The notes under the pieces were generated by a model. That model was not told the origin of the DNA. It worked only from the letters and a program-made list of their open reading frames with translations, and searched no databases. The position numbers and the translations under genes were made by a program. Below, in pieces: positions 1-64,000 of a DNA stretch of 64,000 nucleotides (within the stretch, counting starts at the first letter, position 1; the number at the start of each line of letters is the position of its first letter). The stretch is from positions 4,296,501-4,360,500 of the forward strand of contig NZ_CP048000.1 in assembly GCF_009931695.1 (NCBI RefSeq). Reading direction: 5' to 3'. This stretch comes from Anaerocolumna sedimenticola. Its GTDB lineage: Bacteria; Bacillota; Clostridia; Lachnospirales; Lachnospiraceae.

Positions 1-2
1 TT

Positions 3-200
3 ACCTATCTGGTTTCGTCCCTTATTGGTATTACAATCTGGAATGCCGTATTAATTGGTCTGGGATATTTATTGCGGGAAAACTGGGATATCGTTGGTGG
101 TTATTATACACGTTATAAGGATATTATTCTGCCGCTTGTTGTTTTCTTGGGGATGGTTATACTCGTTCATGTAAGGAAAGATAAATCCACTAAAATTTAA
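3..200 (+). CDS. DedA-family membrane protein, C-terminal part
   Basis: The frame is open from the window edge and gives 65 residues before TAA. It has two hydrophobic stretches, a YLLRENWDIVGGYYTRYKD-type loop between them, and a basic tail (HVRKDKSTKI). This matches the end of DedA/SNARE-associated integral membrane proteins, which are implicated in lipid flipping and membrane homeostasis. The N-terminus lies outside the window. The stop codon overlaps the stop of the convergent MATE gene by 4 nt, so no dedicated terminator separates them. Confidence 0.7.
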   Translation, partial: TYLVSSLIGITIWNAVLIGLGYLLRENWDIVGGYYTRYKDIILPLVVFLGMVILVHVRKDKSTKI

Positions 201-1558
201 ATTCCGTTCGTCTGTATTACTGATTTATCCTTCCATTTACCGGAATAATATCTCGCACAACCTACGGCACAAGTCACAGTCCAGGTTAACCCTGTAGCCC
301 ACCAGATTCCCTTATAGCCAAACTGTCCGGATAAAAGATTTGCAAATACAACTCTGCATACAACTTCCGTAAATCCCATAAACATAGGGACTTTAACATC
401 CCCTGCACCACTGATTAAATTTCTGCTTACAAATATCATTCCCACAAAGGAATAGAAAAAGCAGGGGACACGTAAAGCCTCCACACCAATTCTCATAACT
501 TCCAAATCAGCTTTTGACGTAAATAACCTCATAATAAAACCACCACCGAAATAAATAACCGGGAGCATAATTATACTGAATGCGATCATAATTTTCGCTG
601 AAGCGTTGAATCCTTTTTTAACCCGTTGAATATTTCCGGCTCCGATATTTTGACCTGTAAAAGATGCAACCGCCACACCAACCGACATACCGGGCTGTAG
701 AATTAACTGCTCGATTCTATTTGCTGCTGTCGCTGCGGCCATAATTGTATCGCCAAAGCTGTTGATAACGCTCCATAGTGCCATATTAGAACAGGATACA
801 AATGAATTCTGGAGGGCAACGGGTACTCCTAAAGAAATACATTTTTTAAATATGTGCTTATCCGGAACAAACTCCTTAATTGACATACGCAGAATTTTTA
901 CATTGATCAAGGCATATATAATACAACCTATGGCTGCAAGCAATTGAGCTATTGTTGTAGCTATAGCTACACCTGCAACTCCCCAGCCAAAAGAAGCAAC
1001 AAAAATAAAATCAAGTATAATATTTATAATGCTGGCCAGAATCAGAAATATTAAGGGAGTTACCGAATCTCCCAAAGCCCTGAGTACTGATGCAATTCCA
1101 TTGTATGTACCCACACCGATAACCCCAATACTGGATATCTTCATAAAGATTACAGATTGACCAATAATATTCTCCGGTGTATTAAGAAGTTCCAGTAAAG
1201 GACGGCATAAAAGAAAACCTAAAGTTCCCATAATTATCGAAGCACCTATGATTACATAAGCAGATGTGGCAAATCCTTTTTTTACTTGTTCTTCATCTTT
1301 TGCTCCGAAATATTGTGAAATAATAATTGATATACCCGCGGATAACCCTAAAGCCAACGAAAATATTAAATAATTAAGGGGTCCGCTGGTCCCTACCGCA
1401 GCTAGCGCATCTTTTCCATTGTATCTTCCTACTACGATAGCATCTACAATATTGTACAACTGTTGAAAGAGATTCCCAATTAACATAGGTATGGAAAATC
1501 TCAGTATCAGACTGCCGGGATTACCAACAGTCATATCATTCATTAAAGTTTTTTTCAT
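197..1558 (-). CDS. MATE-family multidrug/Na+ antiporter
   Basis: About 453 residues with roughly 12 membrane segments. It starts with the typical N-terminal pattern of the family: a short cytoplasmic lead, then GSLILRFSIPMLIGNLFQQL and YNIVDAIVVGRYNG. The protein would export cationic drugs or metabolites using an ion gradient. I place the start at 1558 because GGAG (1561-1567 region) lies just upstream; an in-frame ATG at 1579 has no such site. It is transcribed alone, convergent with the DedA gene. A palindrome at 1593-1613 in the leader may be an operator. Confidence 0.9.
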   Translation of the reverse strand: MKKTLMNDMTVGNPGSLILRFSIPMLIGNLFQQLYNIVDAIVVGRYNGKDALAAVGTSGPLNYLIFSLALGLSAGISIIISQYFGAKDEEQVKKGFATSAYVIIGASIIMGTLGFLLCRPLLELLNTPENIIGQSVIFMKISSIGVIGVGTYNGIASVLRALGDSVTPLIFLILASIINIILDFIFVASFGWGVAGVAIATTIAQLLAAIGCIIYALINVKILRMSIKEFVPDKHIFKKCISLGVPVALQNSFVSCSNMALWSVINSFGDTIMAAATAANRIEQLILQPGMSVGVAVASFTGQNIGAGNIQRVKKGFNASAKIMIAFSIIMLPVIYFGGGFIMRLFTSKADLEVMRIGVEALRVPCFFYSFVGMIFVSRNLISGAGDVKVPMFMGFTEVVCRVVFANLLSGQFGYKGIWWATGLTWTVTCAVGCARYYSGKWKDKSVIQTNGI

Positions 1559-1592
1559 AATTTCTCCATTCCTGCTCACGTTTTATACGCAT

Positions 1593-1613
1593 TTGAAAGT
1601 GAATTCCTTTCAA
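1593..1613. promoter_or_regulatory. Palindrome in MATE gene leader, possible operator
   Basis: TTGAAAG and CTTTCAA form perfect 7-bp arms around a 7-nt centre containing GAATTC, 35 nt upstream of the MATE start. TetR- or MarR-type repressors of efflux genes often bind such sites; no regulator gene is adjacent, so the role is inferred. Confidence 0.35.
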
Positions 1614-1979
1614 CCGTTCAACCTTCAAACCTTTCTACTCTGCCATACTGCCAGGGTGAAATAAAGTACCGTGAAAACGTTTACTTAAAAATCCCACTTC
1701 ACTTTCAAAACTCTCTTTATATGAGAAATCCTTAATAAATTAGTTAATATTAATCGTTAACTTTTGACTAATTGAATTAAGTTCCTCTTATATTATAATC
1801 ACACTATTTGAGAGTTACTTTTCAATTATAAATGTTATTAAATATATGTAAATGGTTTATGTTAACTTTCAAATGTAATATATCCTGTTACCTTAACAGT
1901 GAATTGTTTTTAAAACTCAATCATATAATTATCTAAGACATACTAGAAAATAAATTGACTTTACATGGGGGTTTATATG
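1614..1979. other. Intergenic region between MATE and P-type ATPase genes
   Basis: AT-rich divergent promoter region. It carries several TTCAAACC/TTTCAAAA-like half repeats near 1620-1715, which resemble the arms of the 1593-1613 palindrome, and a GGGGG ribosome binding site just before the ATPase ATG at 1980. I see no small gene or RNA here. Confidence 0.4.
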
Positions 1980-4702
1980 ATGAACTGGCATAATATAACC
2001 AAAGAAGAAGTTATAAAAACACTGGAGAGTTCACAGGATAATGGATTATCAAAGAAAGAGGTAATAAAGAGACAAAAAAATATGGTTTGAACATTCTGGA
2101 ATCAAAAAAGAAAAAAAGTATAATTATTAAATTTTTAAGTCAATTTACTGACTTTATGATAATCACCTTAATCTGTGCTGCTTTCGTATCTTTTTTTGTT
2201 TCTTTGCTGCACGGTAAACTAGATTTTGTTGATCCTATCATTATATTATTAATTATTACATTAAATGCAATCCTGGGTGTCCTACAGGAGACAAAAGCTG
2301 AAAAGTCATTGGAAGCATTGCAGAAAATGTCGGCACCTACGGCACTAGCACTTAGAGATCACGAAATCATTACCGTCGATGCCAAGGATTTAGTTCCCGG
2401 GGATATTATCCTTTTGGAGACCGGTTATTTTGTACCGGCAGATGCAAGGCTCTTAACAGCTGTTAATCTTCGTATCGATGAAGCTTCATTAACAGGTGAG
2501 TCTCATCCCGTAGAAAAAAATGCAGATGTCATATTAAAAGAAGATACCCTGCTTGCTGACCGTAATAACATGGTTATGGCAACCGGAGTCGTCACCTACG
2601 GCAGGGGAACTGCTGCTGTTACTGCGACCGGAATGCATACGGAAGTTGGGCATATTGCCAGACTTATTATGGATGACGAAACGCCTATGACACCGCTTCA
2701 AAAAAGATTAGCCAGTACGGGTAAAGCGCTTGGTATCGCAGCCTTATTAATCTGTATCGTAATTTTTTTGTTAGGGATTTTAAAGAACCGCCCGATTTTT
2801 GATATGTTCATGACTTCCGTTAGTTTAGCTGTGGCAGCAATTCCGGAAGGCCTTCCGGCAATTGTAACCATTATGCTTTCTCTGGGCGTACAACGTATGG
2901 CAAAGAAAAATGCAGTTATCCGGAAGCTGCCTGCGGTTGAAACCCTAGGAAGTGCTACCGTAATCTGTTCAGATAAAACCGGAACATTAACACAGAATAA
3001 GATGACCGTAACCGAACTGGCATCCGTTCAGGGAAAAGAACATCCGGACACTCTGTTTAGCCATTTTCTGTTATCACTTGCGGCTTTGTGTAACGATTCC
3101 ATTCTTCAGGTCACAGGCAAAGGAAAACATTCCTCCGTTACCGCTACCGGAGAACCCACTGAAAAGGCTTTGATTATGGCAGCATATCATGTGGATCTGC
3201 TGAAACCTAAATTAGATTCCACTAACCCCAGAATATTTGAAATTCCTTTCGATTCTACAAGAAAACTAATGACCACCGTACATAATTATCCTTCCGGAAT
3301 GATACGCAGCATTACAAAAGGAGCTTTTGATGTTTTAGTTAATAAATGTACTCATATTTACCAAAACGGTAAACAGGTTCCAATGACGAAAGTACATTTA
3401 CATTCAATAAATAAACTCAATCAAAGTATGGCAGAACGTGCACTGCGAGTAATTGCTGTGGCTTATAAAGATCTTCCCTCCGAAACCGTATTACATAAAA
3501 ATACCTCTAAATCCAGTGAACAAATGTCCGATTATTTAGAAACAGGATTGACATTAGTAGGTTTAATAGGCATGATAGATCCACCCAGGGAAGAAGCCTC
3601 TGATGCCGTACTTACCTGTCAGCTGGCAGGTATAAAACCAGTCATGATAACCGGTGACCATATATCCACTGCCTGTGCTATCGCTAAAGAATTAGGAATT
3701 ATGACAGCAGATGATCTTGCAATGACAGGGCAGGAATTATCTTTAATAGACCAGGATACCTTAATCGAAAAAATACCTCGTTACAGGGTATTTGCGCGAG
3801 TATCACCGGAACATAAAGTAAGGATTGTTAAGGCCTTTCAGGCCAGAGGTGAAGTAGTTGCCATGACCGGCGACGGTGTAAATGATGCACCTGCATTAAA
3901 AGCTGCCGATATTGGCTGCGCTATGGGTATTACCGGGACAGATGTTGCTAAAAATGCTGCCGATATGATACTTACCGATGATAATTTTGCCACAATAGTA
4001 TCTGCTGTTAAAGAAGGCCGCGGCATTTATGATAATATAAAAAAAGCAATCCACTTTTTATTATCCTGTAATATTGGTGAGATCATAACTATTTTTGTTG
4101 CAATACTCCTTGGTCTGCCATCACCGTTATTAGCAGTACAGCTTCTTTGGGTTAACCTGGTAACCGATTCCCTTCCTGCTATTTCATTAGGTGTAGAACC
4201 GGCCGCAAAAGACATTATGAAGAAAAAACCAATCCCTCCTGATAAAGGAATGTTTGCTGACGGGCTTGTATTTAAAATAATTATCGAGGGTATTTTAATC
4301 GGTTTCTTATCTCTGTTAGCATTTATTATAGGTATCCGGGTATATGATGCCGGAAGTATTAGCGATACTGTTTTACGCCATGGCAGTACTGTTCAGATTG
4401 CTGCTAATATTACTCCATATATTGGCCGTACCATGGCATTTGCCGTTTTAAGCTTATCCCAGCTGTTCCATTCCTTTAATATGAGAAGTGAACATTCCAT
4501 AGCTAGGATTGGACTATTTTCCAATATAAAACTGTTACTTTCCTTTATTGTATGTTCTTTCCTGCAAGTAATAGTTATATCCTATAAACCTCTGGCCGAA
4601 ATCTTTAAGGTTGTACCTTTAACTGCCGCCCAGTGGTCTGTGGTACTTGTTTTATCCTTTATGCCAATTGTTGTAGTGGAACTGCAGAAAGGTAAAAAAT
4701 AG
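1980..4702 (+). CDS. Type IIA P-type Ca2+-transporting ATPase (frame broken in A7 run)
   Basis: Calcium-pumping P-type ATPase. The main frame (from 2087) shows TGES in the actuator domain, PEGLPA in M4, the phosphorylation motif CSDKTGTLT, the hinge TGDGVNDAPALK, and NLVTDSLPAISLG in M6, all typical of the SERCA/PMR1 group. The expected N-terminus (MNWHNITKEEV..., GLSKKEV) is encoded from ATG 1980 in another frame and meets a stop at 2088. One extra A in the A7 run at 2074-2080 joins the two into about 907 residues with the usual RxKKYGLNIL cation-ATPase N motif and phospho-Asp near 332. Without that, translation would need the TTG at 2087 and lack the N-terminal domain. Zero-frame A AAA AAT is also a possible slippage site. 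Confidence 0.85.
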
Positions 4703-4746
4703 ATACCAACCTGAGATTTTTAAAAAGTCCAATAAAACTACAAAAA

Positions 4747-4793
4747 GAGAGTTGGTAATTAACAATCACAGTGATAGTTAATTACCAACTCTC
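4747..4793. terminator. Bidirectional terminator between P-ATPase and oppA
   Basis: A perfect 17-bp stem (4747-4763 with 4777-4793) and 13-nt loop. It is flanked by A-rich sequence on the left and T-rich on the right, so it can end the convergent ATPase and opp transcripts. Confidence 0.85.
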
Positions 4794-4881
4794 AATTATT
4801 TATTACAAATAATATTTAAAGAATGAATTCTAATTCCTTTTAATTAATGTTATTAAAGAAGATCAGACATTTCAAAATAAA

Positions 4882-6570
4882 TTATTCTGTAATATCAGCA
4901 TACTGGAAGTACCAGTATCCGTAAGGTGAATGCCATGAACCAGTAATCTTAGGACTCTGCAGATAGAAATCGTTGTAGTAAGCAATTGGGATAACTCCAG
5001 CATCAGACATCATTAAATCTTCTGCTTGGTGTAAATATCCTGAACGGGTTTTGGGATCTATTTCAGCAGCAGCTTTATCCATTAACGCATCATAGTCAGG
5101 GTTGTTGTATTTCGCATTGTTATTTCCATTGGTGCTAACCATAAGCTCCAGCATATTGGATGGATCGTTATAATCGAATAACCAACCATCACGGCTTGAT
5201 TCATAATCACCTGCACGACGCATAGGTGTAAAGGAAGCCCATTCAACTATATCTACATTTACAGTAATACCAAGCTCTTTCCATGCCTGCTGTAAGTATT
5301 GTGCAACTACCTTGTGGTAAGCTGCATCATTAGTAGAATATTTGATAGCTGGGAAGCCTTTACCATCCGGATATCCGGCTTCTGCCAGCAGCTGTTTCGC
5401 TTTGGCAAGGTTACCTGCATGGTCATTGATATCAATATATGGTTTACCGCCGTTTGCATTATCCATAAATTGTTTGCCATCATAGTCAATTACAGCTGTA
5501 CCAACGAAATTAGGAGCTGCAGTATATGTGCCCTGCATTAAAGTTTCAGCAACATATTTTCTGTCAATTGCAAGGCTTAAAGCCTGACGTACTTTAGGAT
5601 CAGAAAACTGAGGTAAAGTATTGTTAAGGTCAAGATAATAGGTTCCTAAATCAGGATCAACATGGAATTCTGCATTTCCTTGAAGTGATGGAATTTCAGC
5701 TGTAGGAACATCTTTAATCATCATTGCTTCGCCGCTTTGATAAGCACCATAAGCTGCATTAGGATCTTCCATCAGAAGTAATTTAATGGAATCCAGTTTA
5801 ATGGAAGCTGCGTCACGGTAATTAGGGTTCTTCTTAAAAAGAATATAAGAGCTAGGTACCCATTCACTAATATAGAAAGGGCCGTTGCAGATATAGGATT
5901 CAGGAGCTGTAGCCCATGCATCACCATTCTTCTCAATCGTTGCCTGATTTACGGGGCTAAGTGTTGCGAAAGCAGCTAACTTGTCAAAATATACACAAGG
6001 ATGAGCAAGTTCAACTACGAAAGTTGCATCATCCGGTGCGGATACACCAAGTGCATCCGGATTACCGCCGGCTGCTTCGTCATATCCTTTTACCATTCCA
6101 AGTACTGTCTCTGCATAAGGTGCAGCAGTATTAGGATCAGCAACACGTTTCCAGCTGTAAACAAAATCTTTAGCTGTTAAAGGAGAACCATCTGACCACT
6201 TAAGGTCTTTGCGCAGATGGAAAGTCCAGGTAAGGCCATCTTCGCTTGGTTCATAAGATTCAGCTGCACCAGGTATAATCTTGTTATCCTTGTCAACATT
6301 CAGCAGACAGTCAAAAGCAAATAAAAGCATATTACCGCCATCAACAGCACTATTAAGTGCAGGGTCAATTGTTTCAGGGTTAGGACCAATCTGAGCAACA
6401 AGCTGCTTTGCTTCACCACTTGCTGCACCGCTATCGGTAGCACTGCTGGTATCGGTATTGCTGCTGGTGTTACTGTTATCGCCGGCCGGGGTCTCTTTTT
6501 TGCCGCAGGCACTGAGAACCATGGTAACCAGCATAACTAGTACTAAGAAAAATGAGATTTTTCTTTTCAT
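4882..6570 (-). CDS. oppA: Oligopeptide ABC transporter substrate-binding lipoprotein
   Basis: 562 residues. The N-terminus is a lipoprotein signal with lipobox LSAC and Cys22 as lipid anchor, followed by a Ser/Thr/Asn-rich linker (about 28-52). The rest is an SBP_bac_5 domain; the region near TFHLRKDLKWSDGSPLTAKD is the family signature. It captures extracellular peptides for the OppBCDF transporter. It is the last gene of the opp operon, an arrangement that lets the binding protein be expressed separately or in excess. Ribosome site AAGGAGGGA precedes the ATG. Confidence 0.93.
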   Translation of the reverse strand: MKRKISFFLVLVMLVTMVLSACGKKETPAGDNSNTSSNTDTSSATDSGAASGEAKQLVAQIGPNPETIDPALNSAVDGGNMLLFAFDCLLNVDKDNKIIPGAAESYEPSEDGLTWTFHLRKDLKWSDGSPLTAKDFVYSWKRVADPNTAAPYAETVLGMVKGYDEAAGGNPDALGVSAPDDATFVVELAHPCVYFDKLAAFATLSPVNQATIEKNGDAWATAPESYICNGPFYISEWVPSSYILFKKNPNYRDAASIKLDSIKLLLMEDPNAAYGAYQSGEAMMIKDVPTAEIPSLQGNAEFHVDPDLGTYYLDLNNTLPQFSDPKVRQALSLAIDRKYVAETLMQGTYTAAPNFVGTAVIDYDGKQFMDNANGGKPYIDINDHAGNLAKAKQLLAEAGYPDGKGFPAIKYSTNDAAYHKVVAQYLQQAWKELGITVNVDIVEWASFTPMRRAGDYESSRDGWLFDYNDPSNMLELMVSTNGNNNAKYNNPDYDALMDKAAAEIDPKTRSGYLHQAEDLMMSDAGVIPIAYYNDFYLQSPKITGSWHSPYGYWYFQYADITE

Positions 6571-6650
6571 AAATTCCCTCCTTATTTTTAGGTTTTATTC
6601 CATTCACCATAGGAATATTTACGGTGAAATTGGGCAGATTTTAAACAACA

Positions 6651-7627
6651 CTATTTAACACGGTCAAGGTGAAAACAAGCTGCATAATGACCAGGTGAAA
6701 CTTCTCTCCACTCCGGTTCTTTTGCCGCGCATTGTTCATCAGCATAAGGGCAGCGCGTACGGAAACGGCAGCCGGATGGTGGATTTACCGGGCTTGGAAC
6801 ATCACCCTTTAGTACAATACGTTTGGAATCTCGTGAAATCACAGGATCAGCTACGGGGATAGCTGAAATCAAGCTGCGTGTATAAGGATGAACACTGTGG
6901 AAAGTCAGTTCACGGCTGTCAGCCAGTTCCACAAGTTTACCCAGATACATTACACCGATGCGATTGGAAATATGCTTTACAACACTTAAGTTATGGGAGA
7001 TAAACAGATAGGTAAGTCCCATTTTTTCCTGAAGTTCTTCAAACATATTAACTACCTGAGCCTGAATGGATACATCCAAAGCGGAAATAGGTTCGTCACA
7101 TACAATGAATTCCGGATTTACAGCTAATGCACGGGCAATACCTACACGCTGTCTTTGACCGCCGGAAAATTCATGAGGATAACGGTTAGCATGCTCCGTA
7201 TTAAGTCCAACCAGACTTAACAGTTCAACAATACGATCACGGCGCTCTTTCTGATTTGCTGCCAGCTTGTGTATATCAATCGCCTCACCTACAATGTCAC
7301 CTACCGTCATACGGGATCCAGACTTGCATAAGGATCCTGAAAAACTATTTGCATCTTTCTTCGGTATGGCAGCATATTAACATGGGTGATATCGGTTCCG
7401 TCGTAGATAATTTTACCGCCTGTTGGTTCGTGAAGACGAAGCAGTGTACGTCCTGTGGTAGTCTTGCCACATCCTGACTCTCCTACAAGGCCAAGTGTCT
7501 CTCCTTTATTAACATAGAATGAAACATCATCTACAGCTTTAACAAATTTTTTATTTAAATATCCTCCCCCTTGTACAGGGAAGTATTGTTTAAGGTGCTC
7601 TACCTCAAGTAATTTTTTATTTTCCAT
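6651..7627 (-). CDS. oppF: Oligopeptide transporter ATP-binding subunit (frame broken at CCC)
   Basis: Two fragments form one ABC ATPase. The first has Walker [10 protein letters not shown] and the Q-loop region [13 protein letters not shown]; the second has signature [15 protein letters not shown], Walker [13 protein letters not shown], the H-loop and the Opp C-terminal Cys-rich tail ([14 protein letters not shown]). They meet at 7313-7315 (GGG on + strand), where one missing C would restore [11 protein letters not shown] and give 325 residues, the normal OppF size. The ATG overlaps the oppD stop (TGATG), indicating translational coupling. OppF energises peptide import together with OppD. 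Confidence 0.87.
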
Positions 7628-8625
7628 CAGGCCTGCACCTCCTTTTCAAACTTAGCTTTATCTAACAGCCAGCATGCACTATGATGGTCATTACCCAAAT
7701 CCGTGTACTCCGGCATAGCTTTCAGACATATTTTCATACAGGAATGACAGCGTGGAGCGAAAGGACAACCTGCCGGCGGATTAAGCATATCCACGGGCTG
7801 ACCTTCAATGGGAACCAGTTTCTTGTGTTCCTGATCGTTAAGGTTGGGAACACTTTGAAGCAACCCTTTAGTATATTCATGGGACGGGTGATAGAATATA
7901 TCATCCGTAGTTCCTGTCTCTACTACTTTACCTGCATACATAACTGCAATACGGTCACACATACCGGCTACAACACCCAGGTCATGTGTAATAAGAATAA
8001 TAGCCATACCAAGTTTCTTTTTAAGCTCTGTCATCAATTCCAGAATCTGTGCCTGTATGGTAACATCCAGCGCAGTCGTTGGTTCGTCGGCAATAAGCAG
8101 CTTCGGTTCACATGCCAATGCGATAGCTATCATAACACGTTGTCTCATACCGCCTGATAATTCATGAGGATACTGCTTAAGACGTTTTTCAGGCTCATTA
8201 ATACCAACCAGCTGCAGAAGCTCTTTCGCACGTTCATGAGCTTGTTTTTTATTTTTATCTGTATGAAGGAGAATAGCCTCCATAATTTGATTTCCAACTG
8301 TATAAACAGGGTTGAGACTTGTCATTGGATCCTGAAAAATAATCGAAACCTCATTACCCCTCATTTTACGCATTTCACGCTCAGTCATCACATTAATATG
8401 ATGACCGTTAAAATATAAATCTCCGCCGATCAGACGGCCCGGATGTGCGGTTAAACCCATAAGACTGTAAGCGGTAACGGATTTACCGGAACCACTCTCT
8501 CCTACAATACCCAGCACTTCGCCTTCCCGGACAGTCAGCGAAACATCATTGAGCGACTTAACTTCTCCAGCCGGGGTGAAGAAAGAGAGGCGCTCATTTT
8601 GTATATCTACTAAATATTCACTCAT
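7627..8625 (-). CDS. oppD: Oligopeptide transporter ATP-binding subunit
   Basis: 332 residues. Walker A GESGSGKS (around 44-51), Q-loop [14 protein letters not shown], signature [12 protein letters not shown], Walker [14 protein letters not shown]-loop ITHDLGV, and the oligo_HPY C-terminal extension with the [10 protein letters not shown] cluster. It pairs with OppF as the motor of the importer. Good site GGAGAGGAG upstream; fourth cistron from the right in a BCDFA operon on the minus strand. Confidence 0.93.
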
Positions 8626-8647
8626 ATAATTTACTCCTCTCCATTTC

Positions 8648-9688
8648 TTAGCTCTTCATTTTAGGATCAAACGCATCCCTCAGTCCGTCACCGAATAAGT
8701 TAAAGCTGAGGATAATAAGGCTGATCATGATGGCTGGTGCTAAAAGCAAATATGGATAAGTATTTAGTCCGTTAACAGCATCACTGGCTAATGACCCCAG
8801 AGAAGGCAACGGAATGGCAACACCCAATCCAAGGAAACTTAAAAAGCTTTCCGTAAAAATGGATGATGGAATCTGTAAAGTAGTGGTAACAATCAAAGTA
8901 CCAATACAGTTAGTCAAAAGGTGTTTACGGATGATTCTGCCGCTGGAGGCACCTAATGCTTTTGCTGCCGTTACATATTCACTCTGCTTTAATGTAAGCA
9001 CCTGGCTTCTTACAATACGAGCCATACCTACCCAATAAAGTAAGGCAAATACTAAAAAGATACTGATGAGATTGACACCGATAATCTGAATCCAATGAAA
9101 ACCGGGTTTATTAGCCAGGGTTTCCATTGGATCCTTTATAGCAAAGGATATCAAAACAATCAATAAAATATCCGGTACCGTATAAACAATATCTGCAATA
9201 CGCATCATAATAAGATCCGTCCATCCGCCAAAGAAACCGGATACGGCACCAAAAGTTGAACCAATAATTAAAATAAGGGCGGAGGCAATTAATCCTACAA
9301 GCAGGGAAATGCGGCTGCCGACCATTAATCGTACGGCATAATCACGTCCAAGATTATCTGTTCCCAAAATGTGAGGAAAAACTTTCTCCCCCGCATCGAT
9401 CTGTGCTTGTTCCTGAGCAGAATAAGTCAAAGGTTTAAGATACTCGGAACCTTGAATCTGCTGATCATATTTATATGGATAAAAACTTGGTACAATAAAT
9501 GCGAGAACCATGATAACTAATATAATAGCAAGGCAAACCATTGCTACATTATTTTTCTTTAACCGGTTCAGCGCATCTTTCCAAAAACTGACGCTTGGGC
9601 GCATCTGTACCAGGCTTAGCTTTTCATCATCAGTAGCAGGCAGAAAATCGTCCACCTTCAACTGAAAACTGAATGTTTTCTGTTTCAT
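8648..9688 (-). CDS. oppC: Oligopeptide transporter permease
   Basis: 346 residues, with a long soluble N-terminal part (about 45), one membrane segment, an extracytoplasmic loop ending in HILGTDNLGRDYAVRLM, and then five membrane segments. The loop phrase is the hallmark of OppC/DppC N-terminal domains. The EAA-type loop reads KALGASSGRIIRKHLL. Forms the channel with OppB. Separated from oppB by 12 nt. Confidence 0.93.
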   Translation of the reverse strand: MKQKTFSFQLKVDDFLPATDDEKLSLVQMRPSVSFWKDALNRLKKNNVAMVCLAIILVIMVLAFIVPSFYPYKYDQQIQGSEYLKPLTYSAQEQAQIDAGEKVFPHILGTDNLGRDYAVRLMVGSRISLLVGLIASALILIIGSTFGAVSGFFGGWTDLIMMRIADIVYTVPDILLIVLISFAIKDPMETLANKPGFHWIQIIGVNLISIFLVFALLYWVGMARIVRSQVLTLKQSEYVTAAKALGASSGRIIRKHLLTNCIGTLIVTTTLQIPSSIFTESFLSFLGLGVAIPLPSLGSLASDAVNGLNTYPYLLLAPAIMISLIILSFNLFGDGLRDAFDPKMKS

Positions 9689-9700
9689 TATTTCCTCCTC

Positions 9701-10618
9701 CTAATTCAGCTGAATGCGTGGATCAATAAGCTTATATACAATATCCACGATAGTATTCATCACGATAACAAGTGTAGCAAGAAAGATCGTGGTTCCCATA
9801 ATAACGGTATAGTCACGGGTCATGATGGAGCTTACAAACTGTCCGCCAAGTCCGGGAATTACGAAAATCTTTTCCACGATAAAGCTTCCTGTAAGGGTGT
9901 ATGCCAGCAAAGGACCTACATAAGTAACTACCGGCAGGATTGCATTACGCAGAGCATGTTTAAATAGGGAGAAAAACTGTGATACACCCTTGGCTTTGGC
10001 TGTACGTATGTAGTCCTGTCCGATTACGTCCAGCATGGAGGAACGCATCAGTCGTGTTATATATGCTGTCGGATAAAAAGAAAGTGCAAAAACAGGTAAA
10101 ATATAGTGAAGCGGTGAGGTTAAACCAAAGGTTGGCAGTAAACCTAAATTAACACCGAATATATACATACCGACTGTACACAATACAAAGCTTGGTACGG
10201 CGATACCACCGGTTGCTATTACAATGATAAAATTATCTAACCACTTGCCTCTATTAATAGCAGCTATACTGCCCAGCGGAATTCCAATAAGAAGAGCCAC
10301 CAGTATCGAAATACCGCCCAGTCTTGCAGAAACAGGAAATTTACTGGAGATGATACCGGTCACCTCGCGGCCGCGCTGTTTCAGACTTAGGCCAAAGTCG
10401 CCGTGTAAGGCACTAAGCATGTAATTTTTATATTGCACAATCAGAGGCTTATCTAAACCGAATTTCTCCGCAAGCGCTTTTTGTGCCTGTATGCTGATGG
10501 ATTTTTCCGCAACGAATGGACCACCCGGCACCATGTTCATCAGGAAAAAAGTAATAGTTGCAACTATAAATATTGTCACGATAGCCGCACTCACTCTTTT
10601 AAGAATGTATTTACCCAT
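9701..10618 (-). CDS. oppB: Oligopeptide transporter permease
   Basis: 305 residues, six predicted membrane segments. N-terminus MGKYILKRVSAAIVTIF and the MVPGGPF motif are typical of OppB/DppB; the EAA loop is IRTAKAKGVSQFFSLFKHAL. First gene of the operon, preceded by AGGTAGG and a TATAAT-like -10 on the minus strand (10665-10670); I see no convincing -35. Confidence 0.93.
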   Translation of the reverse strand: MGKYILKRVSAAIVTIFIVATITFFLMNMVPGGPFVAEKSISIQAQKALAEKFGLDKPLIVQYKNYMLSALHGDFGLSLKQRGREVTGIISSKFPVSARLGGISILVALLIGIPLGSIAAINRGKWLDNFIIVIATGGIAVPSFVLCTVGMYIFGVNLGLLPTFGLTSPLHYILPVFALSFYPTAYITRLMRSSMLDVIGQDYIRTAKAKGVSQFFSLFKHALRNAILPVVTYVGPLLAYTLTGSFIVEKIFVIPGLGGQFVSSIMTRDYTVIMGTTIFLATLVIVMNTIVDIVYKLIDPRIQLN

Positions 10619-11147
10619 ACTATAACCTACCTTTTATCTTTAATTTGACTTGATGATATACTGTATTATAATTGAAAAGATTAAAACACTCAGGAGTTAA
10701 TTTTTTCCAATAAAATAAAAAATGCACACCCAACATGTTAGAACACACACATCTTTGTGCAATTTCAGTCCTATATACGGATATATATAAGCGATTACAT
10801 ATTAAGTATTAGGAATACATATCATCTTTACAAGTTAAAATAATACTCAAAAAATCATGAAATGTCAAGTGAATTTGATAACTTTATTAAATTGTATACA
10901 CGTACTTTTGGTGTTAAAATAAAGGAAATGAATACTTTTACATTAATGATATTCGGCAATGTATTTTTGTATGCTATAATATTGATACTGTAAATCCAGT
11001 GTTTTAAAGTAAATAAAAATACATTAAAATACAATTATATACACAAAAATTTACAAAAATGCAAATAAAAGTTTAAATATACAGATTGATTATCTTTTGA
11101 AAACGAGCTATAGTATTATTAGGAATTATTTAATTAATATCAGTGAT
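10619..11147. other. AT-rich intergenic region upstream of oppB
   Basis: About 530 nt with no supported gene. It contains the opp promoter area next to 10619-10700 and long AT-rich stretches. The short palindromic element at 11148-11222 marks its right edge. Confidence 0.4.
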
Positions 11148-11222
11148 TAGGTAAGCTTCAGCTTTGAAATTGTATTAATTGCATGGTATATAGATACAAT
11201 GTTGGAGTTTTGCAATTACCTA
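11148..11222. repeat. Short copy of a MITE-like palindromic element
   Basis: Starts TAGGTAA and ends TTACCTA. Its last 61 nt match 53 of 61 positions of the right half of the 17486-17636 element. The left arm is almost entirely missing, so this is an internally deleted or solo derivative. It lies 30 nt upstream of the small gene at 11252. Confidence 0.65.
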
Positions 11223-11251
11223 ACTATCAATGACAAATAGGGGGATAACAT

Positions 11252-11470
11252 ATGACCAGCGAAGAACTCAGAAAAATGAAAGATAAAGGCCCTTATGAGA
11301 ATATTTTGGATAGCAGTATTACTATGTATGATAAAATGCCATATAAACGTGATATAACAATATGCGGACCCGAAACACTCGTACTTATCAGCGGCAATAT
11401 CGTCAAATACTACAGGTATAAAGTTGTTGAAGCATATCATATTATGCCGAAAACTCAGGAGAAAATATAA
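11252..11470 (+). CDS. Small uncharacterised protein (72 aa)
   Basis: I do not recognise this family. It has ATG, a strong GGGGG ribosome site 7 nt upstream, and its own terminator at 11481-11524. The N-terminus is charged and helical (MTSEELRKMKDKG); the second half is richer in beta-formers (DITICGPETLVLISGNIVKY). No signal peptide, membrane segment or cysteine cluster. An opposite-strand frame of similar length exists but has no ribosome site. Translated product likely but not certain. Confidence 0.55.
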   Translation: MTSEELRKMKDKGPYENILDSSITMYDKMPYKRDITICGPETLVLISGNIVKYYRYKVVEAYHIMPKTQEKI

Positions 11471-11480
11471 TATACTAAAA

Positions 11481-11524
11481 ACAGGAACTACCCGAAAAAT
11501 TTTTATTTATACGGTAGTTCCTGT
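11481..11524. terminator. Bidirectional terminator between small gene and eno
   Basis: ACAGGAACTACC pairs with GGTAGTTCCTGT (12 bp) around a 20-nt AT-rich loop, followed by TTTATTAT; on the other strand TTTTTAGTATA follows. Confidence 0.8.
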
Positions 11525-11558
11525 TTATTATAACATTATAGTTTAATTAATTATATAA

Positions 11559-12902
<1,344 letters not shown>

Positions 12903-13190
12903 TTATCCGATACTATAAAGTTCCTGCTATCAGTACATAGTTCTTTTTGAAATAATATGTTGTACCGCCCAGAATATCAATTAATAGTATAAACAATCAT
13001 ATTAAATGTATTCATGTTACAAGTTATTCATACTTTCACTTGCAGTTTTGTACATGTGCTTTTTCTTATTCAGAAGAAGTTGTACCTCTTCTAACCCTAT
13101 TATAACACAAATTCTATAATTTTATGTACATATTTTACCATATTTTTTTCAATTTAATGGTAATTTTTTATCATTAACCCAGTACTTTTA

Positions 13191-13220
13191 TTGATAATTT
13201 AAGAAATAGTATGATATACT
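13191..13220 (+). promoter_or_regulatory. Sigma-A-type promoter for M32 peptidase gene
   Basis: TTGATA, 18 nt, TATACT, ending 34 nt before the ATG at 13254. The rest of the 378-nt gap to eno (12876-13253) is AT-rich and I see nothing else in it. Confidence 0.55.
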
Positions 13221-13253
13221 ATATGGCAAATACATCGAAAGGAATTATTAATT

Positions 13254-14761
13254 ATGAATAAATATTTTGATGAACTAATGAAACGTATAGAAAAAACAAT
13301 GGCTTTTCAAGCAGCACTTACTTTATTTGAATGGGACGCGGAAACTCAGGCGCCCGAAGAATCTATGGAGTATACTTCCACAACGATCGGAATTTTATCG
13401 AATGAATATTTTACAAACTTAATTAATGATGATGTTAAAAAATTGATCCATAAGCTCAGTGATGAAAAAGAACAGGAAGACCTGGACTTTAACCAGAAAG
13501 CAATTGTTAATGAAGTGAAAAAGTCTATCGAGCAACTGGAACATATCCCACCGGAAGAATATCAGGCATACAGTGAATTAACGGCAAAAGCATCCGGTAT
13601 CTGGTCAAAAGCAAAGCAGAAGAAAAATTTTGCAGATTTCTCACCTACATTAAATGAAATAGTAAACTATCAGAAAAAATTCGCAGGTTACCGTGCCAAA
13701 AAAGGCGAAAAACCATACGATATTTTGTTAAATGACTTTGAAGAAGGCTTTAATATGGAAAAACTGGATGAATTCTTCAAAACAATAAAAGAATCTTTGA
13801 TTCCTTTGTTAAAAGAAGTTTCAAAGAAAAACGATATGATTGATAAATCTTATAATCATCAGCACTTTGATATCGCAAAACAGAAAGAATTCTGTAAATT
13901 TATCAGCGGATATGTAGGTTTTGACTTTAACCGCGGAGTAATTTCAGAAAGTGCCCACCCTTTACCACGAATCTGCACAATCATGATGTACGTATCACCA
14001 ACCATTTTCATGAAGATAATCTGGAAAGTGCTATTTTCTCCATAATCCACGAAAGCGGACATGGGATCTATGAAATGCATATTGACGATGCCATCACCCA
14101 GACACCGGTTGGAACCGGAACTTCCATGGGTATGCATGAATCCCAGTCCCGATTTTTTGAAAATGTAATCGGAAGAAGCGAAGCGTTCTGGAAACCGCTA
14201 TTTTCCAAATTAAAAGAGACATTTCCCGAACAGCTAAAAGAGGTATCCCTGGATCAATTCATTAAAGGTATTAATAAAGCAGCTCCCGGATTAATCCGTA
14301 CCGAAGCGGATGAATTATCCTACTCTCTCCATATTATCATCCGTTATGAAATCGAGAAAATGATCTTTGCCGACGAAATTAAAGTAGAGGATTTACCAAA
14401 AGTATGGAATGAAAAATATAAAGAATATTTAGGCTTGGAACCAAAGGACGATGGTGAGGGAGTTCTTCAGGATATTCACTGGGCAGGCGGAAGTTTTGGA
14501 TACTTCCCGTCCTACGCTATCGGCAGCGCTATTTCTGCACAGATTTATTATCACATGCAATCCATAATGCCTATTGAGGAATATTTAGCAAATGGTAATC
14601 TCACTCCAATCCGTGAATATTTAAACAATCATATTCATAGATTCGGTAAAACAAAGAATACCAATGAGCTTTTAAAGGATATGATGGATGAGGAATTAAA
14701 CGCGGATTATTATGTTAAATATCTGACTGAAAAATATAACAAATTATATGAATTGAATTAA
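13254..14761 (+). CDS. M32-family metallocarboxypeptidase (frame broken at TTT)
   Basis: Thermostable carboxypeptidase 1/Taq family, a zinc exopeptidase acting on C-terminal residues. The first frame holds the N-terminal LFEWDAETQAP region; the second holds HESGHG (zinc-binding HExxH, about residue 266), the GTGTSMGMHESQSRFFEN helix with the third ligand, and DIHWAGGSFGYFPSYAIG. The frames join if one T is added at 13961-13963, giving SAHPFTTN and 502 residues, the normal family length. AAAGGAATT precedes the ATG and a terminator follows at 14829. Confidence 0.87.
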
Positions 14762-14828
14762 TATAAATATTTACAGCGATTCAGTCCCTTGCGGTTCATA
14801 CGATCAAAGCTTCACTTTTTACACACAC

Positions 14829-14877
14829 AAAAAATATGCATCTTATAAATCAATATTTTTTAAGATGCATATTTTTT
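14829..14877 (+). terminator. Terminator after M32 peptidase gene
   Basis: A 17-bp stem AAAAAATATGCATCTTA with its complement, 15-nt loop; the 3' arm ends in TTTTTT. Confidence 0.75.
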
Positions 14878-14949
14878 CACTGCTTTATTCGAACTACAGG
14901 GGATTTTTCACGATTTGTGAATAGTTATAAATATTTTACCAGTCCCATA

Positions 14950-14978
14950 TTGATATTTCCCTTGTCATATTGTATAAT
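14950..14978 (+). promoter_or_regulatory. Sigma-A-type promoter for argH
   Basis: TTGATA, 17 nt, TATAAT, 49 nt before the argH ATG. It also shows that upstream in-frame codons from 14836 are not part of argH. Confidence 0.7.
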
Positions 14979-15027
14979 TAATCTAAATTACGTATATTTA
15001 AACATAATAAGAAAAGAGGTATCCTAT

Positions 15028-16404
15028 ATGAAATTATGGGGCGGACGATTTACAAAAGAAACCAATCAGTTAGTTTTTAACTTTAATGCTTCCATTTCCT
15101 TTGATCAGAAATTCTTTAAACAGGATATAGAAGGAAGTATAGCCCATGTCAAAATGCTGGCAAAACAGGGTATTTTAAGTGATAAAGAAAAAGAAGAAAT
15201 CATCTCGGGCTTAAACGGAATAAAAGAAGATATAATAAATGGTCTTCTGCCCATTGACCCGAAACAAGAAGACATTCATAGTTTTGTCGAAACCATTTTG
15301 ATAGAACGTATTGGGGAAGCAGGTAAAAAACTTCATACCGGCAGAAGCCGGAATGATCAGGTTGCTTTGGATATGAAGTTATACACAAAGGATGAACTGC
15401 TTCAAATCAAGGATTTGCTTAAAGAGTTACTATCCGTACTGCAAACGATTATGAAAGAAAATCTTGACACCTATATGCCAGGTTTTACCCATTTGCAGAA
15501 AGCGCAGCCAATTACTTTAGCCCATCACATGGGAGCATATTTTGAAATGTTCAGACGGGATTCCGAAAGACTGACTGATATCTATAAACGTATGAATTAT
15601 TCTCCCATAGGTTCAGGTGCCCTTGCCGGTACTACCTACCCTCTTGACAGAGAATATACCGCAGAACTATTAGGTTTTGACGGACCTACCTTAAACAGTA
15701 TGGATTCCGTAGCTGACCGGGATTATCTGATTGAATTTTTAAGTGCTTTATCCATAATAATGATGCATTTAAGCCGTTTTTGTGAAGAAATTATTATATG
15801 GAATACAAATGAATATCAGTTCGTTGAGATCGATGACGCATATTCAACCGGAAGCAGTATCATGCCGCAGAAAAAAAATCCTGATATAGCTGAATTGATA
15901 AGAGGAAAAACCGGACGGGTTTATGGTTCCCTGGTTTCCCTGCTTACAACCATGAAAGGTCTTCCCCTTGCTTATAATAAAGATATGCAGGAGGATAAAG
16001 AACTAACTTTCGATGCTATGGATACTGTGAAAGGATGCTTAGGGCTTTTTACAGGAATGTTATCTACGATGAAATTTAATAAAGCTGCCATGACCGCCAG
16101 TGCCAAAAAAGGATTTACCAATGCAACAGATGCTGCGGATTATCTGGTCAATCATGGTGTTCCTTTCCGGGACGCTCACGGAATCATCGGGCAGCTGGTA
16201 TTATACTGTATAAGTAAAGACATTGCTTTGGAAGATATGACATTGAAGGAATTGAAAGCGATCAGTCCGATATTTGAAAAGGATATTTATGATGCCATAA
16301 GCCTTGAAACCTGCGTTGATAAGCGTAATACGATAGGTGCTCCCGGCAAAATGGCTATGGAAAAAGTAATTTCTATAAATGAAGAATATTTAAAGCACCT
16401 TTAA
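15028..16404 (+). CDS. argH: Argininosuccinate lyase
   Basis: 458 residues. Last step of arginine synthesis: splits argininosuccinate into arginine and fumarate. Starts [13 protein letters not shown] as in other ArgH; shows [25 protein letters not shown]-like text ([14 protein letters not shown]) and the signature [12 protein letters not shown]. Start at 15028 is supported by AAAGAGGT and the promoter at 14950. No other arg gene is adjacent, so it appears monocistronic. Confidence 0.96.
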
Positions 16405-16449
16405 ATTTGTTCAAAATAATTTTATATCTGGCTCTTAAGATAAACAAAC

Positions 16450-16523
16450 AGGGGGCTATTGCAAAATAGAGAAATCTGGCTGACTATTCCTGGTTCAGTA
16501 AAATTATTTTGCATCAGTCCCTG
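16450..16523. repeat. Imperfect palindrome with IS-like ends, probably acting as terminator
   Basis: Left arm CAGGGGGCTATTGCAAAATA and the complement of TATTTTGCATCAGTCCCTG are 74 nt apart end to end. The core CTGTTGCAAA-like text resembles ends of IS6/IS1182-type elements, so this may be a tiny nonautonomous relic. With TTTTTA behind it, it could also end argH and the convergent SdpI-like gene. Confidence 0.5.
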
Positions 16524-16539
16524 CTTTTTATCGAAACCG

Positions 16540-17175
16540 TTATTTGGTTTTTCTGTAAATTAAATAAGAATATAGATTAATACCTATGATACTAATCATT
16601 AACACTGCAAATACGGCTATATTTATCATATTCCTTTGTAAAAAACCCATTAATACCATTAGAAAACCGATTACAATAAACATATAACCGCCCGCTTTAT
16701 GAGTTTTACGCCATACCATATCGTTAGATAGGGTCCACGGGTTTCGAATCCCCATAAAATAATTGCTTTTTAATGCCGGCATATAATTGCCAATGAATAT
16801 AAAGATACTGCCAATTACAAAAGGTATAAGTAATTTTATATTGACATCCAACTCAAAAGCTGCTGCGACCGTAATCCAGTTTAATAGAATCATTAATAAT
16901 GCTGTTATGGATTTTAAAATGTTTTTTACCTTAATCTGTTTTTTATTATTACCGATATTGTGCTTGAATCTAATATAATCGTCGAAGATTAACAGTATGA
17001 TAAAAGGGAATAAACCAATTAAAAATATATATTTTTTATCAGCCCAGTTATCGATTTCCCATGCCACATTCCAATGTATAGGTATTTCTTTCGGCAAACT
17101 GGGATAAATGATTATACATCCAATATAGGATAGAATGGATAATATCCATATAATATCTTTTCTGATTTTATTCAT
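16540..17175 (-). CDS. SdpI-family membrane protein
   Basis: 211 residues from 17175. N-terminal DUF1648 part with YPSLPKEIPIHWN, then a C-terminal SdpI domain containing YFMGIRNPWTLSNDMVWRKTH, which is the family signature; about six membrane segments. SdpI confers immunity to the SdpC toxin in Bacillus, though many homologues are orphan. Start 17175 chosen because GGAGGTG precedes it; it overlaps the ArsR gene end by 8 nt, so the pair is translationally coupled. Confidence 0.85.
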   Translation of the reverse strand: MNKIRKDIIWILSILSYIGCIIIYPSLPKEIPIHWNVAWEIDNWADKKYIFLIGLFPFIILLIFDDYIRFKHNIGNNKKQIKVKNILKSITALLMILLNWITVAAAFELDVNIKLLIPFVIGSIFIFIGNYMPALKSNYFMGIRNPWTLSNDMVWRKTHKAGGYMFIVIGFLMVLMGFLQRNMINIAVFAVLMISIIGINLYSYLIYRKTK

Positions 17176-17452
17176 CGGATTCACCTCCGCCGTCATTCTT
17201 TTTGGTAAAATCAAAGAACCATTTCACCATATTTTCAAATACTGTTATATTTAAGGAGTACACTATATTCTGCCCCTGTCTTTCATCACTTATTAAATCA
17301 GCATTTTTCAAAATATTTAAATGATGGCTGATAGAGGGTTTACTTATGTTAAAATAGTCTGCTATCTCTCCTGCATTTTTATCATTTTCCGATAAGAGTT
17401 CCAGTATCTTCCGTCTTGTAGGATCCGCCAATGCTTTAAATGCATCATTCAA
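17168..17452 (-). CDS. ArsR-family regulator, SdpR-like
   Basis: 94 residues, one winged helix-turn-helix: FKALADPTRRKILELL, then ISKPSISHHLNILKNADLI as recognition helix. No metal-binding cysteines. Coupling to the SdpI gene matches the sdpRI autoregulatory pair of Bacillus, where SdpI at the membrane sequesters the repressor. The MITE-like element sits directly upstream and separates it from the ABC operon. Confidence 0.87.
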   Translation of the reverse strand: MNDAFKALADPTRRKILELLSENDKNAGEIADYFNISKPSISHHLNILKNADLISDERQGQNIVYSLNITVFENMVKWFFDFTKKNDGGGESDE

Positions 17453-17485
17453 AAGTACTCCTCCTTTCCTCGTCTACATTCTCTT

Positions 17486-17636
17486 TAGGTAATTGCGAAA
17501 CTATATAGTTTTCCGAATATCCTATACAATTAATACGAATTTCAGAGCTTCAGTTGCCCTATGGGACAGATTTGGCTCTGAAATTGTATTAATTGCATGG
17601 GATATAGATGCAATAATGGTGTTTCGCAATTGCCTA
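17486..17636. mobile_element. MITE-like palindromic element (151 bp)
   Basis: Terminal inverted repeats of 16 nt, TAGGTAATTGCGAAAC and GTTTCGCAATTGCCTA (15 of 16 complementary). Internal arms also pair (CAATTAATAC, ATTTCAGAGC), so the whole element can fold as one long hairpin. Flanks TCTACATTCTCTT and TCTACATTTTCTT (12 of 13 identical) look like a target duplication. No coding capacity. A shortened relative lies at 11148-11222. Confidence 0.7.
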
Positions 17637-17657
17637 TCTACATTTTCTTTCGCTATT

Positions 17658-19256
17658 TTACAGGTCAAGAAACTTCTTTTCACCTTTCGTATTGAGATAA
17701 TGGTAAAGGATAATTGTTACAATAACAATAACCAAAGTGGAAAACGCATTAACATAAACGGATGAGAATTCTCTAAAGACATATAATAAAAGTGCCGGAA
17801 AGGCGGCGGCAAACATTCCCCCAAAGGTTGCTACCATAGAGGCTGCACTTTGTTTAATAACAGAAACTTCCGTAGTCCAGTTTAAATTAGGCAGGGAAAG
17901 GTTTATAATTAACCCGGATATGGCAGTAAAAAAAGCATATGCAGCCGGCATAACAATCAATAATACGGATTCTGCAAAGGATAATTTAAGTCCGACAGTA
18001 AGTAAAATACCATCAAGGATTATGGCAGGTAAGGTTATGGTTAAACTCACGGCAATCTTACTTTGGAATATGGTCTTTGCTAATACAGGCGATATTTTTA
18101 AAATCCATAGATTTTTCCCTTCCAGGGAAATGGAACAGGCTGTGATAAAAGTCATAGCAATACACACGGATACCAGTACAGGAGCCAATGTCCCTATAAA
18201 ACCTGCCGCCTCGGGTACCTCCATGATATTCGCCAAGGTTTCCGGACTCAAAAATATTGTTGCTACAGCTCCAATCGTCATCATTACAACACCAAAAGCA
18301 GTATTCATAATATATAAACTGGAAGAAAAATACCTTCTCAATTCTTTACGGTATAATGCCTTAAAAGGACTAGACTGTTCTAATCTTCCAATCTTATAAT
18401 CTGCACTTGTTTTCGTAGCAATCAGACTGGTATTTATAGCTTTAAATTTATAACCAACAATAGTTGCAAATAAAATAAAGAACAGTATAGAAACGAATAA
18501 AAATATCATAAGAGAGATGACATCAAGCTCACATACTGCCTTCCTGTACATTCCGGCTAATGGATAGATACCATCCACCTGTTTTATTAATACGGCACTC
18601 ATCTGACCTAATTTTTCTTCAGAATCCCCTGTAAATAAAGAAACCCCCATAATTCCGGTTAATAAAGCAAAGGTAAAAATTAAGTTAATCAAGTTAGAAT
18701 GGCGAAATTTTGAAGCAATAACCGTAATAACAGTACCCAGAAAAGATGCTGTTATCATTGGGATAACCGGGATGAAAATAACCATGACAAGACTGGTAAC
18801 ATAAAAATACAAGGATGCTTCTGCTAACATTCCATAGGCTATAGCCGCCGGAATCATAATAATCAAAGTAAAGGTAATATTGATGATATACAGTAATAGT
18901 AAGCGGCTTGTTACTACCTTACTGGTTCTCACGGGCAGTGACATAATCAGATCATAATCTTTAAACCCAAATAAAGTTCCTTTTACTTTATTAATTGTAG
19001 TAATAATTGTAATTACGCAAGTAACAGCCATCATCATTTCCGGTAATAATTTTATCATACCAATGGCTTTAAGTGTCATACCAATGGCATAACTATAAGA
19101 AAATGAGGCAGCGGTAATGATACAGATTATTAATAAAAATGATACTAAAAAAGTATAACCTTTACTCTTTCGCTCCCGGTTCTTTTTACTTGTTATCATA
19201 ACAAAATCAAAAGCGGTTCTTAATTGAATTTTTGTCAATAACCATATTTGTTTCAT
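17658..19256 (-). CDS. ABC exporter permease
   Basis: 532 residues, about 12 hydrophobic segments in two blocks, with a long cytoplasmic middle (about 275-320). Similar in layout to the putative ABC exporter permeases of Clostridia that pair with a single short ATPase. Starts 10 nt after the ATPase gene. Substrate cannot be told from sequence; proximity to the ArsR/SdpI pair suggests a peptide or toxin-related role, which is inference only. Confidence 0.8.
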   Translation of the reverse strand: MKQIWLLTKIQLRTAFDFVMITSKKNRERKSKGYTFLVSFLLIICIITAASFSYSYAIGMTLKAIGMIKLLPEMMMAVTCVITIITTINKVKGTLFGFKDYDLIMSLPVRTSKVVTSRLLLLYIINITFTLIIMIPAAIAYGMLAEASLYFYVTSLVMVIFIPVIPMITASFLGTVITVIASKFRHSNLINLIFTFALLTGIMGVSLFTGDSEEKLGQMSAVLIKQVDGIYPLAGMYRKAVCELDVISLMIFLFVSILFFILFATIVGYKFKAINTSLIATKTSADYKIGRLEQSSPFKALYRKELRRYFSSSLYIMNTAFGVVMMTIGAVATIFLSPETLANIMEVPEAAGFIGTLAPVLVSVCIAMTFITACSISLEGKNLWILKISPVLAKTIFQSKIAVSLTITLPAIILDGILLTVGLKLSFAESVLLIVMPAAYAFFTAISGLIINLSLPNLNWTTEVSVIKQSAASMVATFGGMFAAAFPALLLYVFREFSSVYVNAFSTLVIVIVTIILYHYLNTKGEKKFLDL

Positions 19257-19265
19257 ACCCTGCCC

Positions 19266-19975
19266 CTATTCTTCAATCAGTTCCATGAAAACATCCTCTA
19301 AGCTTTGATTTCCCTTAACCGATTCTGTAGTGCCGCTGGCTATTAAATTTCCACCCTTGATTATTGCAATTTTATTACAGAGTTTTTCCGCAACCTCAAG
19401 GACATGAGTGGAAAAAAATATTGCGTTTCCCTCTGCGCAGGATTCAGCCATTATCGTTTTTAATGTATGGGAAGCTTTGGGATCAAGACCCACAAAAGGT
19501 TCATCCAATATGAGTAATTTGGGATTATGAATAAAAGCTGCTATAATTGCCAGTTTCTGTTTCATTCCGTGGGAATAGGATGATATTAAGTCACCCAGGT
19601 TAGGTGTTAATTCAAATAAATCCGCGTATTTTTTCATTCGTACCTCCCTGTCGGCTCTGGTAACAGAATAGATATCACTGATAAAATTCAAATACTGAAT
19701 TCCCGTTAAGTGTTCATATAAATCCGGATTATCCGGTATATAGGCCGTCACTTTTTTGCAGGTTACAGGATCTTTTTTAATGGATATACCATTTATAAAA
19801 ATATCCCCTCATCAAAATCCAACACACCTGAGGCAGCTTTCAGTGTCGTTGTTTTACCTGCTCCATTATGTCCGATAAAACCATAAATATCACCTGCTTT
19901 TACTTCTATGGATATATTATTTACGGCTCTTTTGCCACCTTTATAACTTTTACTGAAATTTTTTATACTAAGCAT
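19266..19975 (-). CDS. ABC transporter ATP-binding protein (frame broken in G4 run)
   Basis: Two frames encode one CcmA/YtrB-like ATPase. The first has Walker A GHNGAGKTT; the second has the SSYSHGMKQKLAIIAAFIHN signature helix, Walker B LLILDEPFVGLD and the H-loop FSTHVLEV. They join when one G is added at 19805-19808 (CCCC on + strand), giving EGDIFINGISI and 236 residues, the usual length. It would drive the permease encoded downstream. A 10-bp-arm palindrome at 20008-20035 overlaps its promoter. Confidence 0.87.
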
Positions 19976-20007
19976 ATAATTAACCTCCCAGGTAAATTAA
20001 TTTATAT

Positions 20008-20035
20008 AGATATTTAGTTAATTGTCTAAATATCT
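20008..20035. promoter_or_regulatory. Palindromic operator candidate for the ABC exporter operon
   Basis: AGATATTTAG, 8 nt, CTAAATATCT: a perfect 10-bp inverted repeat, 33 nt upstream of the ATPase start. Such sites suit a small dimeric repressor; the ArsR gene three genes down is one candidate. Confidence 0.5.
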
Positions 20036-20141
20036 CACAACAATATATATATACCTAATTTAATTAAAAGTCAATCATAATTTTAAAAAGAACTATAATG
20101 AAGAATCATCGGCTTACGTTCTTGTAAAACAAGTGCATTAC

Positions 20142-20178
20142 AAAAAAAGGACTGTTAGTTTAAATAACAGCCCTTTTC
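20142..20178 (-). terminator. Terminator after LCP gene
   Basis: Read on the minus strand: AAAAGGGCTGTTA pairs with TAACAGTCCTTTT and is followed by T residues. Confidence 0.8.
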
Positions 20179-20181
20179 CTA

Positions 20182-21474
20182 TTATTCTTCCGTATCCGTG
20201 GTTTCATCGGAACTATTTTCATCGTCAGTACCCGTTCCGTAAATAAACTGATGGATTTCCTGACGCATAGCATCCCAATCTGTAGGAACCACTACGGATT
20301 GATTGTATTTACCAATCTGCACATTGTCAAAACCGAAATTACCGTCCGTAGGTATTCTAAGCTGTTCCAATTTACCAACATTTAAGCTTGCTGCTTCTTC
20401 CAGATATCGATTGAATTCCGATTGGGTAATGTCAGTATGAATATCCACATCATTTAGAACATCATTCATAAACAGTCCTAACTGAACTATGTTTTTCTTC
20501 TTTAATTTTTCGAAAATAGAATTTAATACTGCTCTCTGCCTTTGAGTTCTGCCAAAATCATCATGCTCCGTTTCCGTAGGAACTTTACGTACCCTGCAAT
20601 AGCCTAATGCCTGATTACCGTTCATCATCTGTGTTCCCTCTTTTACGGTCCGGTTGGCCGGATCTGAGATGTAATTCGTTCTGTTCAGGTAATTTGCTTC
20701 CGTACTGGTTAATGTAACTTCCACACCGTCCAGAAGATCTACAATTTTCTCAAAAGCATTAAAATTAACTAATACATATCCATCCAACTGTACCCCGAAA
20801 TTATTTTGAATGGTTTGATATAATAAATCGACTCCGCCTCTTGCAAAAGCAGAGTTCAATTTATTATTGTCATGACCTGGAATTTCAACATATATATCTC
20901 GCATTAAGGAAGTGAGCTTCATCGTATGGTTCTTTGTATTCATCGTAGCAACGATCATGGTGTCAGTATTGGAAGCACCCCCGATTTCCTCAACTCCGAG
21001 TAAAAGAATATTTACTACGTCGTCAACAGGTTTCTCAGGTTTATTGGTTTGTTCCGTTGTATTTTCAATAGTATCCGTTGTTTCCTGGGTATTGGAATCT
21101 TCATAATTCAATTTTCCATAGATATAATTACCCGCTAAATTAATGATTATCTTTCTCCCGCCGGGAGTAAACACTAATAAACAGCCTAATAGCATAATAA
21201 CTGAAAAAACGATAGCAAAAATTTTCACACCTTTCGGTATTTTCCCCTTTTTCTTTGGTCCATTGTCCTTTGTACTCGTATCTTTATCCTCCAATTCCAT
21301 ACTGATTTGCTTTGCTAAAGAGGAATTGACTTCATCCAAAAATGCATCTTCATCCTCGTAACCTGCAACATTATTAATATTTTTTGAATATTGATCCAGG
21401 CCATTCCCTTTATTTGAATTACTTGATGAACTATCATTCTTCTCATTTGCATTGCGATAATTATCTTTATCCAT
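20182..21474 (-). CDS. LCP (LytR-CpsA-Psr) family cell-wall glycopolymer ligase
   Basis: 430 residues. Acidic/Asn-Ser-rich cytoplasmic N-terminus, one membrane segment at about 83-105, then the LCP domain beginning VNILLLGVEEIGGASNTDT with catalytic Arg/Asp region MRDIYVEIPGHDNNKLNSAF and GYCRVRK. LCP enzymes transfer teichoic acid or capsule chains from lipid carriers to peptidoglycan outside the cell. Thr/Asp/Glu-rich tail. Monocistronic, with terminator at 20142. Confidence 0.92.
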   Translation of the reverse strand: MDKDNYRNANEKNDSSSSNSNKGNGLDQYSKNINNVAGYEDEDAFLDEVNSSLAKQISMELEDKDTSTKDNGPKKKGKIPKGVKIFAIVFSVIMLLGCLLVFTPGGRKIIINLAGNYIYGKLNYEDSNTQETTDTIENTTEQTNKPEKPVDDVVNILLLGVEEIGGASNTDTMIVATMNTKNHTMKLTSLMRDIYVEIPGHDNNKLNSAFARGGVDLLYQTIQNNFGVQLDGYVLVNFNAFEKIVDLLDGVEVTLTSTEANYLNRTNYISDPANRTVKEGTQMMNGNQALGYCRVRKVPTETEHDDFGRTQRQRAVLNSIFEKLKKKNIVQLGLFMNDVLNDVDIHTDITQSEFNRYLEEAASLNVGKLEQLRIPTDGNFGFDNVQIGKYNQSVVVPTDWDAMRQEIHQFIYGTGTDDENSSDETTDTEE

Positions 21475-21791
21475 CCCATTCTCTCCTACAGTTACTAGTA
21501 TAAAATTTCAGTTATGTGTCGAATTATCTTATATTTGGAAATAAGTTAAATCCCGAACAATTATATCACATGTCAAGTTAAAAATAAAATAATTTTTTAT
21601 AAAATTAAGAAAAATTAAAATATCATAAGAATATCTTTATATTATGAACATGATTTATGTTCCTATATTAGTTCTTAATTTGAGTATTCTTTCAATCGGG
21701 GTAAGTTATTCTAACTCCATAAATAATTCTTAAAATACATTATTAATGCATGCTTCAGGGATGATTAACAACATTTCAAAATAAAAAGAAA
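21475..21791. other. Intergenic region upstream of LCP gene
   Basis: About 320 AT-rich nt between csoR and the LCP gene. It must hold the LCP promoter; I see no open frame with a ribosome site and no clear RNA structure. Confidence 0.35.
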
Positions 21792-21810
21792 AGCCCTCAT
21801 TTCGAGAGCT
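21792..21810 (-). terminator. Short terminator overlapping csoR 3' end
   Basis: On the minus strand AGCTCTC pairs with GAGGGCT (one G-U) around GAAAT and runs into TTTTCTTTTT. The stem covers the csoR stop codon. Confidence 0.6.
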
Positions 21811-22060
21811 TATCCAAAAGTTTTATTATCTCTTCAATTTTTTCATCTTCATTACCTTGTTTAAATCCTTCTTTTACACATGCTCCTAAGTGGGCATGAA
21901 TGATTTCATTATTTACTTTCCTTAAAATTGCCTGAGTTGCCATCAATTGATTGGAGATATCAATACAATAACGGTCTTCTTCCACCATTTTTAATAAACC
22001 GTCAATCTGACCTCTCGCAGTTTTTAACAGACGTGTAACTTTAGTCTTATCAGCTTTCAT
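21797..22060 (-). CDS. csoR: CsoR-type copper-sensing repressor
   Basis: 87 residues of the DUF156/CsoR fold (all-helical). The Cu(I) ligand set is visible: Cys in RYCIDISNQ, then His and Cys in HAHLGAC. The basic N-terminus (KTKVTRLLKTARGQI) binds DNA. Copper binding releases it from its operator. It lies 13 nt after copZ, and the palindrome at 22344-22362 upstream of copZ is the likely operator, so the operon is self-controlled. Confidence 0.9.
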   Translation of the reverse strand: MKADKTKVTRLLKTARGQIDGLLKMVEEDRYCIDISNQLMATQAILRKVNNEIIHAHLGACVKEGFKQGNEDEKIEEIIKLLDKLSK

Positions 22061-22073
22061 ACCAGGCTCCTGT

Positions 22074-22304
22074 CTATCTGCCGAAAAGACCTTTTTTCTC
22101 TTCGATGGATACTACTTCATAACCTGCTTCGCTAACAGCATCTTTAAATACAGAATCACTTATATCGGAATCTAAACTAACAACAGCTGCTTTTTTCTTA
22201 AGATCTACCTTGGCATCCACTCCTGTAATTGAATTTAATGCTTTTTCAACTCTGGCCTGGCAATGGCTGCATGTCATACCTTCAATTTTTATTATTTTTT
22301 TCAT
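22074..22304 (-). CDS. copZ: Copper chaperone, heavy-metal-associated domain
   Basis: 76 residues, one HMA ferredoxin-like domain with the metal site MTCSHC (residues 10-15). Delivers Cu(I) to a CopA exporter; no copA lies next to it in this window. The last residues after the fold (SIEEKKGLFGR) are a short basic tail. First gene of the copZ-csoR operon. Confidence 0.9.
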   Translation of the reverse strand: MKKIIKIEGMTCSHCQARVEKALNSITGVDAKVDLKKKAAVVSLDSDISDSVFKDAVSEAGYEVVSIEEKKGLFGR

Positions 22305-22343
22305 GATTCATCTATCTCCTTATACATCAAAATTTTGTCTTAC

Positions 22344-22362
22344 TATACCCCCGTGGGGTATA
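22344..22362. promoter_or_regulatory. CsoR operator
   Basis: TATACCCC-C-GT-GGGGTATA: the G/C-tract palindrome inside an AT-rich promoter that CsoR proteins recognise. It is 40 nt upstream of copZ. Confidence 0.85.
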
Positions 22363-22431
22363 TGTATAAATAACAATAAGCTTAATCTTTAAATTTGTCA
22401 AGTAAATTTTAATTTACACGTTTACTCCCTA

Positions 22432-23265
22432 TTAAGCTCCGGCTCCGCTAACCAGGAAATATACGACTACAAGAATACCCAATATGATTCTATAATATCC
22501 AAATACTTTAAAATCATTTTTCTTAACATATCCGATTAAGAACTTGATTGCAAATATGGAAACTACAAAAGCTGTTAACATTCCTAAAATTAATACCAGT
22601 ACCTCGTTAGGGGTATAATCAAATCCGAATTTGACCATCTTTAATAAACTGTAACCAAACATAGCAGGGATAGCCAGATAAAATGAAAATTCAGCGGCTA
22701 CATATCTGGACGTTCCGATTATAATTGCACCTAATATGGTTGAACCGGATCTGGAAGTTCCCGGAATCATGGATAAGAGCTGGAACAATCCGATTATAAA
22801 AGCTGTTTGATAAGTAATGTCCGATAATGTCCTAATCTGGGGACTTCTATGTTTATTTCTGTTCTCAATGACTATAAAGAAAACACCGTATAAAACCAGA
22901 GTAATAGCAACTGTAATATAATTATAAAAATGTGCGTCAATAAAATCGTCGAACAATAAAACTGCAACTGTTGCAGGTAAACATGCAACTATAATCTTAA
23001 ACCATAAGGTCATAATATCCATTTTAATAAAAGAGCCTTTTTTAAAATTAAAAGGAAATATTTTATTCCAAAATAAAAATATAACTGCTAATATAGCCCC
23101 AAGCTGTATTACGATTAAAAACATTTCTTTAAAATCTTCGTTTACATTTAACTTGATAAACTCATCAACCAATATCATATGACCGGTGCTGCTGATTGGC
23201 AGCCATTCTGTAATACCCTCAACAATTCCTAAGAATATTACTTTTAAAATCTCTAAAAAATTCAT
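22432..23265 (-). CDS. uppP: Undecaprenyl-diphosphatase (BacA/UppP)
   Basis: 277 residues, about eight membrane segments. Both catalytic signatures are present: [14 protein letters not shown] near the N-terminus and [10 protein letters not shown] in the middle. Recycles undecaprenyl pyrophosphate to the monophosphate carrier for wall synthesis, and overexpression gives bacitracin resistance. Single gene on the minus strand. Confidence 0.95.
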
Positions 23266-23373
23266 TAATTCCTACCTTACCTTCCTAAAGCTTATTGTGC
23301 GGTTTGGGGACCGCTACTTTATTATATCACAGATGTTCTCCCTCTAGTATCCTAATTTTTAAAAATATGGTAA

Positions 23374-23439
23374 GGGTATCAAAAATTTTATTCTTATGTC
23401 TGCTATATTAAAAGACATAATCAAAAAACTTTGATACCC
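23374..23439. repeat. Nested inverted repeats between uppP and sigma operon
   Basis: GGGTATCAAA pairs with TTTGATACCC (10 bp), and inside it TTATGTC pairs with GACATAA (7 bp). The structure lies downstream of the sigma operon and upstream of uppP, so it could be the operon terminator or a uppP leader element. Confidence 0.5.
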
Positions 23440-23523
23440 ATAAATTATTTATATAAAATGTCTAAATTATTGAAAAAAATAATATTTTATATTGTTATTA
23501 CCCGAATATGCCGGCCTGTCAAA

Positions 23524-23817
23524 TTAATAAATATATCTTCCATTTTCAAAAATATACTGCATACATGCCATACCCATGGCGAAAAAGGTCAATACCATAA
23601 TTAAAAATATAGCAGCCCGGTCATAAATTATACTGCTTTCCTTTTCTTTGTAATGTCCAACTAGTATTTCACACCCTAAAATAATAAATAAAAGCGGCCA
23701 TAGGTTAAATACCATCTGATAAGTAATTATGCTGGTAAATACCCGGATGATAAATAATACACCAAAAAGTATTAAACCAGACCCAAGGGTAAATGTACCC
23801 ACTCTATGCATTCTCAT
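23524..23817 (-). CDS. Small membrane protein of sigma operon
   Basis: 97 residues with three hydrophobic segments (about 9-28, 33-50, 70-90) and a short charged loop HYKEKESSIIYDRA. Resembles the LiaF-type N-terminal transmembrane region. Last gene of the ECF sigma operon; function unknown. Confidence 0.7.
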   Translation of the reverse strand: MRMHRVGTFTLGSGLILFGVLFIIRVFTSIITYQMVFNLWPLLFIILGCEILVGHYKEKESSIIYDRAAIFLIMVLTFFAMGMACMQYIFENGRYIY

Positions 23818-23832
23818 TGGATTCCTCCTGTT

Positions 23833-24438
23833 TTAAAGATTGTCATTATCCTGTCTTTCGTCAGCAGCTGTATCAATAGGTACTATATCAGAAACCAGCT
23901 CCGGTTCTTCCCTGTCTAATTCTTTCTTTTTCCCGATAATCATTTTAAAACCAATAAGAATGATTATAATCGAAAATAATACTTTGGATCCGTTCCAACG
24001 TAAAGAGTATATAAAATCTGCCAACCCCTCATAGTTCAATCTGGATGCCTGTTCAGCAATAAAATCCAATATATTTTCACATAAAACAATACCACCCAAA
24101 AGGATAAGGGTAATTGCAATCGCTTTTTCATATTTTACTATTAAGGATTTTAACTGAATTCCTTCCTGTTTTGGTAAGAAAATATAATTGTCTTCCAGAG
24201 TCTCAAATATTCTGTCCGGCAATGTCATCTTGTTAATAGAATCAAAAAAACTATAAAACCATAAGACAGGAAGAGTTAAAAATATTGTCCCTATTCCGGT
24301 CCAGCTTCCTAACGCAATAAGGATCGCTGTTAATGCCATTATGGAAACTCCCTGTTTCATAAACCCCATATACATCTGCCCTGCTCCAAACATGGTTGAA
24401 AATACAAATGTAAAAAATTTATTTTTCTTTCTTGTCAT
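23833..24438 (-). CDS. Membrane protein of sigma operon, TM2-like N-terminus
   Basis: 201 residues. N-terminal pair of membrane segments with FGAGQMYMGFMKQGV resembling the TM2/DUF5668 type, then a cytoplasmic stretch and two further segments (about 108-128, 140-165), ending in an acidic tail. GGGAGG precedes ATG 24438 and the gene overlaps the anti-sigma gene by 20 nt, so it belongs to the same transcript. Role unknown. Confidence 0.75.
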   Translation of the reverse strand: MTRKKNKFFTFVFSTMFGAGQMYMGFMKQGVSIMALTAILIALGSWTGIGTIFLTLPVLWFYSFFDSINKMTLPDRIFETLEDNYIFLPKQEGIQLKSLIVKYEKAIAITLILLGGIVLCENILDFIAEQASRLNYEGLADFIYSLRWNGSKVLFSIIIILIGFKMIIGKKKELDREEPELVSDIVPIDTAADERQDNDNL

Positions 24439-24937
24439 ATCTAAATTCCTCCCTGTTAATTATTTTATTAGCTAAAGCCAATTCGTCCGTATAATCTGTT
24501 ATATTGTTTGAAAATTCATTTAATTCATGATTTATCTTAATCATAAGGCTCTCCATACGCTGTGGTTCTCCTCGTGAGACATTTTCCCCTGGAGTAAAAA
24601 ATAATAATACTAAAGCACCGCACATTGCCAATCCAATCTTCATACTAAACGTAAGCAGCTGAAATTTTTTCAGCTGAAGTTTTTTCCAGGGACGTTTATA
24701 TAAGATTTGCTTATTTTTTTGCTGTACTTTTGATAAAGCCCTGGTCTTCTCTAAAATGTTATCTTTCAAATAATGAGGTGCTTTTATCATTGCCTGCTCT
24801 TCTATTAATTTAGCATACTCTTTAGCACAGAAATCACAGGCAGCAATATGTTCCAATTCTTCCATAGTAATATTTTTATGAATCGGATCTATATGATTAG
24901 ATACTGCACAGTTTATTTGCTTCTCTTCTGTTTTCAT
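24419..24937 (-). CDS. Anti-sigma factor with zinc-finger-like N-terminus
   Basis: 172 residues. The N-terminus holds a HxxxCxxC motif (EHIAACDFCAKEY, about 28-40), as in ZAS/zf-HC2 anti-sigma factors; one membrane segment at about 98-117; short outside domain. Lies 4 nt after the sigma gene. It should hold the sigma factor inactive at the membrane until an envelope signal arrives. Confidence 0.8.
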   Translation of the reverse strand: MKTEEKQINCAVSNHIDPIHKNITMEELEHIAACDFCAKEYAKLIEEQAMIKAPHYLKDNILEKTRALSKVQQKNKQILYKRPWKKLQLKKFQLLTFSMKIGLAMCGALVLLFFTPGENVSRGEPQRMESLMIKINHELNEFSNNITDYTDELALANKIINREEFRYDKKEK

Positions 24938-24941
24938 AACA

Positions 24942-25451
24942 TTACTCCTTTCTCCATAATTTTCTTAACATTATTTTCGCACGATATACTTGCGTTTGAA
25001 TAGTTTTTATGTTTTTACCACTCAGTTTAACAATTTCCGATATTTCCTTTTCGTAATAAAAATAATCCAGGGCGACTTCCTGATAAGGTGATTTTAACTG
25101 GCTGCACAATTCATACAGCTTTTGTTTAATATCAGTTTCTAATACATATTCTTCTGGTGATGGCTTATTACAATGTAATTCATTAAAATATGTATCTTCC
25201 GTAGGTATTACATTTCTGCCTGCCCGCTTTAGATAATCCAGGCATTTATTCGTTGCAATTTTGCAAACCCAGGCTTTTTCATTTTTTCCGTCGAAATTGG
25301 TCAGATTTTTATAAGCTGACAAAAAAGTATCCTGAGCCAAATCTTCTGCATCAAAATAACTTTGCACCAGTTTATAGCATATGGAAAAAACCAGATTTCC
25401 GTATGTTTCAATTAAATGTTCCAAATAATTATCGCAATTGATTTTTTCCAC
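24942..25451 (-). CDS. ECF-type RNA polymerase sigma factor
   Basis: 169 residues with region 2 (YGNLVFSICYKLVQSYFDAEDLAQDTFLSAYKNL, split into region 2.1-2.2) and region 4 (YQEVALDYFYYEKEISEIVKLS with its helix-turn-helix). No region 1 or 3, as expected for ECF. Strong AAAGGAGGTG site. First gene of a four-gene operon with an anti-sigma factor and two membrane proteins. Confidence 0.92.
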   Translation of the reverse strand: MEKINCDNYLEHLIETYGNLVFSICYKLVQSYFDAEDLAQDTFLSAYKNLTNFDGKNEKAWVCKIATNKCLDYLKRAGRNVIPTEDTYFNELHCNKPSPEEYVLETDIKQKLYELCSQLKSPYQEVALDYFYYEKEISEIVKLSGKNIKTIQTQVYRAKIMLRKLWRKE

Positions 25452-25585
25452 CTCCTTTTTCCTGCTGCCTGTTATACTAAAGTTATTATATAACCATCCA
25501 AATAATAAAACGAGTCAGGATATGAAATTACTTCAAAAATTATAATATTCCTTTTACCCCATATAACTTCGCGGAAATGAACTCG

Positions 25586-25619
25586 AAAAGGGCAGGGAAC
25601 AATTGTTCTCCACCCTTTT
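25586..25619. terminator. Terminator between GNAT gene and sigma operon
   Basis: AAAAGGG and CCCTTTT enclose GGGAACAATTGTTCTCC, itself self-complementary. Ends the GNAT transcript on the minus strand. Confidence 0.7.
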
Positions 25620-25706
25620 AAGCCTTAATAATTACTCTATATCTTCTGTTAAAGGTATATGCTCTCGTAATGCCTTGGACGTCAAATAGATTCCGCGCCA
25701 TGTTAT

Positions 25707-26321
25707 TTATGGTTGCTTTATGAAACAATATTGGCAAAAGCCCGTTCCTTTTTCTGGTATCGTTTTAACCAGTTCAAACCCGAAATGTTGATAAATAGGT
25801 ACATTTTCAGGTGTAGTTGTTTCTAAAACAATTGGAATACTTATCTCCTTGCAATAATCGATAATCGGTGTAATTAACGCTCTGAATATTCCTTTCTTCC
25901 TGTTGTTCTCAGCTATAGCAATTACTTCCAAACGGTAATAATTACCTTTAATGAATTCTTTCTGCCACTTTAGATTGATACTTTTGGAAGTATCTTTGAG
26001 ATTTTGGGAATATAACTTAAAATCGCTGCTTTTTAGCAAACGTGAAAGCTTAAACTGGCTTAGAATACTTAAAATGAGTACTTTCAATGGCTTGTATTTA
26101 TTTTTTTCATATCCGATGATAACTGAGTTCAGGTTATCATCGAGACAATACATCTCACATGTTTTATGAAATACGTGTATCTGCAAAAAAAACAGATTAT
26201 GCAAAAATTCTTTAGGATTCTCTATCCCTTTTGTCTGCTTAATAACCAACTGATCCTCCATAAAGCAATCAGTTAATAGTTTAGCTATAGAATCAAAGTG
26301 CTCTTTTGAAATACGGATCAT
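25707..26321 (-). CDS. GNAT-family N-acetyltransferase
   Basis: 204 residues from 26321. The acetyl-CoA-binding region is RLEVIAIAENNRKKGIFRALI, followed by PIVLETTTPENVPIYQHFGFELV, both typical of GNAT folds. Substrate unknown. Start 26321 has AAAAGGATGG at good spacing; the ATG 9 nt earlier does not. After the TAA the same frame stays open for 24 codons (to about 25635), which could be chance or a lost C-terminal extension. Likely co-transcribed with the regulator 51 nt upstream. Confidence 0.8.
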   Translation of the reverse strand: MIRISKEHFDSIAKLLTDCFMEDQLVIKQTKGIENPKEFLHNLFFLQIHVFHKTCEMYCLDDNLNSVIIGYEKNKYKPLKVLILSILSQFKLSRLLKSSDFKLYSQNLKDTSKSINLKWQKEFIKGNYYRLEVIAIAENNRKKGIFRALITPIIDYCKEISIPIVLETTTPENVPIYQHFGFELVKTIPEKGTGFCQYCFIKQP

Positions 26322-26381
26322 ATCTTCCATCCTTTTGACATATTATTCCTACCCGGCTTACCAGATAGAGTCGGTTGATTT

Positions 26382-26888
26382 TTACTCATTCGGTGATGAA
26401 ATAACTGAAATATTTCTAGCTTTTCTCCCATCTGCAGATTTAAAGTCATATCTTTTGATAAGCTCCCATAATTCAGTGAGAAATCGGTCGTACTCCTCGT
26501 CATCCAGCATCATTACTGAATTGCTGATAAATATTTTATCCTTAGCCGGATCTGGATTTTTGCCGTCTAAATAATTCTGGAACTTTGCGTATTTGCTCAT
26601 TAAAATGCCTAGTATGTTCTGGGAAGCATATTCTAAAGAATTGATTTCTGAAATCTTCCCGAAATTAAGTGCTAAGGTTCTTTCTATACTCCCTCTGATT
26701 TTTTTCTCGGCTACAATCGATATAATTTCGCTATTCAATAAAACATTTATATGGCGGTAAAGGGTAGTCCGGGGAACATCATTGATTTTTTCACAAAGCT
26801 CAGTTGCAGTAACACTTTGCTTTGCAGCAATTTCTTGTAAAATTCTAGTTCTGACGGGATTCAGCACGATTTCTATTATGTCTTTCAT
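26382..26888 (-). CDS. Winged-helix transcriptional regulator (ArsR/HTH_20-like)
   Basis: 168 residues. N-terminal winged helix: LNPVRTRILQEIAAKQSVTA followed by VPRTTLYRHINVLLNSEII as recognition helix; the C-terminal half is helical and probably an effector or dimer domain. It likely controls itself and the GNAT gene downstream through the palindrome at 26926-26947. Confidence 0.8.
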   Translation of the reverse strand: MKDIIEIVLNPVRTRILQEIAAKQSVTATELCEKINDVPRTTLYRHINVLLNSEIISIVAEKKIRGSIERTLALNFGKISEINSLEYASQNILGILMSKYAKFQNYLDGKNPDPAKDKIFISNSVMMLDDEEYDRFLTELWELIKRYDFKSADGRKARNISVISSPNE

Positions 26889-26925
26889 GAATACTCACCT
26901 CCTCATATTAATACCAATAATGATT

Positions 26926-26947
26926 ATAATACCATATTTGGTATTAT
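26926..26947. promoter_or_regulatory. Palindromic operator candidate of the winged-helix regulator
   Basis: ATAATACCA, 4 nt, TGGTATTAT: perfect 9-bp arms, 38 nt upstream of the gene, with a further half site TAATACCAATAAT just next to it (26909-26921). Confidence 0.6.
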
Positions 26948-26998
26948 TCAAGCGTATTTTTTTTAGAGGTAAAAATCTGGATATTCCATTATTCCAGC

Positions 26999-27154
26999 TT
27001 ATTTAAGGAACTCGCTGATCTCCATATTATTTCCATCCGTTTTAACTGTCACCGCTCCACTTTCATATGTAATTCTGATGTTACTCCCTGCCTTTTTCAA
27101 TCTCATTATTAATTCCGGGTTAGGATGCCCGTATTTATTCATTAAGGTAATGAT
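26999..27154 (-). pseudogene. 3' fragment of a ComEC/metallo-beta-lactamase-type gene
   Basis: The segment NKYGHPNPELIMRLKKAG followed by an ITYESGAVTVKTDG stretch matches the C-terminal end of ComEC-type DNA-uptake proteins and related MBL-fold hydrolases. All upstream domains are gone. The coding match begins exactly where the IS21-like end at 27155 stops, so an insertion or deletion at that element removed the rest. Confidence 0.65.
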
Positions 27155-27238
27155 ATTGATACAAATTAACCATGAACACCCTTTGGGTAAAAAAATGCAC
27201 ACCCCACGGTTTAACGATCCCCCCGAACAGTGTGCATT
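27155..27238. mobile_element. IS21-like element end with hairpin (copy A)
   Basis: Starts with ATTGATACAAATTAACCATG and AACAC, matching 23 of 25 positions at 29661-29685. On the minus strand this reads GTGTTCATGGTTAATTTG, the style of multi-repeat ends of IS21-family elements. A hairpin follows (AATGCACAC with GTGTGCATT, 27194-27238) with TTAACGAT in its loop. No istA/istB genes lie nearby, so it is a relic. Family assignment is inferred. Confidence 0.45.
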
Positions 27239-27371
27239 ACTATGTTTACGGCTGAGAGAACAGAATTAATGCTTCTATCCCCATCTGCAATTTTTAAAAA
27301 TCTCTAAGATAAAACTTAATTTGAACACGTATTCCATATATTAAATCTATGGCCAGATTGTTAATAGTGAT

Positions 27372-28670
27372 TTAAACATTATCATTGTCTTCATAAATAT
27401 TATTTATTTCATAAAGAGAATTTACTACTAACCATAGCTGAGGATAAAATTGCATTATATTCCAGATCGAGATTCCATTTAACCCAGTTTCATTTACTAA
27501 ATTTAAATATGCATTAATACTTCGAGCATCTCTAAACCGTACAATATATTCTCTATCTAATATATATTGAAAATATGCAGTTTCGGATACTTCATCATAA
27601 TTTATTGTAGCACCCACATTTTTAGATAATTCTACTGCTGCATTACTAGTGATTGCAATTCCTTTTGAAACTCCAAGGATAAAAGGTAATTCCCACATAT
27701 AGCCGAGAATAGGTATACCTATATACATCCTTTCTGCTGGAAATCTTTCTGCCATATCACGAACATATTTTCTTATATTCTCAAAAGAAATAATACCAGT
27801 AGGAATTCCAATATAATTGCCCCATTCATATGTCATTAGAAATAACCCATCTATATATTGAATAAGCTTTGAATAATCAAAGCCTTCATATATAATTCCT
27901 GTCATTATTTCAAATGTACTTAGACTCAATGTATTAAATACAATTGTGTATCCCTCATTCTTTAATGCACTTGAAAGTTTACTAATAAAATCTACGTAAT
28001 TACCTCTATTTTGCGGAAAAATATATGGTACATTAATATTAACGCCATAATATCCTTTTAATTTTAAAATATTAAGTACATTATAAATTAATTGATCCTG
28101 GCTTTCTTGACTCATAAGAAGCTTCTGCATAGCATTAATTTCACTGTTCTGGTTAATATCATCTGCATTTAACATCATAATAGGCGCTACGTGGTAGTCC
28201 TTAGCTAGTTCAATTATCTTTTTATCATCAATATCATTAATTTTTCCTTCATCAGTAAAAGAATAGCTATAAACTGTAATATATGTTAGAAATGGTAATG
28301 TCTTTTTTAAAACATCTGTATTTATATATGGATAAGCATAACCATAAGTAAAAAGTTTACCTATTTTTTCGTTCTCGTAACTTATAACAATAATTTCTCC
28401 CGGATAGATAAATTCTCTACCTGAAAGATACGGATTATTTCTTAATAATTGCAACACAGTAATCCCATATAAATTCGCTATTCCGTATAATGTATCCCCT
28501 TCCTGAACAATATGAGTTACTTGTGGAATTAAGATAACCAGAGTTTCTCCAACAGCCAAATTATCTGGGTTTTGTATTTCATTATCTAATATTAATCTCT
28601 CCTCTGATATGCCATATTTCTTAGCTATTTCATTCGTTGTCTCACCAGATTGCACTACATGAATAATCAT
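27372..28670 (-). CDS. LysM-GH18 protein, paralogue 1 (spore-hydrolase type)
   Basis: 432 residues: LysM at about 3-48 and 52-97, GH18-like barrel from about 110 to 420. The layout equals SleL/YaaH cortex-lytic or coat proteins that bind peptidoglycan and cleave N-acetylglucosamine bonds. The canonical catalytic motif (DGVNIDFE) is here GVNINVPY (residues 209-216), so the acid/base Glu is Pro215. It may bind without cutting. No signal peptide, as for spore-coat homologues. Two paralogues lie within 10 kb. Confidence 0.85.
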   Translation of the reverse strand: MIIHVVQSGETTNEIAKKYGISEERLILDNEIQNPDNLAVGETLVILIPQVTHIVQEGDTLYGIANLYGITVLQLLRNNPYLSGREFIYPGEIIVISYENEKIGKLFTYGYAYPYINTDVLKKTLPFLTYITVYSYSFTDEGKINDIDDKKIIELAKDYHVAPIMMLNADDINQNSEINAMQKLLMSQESQDQLIYNVLNILKLKGYYGVNINVPYIFPQNRGNYVDFISKLSSALKNEGYTIVFNTLSLSTFEIMTGIIYEGFDYSKLIQYIDGLFLMTYEWGNYIGIPTGIISFENIRKYVRDMAERFPAERMYIGIPILGYMWELPFILGVSKGIAITSNAAVELSKNVGATINYDEVSETAYFQYILDREYIVRFRDARSINAYLNLVNETGLNGISIWNIMQFYPQLWLVVNSLYEINNIYEDNDNV

Positions 28671-28671
28671 A

Positions 28672-28812
28672 CTAACACCCTAAAATATATTCATTATTAG
28701 TATATGAATTAATTATGATCTCAATTCCACCTTTAAAAGTATAAATCACTTTCTTCTTATTAAATACTGTTACATACTCAACCATTACACCCCAAATCCC
28801 CTCATCAAAGGA
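28672..28812 (-). pseudogene. Serine recombinase C-terminal fragment
   Basis: An open stretch reads FDEGIWGVMVEYVTVFN and KKKVIYTFKGGIEI, aligning with the last 30 residues of the recombinase at 32749 (FDKSLWSSLVDFITVYN, DIRVTFKNGVEI). No upstream domains remain. Confidence 0.65.
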
Positions 28813-28826
28813 AGGCAAAAAAATAA

Positions 28827-28859
28827 GGCTATAGCTATAATATTTTCCAAGCTACAGCC
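28827..28859 (-). terminator. Terminator after decayed recombinase
   Basis: On the minus strand GGCTGTAGCT pairs with AGCTATAGCC and TTATTTTTTT follows. Confidence 0.75.
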
Positions 28860-28879
28860 TCTGCCTTTAATAATCAATC

Positions 28880-29520
28880 TTACTTCTTCGCTTTCTCTAA
28901 AACCGCCTCAAACTCCAGACCATCCTCAAACACAAAAACCACATGCTTTGCATCCTTGACCAGAACCTTTTCCACCAGTGTCTTGAATAATTTATCATCA
29001 AATTCCTGCAATGGCTCTGTATTCCCACCAATGATCTTTTTAATATAATCCAGTTTCTCCTGCATTTTATTCTGATTGAGATTTACTTCTCGTAAGCTTT
29101 CCTTCTTCTCTGATAGGGTATCCAATTCTGCCCGTATCCTTTTGTATTCCTTATTATAAAAACTATCATCAATCTGGTGCCTTATCTTTAGCTGTATCAG
29201 TTCGCTCAAGTCATTTTCAAAAGTATTGATATCCGATGTCAGCTTCTCAATATCCGTGGACACCGAATTCTTCCCAATCACCTTCTCTACATTATTATAA
29301 AATCCTCGAAAAAAAGAGCCCTTATCCTTGACCATATCATTGTATAGTCGGATAAAGGCTTCCTTCAATTCCACATCTTTTACTGCTTTGCTTGGACAGC
29401 GGTTTCCATCATGGTCGATATAACTTTTGCATTGCCATACGATACTTTCGGAAGGTGTTCCACTATTCCAATGGCGTCTCTTTAATGAATTACCGCATTA
29501 ACCACAGATTAGCTTTCCGC
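28880..29520 (-). pseudogene. Truncated large serine recombinase (zinc ribbon and coiled coil only)
   Basis: The frame contains a recombinase zinc-ribbon (GKLICG then CGNSLKRRHW, WQC, CPSKAV), a coiled coil (about 45-110 of the 164-residue open part) and a C-terminal beta-tail (VFVFEDGLEFEAVL). The catalytic and recombinase domains are missing and an in-frame TAA interrupts the zinc ribbon (ICG-stop-CG, near 29493). It is a third recombinase type, distinct from those at 32749 and 34314. Confidence 0.75.
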
Positions 29521-29660
29521 TACTCTCTTTGCCATTCTAGTTTCCTCCCATCTTTAAGATCAAATATAGCTTTATCATCAAACAGGATAACCTCATCTAC
29601 CTCTTGGATGAACCTCACTTCGTAATTTGCCTTATCTCTAAGTAATACTACCGTAACGAA
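29521..29660 (-). pseudogene. Duplicated 3' end of recombinase 1
   Basis: 29521-29632 is almost identical (one mismatch seen) to 34316-34427, the end of recombinase 1 and start of recombinase 2; similarity fades after that and stops at the IS21-like end at 29661. It shows that a second copy of the recombinase cluster existed and was deleted internally. Confidence 0.75.
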
Positions 29661-29743
29661 ATTGATACAATTTAATCATGAACACGGTACTCTATTAACG
29701 ATGAACACGGACATGGTGCTAACGATATGCACCATGTCCGTGT
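29661..29743. mobile_element. IS21-like element end with hairpin (copy B)
   Basis: Second copy of the 25-nt end seen at 27155, same orientation. On the minus strand the core GTGTTCATNRTTAA occurs twice, 23 nt apart. A perfect 15-bp hairpin (29705-29743) with TAACGATAT loop follows. It truncates the recombinase remnant. Confidence 0.45.
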
Positions 29744-30685
29744 CTAACTTATATATCAATTAAATTTTAATCTAGCATATACTATTATAAAGGTCTTATA
29801 AGAGGATTTTACTTTATGGAAATATACGTAGTCCAGTTTGGCGATGATATTGAGTCAATTGCTAATAGATATGGAATTTCTGTTGAAAGATTGATAAGTG
29901 ATAATGGTTTGACAAATCCCCACGCATTGGTTGTTGGTCAAGCTTTAGTTATCCTTTACCCTAAAGAGACTTATACTGTTAAGTCAGGTGATACTTTAGA
30001 ATCTATTGCTGAACGTAATGAAATTTCTTTAATGCAGTTATTAAGAAACAACCCATTTTTATATGATAGAGAATATATCTACCAAGATGAAACCTTAGTA
30101 ATAAGTTACAATACAGTAAGGGATATACAAACTAATAGCTATACTGATTTTTCCTTAAATCAAGATATATTATCAAGGGCTTTGCCTTATTTAACTTACA
30201 TCTCCATTTATAGCTATCGAATTGCTAATTCAGGTATAATTAGTAATTATGATGATACTACTATAATTAAAATGGCAAAACAATATGATACAATACCTTT
30301 ATTAACGATCTCTGCACTTTCACCAGTAGGGGAAATAAATATCGAGTTTCTTTATGAGTTATTATTGGATAATGAATTGCATGAAAAATTGATTAATGAA
30401 GTGCTTCAAATCTTAAGGTCTAAAGGATATATGGGGGCTAATTTAATAATTACTGAGATAACTCATTACAATCAGAGTATATACATTAATATCATTGAAA
30501 AGATATCAAAGATATTAAGGAGTAATGGATACATTTTTATGATTACTATTAGTCCTGATGAATTAGCTGATATAGCTCTTAATTATAATAGAATAAGTTT
30601 ATTTGTAGATATGATAATATACCGGGAGGCCGTTTCAAAGTCCGTGTAAACTCAAAAAACTGATATAAAATTTTAATAGTTATTT

Positions 30686-30720
30686 ATGGGCAAGGCCATT
30701 TTTCAGTGGATCTTGCCCAT
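30686..30720. terminator. Hairpin at the 3' side of the IS256 transposase
   Basis: ATGGGCAAG pairs with CTTGCCCAT, 17-nt loop. It lies between the transposase stop and the IS end. Confidence 0.5.
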
Positions 30721-30798
30721 GTTTGTATTATAAATCTGTTTTTGGGGTTGTCAAGTAAAACTCCCCTTTGGCAGTTTTAGTACCTTGGTTTATATGCT

Positions 30799-32040
30799 TT
30801 AGGATAACCTTTCTTCAAAGAATATCTCCAACTGGGAGTGAATCTGTCCCCAGTCCTGACGGTGTCCGGTCCATTTTTTCGTAATGTCCATCGTGGCTAG
30901 ATACAGCATTTTCAGAAGGCTGTCATCTGTGGGAAATACGGTTTTGCTTTTGGTGACTTTCCGGAGCTGCCGGTTAAAACCCTCTATGGCATTAGTGGTA
31001 TAGATGAGCCTTCGTACGGCTTCGGGATATTTGAAATACGTTGAAAGGTTAACCCAGCTGTCCCTCCAAGACTTTGCTATTTTAGGGTATTTTCCTCCCC
31101 ATTTTTGATCAAACGAATCCAGTTCGTTTAATGCGATATCTTCCGTAGGAGCCGCATACACACGTTTTAAATCAATCATGAGTGTCTTGATATCTTTGTA
31201 GGATACAAACTTTGTTGTATTTCGGATTTGATGAATAATGCACTGTTGAATTTCTGTTCTTGGAAAGACCGCGTCAATGGCCTGGGGGAATCCGGTCAGA
31301 CCGTCTACGCATGCGATCAGTATATCCCTCACTCCACGATTCTTTAAACCATTCATGATGGAAAGCCAGAATTTTGCACTTTCATTTTCTCCGACATACA
31401 TACCAAGAACATCTTTGTGTCCGCTCATATCAATACCGATGGCTATATAGACAGCTTTTTTTACAATTCGTCCTTCGCTTCTTACATGAAAATGTATAGC
31501 ATCCATGAATACCACAGCATATATTTCTTCCAGTGGTCGTTCCTGCCATTCCTTCACTATAGGGAGTATTTTATCTGTGATTCGGCTGATGGTACTGTCT
31601 GAAATATCAACTCCATAAAGCTCCTGCATATGGCTCTCAATATCTCCAGTAGTCATTCCTTTGGCATACATGGATATGATTTTTTCCTCCATGTCCTGGG
31701 TCAGAGTGTTTTGATATTTCTTAACGATTTTAGGCTCAAACTCCCCATTTCGATCACGGGGTACGTCCAATTCCATGTCACCATAACTGGTATGTAATGT
31801 TTTTGAGTTATATCCATTTCTGCTGTTATCTGTTTCTTTGTTCCTGAAATCATACTTGGAGTAACCCAGTTCCTCATCCATTTCGCCATCCAGGCTGCCT
31901 TCTAGGATAACTGACATCATTTCTCTCATGAGAGCATTTACGTCTGTTCCATTCTTAACCGGATTTTCTTTTAGGTACCCATTAACCATTTCGCGTAGTG
32001 CTTGTCTTTCGGGAGATTCGTCCCTTCTTCTCTTTGCCAT
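30799..32040 (-). CDS. IS256-family transposase
   Basis: 413 residues, usual length. Mutator-type DDE enzyme: VVFMDAIHFHVR carries the first Asp, IACVDGLTGFPQAI the second, and the C-terminal RRLIYTTNAIEGFNRQLRK region the Glu. The frame is intact from ATG to stop, so the element may still be active. Confidence 0.95.
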   Translation of the reverse strand: MAKRRRDESPERQALREMVNGYLKENPVKNGTDVNALMREMMSVILEGSLDGEMDEELGYSKYDFRNKETDNSRNGYNSKTLHTSYGDMELDVPRDRNGEFEPKIVKKYQNTLTQDMEEKIISMYAKGMTTGDIESHMQELYGVDISDSTISRITDKILPIVKEWQERPLEEIYAVVFMDAIHFHVRSEGRIVKKAVYIAIGIDMSGHKDVLGMYVGENESAKFWLSIMNGLKNRGVRDILIACVDGLTGFPQAIDAVFPRTEIQQCIIHQIRNTTKFVSYKDIKTLMIDLKRVYAAPTEDIALNELDSFDQKWGGKYPKIAKSWRDSWVNLSTYFKYPEAVRRLIYTTNAIEGFNRQLRKVTKSKTVFPTDDSLLKMLYLATMDITKKWTGHRQDWGQIHSQLEIFFEERLS

Positions 32041-32748
32041 AAAATAAAACCTCCAAACTGAGTAATTTTATTTTACATCAGTTTGAAGGTTTACACAAAC
32101 TTTGGGATACTCCCTATACCGGCAAAATATTTGGCCTCTACAAAAAAAGCCACCAGCACCAATAAGTAGCATTTCATTAATTAGACCTTTTATTGAAAAT
32201 GTTATTAGTAACGTTTCACCTAAACTTATTTCTATTGGAAAACCTTTAGTTGGACTTGATTGGATTATTCCATATAAGCCTGATTCAAAAGCAAATTTAA
32301 TATCACTTAATACTATGTTTAATTTAGCATATGAACAAAATGCAGTTATTCAATTTGATGAAATGTCTCAAACACCATATTTTTATTATAACAGGCCTAC
32401 AGAAGGTGCTAATGAACAACATATAGTATGGTTTACAGATGCCAGAAGTATAAAGGCATTAAGTGATGTTATCCTCGATTATGATATAGGAAGTACGGGT
32501 GGATGGAATTTAAGAAGTAATTATCAACCGTTATTTTCAATCATTGCAGCAACATTCAACGTTATTAAGTTACCAATTCAGTAAGTTTTCTAATTAATAA
32601 CTCACTGCCATACACTAATAATAAGTAACTATTTTACACTACCGTTATTTCATTAACTGCTCTTATTCCCAATTTGCTCATAAGACACTAACTGCTTCGC
32701 AAATTGGGAACTTTTATAATGGATTCATTGAATTTCATAAACTTCACT

Positions 32749-34329
32749 TTAATATTTTTTTATTTCCACCCCATTCTTGAAGGTGACACGAATATCTTCC
32801 TTATTATAAACTGTTATGAAATCTACAAGGCTACTCCAAAGGCTTTTGTCAAATTCATTAATCATCCGTTCTTGTTTCTGTAGTTTTTTTATAAAGCTTT
32901 TCAGGATTTCTACCTTGGCTTTCTTATTCGATATCATTTCCGTTATCTTATCATACTCCCTTTTTCTAGCATCATATTGGTCAACCAGTTGATTGTAACG
33001 TCTCTGGTAAATCTCCTGATCCTGTACTGTATTAGCATTTTCATTGATGCAGTTCTGCATCATTTCCACCAGCACCTTAAGTTCTTCTTCGAAAGTGGTA
33101 AGTTGCTGTTCCAAACTCTCCGTATTGTAAAAGGTCTGGCAAAGTAATTTTACATTAGCAATAACTTTTTCTTTTTCAGTTATCAGCTGATTGACCGCTG
33201 ATATAAAAGATTCCTTGGCTTCCTCTTCTGTTATATGAGGTGTTTTACACTTCTTCTCATTATTAAATTTTTGATTGCAGCGATATATGACCTTACGATA
33301 CTTGTCATTGGAGTGCCATACCTTAGCACCATACCAACTGCCGCACTCTCCACATTTGATTTTTGATGCAAATAATCCAACACCACTGTATCTATTCTTC
33401 GCTTTGACTCGTTTCATAATCTCTACCTGTACTAAGTCAAATGTGGTTGGTTCTATGATTGCTTCATGATTATTTTCCACATAATACTGAGGAACTTCAC
33501 CCTCGTTCTTTTTCATTCTCTTGCTAAGAAAATCTACGGTGTAGTATTTCTGCAAAAGTGCATCGCCCTTATATTTCTCATTCGTAAGGATACTTTCCAC
33601 AGTTTTTGCATGCCATTTTTTTTGGCCTCCAGGTGTCTCAGCTCCAACTTCCATTAGCCTTAGAGATATTTTATAGTAGGACATTCCTTCAAGAAAACAT
33701 TTATAAATATATCTTACAATCTTAGCTTGTTCTTCATTTACTACAAATCCACCATTGGGGCCTCTGTCATAGCCAAGGAACCTTTTATAGGCTACGCTCG
33801 CTTTACCGTCTGCAAAACGTTTCCTTTGTCCCCATGTGGTGTTCTCAGAAATGCTTCGACTTTCCTCTTGTGCCAAGGATGACATGATAGTAATAAGAAG
33901 TTCCCCTTTTGCATCAAGTGTCCATATATTTTCTTTCTCGAAATATATCTCTACACCCTTTTCTTTTAATTTTCTCACTGTCGTAAGACTATCTACCGTA
34001 TTTCGTGCAAATCGGCTAACCGATTTCGTTATGATAAGATCAATCTTTCCTTCTAAAGCATCTTCCACCATCTGTTTAAACCCTTCACGACGGGCAGTGC
34101 TTGTAGCTGAGATACCTTCATCGCTATACATTCCTACAAAGATCCAATCATCTCGGCTTTGAATGTAGCTCGAATAATAATCCATCTGTGCCTCATAACT
34201 GGTTTGTTGCTCTTCAAGTTCTGTTGATACTCTAGCATATCCCGCTACCCTTCGTTTCCTTGCATTACCAATTGGCTGAGCAGTAACTCTGCTTATGGTA
34301 GCCGGAATCGTGGTTACTCTCTTTGCCAT
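32749..34329 (-). CDS. Large serine recombinase 2
   Basis: 526 residues. Resolvase domain with catalytic Ser35 in GYARVSTE, YSDEGISATSTARR and SRFARNTVDSL; recombinase domain (about 185-300); zinc ribbon (CGECGSWYG ... CNQKF ... CKTPHI, about 325-370); coiled coil about 385-480. Such enzymes integrate or excise phages and transposons by a Ser-linked double-strand break. Overlaps the end of recombinase 1 by 16 nt, so the two are made together. Confidence 0.92.
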   Translation of the reverse strand: MAKRVTTIPATISRVTAQPIGNARKRRVAGYARVSTELEEQQTSYEAQMDYYSSYIQSRDDWIFVGMYSDEGISATSTARREGFKQMVEDALEGKIDLIITKSVSRFARNTVDSLTTVRKLKEKGVEIYFEKENIWTLDAKGELLITIMSSLAQEESRSISENTTWGQRKRFADGKASVAYKRFLGYDRGPNGGFVVNEEQAKIVRYIYKCFLEGMSYYKISLRLMEVGAETPGGQKKWHAKTVESILTNEKYKGDALLQKYYTVDFLSKRMKKNEGEVPQYYVENNHEAIIEPTTFDLVQVEIMKRVKAKNRYSGVGLFASKIKCGECGSWYGAKVWHSNDKYRKVIYRCNQKFNNEKKCKTPHITEEEAKESFISAVNQLITEKEKVIANVKLLCQTFYNTESLEQQLTTFEEELKVLVEMMQNCINENANTVQDQEIYQRRYNQLVDQYDARKREYDKITEMISNKKAKVEILKSFIKKLQKQERMINEFDKSLWSSLVDFITVYNKEDIRVTFKNGVEIKKY

Positions 34330-35884
34330 TCTAGTTTCCTCCCATCTTTAAGATCAAATATAGCTTTATCATCAAACAGGATAACCTCATCTACCTCTTG
34401 GATGAACCTCACTTCATAATTTGCCTTATCTCCTAGCAAGGCTACCGTAGCCTTTCTTAGCTCATCCTCATTTAATGATTTTAGATCGCAATAAGCCATT
34501 TTATGCTTTCTCTGGCCGTCACAAGTCCACCTCTCGTAATATTCCCGGATAGTTGTTTTGCTGTGAGCAATCGGATTTCTAATACATTTGGATCCGCATT
34601 TGCCACATTTAATCTTTCCAGTAAAGCACGTTCTACCCCTCGGCATTGTGGAATAATCCCTTGACCAGTTCTTTATCTTTCCGTTCGTAAAGTAAAATTC
34701 TATCCTATCATCGAAAACTAAGATCCTATCAATTTCCTTTAGAAATCGTTCTTCATCCAGGTCCTTATTTCCCAAAATATGTGCTGAAGCTGTCCGAAGT
34801 AAATCCTCATCGACCGGATTTAAATCACAGAATTTTATTCCCTTGGTTTCACGGGCATTGCATAACCATCTCTTATAAGAACTTCTTTCAGTTGTTTTGC
34901 TGTGAGTAATGTTCCGGCGGCTGCATTTATATCCGCATTTACCGCATTGGACTTTGCCAGTAAAGCAAGTAATCTGTTTGTTTTTGTTTGATGCAGTTTT
35001 GCCACGCTCCATACGAGCTTTCTGTACTTCTTGGAACAACACTTTACTGATAATCGGTTCGTGCGCTTCTTCCACCCGATACTTCGGCAATTCTCCATAA
35101 TTAAGAGTTCTCTTTCGTATCTTGGGTGAGTAGCTTTTTTGCAACACCAGGTTTCCAATGTAAATCTCATTTTTTAGAATATCTTTAATAGATGCCCTCG
35201 TTAGTGGATTTCCGTTTATCCCCACAACCCCTTTTTCATTAAGTAACTTAGGTAACTGCAGTGTTGAAGTGCCAGCAAGGTATTGCTCAAAAATAAACCT
35301 AACTGCTTCAGCTTCATCGGAAACAATTCTGTATTGGCCACCGTCCCATTCATAACCAAAGGCTCTGCTCGCTGAATGGGGTTCTCCTCTTTCAAACCCC
35401 TTTTTGATGGCCCATTTTATGTTCTCAGACATACTTCTGCTTTCTTCCTGTGCAAAGGATGCCAGAATGGTCAACAACAGTTCGCCATCCCCACTCATAG
35501 AGCTGATGTTTTCTCTTTCAAATCGCACCTCTACTCCAATGTCTTTCAGATGCCGGACTGTTTCCAGGAGGTCTAATGTGTTCCTTGCAAATCGGCTTAT
35601 AGACTTTGTAATTATAATGTCAATCTTTCCTGCGTCGCAGTCTGCAACAAGACGCTTGAAATTGTCACGTTTTTCTGTACTGGTACCAGTAATTCCTTCA
35701 TCAGCGTAGACACCAACATAAGTCCATTCAAGATTTTTTGTATTAAGGTGCTATAGTAACTAATCTGTGCTGAAAGGGAATGTAGTAGCACTTCCGAATC
35801 CCTAGATACACGAGCATAAGCTGCGACCCTTTTCTTTAGTTGTATCTTCGGTATAGCTACTCCTAATTTGCTGATTTTTCGCAT
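34314..35884 (-). CDS. Large serine recombinase 1 (frame broken in A6 run)
   Basis: The N-terminal piece (from 35884) has AAYARVSRDSEV with catalytic Ser27; the rest continues in another frame with WTYVGVYADEGITGTS and SRFARNTLDLLETV. Adding one A in the run at 35736-35741 joins them into 523 residues. The C-terminus is unusual: two tandem zinc-ribbon units, CFTGKVQCGKCGYKC and CFTGKIKCGKCGSKC, each followed by a similar tail. The TATATATCACTCTAAA motif lies 23 nt upstream. Confidence 0.87.
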
Positions 35885-35906
35885 GATATCGACTCCTTTC
35901 CAACAC

Positions 35907-35922
35907 TATATATCACTCTAAA
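35907..35922 (-). promoter_or_regulatory. 16-nt shared motif, copy 1 (recombinase 1)
   Basis: TATATATCACTCTAAA on the + strand, identical to copies at 58875 and 59927. Read toward the gene it is TTTAGAGTGATATATA, 22 nt before the recombinase ATG. Confidence 0.7.
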
Positions 35923-35928
35923 AGCCTA

Positions 35929-36105
35929 CTAATTCAAGTGAATGTCAAAGAATAATGTGCCGAAAATGGGGTGGTATTTCTCCAACATTATTGTATCAAA
36001 TTCATGATAATCCTCTTCGGATATCACCCCTTTTTCTAGCATTGATCTAGCAAGACTCATTGTGGTCTGATATAGCTTTTCATTTCTAAATTGATCTTCA
36101 CTCAT
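35929..36105 (-). CDS. Small recombinase-operon protein, SHOCT-like
   Basis: 58 residues from ATG 36105, which has GGAGGTGG at 6-nt spacing. The middle reads MSLARSMLEKGVISEEDYHEF, the SHOCT-type helix (leucine, basic, gly-isoleucine, acidic). It overlaps the upstream gene by 8 nt. Small SHOCT-like proteins often accompany recombinase clusters in Clostridia; role unknown. Confidence 0.7.
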   Translation of the reverse strand: MSEDQFRNEKLYQTTMSLARSMLEKGVISEEDYHEFDTIMLEKYHPIFGTLFFDIHLN

Positions 36106-36529
36106 CTTGGCCACCTCCAAATCGGTCAGCCACATAGCATTCATGGCTACAATACTTCCTACGGGAATTGCCATAGACCTTGAATTGCGTTTTACAGTGA
36201 ATACAGGTAAATTCATACACAGCTTTTCGCTTTACCTTATAAAGATTTTTGTTCCACCATTCCATTCTGCACTTATCAGAACAAAATTTCTTCTCTTTTC
36301 TACCTGGGTTTTGTTCTACAGAAACACCGCATTGCTTGCAAAAGTACATACCATTAGCTACTTGAACTTGCATTTTAGGTTTTTCCGCTGTTGCCTTTCC
36401 TGTCAGATTGTTTCTTCTACAAAAAGACTTTACTGTATTCTCTGAAATACCGAGCACTTGAGCAACCCTGATATATCCATACCCTTCAGCACGTAGTTTT
36501 GCAATTTGTAATTTCTGTTCTTTCGTCAT
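36098..36529 (-). CDS. HTH and zinc-finger protein of recombinase operon
   Basis: 143 residues. N-terminal helix-turn-helix resembling sigma/resolvase HTH (GYGYIRVAQVLGISENTVK, residues 16-35), then two Cys4 zinc-finger-like units: CKQCGV with FCSDKC, and CIHCKTQF with YCSHEC. Likely a DNA-binding accessory factor of the recombinases encoded next. First gene of the four-gene operon. Confidence 0.75.
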   Translation of the reverse strand: MTKEQKLQIAKLRAEGYGYIRVAQVLGISENTVKSFCRRNNLTGKATAEKPKMQVQVANGMYFCKQCGVSVEQNPGRKEKKFCSDKCRMEWWNKNLYKVKRKAVYEFTCIHCKTQFKVYGNSRRKYCSHECYVADRFGGGQDE

Positions 36530-36621
36530 TGAAATTGCACCTCCATTCGTTGAGGAATTACCCCTCTAACTTCCTAAGGACAGAAATTATTGATTTGGAC
36601 GGATATTCACAACAAAAAAAT

Positions 36622-36653
36622 AGCCGCCAAGTGAAATCAATCACCCAGCGGCT
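36622..36653 (-). terminator. Terminator after endolysin fragment
   Basis: AGCCGC with GCGGCT plus inner GTGA with TCAC, followed on the minus strand by seven T residues. Confidence 0.75.
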
Positions 36654-36663
36654 TAATAGAAAA

Positions 36664-36737
36664 TTATTCTTTTTTGATGAAAGCATCGGTAAATCCAGCA
36701 GCCTTGACTTTATCAAGAAGGTCTTCCGCATTTGATT
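36664..36737 (-). pseudogene. SPOR-domain end of a phage amidase
   Basis: SNAEDLLDKVKAAGFTDAFI and the KKE end match the C-terminal SPOR repeat of the amidase at 38388 (ANADAQLDKVKKLGFRDAVI). The catalytic part is absent, and the upstream part of the open frame (MIIISFLCTY) does not match. It keeps its terminator. Confidence 0.65.
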
Positions 36738-36812
36738 TAAAGAAAAGGAACTTGCTGATATATGTGCAAAGAAAAGAGATGATAATCATTGGACTCTCAT
36801 CTCCTATATAAG

Positions 36813-38108
36813 CTAATCAATTAGAACTTTTTCTATGTCATATTGTGAATTAATAATTAACCATAATTGTGGATTGTAAATCGTTATATTCCAGATGCCT
36901 GTTCCAAGTAAATCAAATTTAGATATCAATTCTAGTAATGCATTTATACTTCTTGCATCAATAAACCACACAATATGCTCGATTGAATTTCCATTACTAT
37001 TAACAGTATACCTATAAAAAGGTGTTTGAGATATTTCATCAAATTGTATAACTGCACCTACAGACCGTGCTAAATCAATGGCTCTATCATGAGTCAGTGA
37101 ATTAACACTAGAAATACCAGCAGAGAATGGGAGTTCCCAATCGTATCCGATGGTAGCTAATCCTGCAATAATTTTATCTGGTAATATGAATTCCAATAAA
37201 TATTCTAAATACACATTCATGTTGTAGATGGAACTTATTGGTGAAGGTGGATTAATACTCCTTGCCCATTCGAAATTCATAAAAATGATGTTATGAGCTA
37301 TTTGGTCTATAAGAGAATAACTCGCCCTTTCAAATATTATTTCATTATTCAAAACGGTTATATTAGGATTAATTATTGCAAATACTAAATACCCTTCTTC
37401 GTTTAATCTATTTTTTATTTTAGTATAATAATCTTCGTATATTTGTAGACTTGAAATACTTATATAATCAAACGATAGATTTATTCCATAATAACCTTTC
37501 GTTCTTAAGATTGAAAGGATGTTTTCAATTTGCTTATTCTGAAAATCTTCGTTCAATAATAGGTTATATGCAGTTCTTATATTAGCTTCACCTTGAATAG
37601 TTAATGTAGTTAATAACATAAGAGGTATAACACCGTAATCTTTTGTTATTTGAATAATTTCTGCATCATCATAATAAGAAATTATTTCACCTTCAATTGT
37701 TGCTGTATAGTTCAATACCGAAAGATAAGTTAGGTATGGTAATGTCCTCCTGAGGGTGTCTTTGTTTATATATGGAACCGTATTACCATGGGTTGTAATT
37801 TTACCTTTCTTATTATAATTTATAACAATTTTATCTCCTGGGTAGATATACTCTCTATCTGCAAGATATGGATTATTCTGTAATAATTGCATTACAGTCA
37901 CATTATGAAATTTAGCGATATCCATTAACGAATCACCATCTTTAACCGTATAAGTAAGTTCTGGGTATACGATAACAAGTGACTGTCCTATAACTAAGTC
38001 ATTTGGATTTTCTAATCCATTATCTTGAATTAAGATCGTCTCTGAGACTCCATAAAACTCAGCAATTGATTGTATGGTCTCACCTTGTTGCACTACATGT
38101 ATTATCAT
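36813..38108 (-). CDS. LysM-GH18 protein, paralogue 3
   Basis: 431 residues from ATG 38108 (GAGG upstream; an ATG 12 nt earlier is less well placed). Two LysM domains (3-48, 53-98) and a GH18-like barrel. The catalytic motif is GINLSFDY (208-215): Asp214 replaces the acid/base Glu. It shares the CWELPF-like ending phrases of paralogue 1 (YDWELPFSAGISS, VGAVIQFDEISQTPFYRY). Lies between the recombinase operon and the prophage lysis genes. Confidence 0.85.
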   Translation of the reverse strand: MIIHVVQQGETIQSIAEFYGVSETILIQDNGLENPNDLVIGQSLVIVYPELTYTVKDGDSLMDIAKFHNVTVMQLLQNNPYLADREYIYPGDKIVINYNKKGKITTHGNTVPYINKDTLRRTLPYLTYLSVLNYTATIEGEIISYYDDAEIIQITKDYGVIPLMLLTTLTIQGEANIRTAYNLLLNEDFQNKQIENILSILRTKGYYGINLSFDYISISSLQIYEDYYTKIKNRLNEEGYLVFAIINPNITVLNNEIIFERASYSLIDQIAHNIIFMNFEWARSINPPSPISSIYNMNVYLEYLLEFILPDKIIAGLATIGYDWELPFSAGISSVNSLTHDRAIDLARSVGAVIQFDEISQTPFYRYTVNSNGNSIEHIVWFIDARSINALLELISKFDLLGTGIWNITIYNPQLWLIINSQYDIEKVLID

Positions 38109-38344
38109 AAACAACCTCAAAATTCTTCATTTATTATTACTAATATATTCCTAATATTTTTAATATTTCCAATCTTCTTAAGTTTGTTATTCATTACAAT
38201 TGTAACGCATTAGATAAAATGAGATGCAACTTGCAGTTCTTCATTAATTGCGACCTCTTATTTGAATCCAACAATGAATTTATCATCCTGCGCCTCCATG
38301 CGGAAAACAACTTAACTTGTACGCCCAATACAAAGCATAAAAAT

Positions 38345-38374
38345 AACCCGAAGAGATTTCGCACTCCTCGGGTT
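38345..38374 (-). terminator. Terminator at 3' end of the prophage lysis module
   Basis: On the minus strand AACCCGAGGAG pairs with CTCTTCGGGTT and is followed by ATTTTTA. The 236 nt left of it (38109-38344) hold the LysM gene leader and nothing else I can support. Confidence 0.75.
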
Positions 38375-38387
38375 CTGTTTTATCTTA

Positions 38388-39092
38388 TTAATCATACCTT
38401 ATAACTGCATCTCTAAATCCCAGCTTTTTTACTTTATCAAGTTGCGCATCAGCGTTTGCTTTTATAGAATAAGCACCAACCTGCACCCGGTAATATTTCT
38501 TTCCTTCCCTTTCTTCTTCTGCCTGAAGTCTTTCTTTCACCGCATTTCTAAAGGAGTCCATAGTCTCACCATGCCTTGGAAACCAGTGCATTACATCCGC
38601 ATGGTTACTAGCTATACCAAGTTTATATCCTTCACTGTGACAGATAATGCTGTTCTCATTAAGACCATATAGATTGCAAAGATACACGCAAAGATCTACT
38701 GCTTCATTAAACACTTTATGAAAGTATGATTTGTCGGTTAAGTTATCCTCACAAATCTCGAAACTAATATGTGTATCATTGCCAGACCCTTTCCACCCAC
38801 TACTACAATGCCACCCACGATGGTTCCACGGTAACGTTTGATAGGTAGCTATCGTACCGTCCTCCAGTTTGCCAATAAAGGCATGAACACATACTTGCTT
38901 TCCACCTGGTTTATCCTGGTTCCAGTGGTTATTGTATTGGTTCTTTCCTAAGAGTCCATCATCAGGGCCAACATAACGTTTAAGCCATGGATTGCTTGCA
39001 CCAGTGGAATGTACCATAATACCTTTTGGTGTTATGGTTTTACCTGCTTTGTAACAGGCATTTTTCGTAAGTATCAATTTATGCAAATTCAA
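38388..39092 (-). CDS. Phage endolysin, N-acetylmuramoyl-L-alanine amidase with SPOR tail
   Basis: About 234 residues. Amidase_2/PGRP domain: MVHSTG gives the first zinc His, NHWNQDKPGG and HADVMHWFPRHG follow as in T7-lysozyme-like amidases. C-terminal SPOR-type repeat (YYRVQVGAYSIKANADAQL) binds glycan. Best start is TTG 39092 with AGAGGTG at 7-nt spacing; a GTG at 39101 lies within the ribosome site. Cuts host wall at the end of the phage cycle with the holin upstream. Confidence 0.88.
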   Translation of the reverse strand: MNLHKLILTKNACYKAGKTITPKGIMVHSTGASNPWLKRYVGPDDGLLGKNQYNNHWNQDKPGGKQVCVHAFIGKLEDGTIATYQTLPWNHRGWHCSSGWKGSGNDTHISFEICEDNLTDKSYFHKVFNEAVDLCVYLCNLYGLNENSIICHSEGYKLGIASNHADVMHWFPRHGETMDSFRNAVKERLQAEEEREGKKYYRVQVGAYSIKANADAQLDKVKKLGFRDAVIRYD

Positions 39093-39109
39093 TATTATCA
39101 CCTCTTTTA

Positions 39110-40474
39110 TTAATTATTTGTAAGTTCTACTGGATATAGATGATAGGTAAACTTCAAGTCACAGTAAGCACTTGACGATGTACCATCACTTCCCATGCAG
39201 GCATATAGTCCATATCCAGCAGGTACTCTAGCCTGACGCATTTCGATGTGAATGTGTAGAGATTCGGCTGAATTATTAGACCCAATAGGCGTACTCCGTG
39301 AAATTCTAGTAAAGGTCACTTCATCATTTGAAATGTATAAGTCAAGTTCCTTCTCACTTGTATCTGATTGACGACAAAGAGTAATCAAATGACAGTCATA
39401 AGTGGCTGGATAAAGCAATCCACCCTGCCCACCAATAACCACGCTACCTATAGGTAGTACTGTGTGCAGTGGTCCACGAACGCTGTTAACACCGCCTGAT
39501 CCTGAAACATTACCAGACAAGAGGTATCTCAGGTAACCTATTCTGCTAAATGGATTAATTGTTACTGTAGCATTGGATGTAAGCGTTATTGCAGAAGTCA
39601 CATTTTCTGTTCTTTCTAGAACAAACAAGCTTTCACCCGGCTCTACTGTAACTTCGCCGATAGAAAATCTTTGTCTCGTCCAATAAGCTGTGCAAATAGG
39701 GTTTGGATCTGTCCCTGTACCATAAGCAATGTTAGTCTCATCTTGAATGCCTCTTATGGCTTCGGCAACTTTTTTGACAGTACTGCGAAGTGTATCTTGA
39801 ATCAGCACTTGCACATTATTAGCAATCGGACTATCCAAGGATGTAACAAAGGTGTATGTCACTGTACCGATTACGACGTTGTTGCCATTTACTATATTGG
39901 TAAACGTTATGGATGCCCTTCGGCTAATCAAATCCGGTGCTGTAGCAGTTTCTATCGGATGTAAATGATTGAGAAGAATACCTGTCCTCGTATATAGATT
40001 GTTGCTCGTATCCTCGAGCAAATCGTGTGTGTTATTTAGTAGGTTATAAGTGAGATTAAGCATATTGTTGATTTCATCAATATCTAGTTCTGATAAGGCA
40101 GAAAGCACTTGATTTAACCACTCTTGTGCAGGAGGTTCCGGTGGCTCGGCAATCCCGTCTACAAGAGCATCCTCGACTACGGTTAAAACTCGAACGCTTT
40201 TTCCTACCACATCACCGTCTGTAACTCTTATTTCCAACCGCCCAACACCGACAAGTACTGTATCTGTTGCACTTGGGGACCAGGTAAGAACTCCATCCGT
40301 GTAGTTCGTTACAACAGGATAGGCAGCCCCATCAGGCCTTCTATAAATTGCATTTAAGGATGCTCCAGAGTATTTATCTTCCAATAGGTTAGATACATCA
40401 AATTCAATATTTCTATAGTGATGCTCACCGCGCCGACCAATGAACACTGTTGCTACTTTCGTTAAATCAATCAT
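39110..40474 (-). CDS. Phage baseplate upper-protein-like tail protein
   Basis: 454 residues. The first 110 residues look like the BppU N-terminal domain (RNIEFDVSNLLEDKYSG, AIYRRPDGAAYPV, VGVGRLEIRV). A helical linker with the LLNNTHDLLEDTSNN stretch (about 125-165) probably trimerises, followed by beta-rich receptor-contact parts. Overlaps the holin stop (TAATG). Probably host-surface binding. Confidence 0.65.
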   Translation of the reverse strand: MIDLTKVATVFIGRRGEHHYRNIEFDVSNLLEDKYSGASLNAIYRRPDGAAYPVVTNYTDGVLTWSPSATDTVLVGVGRLEIRVTDGDVVGKSVRVLTVVEDALVDGIAEPPEPPAQEWLNQVLSALSELDIDEINNMLNLTYNLLNNTHDLLEDTSNNLYTRTGILLNHLHPIETATAPDLISRRASITFTNIVNGNNVVIGTVTYTFVTSLDSPIANNVQVLIQDTLRSTVKKVAEAIRGIQDETNIAYGTGTDPNPICTAYWTRQRFSIGEVTVEPGESLFVLERTENVTSAITLTSNATVTINPFSRIGYLRYLLSGNVSGSGGVNSVRGPLHTVLPIGSVVIGGQGGLLYPATYDCHLITLCRQSDTSEKELDLYISNDEVTFTRISRSTPIGSNNSAESLHIHIEMRQARVPAGYGLYACMGSDGTSSSAYCDLKFTYHLYPVELTNN

Positions 40475-40911
40475 TATTTTTCCTCCTGCGAACCGTCCTC
40501 TTCTCGCTTATGCAGTTGTTTTAGTACATCCTTAAGTTTTTCCGGGATAGGCAATCCGATGTGAGCTGCATTTTCGAGAATAGAAATTCCTTCATTACTT
40601 AAATAAAAGAAAATCACTGCTGTACGCAGAACATTTGTATCTGTATTACCTACAACCCCTAAAACATTTGTATCTATCACATGCGCCACACCTACCAATA
40701 CAAAAATAAGCACCTTTTTAAAGATGCCTTTGGCTCCAATCTTACTGCACAAGTTCTTATCAATGATTGCACATAACACACCCGTTATATAATCAATTAC
40801 AACAAAGGTAATGAGCGCATAGAGAAAGCCATCAAAACCACCTAGAAACCAACCAACAAACCCTCCAGCGATCGTCAATGCTGCTTGTATCTTGTTCCAT
40901 ATCTCTTTCAT
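40474..40911 (-). CDS. Phage holin (TcdE/phage_holin_4 type)
   Basis: 145 residues, three to four membrane segments, with FLYALITFVVIDYITGVLCA and KIGAKGIFKKVLIFVLVGVA, the hallmark of this holin family; charged C-terminus KQLHKREEDGSQEEK. Makes the membrane lesion that frees the endolysin. Confidence 0.88.
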   Translation of the reverse strand: MKEIWNKIQAALTIAGGFVGWFLGGFDGFLYALITFVVIDYITGVLCAIIDKNLCSKIGAKGIFKKVLIFVLVGVAHVIDTNVLGVVGNTDTNVLRTAVIFFYLSNEGISILENAAHIGLPIPEKLKDVLKQLHKREEDGSQEEK

Positions 40912-40945
40912 TCTCTAATCCTCCAATCTTATTTTTGCAACAAAA

Positions 40946-40970
40946 AGCGCCCCTGGTTATCAAGAGCGCT
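40946..40970 (-). terminator. Terminator before holin gene
   Basis: On the minus strand AGCGCTCTTG pairs with CAGGGGCGCT (two G-U) around ATAAC and TTTTTG follows, 7 nt after the FN3 protein stop. Confidence 0.55.
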
Positions 40971-40976
40971 ATAACA

Positions 40977-43445
40977 TTATAATATCAGTATCAATTCTTG
41001 TAGCTGTGTCATTACGTCTGCCTTTGGCCTTCCTATACCAAAAGGTATCCATTCTACTGGTGGTATGTCAAAAGTAGATGTATCATCAAACTCATTAATT
41101 TTAGTGATAACCGGTTCAAGTGCAGCGCGTAGCTCTTCTATGTGTTGTGGCCACCTTTCTATTGTGGTCTTTGAAGAAATGATTTCCTCGCCCCATACAA
41201 TCGGTGTTATACAATGGAATTCACGAATGATATTAACAGCAGCACGAAGAGCTTTAATGTGCATAGCCTTAACAGATGTTACATTTGCGGTAATCGTCTC
41301 AAAAGGTGATGGCTGAACATTGAATGTTTTTACAATCTCAGCACTTGATGTCATCAAGTCACTATCCAAGCACCGAATGGTCACCATATGACTTCCGTAT
41401 GATAACGTTGGTGCTTTAAATACCGTTTTTGTGTTATCTCCAATATAGCCATTAGTAGAGAACATCTCAGGATTATTAACACTGCTATACCACGCACCCG
41501 AGTTAAGTCTTACTTCAACAATCTGCGTCTGACCATCCGGCTCTATACCCGTTGTGATCATAAATCGTGGTGTTCTATTGAATGTTGTTCTGCCAGATAT
41601 TGGACATTCGATTTTAGGTGCTGTGGGAGGACTATTTTTCCTAATTATATTACTAGTCACATAAGTAGAAACTGCATCGAGTGTATCTGTAACACTGATA
41701 CGATATCTTGTTGATGTCCCAGGCAAATTTGATGCTTCTGCTACGTAAGTACCAGATGTTTCACTAGATGCAATCGTTGCCAATGTTTCGTATGATGACC
41801 ATGGTGGATTACCCATAAATGAAGTACTGCGTTGAATTACATAATGTTTGATTGGACTGGTACCAGGTAGCGTTCCACTCCAATTTATTGCTACAGTTGG
41901 AGTTTCATATAAAGTCGGCGAAACCGTTAAGATCGAAGGCGGTGTTGGTAGAATATTTTTACGAACACTGTTTGCTGAGGTCTTCCAATTAGAATAATAA
42001 TTACTACCTGCTGTTCCCAGTGTACGAATTCTGAACCTTCGATAATACCCACGTGTTGATGGGGGAGACGCGCTCGTTGATCCATTGTTTCCAGATGTCA
42101 TCACTGTTTTAAGCGAACTCCATATACCCCAAGTGCTATCATCACTAGAATCGCTAAACTCCATCTCATAACCTATAATTGCATTGCCAGCTCCCGCTGT
42201 CGCTCCATTCCAAGAAAGCGTAAGACTTCCTTCAGCTACAGTGGTACTTAAAGAAAATACGGTTGGTTCACCACAAGCTGTAATATTACATAAAATACTA
42301 TTGCTAATTTTCTCTGTTGAAATAGCCCCGAGAACATCAACGGTTCTAATGCGAAACTGCGTATAGGTTCCTGAAACATTAGTTACTACGGGATTATAAC
42401 TACCACTACTTGCATTAAGATTAAGTGTTATGAGTTCATCCCATTCACTCCATGTATTGTTATCAGTGGATGTTCGGCTTGAAATCTGATAGCCTTTAAT
42501 TGCACTTGTTCCTCCTGCTGCTCCAGACCAAGTTAGTGTTATAGTCTCATTGCTGTGAATTTCCGGTGAAGCAATTGCTATTGTAGGCGCAGCTGGCAGC
42601 GTATTCTTCCTAACAGTATTTGACGAGACCTTCCACCCCGAGTAATAGGAACTACCTGCAGTACCACGTGTACGGATACGAAATCTTCGAAAGTTACCTC
42701 TGGTAGTTGGAGGAGAGACTGACAAACTTCCACTGGTAGCAGTAGAATTTATAACAGTAAGCGCCGTCCAACTCCCCCATGTAGAATTATTCGTAGAATC
42801 ACTGTATTGAATTTCATAGGCTGATATGTCATTATTTGCTCCGGACTTTGCACCGCTCCAGGATAGGGTTACATTACCCTCGGCAAGTGTACTACTAAGT
42901 GAACATGACGTTGGTGCACTAGCTGCAGTCGTACGGCTTTCCCAGTTAACTGTTAGTACAATCTTTGTAAGGTCGTTTCTCCCCATAAAAGACATGTAAT
43001 GAGTTGTGCTAGACCCTGCATCAATAAAAAGGCAATTACTAGCTCCACTTCCTATGGAATCAATTAATGCCGTTGAAATATTTATAATTTTATCACCCTG
43101 CCCTGCAGAGATATCATAATTGTAGGCAGAACTTACTTTGGTTGGACGGGGAGCATTTATATTCGTTGAGGAGCTCAAAGACGGGATACCAGTTTGGTTT
43201 CCAGCATAAAGCGTCATTGTACGCTCGCTACCCCAGGCACCAGCTCCTGTTCGTGTAAGTGCAAGGGACGCACTTGTCGGGTAATAGTCCTGGTATTGAT
43301 TTCGTATAGATGTTAGATTAAAGATCATAACACCGACGCATTGACCTAAATCTTCAAATACCCCTTGCCTTATATCTTGCGTAGTGCCTGGAATATATCT
43401 CCCATCACGCCAAGTACATGCATTTGTAGCTTGGTAATTTGCCAT
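40977..43445 (-). CDS. Tail protein with repeated fibronectin-III modules
   Basis: 822 residues. An N-terminal region of about 180 residues precedes at least four FN3-like modules. A two-module unit is duplicated: LAEGNVTLSWSGAKSG ... RRFRIRTRGTAGSSYYSGW and VAEGSLTLSWNGATAG ... RRFRIRTLGTAGSNYYSNW. The C-terminus contains a helical segment (VKAMHIKALRAAVNIIREF). FN3 repeats on phage tails bind sugars on the host surface. Likely a tail fibre. Confidence 0.75.
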   Translation of the reverse strand: MANYQATNACTWRDGRYIPGTTQDIRQGVFEDLGQCVGVMIFNLTSIRNQYQDYYPTSASLALTRTGAGAWGSERTMTLYAGNQTGIPSLSSSTNINAPRPTKVSSAYNYDISAGQGDKIINISTALIDSIGSGASNCLFIDAGSSTTHYMSFMGRNDLTKIVLTVNWESRTTAASAPTSCSLSSTLAEGNVTLSWSGAKSGANNDISAYEIQYSDSTNNSTWGSWTALTVINSTATSGSLSVSPPTTRGNFRRFRIRTRGTAGSSYYSGWKVSSNTVRKNTLPAAPTIAIASPEIHSNETITLTWSGAAGGTSAIKGYQISSRTSTDNNTWSEWDELITLNLNASSGSYNPVVTNVSGTYTQFRIRTVDVLGAISTEKISNSILCNITACGEPTVFSLSTTVAEGSLTLSWNGATAGAGNAIIGYEMEFSDSSDDSTWGIWSSLKTVMTSGNNGSTSASPPSTRGYYRRFRIRTLGTAGSNYYSNWKTSANSVRKNILPTPPSILTVSPTLYETPTVAINWSGTLPGTSPIKHYVIQRSTSFMGNPPWSSYETLATIASSETSGTYVAEASNLPGTSTRYRISVTDTLDAVSTYVTSNIIRKNSPPTAPKIECPISGRTTFNRTPRFMITTGIEPDGQTQIVEVRLNSGAWYSSVNNPEMFSTNGYIGDNTKTVFKAPTLSYGSHMVTIRCLDSDLMTSSAEIVKTFNVQPSPFETITANVTSVKAMHIKALRAAVNIIREFHCITPIVWGEEIISSKTTIERWPQHIEELRAALEPVITKINEFDDTSTFDIPPVEWIPFGIGRPKADVMTQLQELILIL

Positions 43446-43456
43446 TCTTACTCACC

Positions 43457-43960
43457 TCATTCATACACTGCTGTAACTAGAGAATTCACTGTTCCGCATA
43501 GAATAGAATTTAATCTCGTATCTGTGATATTTCCTATAGTTATAGACGTAGCTGCCTGCGGAACTAATATCTCTGCTAGGCACAATTCATAGACATCCGA
43601 GTTTCGTGTTAAGGCAGGAGCACTTGGTGAGGCAGTTGCTGTTCCCGTTAGAACTGTAATAATGATATTCCTTTCAAGAAAGCTCCATCGCATAACAATC
43701 CGATCAATCCTAGGGAATGAACCATTTGCAGTTTCTAGTGTCTTGCTAAGCACTGCAGTATTCTCATAATGATATCCGTTAATCCAACCACTTCCAACTG
43801 CTATATTTACTGCCATTCCTGAACCTGGAGTCACTTGCAGATTTGTAGTATCCTTATAAAATATGCCATTCGAAACTAAGCTGCCAAAATAGGTAGCAAA
43901 ATCAGTGGCATCGTAAATCCGGTCACCGTTGGAAGAGTTGAAAAATCCACTCTTTTCCAA
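43457..43960 (-). CDS. Tail/baseplate protein, probable receptor-binding adaptor
   Basis: 167 residues starting at TTG 43960 with GGAGGG upstream. Begins MEKSGFFNSSNGDRIYDATDFATYF, split across a well-known phage pattern for structural proteins at the tail tip (GDRxYxAxDxA, GIF, VxPGSGMxVxVxxG.A.I.GY). The family has no known enzyme activity. Its place between Gp37-like protein and FN3 fibre supports a tail-tip role. Confidence 0.75.
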   Translation of the reverse strand: MEKSGFFNSSNGDRIYDATDFATYFGSLVSNGIFYKDTTNLQVTPGSGMAVNIAVGSGWINGYHYENTAVLSKTLETANGSFPRIDRIVMRWSFLERNIIITVLTGTATASPSAPALTRNSDVYELCLAEILVPQAATSITIGNITDTRLNSILCGTVNSLVTAVYE

Positions 43961-43992
43961 AACAACACCCTCCTTCTTTTATATATTTTAAA

Positions 43993-46257
43993 TTAGCTGG
44001 GGTCAGCCAAAAAGCATACGCTAAACGGAAGCCACTCATTACCTGTGATGTTCGAAGCATACTCGTTAGTGCCATAACGTGCTGCAGTACATTGTCCGTT
44101 TTCACCTACTACAAACAGCCACTTATTCGTACTTGACCCTTGACATAAGGTACGAAAATCATAATTTGGCCTGAACCCTACTGGCAATGTGAACATACTC
44201 GTCGCTGAAGCCGAGTTTATGGTAGCACCAGTAGGCGGAGAACATGCACCAAATAAATGCACCACCCGTCCAACTCTTCGGTATCTAGGCCGCTGTGCTG
44301 TTCCTCCTGTATAAGCTGTAAAACCATTCTGAAATTCTGCATCCTGTACAAACTGCCACCCAGTATCTCCACCATAAATAATACCTGTGGTAGCGTCTCC
44401 ATTAACACAAACGGGACCTCCCTCTAGATTTAAATACATGGGCGATGACAATCCGTTATTTCGTGTCATAATCTCATTACCGTCAAAGACCATATTTACT
44501 CCACCAGATACACCGATCTGTAACGGATTATCGGACGACGTAAGACTTATATCTCGATTCGGTAACTGTATCGAATTAAACTCACCTTTCTCGCTATAAG
44601 TAGATGTTCTTACAACTCCATTATCAATAGCTGTTACCGTAAAATTCTCACCTTCATAAGTGAATGAGCTTGATACAATAGGCAGGTTAGCCACAAGAAG
44701 TAGCTCTCCATTTCTGGGGTCAGCTAAAAGATTTCCTGCTTCAGTAAGTGCATATAATCCATTTACATATGCCGTGCCATAGTCTGATAACCAAACATAG
44801 ATATCCCATATTGTTTTAGTAGAACTTGCGGACTTAACTACTTTGATATCAGTCGGTAAAAATGGACTTTTATCTCTTGTATAAGCTTGCACAAAGGATT
44901 GAATGGATATGGTCGAGAAAGATGATGTAGAATAAACATATCCTTCAATGGTACCCATTTTGGGAATTGTTCCAGTACCAATATAATCGAACTTAAAGGC
45001 AATACGATTAAATGAACCATTAATGACAACCCTTGCAACATGGTAGTATTTTGCCAGTGTTGGGTCATTACCTCCTGCTGTTGATGTATTTGCAGCAAGT
45101 CTAGCAGAACTAATCATTACACCACCTGAGAACTTTTGAAGTTCAGTCCACTCATTTGATTCACCGAGCATTTCAGTAAGGCCTGTCGGAGCTCCAAGAG
45201 ATGTTCGTACTTGGCTAAATTCAGATTTAAGTTTTTGTGCAATTGTAAGCTCAGCCTTTCCAAAGGTTACATTAATACTCTGTCCTTCCGAATCATAGCT
45301 TTCTTCCACTTCTTCGATACGGGCTGTCATCGTAACTCCCCACTTTTTTGAAATAACCTGTACAACCTGACCGAGATCATAATCCGTCTTATAGGTTAAG
45401 TTACTGTGGTTATTGACAATCACATCAAAGGAATTAGACATGGAAAACTCTGAGAGCCTTGTCAGACCACGAAGGATTAATGCCTCATCATAGTCCGTTG
45501 GAAAATCTGCAACACGAAGATCCTTCGCATCTACAAATACTTCTCTTCGTTCTTCCCCAGCGCCGTTATAGATATACTCAAAAATACGACCATTCTCACC
45601 TTCTCCTTCTCCTCCAATCTTAGCTGTATTGGCATAAGTTGCTGTGTTTTTTGTTAATGTTTGATCCAGTAAGTTATCATATTCCTTTGAAAACACAGCT
45701 TGAGATGATGTTCCCATATACAAGGTGACCGTTAAGTGACCAGACTCTGGTGAAAAGATAGTTTTGATTCCAACGGATGTTGCTGTGCATAGTTCCTGTA
45801 TTTTATCTAAAAGGTTGGTATACGACACTTGCTGTTTCACTGGGATATCTAGATTAGGTGACGAAAAACTAATATCTGTTATTTGCCTATCAGGATCAGA
45901 TGGTGATATGACATTGTTGTTTATTAATTGTCCTATACAAGCTGATAAGTCACCATTCAGCCTCTCCGTATTCCAGATAATTCTTCGTCCTAACAGTATT
46001 GTCGCAAACCTTCCACTAACTATAATGATCTCGCTATCTGTTTGAGATAGTTGTTGAAACTCGATTAATCCAATTTCCTCATCATCGTTCTTCCAGATAT
46101 AATTTCCCACCTGAAGTAATGCTGCATTTTCAGTGGATGCATTGGCCTTTAATTCAAACGACCCGCACTGGGAGTAACGTCTAGTCCATCGTAGGTATTC
46201 AAATGACTCTACAATTCCGATTAAGGCTCGATGTTGATTAAATACGTATAACTCCAT
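43993..46257 (-). CDS. Siphovirus Gp37-like tail protein
   Basis: 754 residues. The first 360 match the Gp37-like baseplate/hub family: LRWTRRYSQCGSFELKA, VGNYIWKNDDEEIGLIE, TGRF-like VSGRFATILLGRR, and a domain ending NVTFGKAELTIAQKLK. The C-terminal half carries beta-rich fibre modules ending WLPFSVCFLAD. Attached to the distal tail protein encoded upstream. Confidence 0.8.
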   Translation of the reverse strand: MELYVFNQHRALIGIVESFEYLRWTRRYSQCGSFELKANASTENAALLQVGNYIWKNDDEEIGLIEFQQLSQTDSEIIIVSGRFATILLGRRIIWNTERLNGDLSACIGQLINNNVISPSDPDRQITDISFSSPNLDIPVKQQVSYTNLLDKIQELCTATSVGIKTIFSPESGHLTVTLYMGTSSQAVFSKEYDNLLDQTLTKNTATYANTAKIGGEGEGENGRIFEYIYNGAGEERREVFVDAKDLRVADFPTDYDEALILRGLTRLSEFSMSNSFDVIVNNHSNLTYKTDYDLGQVVQVISKKWGVTMTARIEEVEESYDSEGQSINVTFGKAELTIAQKLKSEFSQVRTSLGAPTGLTEMLGESNEWTELQKFSGGVMISSARLAANTSTAGGNDPTLAKYYHVARVVINGSFNRIAFKFDYIGTGTIPKMGTIEGYVYSTSSFSTISIQSFVQAYTRDKSPFLPTDIKVVKSASSTKTIWDIYVWLSDYGTAYVNGLYALTEAGNLLADPRNGELLLVANLPIVSSSFTYEGENFTVTAIDNGVVRTSTYSEKGEFNSIQLPNRDISLTSSDNPLQIGVSGGVNMVFDGNEIMTRNNGLSSPMYLNLEGGPVCVNGDATTGIIYGGDTGWQFVQDAEFQNGFTAYTGGTAQRPRYRRVGRVVHLFGACSPPTGATINSASATSMFTLPVGFRPNYDFRTLCQGSSTNKWLFVVGENGQCTAARYGTNEYASNITGNEWLPFSVCFLADPS

Positions 46258-46260
46258 ATG

Positions 46261-47118
46261 CTACACCCCCAAAAACTGTGGACGGAAATTTATGATAACA
46301 TCCAATAATTCCAAGTTCGCCGATGCATCATAGCGAAGATTATTCATGCCGGGTTCTAACTGAAAGAAATCAGAGGATGTATCTAATAAATAAAAGGCGT
46401 TGCTTTCTGTACCATTTATGATGCTTATTACTCTTTTTTCAGCAAAGTGAGTGTATATATGATATTCATCCCCATTGTTCATTGTTGTAAGAATTCTTAT
46501 ATACTCACCAGTATCCATAAGTAGAAGCTCTGGATTAGTAACTGGCCCTAATGCTCTAAATATAACTTCACAACCACAAGGTACATCTCCGAAATTATCC
46601 ACTGCAATGATCTGACTTGGCTGTCTCATCCCAAACTCGATGCCTTCCTCCGGTATCTCTAATTCAAACTCTAGCAAAGGCTCCCAAGAAGCAAGGTCAT
46701 GCCATACATCATCCAAGGTTTCAAAGAAAGGGTTTGGACATAGTAGGCTTATAAAGAACTTTGGTATCCTCTCTCTTGAGGAGACTGATAATACAGCCTC
46801 CTCAACAACACAGGAAATTTGTCTCTCACGATATCTAATAACTCCCGACTTCTTAGGGCTGAATAATCTTAGGAAGCTTTTACGCAGCTCATATGCTTCA
46901 TCTGGTGTATTTGCTATAATCGTACCCTCTAATATAATGTTTCGCATATCCATCGTAGATGACACATAAAAAGCACCGTCCTGTTCCGGTGCCTTGAACG
47001 TATTAACGGTCTGGCGTATGTTTCCTGTACCGTCTATTTTGGTAATGAAAAATGGACGGCTTTGATTAAGAGTGATACTTTCGCCACTTGAGTTGATATA
47101 GGTAACTTCCACAGCCAT
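46261..47118 (-). CDS. Phage distal tail protein (Dit-like)
   Basis: 285 residues. N-terminal phage-tail family motifs: DGTGNIRQTVNTFKAPEQDG and the LRKSFLRLFSPKKSG section, then a C-terminal beta domain. Dit rings connect tail tube and baseplate. Lies 7 nt after the tape measure. Confidence 0.8.
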   Translation of the reverse strand: MAVEVTYINSSGESITLNQSRPFFITKIDGTGNIRQTVNTFKAPEQDGAFYVSSTMDMRNIILEGTIIANTPDEAYELRKSFLRLFSPKKSGVIRYRERQISCVVEEAVLSVSSRERIPKFFISLLCPNPFFETLDDVWHDLASWEPLLEFELEIPEEGIEFGMRQPSQIIAVDNFGDVPCGCEVIFRALGPVTNPELLLMDTGEYIRILTTMNNGDEYHIYTHFAEKRVISIINGTESNAFYLLDTSSDFFQLEPGMNNLRYDASANLELLDVIINFRPQFLGV

Positions 47119-47125
47119 CCCTCCT

Positions 47126-49552
47126 TTAAAGTTCGAGTGATAGTTTACGTGATAGGTTTTTAAACTCCCTAGACAATTCCTTTTCAGACAAAGCCTTAGG
47201 AGTCACTACAGAAATGTTTTGTGTAATACCTGCACTAGCAGCACCTACACCACTCTGTCCTGCCATATTTCTGTAGTTCATATCAAAGCTTGTAGGTATC
47301 ACATTTTGCATATCTCTTGAGACAGTTTCCATTGCATCTTCAAATCCCACACCAATTCCCTCGCCCATATTGCGACCAAGACCTGCAAATAATGTTGATG
47401 GGGATGAAATGCCAAAGAAGTTTTTAATTTTTGAAACTACGTTTCCAAAAAATCCAGATATCTTATCCCATAGCCACGCTCCCGCATCTGATATCCCCTG
47501 CCATAGTCCTTTAATTAGATCACCACCCATATCGGACATATCACTTATATAATCAGAGAATGCATTAATAAGTCCTTTGATGATCTGCGGTACTGCTTTT
47601 ACTACTTCCACAATAATCTGTGGCAGATTTTCAATCAGAGCGATAAACAACTGAACACCTGCAAGAATGATCTGGTCGATGTTATCAACAATCGCACCTA
47701 CTAATGAGGTTACAATCTTTGGAATCGCTACTACAACTGTCGTAATGATTTGTGGTAATGCTCGAATTAACGATATTAAAAGGCGGATGCCTGCGTCTAT
47801 AATCATCGGAATAGACTTAATAACCGCATTAATAATATTGTCGATGATTTCTGGAATTGCTTTTAATATTGCATCAATGATCGTAGGGAGTGCTGTTACT
47901 AATGAAGTCAACAACTGAATACCGGCATCAATAATCTGGGGAATAGCTTCTATTAGAAAATCCACTACAGCTGAGATAATGGCTGGCAAAGCTAATATAA
48001 GCTGCGGTATGGCTTCCACTAAGCCTTTTGCTAACCCTAATATTAGTTGCAAAGCCGCATCTAAAATCAGGGGCAAGTTTTCAATCAGTCCTTGAACAAT
48101 CTGTATAACAGCAGAAACTGCTGCGGGTATTAGCTGCGGTAAAGCTAAGCCAATACCCTCTACAAGTGTGGTTACAAGTTCAATTGCCGCATTTATGAGC
48201 AACGGAAGATTATCAATTAGCGCACCAACGATAGTCATTATCGCACCAACCGCTGCTGGAATTAGTTCCGGTAAGAGGTTCAAAATTGTTTCTAATACCT
48301 GCGTGAATATACTTGTGAAAGTTTCAAGAAGCATAGGAAGTAAATCTGCAACCGCTTCTAGAATCGCACCTGTTGCAGTCGGTAATGCGGTTACGATATT
48401 TTCTAAAACTGGCACGATGTTAGCGACAACCGCTTGGAACGCATCAACGAGATTTTCAGTCAGATTTGTCATATCCGCATTTGCATTACCAAGTCCAGCA
48501 GTAAATGAGCCAAGTGAAGCTTGTAACAATCCAATAGAACCCGTTATTGTCTCCGTTGACTCTCTCGCAAAGTTTCCAGCATACTGCTCTGTATTTTCAA
48601 AGAACATCTGCATTGCAACTTCAGCTTTTTCTGCTTGTGTAGCACTTTTCCAAGTAAAGTCTAATCCCTTTGCAAGAGCATAGGCTTCAATGTTTGTAGC
48701 ATTCATCGCCACACCTAAATTATCCATCATGGTAAAGTTGCCTTTTGCTGCACCAGTGACGGCTTCCATCGCAGAGGACATATCGATACCCATAACGGAT
48801 GCCATATCCGCAGCACGTTGCATCGCTTTTTCAGTCAACTCAAGGCTTTTTTGTTGTTCGATGCCAGAACCTTGGAACAATGCGCCCATTTTGTTGGCAG
48901 TTGCAAGATAATCGCTTTGGGAAACACCAAGGTTTTTATAGGCTTCCTCGCCTGTTTTCTGAATCGATAAAGCATATTTGCCGAATACTGCCTCTGAACC
49001 ACCCAGGTTTTGTTCCAACTCCCCGAACTGTGTAACTACCTCTTTACCTAACTTTATAGCAGCAGCTCCGGCAGCAACTACTACTGTACCCATTGCTACA
49101 CCGATACCACTCAATATGCCACCGAGCTTATTAAACTTGCTACCAGCGTCTTCTGCACTTTTGCCTGAGTCTTCAAGTTCATCTCCAAGATTATCTGCTT
49201 CAACTGTAGACTGCTCTAATTCACGCTCCATGCCATTTAGTTCTGCCTGAGCCTTATTTAGTTGTATCTGCCAGTTTTGGGTACGACGATCATTTTCACC
49301 AAACGAGGTAGTGGCATTATCAAGGGCAGCCTTAAGGGTAGAAATTTTATCTTTCTGTGCATCAATTTCTTTATTCAGAACGGCATTCCGAGCGGTGACA
49401 GACTTTATGGATTTATCGTTTTTATCAAACTGACTGGTTACTAAAGACATTTCACTTCCTAGAACTTTAAAGGATTGATTGATTTCAGAAAGTGCCCTCT
49501 TAAATTCACGCTCTCCCTCAACGCCTATCTTTAATCCAAAATTATCTGCCAT
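47126..49552 (-). CDS. Phage tail tape measure protein
   Basis: 808 residues. N-terminal coiled coil (about 10-130) with FKVLGSEMSLVTSQFDKND, a Gly/Ala-rich membrane-like stretch (about 145-170), TP901-type central domain (VSQSDYLATANKMGALFQGSG), then about 330 residues of hydrophobic repeats with period near 38 (IPQII.A.I.L..SLV.ALP.II). Sets tail length and passes into the host membrane during infection. 808 aa predicts a tail of roughly 120 nm by the usual 0.15 nm per residue rule. Confidence 0.92.
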   Translation of the reverse strand: MADNFGLKIGVEGEREFKRALSEINQSFKVLGSEMSLVTSQFDKNDKSIKSVTARNAVLNKEIDAQKDKISTLKAALDNATTSFGENDRRTQNWQIQLNKAQAELNGMERELEQSTVEADNLGDELEDSGKSAEDAGSKFNKLGGILSGIGVAMGTVVVAAGAAAIKLGKEVVTQFGELEQNLGGSEAVFGKYALSIQKTGEEAYKNLGVSQSDYLATANKMGALFQGSGIEQQKSLELTEKAMQRAADMASVMGIDMSSAMEAVTGAAKGNFTMMDNLGVAMNATNIEAYALAKGLDFTWKSATQAEKAEVAMQMFFENTEQYAGNFARESTETITGSIGLLQASLGSFTAGLGNANADMTNLTENLVDAFQAVVANIVPVLENIVTALPTATGAILEAVADLLPMLLETFTSIFTQVLETILNLLPELIPAAVGAIMTIVGALIDNLPLLINAAIELVTTLVEGIGLALPQLIPAAVSAVIQIVQGLIENLPLILDAALQLILGLAKGLVEAIPQLILALPAIISAVVDFLIEAIPQIIDAGIQLLTSLVTALPTIIDAILKAIPEIIDNIINAVIKSIPMIIDAGIRLLISLIRALPQIITTVVVAIPKIVTSLVGAIVDNIDQIILAGVQLFIALIENLPQIIVEVVKAVPQIIKGLINAFSDYISDMSDMGGDLIKGLWQGISDAGAWLWDKISGFFGNVVSKIKNFFGISSPSTLFAGLGRNMGEGIGVGFEDAMETVSRDMQNVIPTSFDMNYRNMAGQSGVGAASAGITQNISVVTPKALSEKELSREFKNLSRKLSLEL

Positions 49553-49567
49553 GCCATCACCTCCTCC

Positions 49568-50145
49568 TTATATACCCGGTGGAATAATATCATCAATCGT
49601 TCGAGTTCTTCTTGGTTTCTCAATTCCGTGCCATTGCTTATGGCAGGTCCATAAATCAAAAAACAGTCCAATTGGCATAAGCCAAAACTCCTCTGAATCC
49701 ATGCCCATTTGAACTGTTCCATAATAGAAAAGCCGGGTAAAGACTTCAGTGTCTGTTACCCGACTTCCACGTTTTTTGGTATTTCTTCTTCACTTTCCAC
49801 ATTTCGTTTCGTACCTTTAAACATGGCTTCTGTGATTGCGTTTTTATATTCTGCTAGATCAAATGGTGTGGTTAGGAGTTCTACATCTTCCTCAGTTAGC
49901 AATTCTTCTGGTGAATTTTTGTTTCTAAGATTTTGAATTAAGATAGACTGGTTTGCAAGTAATGTAATTAACCATATAATCTCATCCAGTGCTATCTCGA
50001 AATTTTCTGACTTCATTAGCTTTTCACCAAGATTTTCAAGTCCACCGTATCGACCAGCAATCGCCTTTGTAGCACGTGTAGTTAATATAAGTTCATACTC
50101 TTTGCCTCCAATATTGATAGCCGCACTTCTCTCATTCTCCATCAT
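49568..50145 (-). CDS. Tail assembly chaperone fusion made by -1 frameshift (gpGT-like)
   Basis: Reading the upstream chaperone to Asn125, slipping back one base at A AAA AAC (49771-49777), then continuing in the -1 frame gives 67 more residues (RGSRVTDTEVFTR ... MDSEEFWLMPIGLFFDLWTC ... IDDIIPPGI) and a 192-residue product. The -1 frame has no stop until 49568, and its lone ATG starts lack good ribosome sites. The last part matches second tail chaperones of Firmicutes phages. The position between tail tube and tape measure is the standard one. Confidence 0.8.
49734..49777 (-). promoter_or_regulatory. Programmed -1 frameshift signal
   Basis: Canonical slippery heptamer A AAA AAC in the correct phase (49771-49777), an 8-nt spacer, and a hairpin CGGGTAA-C-AGAC-ACTGAA-GTCT-TTACCCG (49734-49762) whose two stem blocks total 11 bp. 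The zero-frame stop lies within the hairpin. Confidence 0.85.
49756..50145 (-). CDS. Tail assembly chaperone (gpG-like)
   Basis: 129 residues, mostly helical, starting NIGGKEYELILTTRATKAIAGRYGG, typical of Firmicutes phage tail chaperones. AGGAGGG precedes ATGATG (50145 or 50142). Coats the tape measure during assembly. It is the zero-frame product; the frameshift at 49771 yields the longer form. Confidence 0.85.
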   Translation of the reverse strand: MMENERSAAINIGGKEYELILTTRATKAIAGRYGGLENLGEKLMKSENFEIALDEIIWLITLLANQSILIQNLRNKNSPEELLTEEDVELLTTPFDLAEYKNAITEAMFKGTKRNVESEEEIPKNVEVG

Positions 50146-50153
50146 TTTCCCTC

Positions 50154-50744
50154 CTAAGGTTCAGGTGTATATACTGGTTCATAAACTTCCGTAAACCAAC
50201 CTGTTATAATAGCAGAAGAAACACCTGCATCACCTTCTGTGACCTCTGCTTTCCATGGATGTTTTCCCATACCGTCCAGCTTGTTTCTTCGCATTACCGT
50301 CCCCTCAATCGTGGGTGTAGAGAAGGTGATGGTATCTGCCTTTGTCTGTAAGTTGGTTGCTGGTAATCCAAACATCACTTTGTATAGCCAAAAATATCGG
50401 TATGTGCCATTGGCCTTTTGAGCACGAAATCCTACCGCGACAGGAGTCCCCACATTCTCACTTGCTGAGATTAATACTCCGTTGTCATCTGTAATCGCAC
50501 CAGTTAAATCTGCTGCTACAGTTGGGCCAATGTCATCTACACCAAGAGTGAGTGTGCCGCTATTAAAGTCCTTCACGACCTCGGCCGCGCCATCATCCGC
50601 ATATAAAATCGCTTCTACCAACTCCACCGAGAGTTCTGCAGTAATGGCTTTTGCAAGAACTGAAGGTACAGCATAGGTTTCTTCACCATTGATATCTTCA
50701 GTTATTTTTGAATAATACAATCTATCAAGACCGATTGTTGCCAT
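50154..50744 (-). CDS. Major tail (tube) protein
   Basis: 196 residues, beta-rich. Starts MATIGLDRLYYSKITEDING, contains GVDDIGPTVAADLTGA and ALGFRAQK-like VAVGFRAQKANGTYRYFWLYK, the pattern of phi13-type/TP901 major tail proteins. Forms the tail tube. Right next to the tail chaperones. Confidence 0.85.
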   Translation of the reverse strand: MATIGLDRLYYSKITEDINGEETYAVPSVLAKAITAELSVELVEAILYADDGAAEVVKDFNSGTLTLGVDDIGPTVAADLTGAITDDNGVLISASENVGTPVAVGFRAQKANGTYRYFWLYKVMFGLPATNLQTKADTITFSTPTIEGTVMRRNKLDGMGKHPWKAEVTEGDAGVSSAIITGWFTEVYEPVYTPEP

Positions 50745-50747
50745 AAG

Positions 50748-51089
50748 TTACTCCTCCAATCTATAGTTTTTTGCCACATCGATGGCATAATGGTGATATC
50801 CGGTATCGTCCTCGTGGCCAATATACCGACGTTCCGTCACAGTGAAGTCTGCATCTAGTAAAGCTTGTGTGAGCTGCCTTTTCCGTTCTAAGTAATTAAT
50901 TTTTGAGAACAGAGATATCCTAGCTTCCTGCACATCAAATCCCGGGCGATTATCCGCATGGACTTCGAAGATGTCTGAAAGAGGAAGTATCACAGCATAC
51001 TCATCCGGTGCTATATCTGAAAAGATCCCGGTTTCAACGGGGAGTGGTATAGCGGTAACGAGGGTATTGAGTTCTTCTAAAATATTCAT
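50748..51089 (-). CDS. Tail completion/minor tail protein
   Basis: 113 residues. Position between gp10-like and tube protein, and the text EELNTLVTAIPLPVETGIF plus YAIDVAKNY, fit the small tail terminator/completion proteins of HK97-like phages. Starts inside the stop of the preceding gene. Confidence 0.7.
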   Translation of the reverse strand: MNILEELNTLVTAIPLPVETGIFSDIAPDEYAVILPLSDIFEVHADNRPGFDVQEARISLFSKINYLERKRQLTQALLDADFTVTERRYIGHEDDTGYHHYAIDVAKNYRLEE

Positions 51090-51517
51090 ATCTTACTGAT
51101 CTCCTCCTCCAGCTTGGTTATCATTGCATTCATACATGGCTTTCTAGATGTAGTTCTCGCTGGTTTAAGGAAGGGTTTTGCAGGTTGACCATGCTTTCCG
51201 TATTCAATAATACTAGCAATTTTAGCATTACTTTCTCCATCTGATCGTGGCTCTGCAAAACCAACTTTCACATTGAAGTTGCCGCCTCTATCCTGCTTTG
51301 CACCAGAAAGACCCAATGAGGATAGCAGTTCACCAGTGCTTCTTGATGAATATTTAGTATCCCTGCCGATTGCTTTACTAAGATTACCTTTGACTTTAGC
51401 CAGAACCACTTCACCACCAACCTCTAAAACTTTAGGTAGAATTACATCAGTCTGGTCAGATAACCTGGATACCTTTAAAAGAAATTCTTCTGGCATCTTG
51501 ATATTTACTCTTGCCAT
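51086..51517 (-). CDS. HK97 gp10-like head-tail protein
   Basis: 143 residues from ATG 51517 (GAGGTGATG upstream). Contains KVLEVGGEVVLAKVKGNL and KIASIIEYGKHGQPAKPFLKPA, the characteristic C-terminal phrase of HK97 gp10 family. Stabilises the junction of capsid and tail. Confidence 0.85.
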   Translation of the reverse strand: MARVNIKMPEEFLLKVSRLSDQTDVILPKVLEVGGEVVLAKVKGNLSKAIGRDTKYSSRSTGELLSSLGLSGAKQDRGGNFNVKVGFAEPRSDGESNAKIASIIEYGKHGQPAKPFLKPARTTSRKPCMNAMITKLEEEISKI

Positions 51518-51522
51518 ATCCA

Positions 51523-51858
51523 TCACCTCACAGTTGGTTCTATCTTTTCAGTTAAAACCTCAATATACATCCCACGGCTTCTTACATCTTCTACACTTAA
51601 AATTTGATATCTACCGTCATCACAGACTATGACCATTTCTGTTGTAACCTTAAGACCAGAAATTTTCCTAAACCGAAATAGGCAAGAGGCAGTAGAAAAT
51701 GAAGCCATATTTGTCCACCGTTCACTGCTGTGACGATCTTCCTTATAAGCACGTACACTAGCAAGTATGTCATCTCCCTTTATAGAAAAGCCTTCCTTAT
51801 CTTTAATTGGCACGGTGCTGATAATATCAATAAAGGTATTCATCTTTCCAAAGCTCAT
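51523..51858 (-). CDS. Phage head closure protein (SPP1 gp16-like)
   Basis: 111 residues from ATG 51858 with GGGGTG upstream; an earlier in-frame ATG overlaps the connector gene. Beta-barrel pattern with ILASVRAYKEDRHSSERW and RFRKISGLKVTTEMVI. Closes the portal channel after packaging. Confidence 0.75.
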   Translation of the reverse strand: MSFGKMNTFIDIISTVPIKDKEGFSIKGDDILASVRAYKEDRHSSERWTNMASFSTASCLFRFRKISGLKVTTEMVIVCDDGRYQILSVEDVRSRGMYIEVLTEKIEPTVR

Positions 51859-51859
51859 G

Positions 51860-52180
51860 CTATACACCCCACTCTCTGTCAAGGCGTAAAAGTAAGTTCA
51901 CTGTGTTCCATACTTGTTGACCCGCCTGTACACTATCAGCGAAGAAACCAGCCGTCGAACCATCCCTACTTTCATAGAAATGGCTCGACAGCATTATCAC
52001 TGCTTGTTCTGTTGTAGGTGGCATGGCTTTGGTTTCATAATAACCTTCTGTGACATGCTGATAACTCTGTGCGTACGACAATGCTGCAGTGATAAAACCA
52101 ATAAGGAGATCATCATCTTGGTCATGCTTTAGGATTAAGTTCGCCTTGACCTTAGGCAAGAGATTGTCTGCAACTGCCAT
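51860..52180 (-). CDS. Head-tail connector (gp6-like adaptor)
   Basis: 106 residues, helical: LLPKVKANLILKHDQDDDLL, FITAALSYAQSYQ and AVIMLSSHFYESRDG are typical of the Phage_connect/gp6 adaptor that binds under the portal. Confidence 0.85.
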   Translation of the reverse strand: MAVADNLLPKVKANLILKHDQDDDLLIGFITAALSYAQSYQHVTEGYYETKAMPPTTEQAVIMLSSHFYESRDGSTAGFFADSVQAGQQVWNTVNLLLRLDREWGV

Positions 52181-52194
52181 ATCACCAACCTCCT

Positions 52195-52407
52195 TTAGTC
52201 AGCCTCCATTAGTCCTGCAGCTTTTAATTTGACTAGCAAGGAATTAAAATCCGTAACCACCCCAGCGACATCAGTGGCTGTGCTGTCCGCTTGATTTTCA
52301 GCAATTGGGAGCCCCGTTACGGAAGCTCCCTCTAAGATTTCTAATGTTCCGCCAATTACTAATTTCTCGCCGCCTTGTTCCATGTAGTTCTTCGTGTTAT
52401 AACTCAT
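52195..52407 (-). CDS. Head fiber protein
   Basis: 70 residues: YMEQGGEKLVIGGTLEILEG followed by an Asp/Ala-rich loop and VVTDFNSLLVKLKAAGLM. This is the short head-fiber-like family found beside capsid genes in Firmicutes phages. Decorates the capsid. Confidence 0.75.
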   Translation of the reverse strand: MSYNTKNYMEQGGEKLVIGGTLEILEGASVTGLPIAENQADSTATDVAGVVTDFNSLLVKLKAAGLMEAD

Positions 52408-52419
52408 ATCGCACCTCCA

Positions 52420-53613
52420 TTACGCTTTCTGCTGGAGCACCTTAACAGCCTCTGGTAAGATAAGCTTGCCATCAACACGTTGAGTAGCAATAAAGCCTAC
52501 TTGACCTGTAACGGCAAAGAGTTCATTTAATCTTTTGAATACTCTTCCTTGACGATCAGCCACCCAGTAATAGCTGAAGTCACCAAATATTACGGTCTTT
52601 GCTGCTGCTTCAATAGTAGGCACATATGCAGAGGTGTAAAGAGGACGGTTTAGAATGGTATCTGGTGTTCCTGCTTGGATGGAAGGTTGCCATAGATACT
52701 GTCCGTTTCCGTCTTTCAATTTGCGGATGGCTTTAATCGTAGCATCGTTCATTACAAACACAGCCTTATTACGATATGGTGCTTTCAGACTGTAGAACAG
52801 ATCTAACATTTCGTCCAGATTGATAGCTGTTGCTCCAGCTGTAGTAACACCGACTTGACCGCCACCTGTAGCATTTAGAATACCTGTTGGCTTACCTGTT
52901 CCATCACCAACGAAGAAGGCTTCCTCCTCCTTGTTACCAATACGACGTGCGAACTCTCTTGTAATATAGCTTTCAAGATTAAACACAGAATCGTTTAGCA
53001 ATTCTTCAGAAACTTTAATCATGGTTGCCAGTTTATAAGCACCAATGGATACTTGACCAAAGCTATCATCGCTCTCAGGAATTGCTCCTTCTTCATCTAC
53101 CCAGCTTGCAGTTCCTTTGCTTGCTACAACTGGGATTTTTCGATCACCGGAAGATGTCGTGATAACATTAGCAAGTCTACGGAAGATATTCTCTTCTTCT
53201 AGTGCTTCCACTAAGGTTCGCTCGAATTCATCAGGTACAAGGTATCCACCCTCAGAATCGGTACCAATCGTCAATGAATTTTTTACATCATAACTAACCT
53301 TGTCACGCATAGCGTTCCAGAATGCCTTTTTGTATTCAGCACTTGCACGGCCGGTCTTTTCCTCTCCCGTTCTTGTTGGCTGATTCGTAATAGGGTTACT
53401 GGTTGCTTTCGATAATTCTAGGTCGATAGATGCTTGACGTTCCAAACGCTCGATTTCCTTACCAAGAGCCACAACGTCTGCTTCCATCTTTTCATAAGTT
53501 GCAGTGTCTTCAGCGGATAACAATCCATCACCGCCACGTTTCGTATCAAGGAATGCTTTTGCTGCATCCCATGCCTTAGCGCGCTTTTCGCGCAATTCAA
53601 GAATTTTACTCAT
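52420..53613 (-). CDS. Major capsid protein, HK97 fold
   Basis: 397 residues. N-terminal delta domain (about 1-105) is coiled coil and would be cut by the protease encoded upstream. The shell domain begins near SLTIGTDSEGGYLVPDEFE, then ATVITTSS-like ANVITTSSGDRKIPV, GDGTGKPTGIL, and a C-terminal QVGFIATQRVDGKLI. Builds the icosahedral capsid. Confidence 0.95.
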   Translation of the reverse strand: MSKILELREKRAKAWDAAKAFLDTKRGGDGLLSAEDTATYEKMEADVVALGKEIERLERQASIDLELSKATSNPITNQPTRTGEEKTGRASAEYKKAFWNAMRDKVSYDVKNSLTIGTDSEGGYLVPDEFERTLVEALEEENIFRRLANVITTSSGDRKIPVVASKGTASWVDEEGAIPESDDSFGQVSIGAYKLATMIKVSEELLNDSVFNLESYITREFARRIGNKEEEAFFVGDGTGKPTGILNATGGGQVGVTTAGATAINLDEMLDLFYSLKAPYRNKAVFVMNDATIKAIRKLKDGNGQYLWQPSIQAGTPDTILNRPLYTSAYVPTIEAAAKTVIFGDFSYYWVADRQGRVFKRLNELFAVTGQVGFIATQRVDGKLILPEAVKVLQQKA

Positions 53614-53631
53614 TGTATTTCCTCCTTTAAA

Positions 53632-54333
53632 TTAGTGAGAAATTAAAGAAAGCCGCTTATCCAGCGACTCGATTGGGGTTCCTATTTTCGGTTTTTGTTT
53701 TTTGGGAATTTTCCCAAGAAGCGAGTTATATACAGCTGCACGGGAGAATATAAGTCCTTGCCCTGTATCGAGTGGACTTCGCTCTTCATCCTCCGTAAAC
53801 ATAATTTTGTCAGCGAAGCCAAGCTCAATGGCTTTGTTTGCGTTCATCCATGTTTCTGCATCCATAAGGTGGGAGATTTTAGTTCGGGATAGCCCGGATT
53901 TTAGTTCATATGCATTGATGATACTTTCCTTTACCTCATCAAGCAGAGCCTTTGCACGGAGCATTTCCTCGCTGTCTCCGATGGCTATGGTCGAAGGATT
54001 ATGGATCATAAGCATGGATACCGGAGACATATATACATCGCCACCTGCCATAGCAATAACCGATGCTGCACTTGCTGCCAGTCCATCAATCTTTACGGTT
54101 ACACTTCCTACATAATCCATTAGCATGTTATAGATTTGAGCGGCAGCAAAGACATCCCCACCGGGCGAATTGATCCACACTGTTACATTTCCAGAGCCAG
54201 CCATTAATTCATCCTTGAATATCTTAGGTGTTACTTCGTCCCCCCACCAAGTCTCGTCAGATATTTCTCCGTTAAGATAAAGAGTACGATCCTCGGTGAC
54301 TTCATCTCGCACCCAGTTCCAAAATTTTCTCAT
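53632..54333 (-). CDS. ClpP-like prohead protease
   Basis: 233 residues. S14 fold: WINSPGGDVFAAAQIYNML, catalytic Ser in LAASAASVIAMAG, catalytic His in MLMIHNPS, and an Asp later. Processes the capsid delta domain during head maturation. Overlaps the portal stop by 4 nt (ATGA). Confidence 0.93.
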   Translation of the reverse strand: MRKFWNWVRDEVTEDRTLYLNGEISDETWWGDEVTPKIFKDELMAGSGNVTVWINSPGGDVFAAAQIYNMLMDYVGSVTVKIDGLAASAASVIAMAGGDVYMSPVSMLMIHNPSTIAIGDSEEMLRAKALLDEVKESIINAYELKSGLSRTKISHLMDAETWMNANKAIELGFADKIMFTEDEERSPLDTGQGLIFSRAAVYNSLLGKIPKKQKPKIGTPIESLDKRLSLISH

Positions 54334-55576
54334 TGGCTATTTGCCTCCTTTTCATAAAAATTACCCGCCTGAGAAAGCGGGAGCATATTGCCATTAACAA
54401 GATATAAATCACCGCCTTCTTCATAAGGGATGCGATTCATATTCTCTAGTTCACGGATGTCGTTTGCAGACATCCATCCATTTTGTCTTCCGACTGAATA
54501 ACCATTCATACGACTCTGATAATCGCCTCTAAGAAGACCGTCCACATTAAACTTAATAAACAGTGATAATTTCTCGGAAGGCAAAATTAATGACTGCTGC
54601 AATGCCTGTTCCCAGCGAACCACCCAAGGATCAAGGGTGTATTTTACGAATTCCAGCGACTGCTGCTCTATATTGGAAAAACTTGATTTCTCAAGGTCAC
54701 CTATCATATGGGGAGGCACCCTGAATATACGAGCAATCTCATTAATCTGAAATTTTCTTGTCTCAAGAAATTGTGCCTGCTCAGGTGGGATACCAATGGC
54801 TTGAAACTTCATGCCTTCTTCTAAGACAGCAACTTTATGAGCATTTCCACTTCCTTGGTAAGCACTATTCCAACTATCTTTGACTCTCTGTATGTCTTTA
54901 ATTACACCAGGGTGCTCCAATACTCCGCCGGGATTTGCACCGTTAGCGAAGAATGTTGCACCATATTCCTCAGTGGCCAGTGACATTCCAATAGCGTTCT
55001 TAGCCATTGCTATGGGCTATAACCAATAAGACCATCAAAGCCAAGACCAGGGATGTGTAGAACTTCATCCTTGCGAAGCGTGACATAGCCACCTTGGGGA
55101 TTGATACCGCTTTCATCAACATCACGATAATATTTGTATACTAATTCTCCATTTGATGCTCGGCTAACATCCATTTTGCTTGGTAACAGAGGATAAAGTG
55201 CAATCGCCTGGCCACGCCCGTTTCGAACAACCTGTGCGTAGGCATTACCCCAAAGTAAAAGATGACTCATAAGTGTTTCTCGAAACACGAATGAAGTCAT
55301 CTCTGGATTTGGTTCATCATGAAGAAGGTGATATAACGGATGAAAAGGAATTCTTTCTTTTCCTCCGTCCGAACGATATCTATATACGTGTAGCGGAAGC
55401 CCTGCTATAGCTTCAGCTAGTATTCTTACACATGCATACACTGCTGTGGTCTGCATAGCAGTTCGCTCATTCACCGCTTTGCCAGATGTTGTTCCGCCAA
55501 ATAAAAAAGAAAACGAACTGCCCACACGATTTTGCGGTTTATCTCTTGATTTGAACATTCCTTTTAATAGATTCAT
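54330..55576 (-). CDS. Phage portal protein, HK97 family (frame broken in CCC)
   Basis: Two frames: the first (from ATG 55576, GGAGGTG upstream) holds GKAVNERTAMQTTAVYACVR and NAYAQVVRNGRGQ; the second holds KFQAIGIPPEQAQFLETRKF and EIARIFRVPPHMIGDLEKSS. One extra C at 55014-55016 gives GYSPIAMAKNAIG and a 415-residue protein, the normal size. The dodecamer forms the DNA channel at the capsid vertex. Confidence 0.88.
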
Positions 55577-55595
55577 AGACATCACCTCCGAATAG

Positions 55596-57203
55596 TTAGA
55601 ATACAATTAACCCTCGATTATCATAAACAGAATTGTTTGTTCCACCACGACGAATAGCTCTATCAAGAGCCATAATTGTTGCAACCGCACCATCTATCTT
55701 TTCCGTGCTCTTTTCCTTATCCGGCTTAATGTTTCCCGCCGGGTCAGTTCTAATAAAGATATTATCCATCATCCACCGAAGTACTGGGTGTCCACCGTGT
55801 GCAATTTTCTCTTCCAGTGTCAACTTCATCAACTCTTTCGTTGGTGGTGACATATCTTTAAATCCTTGACCGAATGGCACAACTGTTAATCCTAGACCTT
55901 CTAGGTTCTGCACCATCTGAACTGCACCCCAACGGTCGAAGGCAATTTCTCGAATGTTGTATTTAAGGCTTAACTCTTCTATAAAATTTTCAATGTAACC
56001 ATAATGCACTACATTTCCTTCTGTTGTCTTTAAGAAACCTTGTTTTTCCCATATATCATAGGGAACATGATCCCTTCTCACTCTTAGGTCGAGATTATCC
56101 TCTGGTATCCAAAAATGAGGAAGGATAATATACTTGTCATCTTCATACTCTGGTGGAAATACAAGAACAAATGCTGTTATATCCGTTGTTGATGATAAGT
56201 CCAATCCACCGTAGCATTGTCTACCTACAAAACTGTCAGGGTCTACTGCAAATGAACATTTATCCCATTTTTCCATAGGCATCCAACGTACGGATTGCTT
56301 CACCCATTGGTTTAACCGAAGTTGTCTGAATAAGTTTTCTTCTGCAGGGTTTTGCTTTGCATTTTCGCAAGCAATTTGTATCTTTTCAATATCTACCGTA
56401 ATGCCCATTGAGGGGTTGGCTTTTGCCCATACCTTCGGATCTGTCCAGTCATCAGCCTCATCGGCTCCATAAATGACTGGGTAGAATGTTGGGTCAACCT
56501 TTCGCCCTTCTAGGATATCCTTAGACTTTTGATGTACTTCATAGCATATTGAGTGCTGATCATTCCCGGCAGTCGTAATTAGAAAATACAGTGGTTGCTT
56601 TCTAGCATCTCCGGAACCATGAGTCATAACATCGAAAAGCTGTCGGTTTGGCTGAGCGTGTAACTCATCAAATACCACTCCATGAACATTTAAACCATGC
56701 TTTGTATATGCTTCAGCAGAAAGAACCTGATAGAAACTCCCAAGCGGTTTATACACTAATCTCTTTTGAGAAAGTACAGGTTTTATTCTAGCTTTTAACG
56801 CCGGACATTGCTCTACCATCTCAACAGCCACATCAAAAACAATGGATGCTTGCTGACGGTCAGAAGCACAGCCATAAACCTCTCCACCATGTTCAAAATC
56901 ACCGCAAGTAAGCAGTAGTGCTACTGCTGCCGCAAGTTCTGACTTTCCTTGCTTTTTAGCAATTTCAATATAAGCAGTATTAAACTGACGGTAGCCATTC
57001 GGCTTGATAACACCAAACAAATCTCGAATAATCTGTTCCTGCCAGTCAATCAATTCAAATGACTGACCGTACCACTCTCCCTTGGTGTGTTTTAAACAAT
57101 TTATAAAGGCTACTGCTGTATCAGCCGAATCCTGATTATAAACCGAACCATCTGCTTTGAAGATGGTCGGCTTGTATGTCTTTAGTTTTCGTATCGCCGC
57201 CAC
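55596..57203 (-). CDS. Terminase large subunit
   Basis: 535 residues. ATPase: Walker A-like IAKKQGKSELAA (about 80-90), Walker B VVFDELHAQ, then nuclease domain with YGGLDLSSTTDITA, FDRWGAVQMVQNL and the C-terminal KIDGAVATIMALDRAIR, the conserved metal-site region. Packages DNA together with the small subunit. Confidence 0.95.
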   Translation of the reverse strand: MAAIRKLKTYKPTIFKADGSVYNQDSADTAVAFINCLKHTKGEWYGQSFELIDWQEQIIRDLFGVIKPNGYRQFNTAYIEIAKKQGKSELAAAVALLLTCGDFEHGGEVYGCASDRQQASIVFDVAVEMVEQCPALKARIKPVLSQKRLVYKPLGSFYQVLSAEAYTKHGLNVHGVVFDELHAQPNRQLFDVMTHGSGDARKQPLYFLITTAGNDQHSICYEVHQKSKDILEGRKVDPTFYPVIYGADEADDWTDPKVWAKANPSMGITVDIEKIQIACENAKQNPAEENLFRQLRLNQWVKQSVRWMPMEKWDKCSFAVDPDSFVGRQCYGGLDLSSTTDITAFVLVFPPEYEDDKYIILPHFWIPEDNLDLRVRRDHVPYDIWEKQGFLKTTEGNVVHYGYIENFIEELSLKYNIREIAFDRWGAVQMVQNLEGLGLTVVPFGQGFKDMSPPTKELMKLTLEEKIAHGGHPVLRWMMDNIFIRTDPAGNIKPDKEKSTEKIDGAVATIMALDRAIRRGGTNNSVYDNRGLIVF

Positions 57204-57224
57204 CTCCCAGTGAACACTGAAAAA

Positions 57225-57245
57225 GGAACCCCATAACAGGATTCC
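57225..57245 (-). terminator. Hairpin with T run between DUF5049 gene and terminase
   Basis: On the minus strand GGAATCC pairs with GGGTTCC around TGTTATG, then TTTTT. It may stop or attenuate transcription from the cassette into late genes. Confidence 0.5.
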
Positions 57246-57266
57246 CTTCCAAAAATGTAAGCTATT

Positions 57267-57449
57267 CTATTCTCTGACTTCACCCGTAAGAATGAAGCGA
57301 ACATAATCATCTCTATGTTCAGATAGGTAATCAATCAATTCATAGTACCCATCACGTTCTGCAATATCGATAACAACAGGAATGTCAAACATATTTGTTT
57401 CTCCGGTATTTCGAATTGCTAGAATTTGATCCCTAATTTCTTCCGTCAT
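57267..57449 (-). CDS. DUF5049 family phage protein
   Basis: 60 residues, highly acidic: TEEIRDQILAIRNTGETNMF and YELIDYLSEHRDDYVRF. Matches my recollection of the DUF5049 family, often found in Firmicutes phages and plasmids beside DUF4314 genes; function unknown. Overlaps the cyclotransferase stop by 4 nt. Confidence 0.75.
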   Translation of the reverse strand: MTEEIRDQILAIRNTGETNMFDIPVVIDIAERDGYYELIDYLSEHRDDYVRFILTGEVRE

Positions 57450-57894
57450 TCTCCATCCTCCTCTGCAGAGTCGCTAACAGCGTTTCGTAAGATATCAACA
57501 TTAAAGTCTGCACTTTTATAGCCTTCTAAAATAGTACTGTAATAATAACAACTTGGTTGACCGAGTGGTCTTCCTTCATTCATAATATAAACCATTGTCG
57601 TCACGTATTTTTTATCTAGTCTTATCTTAAGTGTTTCCTTTCGATAAAGAAATGGCCATCCTTCATAACGGTCAAGTGCTGTCTCATCTGCGGGTGTGAT
57701 TTCCCATACAAGTACTGGCACACTCCCCCCTTATAAGGCTCAATGGTTGCCACAGCTCCCGCATGTGAGCCTCTAAAAAGTAACCGATAATTATTTATTT
57801 TACTTGCTCCGACCACCTTTGCTGTGGGGCATCTATTTGCCATCTGCTCCAAATTAAGATTGGAGCCGTAGGCAATGTAAAGTTTATTGCTCAT
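57446..57894 (-). CDS. Gamma-glutamylcyclotransferase-like (AIG2) protein (frame broken in G6 run)
   Basis: The first frame starts YIAYGSNLNLEQM, the signature of the GGCT fold; the second has the catalytic-Glu helix LDRYEGWPFLYRKE. One extra G in the run 57725-57730 (C6 on + strand) gives YKGGSVPVLVWEITP and 149 residues, family-typical. GGCT enzymes release 5-oxoproline from gamma-glutamyl amides. Sits 36 nt after an amidoligase gene. Confidence 0.85.
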
Positions 57895-57930
57895 TGTAAT
57901 CCTCCTTTGGTTTTGAGTTTATTGGATTGT

Positions 57931-58830
57931 TCAGGCTGCCCGAAATCGCCAAGCTGCAGAACCCGAAAGCGCTGCTGTTAGATGCTCTCTGCAGTTAGCA
58001 AACTCCTCTCCAATTAAGCCAATGCGGTTTAAGTAAGTCCTCATTGCAAACTTCTCGTTTTCAACCTGTGGTTTCTTAGCAGATGCACATTTTTGCGTTA
58101 AAGCTTGGTTGTTAATGGCTAGAGCAAGAACGATGTAGCTTCTTATCTTACCCGCATGAAGTTCACTATTAAATCCCCTAAGCTCAACCGTATGGTTTCC
58201 TGTGAAAAAACTGTGGAGGTTTAAGAAGTGGTATCGGCTGTTGTGGTAATGCGTACTTTTGCTTTCGCTGTAGCCCTCATACCAAATATCCTCAAGCTGT
58301 CGCATGGTTTTAGGCTTTTTGCGATTCATTTTCTCGACCAGAATGCTATCCATCTTTTTGCAGTAGCTCATTCTCTGAGGTGCTATCTGCAGTGCCTTGT
58401 AGAAAAGGTCATTCTTGCTTGCAATGATATTTACAAAATTTCGTATGCTTCTTGGTGTATGGTCTGCCCCATCAAGGTGAATGTGAATTCCGCAAGTTGA
58501 ATTTGTAAATGCTCCTGCGTGACGAAGCTGCCTAACCAATTCTTGCAATGTTTCTATATCTTCTCGGTAAGTAAGTATCGGACTAACCAGCTCAACGCTG
58601 TATTCTCTTCCAGCAGAAACTGTTCTTCCCCTTTCTTTCCTTTGGCAATTAATGCTGCCATCGTACATTACTTTCCAAACCCTACCGTCCGCTGTTATTA
58701 CCTTCTTGGTGTCGTAATATGTTCCACCCTCCGAATAAGTTCCTTGTAAAAATTCTGCTACCACTTTGGCTGCCTTTTCTCTTGTAATTCCTGTGAACTC
58801 AATCTCAATTCCGAAATTTGCTCTTAACAT
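57931..58830 (-). CDS. Amidoligase-family enzyme with C-terminal VENEK module
   Basis: 299 residues. Amidoligase (glutamine-synthetase-like/COOH-NH2 ligase) signature: GIEIEFTGIT at the start, TCGIHIHLDG in the middle and HTVELRGFNSEL near the end, with metal/ATP-binding acids and His in place. Residues 255-299 (VENEKFAMRTYLNRIGLIG ... LSGSAAWRF) form a separate module that is also found at the C-terminus of the gene at 59205. Would form a peptide or isopeptide-type amide bond; the acceptor is unknown. Confidence 0.8.
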   Translation of the reverse strand: MLRANFGIEIEFTGITREKAAKVVAEFLQGTYSEGGTYYDTKKVITADGRVWKVMYDGSINCQRKERGRTVSAGREYSVELVSPILTYREDIETLQELVRQLRHAGAFTNSTCGIHIHLDGADHTPRSIRNFVNIIASKNDLFYKALQIAPQRMSYCKKMDSILVEKMNRKKPKTMRQLEDIWYEGYSESKSTHYHNSRYHFLNLHSFFTGNHTVELRGFNSELHAGKIRSYIVLALAINNQALTQKCASAKKPQVENEKFAMRTYLNRIGLIGEEFANCREHLTAALSGSAAWRFRAA

Positions 58831-58874
58831 TGTTTTTCTCTCCTTTTAAAGTGTGTATGTCCTTTCGGCATGTA

Positions 58875-58890
58875 TATATATCACTCTAAA
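58875..58890 (-). promoter_or_regulatory. 16-nt shared motif, copy 2 (amidoligase)
   Basis: Identical TATATATCACTCTAAA, 44 nt upstream of the amidoligase start; a GGAGAG ribosome site follows. Confidence 0.7.
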
Positions 58891-58977
58891 AGGGTTATAT
58901 ATCAAGACAATTCACCGATATATCGCGGCATAATCTACACAATCTTTTTGTACATTTCCGTGGCTAAAATGTGTAGT

Positions 58978-59205
58978 TTACTCTTCGATTTTCCTACATG
59001 AGTCCTCGCCAAAAACCACTCCTAGAGAACCTCCCCTATCCCATTTCACATGAATGGTACCAATATCATCAACACTGGTAACTGTACCTTTATCACCTGG
59101 TATTAGTTTCGTATAAGGATCATTCATTTCAATAAGAACCACTCTCGCTCCAGGTGTGTAAGAATCCCTTAAGCCTTTTAATGTTTCAGCTGATATTCCT
59201 CTCAC
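58978..59205 (-). CDS. DUF4314 family phage protein
   Basis: 75 residues: YTPGARVVLIEMNDPYTKLIPGDKG and IHVKWDRGGSLGVVFG, split into a KOW/SH3-like small barrel as in DUF4314. Widespread in Firmicutes phages and mobile elements; role unknown. Starts on the last base of the upstream gene's stop region. Confidence 0.85.
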   Translation of the reverse strand: MRGISAETLKGLRDSYTPGARVVLIEMNDPYTKLIPGDKGTVTSVDDIGTIHVKWDRGGSLGVVFGEDSCRKIEE

Positions 59206-59894
59206 TATTGTTCCACCTCCTCAAGCTTAGATGGTGTACTTTTAAATGCAGAACTTCCTGTTAGCTTCGAAAGTAGAATCTTTCGCACTTTCTTATATTC
59301 CGAACCGATAAAACCAAGGCGAAGAAGGAAGCAGCGGAAGGCATATTTCTCATTCTCTACTTCCTTTGCCGTTGCAGTTATTCTCACCTGTGTCTTAGCC
59401 ATCTCACATATTGCTGTAATAAAATGTGTATAAGCCTTAACCTCATCTGCACTTGAGTCAAAGGGAAACCAAGGAAAGCGAAATGTTTCTTCAGTCTGCT
59501 CAATCGGAAGGGCTTCAACACCGAGTGCTTTCTTTATAAGAGCTCCTTTGCTTTGAATGAGCTTATCAAGATTTGCTATAGCAGTGTCAGTAAAGCCTTC
59601 CTTCGGTATCTCAATTGCAAGCAAGTCAGAGGCGTTTGTGTTGCCCTGTGTTGCGTTTTCAGGCTCTTCAAAGGCAAACCCGCGACCAACAAGTTTATCG
59701 AGCAGTATTTCCACCGTTTCGCTGTCTGTGCGGTCATCAAATATAAGTGTTCCTTCTTTATCCACCGCAAAGACATCAATATCATAAATGAATGTCGGTG
59801 CTCCTCTATAAACTGGCTTTACTTCAAGGATCTCACCGATTGCAGTAACGAATGCTTTTCGTTCACTCCCTGAACGATTAAATCGTATTTTCAT
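59205..59894 (-). CDS. Uncharacterised phage protein with C-terminal VENEK module
   Basis: 229 residues from ATG 59894 (AGGTGG upstream; the earlier ATG at 59957 lies inside the promoter motif region). The N-terminus (MKIRFNRSGSERKAFVTAIG, VYRGAPTFIYDIDVF) resembles a phage family sometimes labelled 'virulence-related'. The last 40 residues (EVENEKYAFRCFLLRLGFIG ... LTGSSAF) parallel those of the amidoligase. Function unknown. Confidence 0.75.
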   Translation of the reverse strand: MKIRFNRSGSERKAFVTAIGEILEVKPVYRGAPTFIYDIDVFAVDKEGTLIFDDRTDSETVEILLDKLVGRGFAFEEPENATQGNTNASDLLAIEIPKEGFTDTAIANLDKLIQSKGALIKKALGVEALPIEQTEETFRFPWFPFDSSADEVKAYTHFITAICEMAKTQVRITATAKEVENEKYAFRCFLLRLGFIGSEYKKVRKILLSKLTGSSAFKSTPSKLEEVEQ

Positions 59895-59926
59895 ATTCCT
59901 TATACCACCTTTCTTTTTGGTAGTGT

Positions 59927-59942
59927 TATATATCACTCTAAA
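59927..59942 (-). promoter_or_regulatory. 16-nt shared motif, copy 3
   Basis: Identical TATATATCACTCTAAA, 32 nt upstream of ATG 59894. Confidence 0.7.
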
Positions 59943-60011
59943 CCAAGTAAATAGCAAGTGGTATGTAGCTTATATTTTACATTCTACTATTTACACAAAA
60001 CTGTAGTTGTT

Positions 60012-61931
60012 TCATGAATTAAGTTCTACAATACCTGCAAGTACAAAGCAAACGCATGGCAAGGCAACACCATTGCCCCACATTTTATATTCCGCTGAAT
60101 CCGAGTGAGGATGTTGTAACCATTTAATAATTTGCTTTCTACTTTTTGGCTTCTTAGCTTTCCCTATTATCCTTCGGTGTGTTTCAAATACATCCATCCA
60201 GAAAGCAATATCTTCTTCCGTAGGATCTTTTGTTTCAAGATCACTGCACCACCAATCCGGGAATCCTTGAAGTCTCGCACATTCTGTAGGTGTCAGCCTT
60301 CTTACGATATACTCAGGCTCTACAATATGATAATCGCCACTGAAGGCTTCCTGATTACCAAGCCACTGCTTCGAACCCATACTGGCAGCAATTGTTCCAA
60401 ACACTTCTTTGCCAGATGCTGTTTTTACAGCATTAATCAAAGGTGGGTCTTTATAATCCGTAGCCACAAGTGTATTTGCAAGCTCTGTTTCTGCGCTGGT
60501 AAAGAAGGATGCCTTACTGGACGAATAAGTTGGCGTTGCAACCGCACTCGGCCCCTGCGCATTTAGTGTTGAAGAGATGCCTTCATCGTTTATACCTAAG
60601 TTTCTTGCAAAGTTCTGACCACAATTAAAGCTTTCTCTATCAATGGCATAGATTACAGCGTGTTTATCTACGGTATTTAACGTGAAAGAGATATCCTCAC
60701 TTAAGCCATCCCCTTGTGGACCATTGCAGTCTTTCCTTCCAATCATAGAGCCTTGCAGTGCAACCACAGCAATACCGCCTTGATTACAGGAAGGATTACC
60801 TCCGTTACAATCCACCGTGCGTGAAGTATCTGCCTCATAGATACCGCTGTAGGGGTTATCAGATTTCATAGAGTTGCTATCCTTAGCACAAATTCCAAAA
60901 GCCGTAGGTACAAATAAGGTCTGATCATTATTACAAGAAATCGTGGCAGATTTATTATCCTGTATCAAAGCTCCTTTACCGCCACCTTCACAGCCACACC
61001 GTATTTTTAATGTCTTTGGTGTTTCCATTACAAAAGGTTGATTATTACCACCCGTACCAAAAGTAGCAAGAACTGTCTGCGCTGTTTCCAGCGGACCCAC
61101 ATACCGACTGTCCTGGGAGTGGTTTTCAAATACCAGTGGAGGGTGGTTTGATTTAGCACGAAGGGTGCTAGTCATATCCTCTGTGACATCCATACGATTC
61201 CCACCTTGGTCATTTAAGCAGGTCGTGCCTGTTTCTCCAGTGCCACCTTTAATATTGGTGGTAGTTCCTTCCCACGGCTTGATGCTCTGCGAAGAATCCC
61301 TTGACAAGCCTTCGGACTTAAATAATATTTTTCCGGCACTCCTACCTGTAAAATCTGCGACAAGGTAGATACGTTTTCTTCGTTGGGGTACTCCCCAGTA
61401 TTGCGCATCAATTGTTCTCCAGGCGATGGAGTAATCTTCTCCCACGATTTCTCCTGCACTAAGCCATTTGTTAGGCTTAGGAATAGATATGGTTTTATCT
61501 TTAATCCCTGTGATGCTTTCGAGGACTGCCCTAAAGTCCTCTCCTTTGTTTGAAGAGAATGCTCCGGGGACATTTTCCCACACAATAAATCTTGGATATT
61601 GTCCATTCGTTTTGCACCTCATTTCCTTAACAATTCGGATTGCTTCATAAAAAAGGACGGATTGCTCTCCGTCCAAACCAGCTCTTTTTCCTGCTACACT
61701 CATATCGGTACATGGTGAACCGAAGGTAATTATATCTACAGGCGGGAGCTGTGCACCGTTTAGTTTGCTGATATCTCCAAAATGCTTCATCTGTGGGATA
61801 CGTTTGGTCGTTACCCTGATTGGGAATGGTTCAATTTCGGATGCCCATAAAGGTTCGATGCCACAGAGAATGCCTCCTAATTCAAATCCACCACTGCCTG
61901 AAAACAGTGAGCCGAGGGTTAGTTTATTCAT
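60012..61931 (-). CDS. C5-cytosine DNA methyltransferase (phage)
   Basis: 639 residues, longer than usual. Motif I LFSGSGGFELGG, motif IV GSPCTDMSVAG with the catalytic Cys (PCT in place of the common PCQ), motif VI VWENVPGAF, motif VIII WRTIDAQYWGVPQRRKRIYLV, and C-terminal RRLTPTECARLQGFPDW. The 250-residue centre has repeated TLN/TLRA and GGNxxxxNQGG phrases, typical of phage enzymes with several target-recognition segments. Protects phage DNA from host restriction. Confidence 0.92.
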   Translation of the reverse strand: MNKLTLGSLFSGSGGFELGGILCGIEPLWASEIEPFPIRVTTKRIPQMKHFGDISKLNGAQLPPVDIITFGSPCTDMSVAGKRAGLDGEQSVLFYEAIRIVKEMRCKTNGQYPRFIVWENVPGAFSSNKGEDFRAVLESITGIKDKTISIPKPNKWLSAGEIVGEDYSIAWRTIDAQYWGVPQRRKRIYLVADFTGRSAGKILFKSEGLSRDSSQSIKPWEGTTTNIKGGTGETGTTCLNDQGGNRMDVTEDMTSTLRAKSNHPPLVFENHSQDSRYVGPLETAQTVLATFGTGGNNQPFVMETPKTLKIRCGCEGGGKGALIQDNKSATISCNNDQTLFVPTAFGICAKDSNSMKSDNPYSGIYEADTSRTVDCNGGNPSCNQGGIAVVALQGSMIGRKDCNGPQGDGLSEDISFTLNTVDKHAVIYAIDRESFNCGQNFARNLGINDEGISSTLNAQGPSAVATPTYSSSKASFFTSAETELANTLVATDYKDPPLINAVKTASGKEVFGTIAASMGSKQWLGNQEAFSGDYHIVEPEYIVRRLTPTECARLQGFPDWWCSDLETKDPTEEDIAFWMDVFETHRRIIGKAKKPKSRKQIIKWLQHPHSDSAEYKMWGNGVALPCVCFVLAGIVELNS

Positions 61932-61943
61932 TCTGCATTCACC

Positions 61944-62528
61944 TCAAATAAAAACAGCCGCTTTATCAACAAAGCGACTGCATTTATCTTTCACTAACTC
62001 TTTAATTCTTGGCAGTGCCTCTGGAACATCGTTGTAAATGCCGTATTCCTCAAATAAGATTTTTATTCCTTCATTTCTCGCCTGTACAGCTTCCATAAAA
62101 GTCTTATAATAGCCAAGATGAATATCCGTTTGACAGTATTTAATCCTTGCACGATATTTATTTCTTGGAGAGTAATAGCTGACTCCAGACACCCCAGATG
62201 TATTATTCTTCTGTAGCCCTTGGTTAAATTGGTTTTGCTGATGAGTACAAATTCGCAAATTGCTTTTACGGTTATCAAGTGGATTTTGATTGATATGGTC
62301 AATTTCATATCCCTTTGGAGAATTTAAAATAAATCTGTGTATGCATATCCCTTGCTTATTTCCAATATAGTTTATTGAATCACCGCTCTTATTACAGCGA
62401 TACCAAGGAGTATCTTTGATTATATTAAAATCCTCAGTATCAAAAATAAATATTTCACCTGTGCTTACAATACCGAAACCTGTCTTTCCATCAGAAGAAA
62501 ACCAATAGCGGTTTGTTTTTGCTCCCAC
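61944..62528 (-). CDS. HNH homing-type endonuclease with AP2 domain
   Basis: 194 residues. HNH core: IHRFILNSPKGYEIDHINQN and LRICTHQQNQFNQ (about 80-120), then an AP2-type DNA-binding segment GVSGVSYYSPRNKYRARI. Free-standing endonucleases like this move between phages and are often parked beside or inside methyltransferase genes, as here. Starts 1 nt after the upstream methyltransferase stop. Confidence 0.87.
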   Translation of the reverse strand: MGAKTNRYWFSSDGKTGFGIVSTGEIFIFDTEDFNIIKDTPWYRCNKSGDSINYIGNKQGICIHRFILNSPKGYEIDHINQNPLDNRKSNLRICTHQQNQFNQGLQKNNTSGVSGVSYYSPRNKYRARIKYCQTDIHLGYYKTFMEAVQARNEGIKILFEEYGIYNDVPEALPRIKELVKDKCSRFVDKAAVFI

Positions 62529-62529
62529 C

Positions 62530-63783
62530 CTAATCCCTATCCTTTCCTTTAATATCCTTTGCTACATCTGCATAACACAGAACCTTACCATTGCGCTCAA
62601 CCGTTACATCATCACAATTCTTCTTAAACTCAACATAGCGTCTAAGTATGACAGATGCATACTTTTCGTCAAGCTCCATCATATAGCAAATTCTATCTGT
62701 TTGTTCGCAAGCAATCAGTGTACTTCCCGACCCACCAAATAAATCAAGAACCAAACCGTTTACCTGGCATGAATTCTTGATGGGGTAAGACAATAAATCA
62801 ATTGGTTTTGAAGTTGGATGGTTCTCATTTTTCTTCGGCTTATCAAAGGACCATATCGTACTTTCTGAACGTCCGGCATACCAGCGGTGTTTACCGCTTT
62901 TCAGCCAGCCATAGAGAATAGGTTCATGTTTCCACTGATATGGACTTCTGCCCATAACAAAGCTATTTTTCGCCCAAATACATACACCACTTAGGTGAAA
63001 CCCCGCATCAACAAATGCTTTTCTGAAATTCAAACCCTCAGTGTCAGCATGGAATATATATGCAGAGCCTCCGTCTTCAAGGCTATTTGCCATATTGGTA
63101 AAGGACATCAGCAGAAAATTATAAAACTCCTCCGACTTCATACTGTCATTCATGATAGTTAGCCCACTTGAACTCTTAAAGGACACGGCATACGGGGGAT
63201 CAGTAAGAATAAGATTTGCTTTTCTATCATTCATCAGATTTTTTACTGTCTCGGCTTCAGTTGCATCACCACACACAAGCCTGTGTCTACCAACAGTCCA
63301 TACATCACCTTTTTCAACGAACGCTGCTTCCTCAAGAGCCTTTGTTAATTCAAAGTTATCCTCAACAGCTTCACTCTTATTAATACCACTAAACAGATCA
63401 TCTAACTCTCCCACGTCAAAACCTGTAAGCGATACATCAAAGTCTGCACCTTGCAGATCTGTGATTAGAAGAGCTAGTTTATCTTTGTCCCAATCTCCAC
63501 TTATTTTATTAAGTGCAATATTAAGAGCCTTTTCCTTTTCTTCATCCATTTCAATGATTACGCATTCTACTTCTGTAATCCCCATATTTATCAGCACTTT
63601 CAAACGCTGATGACCACCAACAATTCTACCTGTGTTTTTGTTCCATATAATGGGTTCAACATATCCAAACTCTTCTAAAGAGCGTTTTAATTTCTCATAC
63701 TCTGGATCCCCCGGCTTTAGGTCCTTACGAGGGTTATATTCTGCGGGGAGCAATTCTGCTGTTTTCTTTTTTTCTATCTGCAT
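62530..63783 (-). CDS. ParB-domain DNA methyltransferase (N4/N6 type)
   Basis: 417 residues from ATG 63783 (MQIEKKKTAELLP), coupled by TAATG to the gene upstream. N-terminal ParB/Srx-like domain (about 1-110: NPRKDLKPGD, RIVGGHQRL), then methylase with DPPY in LILTDPPYAVSF (about residue 200) and SAM site DLFGGSGSTLIACEQ near the end, an order typical of the beta class. Modifies adenine or cytosine amino groups of phage DNA. Confidence 0.93.
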   Translation of the reverse strand: MQIEKKKTAELLPAEYNPRKDLKPGDPEYEKLKRSLEEFGYVEPIIWNKNTGRIVGGHQRLKVLINMGITEVECVIIEMDEEKEKALNIALNKISGDWDKDKLALLITDLQGADFDVSLTGFDVGELDDLFSGINKSEAVEDNFELTKALEEAAFVEKGDVWTVGRHRLVCGDATEAETVKNLMNDRKANLILTDPPYAVSFKSSSGLTIMNDSMKSEEFYNFLLMSFTNMANSLEDGGSAYIFHADTEGLNFRKAFVDAGFHLSGVCIWAKNSFVMGRSPYQWKHEPILYGWLKSGKHRWYAGRSESTIWSFDKPKKNENHPTSKPIDLLSYPIKNSCQVNGLVLDLFGGSGSTLIACEQTDRICYMMELDEKYASVILRRYVEFKKNCDDVTVERNGKVLCYADVAKDIKGKDRD

Positions 63784-63935
63784 TATTCGCATCTCCTCTC
63801 CAAAAGTTTATACAGTCCTTTATTTGCACCAACAATATCGCCTGCTAATGCTTGCCCGCGTATTGTTTTATACTGTTGCTTAGTTAATCTTTCTCTTTGC
63901 ATTTTTAAATGCTTTAGAAATATATAGAGAGTCAT
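63783..63935 (-). CDS. Small conserved phage protein (50 aa)
   Basis: MTLYIFLKHLKMQRERLTKQ, then IRGQALAGDIVGANKGLYKL. Basic, helical. It sits 7 nt after the upstream gene and its TAA overlaps the methyltransferase ATG, so it is in the same operon. I recognise the pattern from other Firmicutes prophages but know no function. Confidence 0.7.
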   Translation of the reverse strand: MTLYIFLKHLKMQRERLTKQQYKTIRGQALAGDIVGANKGLYKLLERRCE

Positions 63936-63942
63936 ATGCTAC

Positions 63943-64000
63943 CTACCTCTTTCTTCCTGATAAAAGAGCCTCCATGATATCATCCTGAGGATTTCCAATA
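63943..64000 (-). CDS. C-terminal end of upstream prophage gene
   Basis: Open from the window edge: IGNPQDDIMEALLSGRKR then TAG. Too short to assign with certainty; the ending suits a terminase small subunit or an HNH/P27-type neighbour. Confidence 0.45.
   Translation of the reverse strand, partial: IGNPQDDIMEALLSGRKR

Follow-up and report, generated by a model that had tools for sequence, protein, structure and literature searches.

An amidoligase and a gamma-glutamylcyclotransferase form a strict gene pair in a Heliusviridae-type prophage of Anaerocolumna sedimenticola

An amidoligase (AMID) and a gamma-glutamylcyclotransferase (GGCT) encoded by a prophage of Anaerocolumna sedimenticola form a strict pair: in related phage and bacterial loci the two can be lost together, and their distances co-vary. 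The locus lies in the 64,000-nucleotide stretch of genomic DNA analysed here (the window), for which an earlier note had described a single cassette of five short, nearly all coupled genes between DNA methyltransferases and a terminase. The families are real and lie on the minus strand; however, GGCT is split into two open reading frames (ORFs), and the genes behave as two units, VIRP-DUF4314 and AMID-GGCT, rather than as one cassette.

The first gene of the set, VIRP (59205..59894, minus strand; 229 aa), most likely starts at the ATG at 59894. The earlier note had called its product uncharacterised, but it matches the amidoligase family PHROG 2443 (E 1.4e-59) and is labeled ‘virulence-related protein’ or ‘amidoligase’ in databases. 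Then follow, on the same strand, a 75-aa DUF4314 protein (58978..59205; PF14192, 103 bits, cut-off 27), the 299-aa AMID (57931..58830; PF12224, 262.4 bits, cut-off 22), GGCT in two pieces, and a 60-aa DUF5049 protein (57267..57449; PF16468, 104 bits, cut-off 28.7). The N-terminal piece of GGCT (57622..57894) carries the YGSN motif and matches PHROG 2520 over residues 1-54 (E 2.8e-15) but no Pfam family, and the C-terminal piece (57446..57721) carries the catalytic-glutamate motif LDRYEG and matches PF06094 (29.8 bits), PF13772 (33.3 bits), and PHROG 2520 (E 1.6e-23). Coupling is confined to two of the four junctions: VIRP overlaps DUF4314, and the start of DUF5049 overlaps the stop of GGCT, these last two being fused in one ORF in a relative (L085), whereas AMID is bounded by gaps of 147 bp to DUF4314 and 36 bp to GGCT. 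The upstream neighbours, also on the minus strand, are an m5C DNA methyltransferase (60012..61931; PF00145, 149 bits) and a ParB-type N4/N6 DNA methyltransferase (62530..63792; PF01555, 89 bits; PHROG 498, E 4e-173); the downstream neighbour is TerL (55596..57203, minus strand; PF20441, PF03354), and TerS lies past the window end (L321:43-702; PHROG 83, PF05119). NCBIfam held no family for the eight locus proteins tried, and PADLOC returned no convincing match for AMID, VIRP, DUF4314, DUF5049, or GGCT.

By Pfam, the prophage encodes DUF2800, PF10991 (which we take to be the former DUF2815), DNA polymerase A, an SNF2 helicase, TerL, portal, Clp protease, and capsid proteins. These matches cover eight of the nine signature genes that the available part of PMC9226167 lists for Ca. 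Heliusviridae / Heliusvirales, all but the nuclease. The prophage departs from that list in that its portal gene is split in two and its candidate for the ninth gene, a VRR-NUC nuclease, is named only ‘endonuclease’ (L321:3419-3748; PHROG 93) and has no Pfam match at 1e-5.

The grouping of the five families exceeds chance: all were present in 63 of 80 viral and 41 of 80 bacterial loci retrieved through AMID; VIRP, AMID, and GGCT occurred jointly in 75 and 66 of these, respectively. DUF4314 adjoins VIRP whether AMID is present or absent, and it is AMID and GGCT that form the strict pair. The earlier note had made its proposal depend on the co-occurrence of ligase and cyclotransferase across phages, and this holds; in 79 of 80 bacterial loci GGCT lies no more than 2.5 kb behind AMID, and the one remaining locus is truncated by a contig end. 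Among 80 viral loci anchored on GGCT, many of them on the same contigs as the AMID-anchored ones, AMID lies just upstream in 75 (74 found by script and one, L123, by eye), there is no room for it in three, and it is absent from two (L140 and L145). Of the 67 complete loci anchored on VIRP, 27 carry both genes, 40 carry neither, and none carries one alone. When the AMID and GGCT lists for annotated phages were compared by hand (with MT839266 checked), an AMID match was present in 41 of 43 GGCT records, and the only exceptions were the two records of Bacillus phage G. Conversely, six of 47 records with an AMID match at E 1e-15 had no GGCT match: four Taranis-type phages, PV036454, and one record cut by its end. 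Pfam identifies neither of the two ORFs that lie closest behind the Taranis amidoligase as GGCT. A further 28 records with a weaker AMID match yielded no GGCT by tblastn, at least one of which has a diverged GGCT.

Sequence distances point the same way (n=80), with r 0.885 and a partial correlation of 0.90 for AMID-GGCT against 0.34 and -0.10 for AMID-VIRP; the loci share ancestry and were chosen for their resemblance to AMID, GGCT, or VIRP, so that P values, distances, and correlations make the evidence look stronger than it is. Among gene families within 5 kb, GGCT tracks AMID in 27/27 loci with AMID versus 0/40 without, and the next best, a 129-aa family, in 9/27 versus 0/40; three families show the opposite bias, towards AMID-less loci (0 vs 19, 0 vs 13, and 1 vs 15). 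The pair is also absent from the same site in close relatives, as expected of a moron: it is missing from one locus (L166) whose flanks are 81-89% identical on both sides and which retains a remnant of the GGCT tail (E 1.9e-6), and from L342, another VIRP locus of this genome, at 5.36 Mb. A possible GGCT scar at the latter, some seven codons that to the eye resemble the end of GGCT and that overlap a ribosome-binding site, was not counted.

The AMID of the window is intact. Its match spans positions 3-244 of the 245-position PF12224 profile, and it carries all 28 columns invariant over 17 relatives that are 28-90% identical to it, including E9, E11, D57, E80, H116, H118, N204, E216, and R218. 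A dN/dS of 0.039 against a relative (L008) indicates purifying selection. We know of no enzyme activity or structure for the AMID family. The earlier note had asked for conserved ATP and metal residues in the active site; a search by sequence found no solved homologous structure on which to place them, profile comparison with YbdK aligned only a short stretch around a TVExR motif (probability 0.9%), and the glutamate-cysteine-ligase family, tried as a bridge to solved enzymes, gave no above-threshold match in the 21 genomes searched. The proposed glutamyl specificity of the pair is read from GGCT and from no other component.

The GGCT of relatives aligns with human gamma-glutamylcyclotransferase (2pn7, 3cry) over positions 3-135 (E 7.8e-13), and the catalytic glutamate is invariant in 17 of 17 relatives, where it aligns with the glutamate of the human enzyme that is glutamine in 3cry. 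The window copy differs in being frameshifted, so that of the enzyme pair proposed in the earlier note only the ligase is whole here: the two overlapping ORFs lie in different frames, with the break near a run of six C residues at 57725-57730. GGCT is a single ORF in 76 of 80 viral relatives, and a programmed frameshift was rejected on this ground. Apart from the window and L165, which is identical to it over 9.8 kb, the gene is split only in L014, and the second prophage of the genome, at 2.77 Mb, has AMID and GGCT each in a single ORF. Four more genes of the window look split, namely portal, OppF, an M32 peptidase (for each of which both halves match the same Pfam model), and the first serine recombinase (judged by eye); among GGCT, portal, OppF, and M32, the four scanned, only GGCT has a homopolymer of at least five at the break. 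An assembly error is a plausible explanation for the split in GGCT, and the gene is either non-functional as written or the frameshift is such an error.

What such a pair might do can be framed from the chemistry of the two families. AMID would form, at the expense of ATP, an amide bond between an amine and the gamma-carboxyl of L-glutamate, and GGCT would release the glutamyl group again as 5-oxoproline, the net effect being a gamma-glutamyl cap set by one enzyme and removed by the other. GGCT enzymes act only where the alpha-amino group of the glutamate is free, and the acylated D-Glu of wall stem peptides is not an expected substrate; the product should therefore be a terminal gamma-Glu on a cytosolic small amine or protein amine rather than a modified stem peptide. 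We favour as target a conserved small amine or protein of host takeover or counter-defence. The unit sits here in the stretch between TerS and TerL, and in most relatives it has its own promoter-like element before it. The pair may be a self-contained, moron-like accessory unit of two genes with which Ca. Heliusviridae-type phages place a gamma-glutamyl group reversibly on an amine, a reading we hold with some reserve, as it could well prove wrong. The targets raised previously, the host wall, phage DNA, and proteins bearing an encoded tag, each face some contrary evidence, none of it decisive.

The element in question is 34 bp long, CTTGCTAT-N8-TTTAGAGTGATATATGTA, and is often common to the upstream regions of VIRP and AMID. 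In the window, copies on the minus strand lie upstream of VIRP (59925..59958; CTTGCTAT-N8-TTTAGAGTGATATATAAC), of AMID (58873..58906; CTTGATAT-N8-TTTAGAGTGATATATATA), and of the prophage’s first serine recombinase (35905..35938). The spacing is 8 at all 127 viral-contig sites, and the element precedes 104 of 164 distinct AMIDs as well as recombinases and small genes; in L228, an element of this kind stands before the gene for a small Nmad4-domain (nucleotide modification associated) protein. It is enticing, if decidedly speculative, to consider the element as a promoter read by a phage-encoded sigma-like regulator, the candidates being PHROG 36, encoded close to the packaging genes, and PHROG 1740. 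It would then mark a hidden regulon in which AMID-GGCT serves as a takeover or counter-defence module reversibly gamma-glutamylating a conserved host target. The putative regulon comprises serine recombinases, the probably dead amidoligase VIRP, the amidoligase-GGCT pair, and small accessory proteins (DUF7698, DUF7678, Nmad4, and others), and spans phages of Clostridia, Bacilli, and Gardnerella. The shared element would make a phage accessory regulon traceable by sequence and, if this reading is true, could serve as bait for further accessory genes. A literature search on its letters returned one paper, unrelated.

The idea that such pairs modify peptidoglycan peptides is said to originate with Iyer and colleagues in 2009. 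Applied to the present pair, it would have the enzymes act on peptides or precursors of the host wall, for example blocking superinfecting phages, and we consider this unlikely. AMID and GGCT show no signal peptide by eye, which accords with the wall reading inasmuch as wall precursors are made in the cytosol, and that reading is in print, in the available parts of the sources, for PSA-HP1, LUZ24, PaP3, phiEco32, and other phages (PMC5498523, PMC11945000) and has been extended to prophages like the window’s (PMC11253131, PMC11318856). However, the podovirus cassettes add an ATP-grasp enzyme, a second ligase, and an amidotransferase or hydrolase; none of these was seen between the methyltransferases and TerL, and VIRP, by its columns, is not a working second ligase. 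The minimal two-gene version bears on the wall-modification idea. Beyond the substrate argument given above, a metagenome-assembled genome (MAG) labeled Acholeplasmataceae (L301) carries the pair between a ParB-type methyltransferase and TerL, with an AMID 68% identical, yet neither a Mur ligase nor a transpeptidase was found in it, each being detected in 10 of 14 control genomes. Likewise, in PV036447, a phage whose assigned host is Anaeroplasmataceae, the AMID and GGCT matches are 43 bp apart. A second MAG, labeled Tenericutes (L317), has Mur ligases.

VIRP is paralogous to AMID over its full length (hhalign E 7.5e-26; 1.9e-13 without the C-terminal region), and the alignment marks it as a degenerate paralogue that has lost most of the invariant acidic, His, and Arg columns. 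Among 32 VIRPs compared, the residue invariant in AMID is kept once at E9, twice at E11, nine times at D57, and never at C113, H116, H118, E216, or R218, and E80, R199, and N204 have no counterpart. On these residues VIRP is most likely catalytically dead, which would correct its standing database label of ‘amidoligase’. It is enticing to imagine such a pseudoenzyme as a regulatory subunit of AMID, all genes forming one machine, a scheme compatible with the other readings and suggested by the full-length paralogy, the adjacency, and the often shared upstream element; we nevertheless regard it as quite unlikely, because VIRP persists in the 40 of 67 complete loci that are free of AMID-GGCT, fails to co-vary with AMID once partial correlation is applied, and is missing from 14 of 80 bacterial AMID loci within the stretch covered, some being cut by contig ends. 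An obligate role for VIRP as an AMID subunit was rejected, as occurrence and co-variation contradict it.

Two further functions appear improbable. An auxiliary metabolic module aiding host nitrogen or amino-acid metabolism is suggested by phage ZRK32, which encodes an amidoligase, a glutamine amidotransferase, a glutathione synthase, and a GGCT and reportedly promoted growth with nitrate or ammonium, but in the available part of that report (PMC10945688) the whole phage rather than single genes was tested, and its other partner genes are absent from the locus. Hypermodification of phage DNA bases together with the adjacent methyltransferases would fit the position of the set, the presence in the prophage of a nucleoside 2-deoxyribosyltransferase-like gene (PHROG 355), and the Nmad4-domain protein mentioned above; yet the ParB-type methyltransferase is about equally common with the pair (23/27) and without it (31/40), and no known base-hypermodifying enzyme was among 12 plus ten prophage proteins scanned, a subset of its genes. 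Least probable is a Pup-like system in which AMID would attach DUF4314 or DUF5049 to targets and GGCT would be the trimming enzyme. Although the Pup ligase is a glutamine-synthetase-fold enzyme, small proteins flank AMID, and GGCT and DUF5049 form a single ORF in L085, AMID-less loci still have DUF4314 (40/40) and DUF5049 (30/40), DUF4314 ends are variable, and no small family within 5 kb closely tracks the pair as a dedicated tag gene would, GGCT alone doing so over the 27 and 40 loci.

Earlier papers have described phage amidoligase-GGCT pairs, chiefly under the name of ‘peptidoglycan modification’ cassettes. The earlier note’s statement that none has been characterised stands insofar as the literature yielded no biochemical test of such a pair despite years of annotation, but the pairing itself is documented as a prediction (PMC5498523, PMC11945000, PMC5513430, and also PMC11253131, PMC11318856, and PMC10945688, all available in part). 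The closest likeness is Terrisporobacter phage TPDSL_ph1 (PP197246), which has the same order of ParB-type and m5C methyltransferases, VIRP, DUF4314, AMID, and GGCT, then a short ORF, with the element upstream of VIRP and AMID; it differs in having GGCT in one ORF and no detected DUF5049. The accessible part of its description (PMC11253131) credits the phage with two amidoligases; the first is VIRP, a member of the family without catalytic columns. Similarly, for prophages phi13 alpha and epsilon of Clostridium clostridioforme LM41, the table in the available part of PMC11318856 assigns two ORFs to PHROG 2443 (‘amidoligase’) and, two ORF numbers on, one to PHROG 2520 (GGCT); that part offers annotation only, without a pairing test or a pseudoenzyme reading. 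More distantly, Arthrobacter cluster AL phages (Edmundo, L090; PMC5513430, in part) reverse the order, an AIG2-like GGCT (GGACT family, 69.7 bits) directly 5' of and adjoining an amidoligase ~28% identical to AMID, with a glutamine amidotransferase after it. The podovirus cassettes of PSA-HP1, LUZ24, PaP3, and phiEco32 also hold an amidoligase and a GGCT (PMC5498523, PMC11945000, in part); set beside them, the window locus, with only the two enzymes and a probably dead paralogue, is a minimal version. Three things are new within the literature searched: the probably dead paralogue, the measured strength of the pairing, and the promoter-like element. The recurrence of so minimal a pair in phages of many Firmicutes makes the predicted writing and erasing of a gamma-glutamyl cap directly testable.

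Two DNA methyltransferases and the large terminase subunit (TerL) flank five minus-strand genes of the prophage: an amidoligase-like paralogue (VIRP, 59205-59894), DUF4314 (58978-59205), the amidoligase itself (AMID, 57931-58830), a gamma-glutamylcyclotransferase (GGCT) and DUF5049 (57267-57449). The region past the window end (L321) carries TerS, an HNH nuclease and replication genes, and the five-gene stretch therefore sits between TerS and TerL. Pfam identifies DUF2800, PF10991, DNA polymerase A, an SNF2 helicase, TerL, the portal (two pieces), a Clp protease and the capsid in this prophage, which therefore has eight of the nine genes that PMC9226167 treats as signatures of Ca. Heliusviridae; the ninth is a nuclease, and the candidate for it is named just 'endonuclease' by PHROG 93. 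At the prophage edge (27372-38120) several mutually similar LysM-type, glycosidase-like ORFs were seen by eye, one of them seemingly broken by a transposase (30799-32040). Amidoligase_2 is patchy in the host's family, being present in 17 of 150 genomes with the host's own counted.

AMID and GGCT are strictly paired: in 79 of 80 bacterial loci AMID has GGCT within 2.5 kb on its downstream side (the exception, L316, is cut by a contig end), and comparison of the match lists places both in 41 annotated phage records, including MT839266, where an AMID end stands directly ahead of GGCT. The same 80 bacterial loci hold VIRP in 66 cases, DUF4314 in 50 and DUF5049 in 55; gene order differs, with VIRP ahead of or behind the pair and, in a few loci, what was scored as a DUF5049 ORF separating AMID from GGCT. 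Viral loci anchored on GGCT have AMID immediately upstream in 75/80 (L123 by eye), the remainder being three without room and two without AMID (L140, L145). Among the 67 of 80 VIRP-anchored viral loci that extend to TerL, 27 carry AMID and GGCT, 40 neither and none one alone; because all locus samples are best-match lists of related sequences, P values (2e-19 for this set) overstate the evidence. AMID matched 47 annotated phage records at E 1e-15 and 75 at 1e-5 (best 60 of 75 listed), and GGCT 43 at 1e-5. GGCT stands without AMID in both Bacillus phage G records, which gave no amidoligase match among the matches listed; one of them (NC_023719) has two adjoining GGCT genes, gp513 and gp514. AMID (1e-15) stands without GGCT in six records, namely four of Taranis type, PV036454 and one truncated by the record end, and 28 weaker AMID records gave no GGCT by tblastn. 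The pairing nevertheless extends beyond the reach of that search, since Arthrobacter phage Edmundo has a diverged GGACT-family gene (69.7 bits) directly upstream of its amidoligase, an arrangement that PMC5513430 states for Edmundo's cluster. Streptococcus and Gardnerella phages lacking the pair (L160, L162) have an annotated S-adenosylmethionine synthetase directly preceding the methyltransferase and VIRP.

Over 80 non-identical loci (of 118) holding all six genes, AMID and GGCT pairwise distances correlate at r 0.885, or 0.90 with TerL, methyltransferase and VIRP removed, versus 0.34 and, after the same removal, -0.10 for AMID and VIRP; AMID distances are narrowed here, many of these loci having been chosen because their AMIDs are alike. 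The pair can be dispensed with and has on at least one occasion been lost whole: locus L166, which matches the window at 81-89% identity on either side, is without it and retains 19 codons resembling the GGCT end ahead of DUF5049, the only significant pair remnant among 44 pair-less loci searched. The genome's third VIRP locus, at 5.36 Mb, probably represents a third prophage; it has no amidoligase, and 57 bp separate its DUF4314 from its DUF5049.

VIRP, called uncharacterised in the earlier note, has no Pfam match; it matches PHROG 2443 'amidoligase', and its alignment (n=32) matches that of AMID (n=17) over the full length (E 7.5e-26), and at E 1.9e-13 with the conserved C-terminal region cut from both. 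On these alignments VIRP is a degenerate amidoligase. Scored in the 32 VIRPs, the 28 columns unchanged in 17 AMIDs include E9 (kept in 1/32), E11 (2/32) and D57 (9/32), H116, H118, E216 and R218 (0/32), and E80, R199 and N204 (no counterpart); R17, A243, R269 and G271 are kept in 29-31/32. Judging from their invariance, the missing columns would be catalytic; no solved homologue was found. Compared between the window and locus L008, AMID has a dN/dS of 0.039 and VIRP one of 0.140. Because invariant AMID columns are lost in VIRP, the 'two amidoligases' of database records, and those counted per phage or prophage in PMC11253131 and PMC11318856, are most likely one enzyme and one pseudoenzyme. 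The host genome also holds a third, decayed amidoligase copy, ~45% identical (G000:C1:1679132-1679661; L003, L004), broken into separate pieces, of which the second contains internal stops.

The earlier note assigned GGCT correctly to its family but took it for a single gene; it is split into an N-terminal ORF (57622-57894, minus strand) and a C-terminal ORF (57446-57721, minus strand) that overlap in different frames, each fitting its own portion of PHROG 2520. Among 80 viral relatives retrieved with AMID, 76 have GGCT as a single ORF (of the others, L014 has a split GGCT, two run into a contig end, and L034, a stretch ending shortly past AMID, has no GGCT match); the host's second copy, at 2.77 Mb, is also a single ORF. 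Four more window genes look split, which hints at an indel-rich assembly: the portal (54330-55007/55010-55606), an OppF-like ATPase (6651-7310/7307-7627) and an M32 carboxypeptidase (13254-14045/14075-14761), each with both halves matching one Pfam model, and, by eye, the first serine recombinase (34314-35528/35612-35884). The GGCT break falls at one of the window's three C6/G6 runs; a scan of the portal, OppF and M32 breaks found no run ≥5. IMG/VR record L165, identical to the window across 9.8 kb and with the same split, is probably the same genome. In another locus GGCT and DUF5049 form one continuous ORF (L085:4747-5397), which suggests that DUF5049 works together with GGCT.

GGCT enzymes release 5-oxoproline by cyclising a gamma-glutamyl group whose alpha-amine is free. 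Most simply, then, AMID would act as an ATP-dependent amide ligase attaching a gamma-glutamyl cap, and GGCT would take it off, making the cap removable. The published alternative, given for larger cassettes in PMC11945000 and PMC5498523, is wall modification. Against it, a locus assigned to an Acholeplasmataceae MAG (L301) has the pair between a ParB-type methyltransferase and TerL, and neither Mur ligase nor transpeptidase was found in that MAG (putative binning); a caveat to this wall-less argument is L317, whose MAG, labelled 'Tenericutes', has Mur ligases. No VIRP was detected in L301, on whose 60-kb contig two recombinases can be recognised by eye, along with candidate host genes. Modification of DNA is disfavoured, as the methyltransferases do not track the pair, and so is attachment of an encoded tag, as no small gene shows an occurrence closely matching that of the pair.

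A shared element also precedes these genes. Within the window TTTAGAGTGATATATA occurs three times versus 0.12 expected (≤2 mismatches), upstream of VIRP, AMID and the first serine recombinase. The whole genome has four exact sites, the fourth preceding VIRP of the 5.36-Mb locus; at ≤2 mismatches it has 20, compared with 9 when the pattern is reversed, and the weaker sites are therefore largely chance. Across 316 loci, with one mismatch permitted, the core lies upstream of AMID in 154/248 and VIRP in 156/266 gene copies, usually at a distance of 40-79 nt from where the domain starts, of DUF4314 in 1/256, and of GGCT (0/254), TerL (0/258), DUF5049 (0/222), ParB-type (0/198) and m5C methyltransferases (0/105) in none; core sites total 363 versus 1-7 for five shuffled motifs. 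For 164 distinct AMIDs with VIRP, it precedes AMID in 104, VIRP in 90 and neither in 51. It precedes AMID in 5/6 Bacilli loci looked at and is absent there in two Spirochaete MAG loci. A gene-independent scan of viral contigs with CTTGCTAT-N5to12-TTTAGAGTGATATATGTA found at least 118 loci and at least 127 sites, at least 112 with distinct surroundings. Among the matches listed, the spacer is exactly 8 in 127/127 sites, and the next gene is VIRP (36), AMID (26), a DUF7698-type protein (22), a serine recombinase (12), a 120-aa family (9), another ORF (17) or none found (5). One site is followed by a small Nmad4-domain protein (L228:8376 onwards), Nmad4 being a domain associated with nucleotide modification. 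With its two boxes, TTGCTA and TG-A-TATATG, spaced 19 bp apart, the element looks like a sigma-70 promoter with extended -10. It precedes VIRP and AMID in Terrisporobacter phage TPDSL_ph1, VIRP and an annotated DNA invertase, not AMID, in NatCom_19828, and VIRP and two small genes in the Gardnerella phage, with no further sites in the stretches scanned of these three annotated phages. A PHROG 36 regulator occurs in the window prophage and the Terrisporobacter and Gardnerella phages; both of these phages also have a PHROG 1740 sigma factor, for which the prophage shows a weak match (9e-5). Since the element precedes various phage genes and these regulators co-occur, we propose that it defines a phage regulon.

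In the literature searched, mostly not in full text, nothing was found on the pseudoenzyme, the element or a quantified pairing, and within it these three are new. Phage amidoligase-GGCT pairs themselves have already been published as predictions in PMC11318856, PMC11253131, PMC5513430, PMC11945000, PMC5498523 and PMC10945688, the last of which reports a growth effect of a whole phage carrying such a pair.
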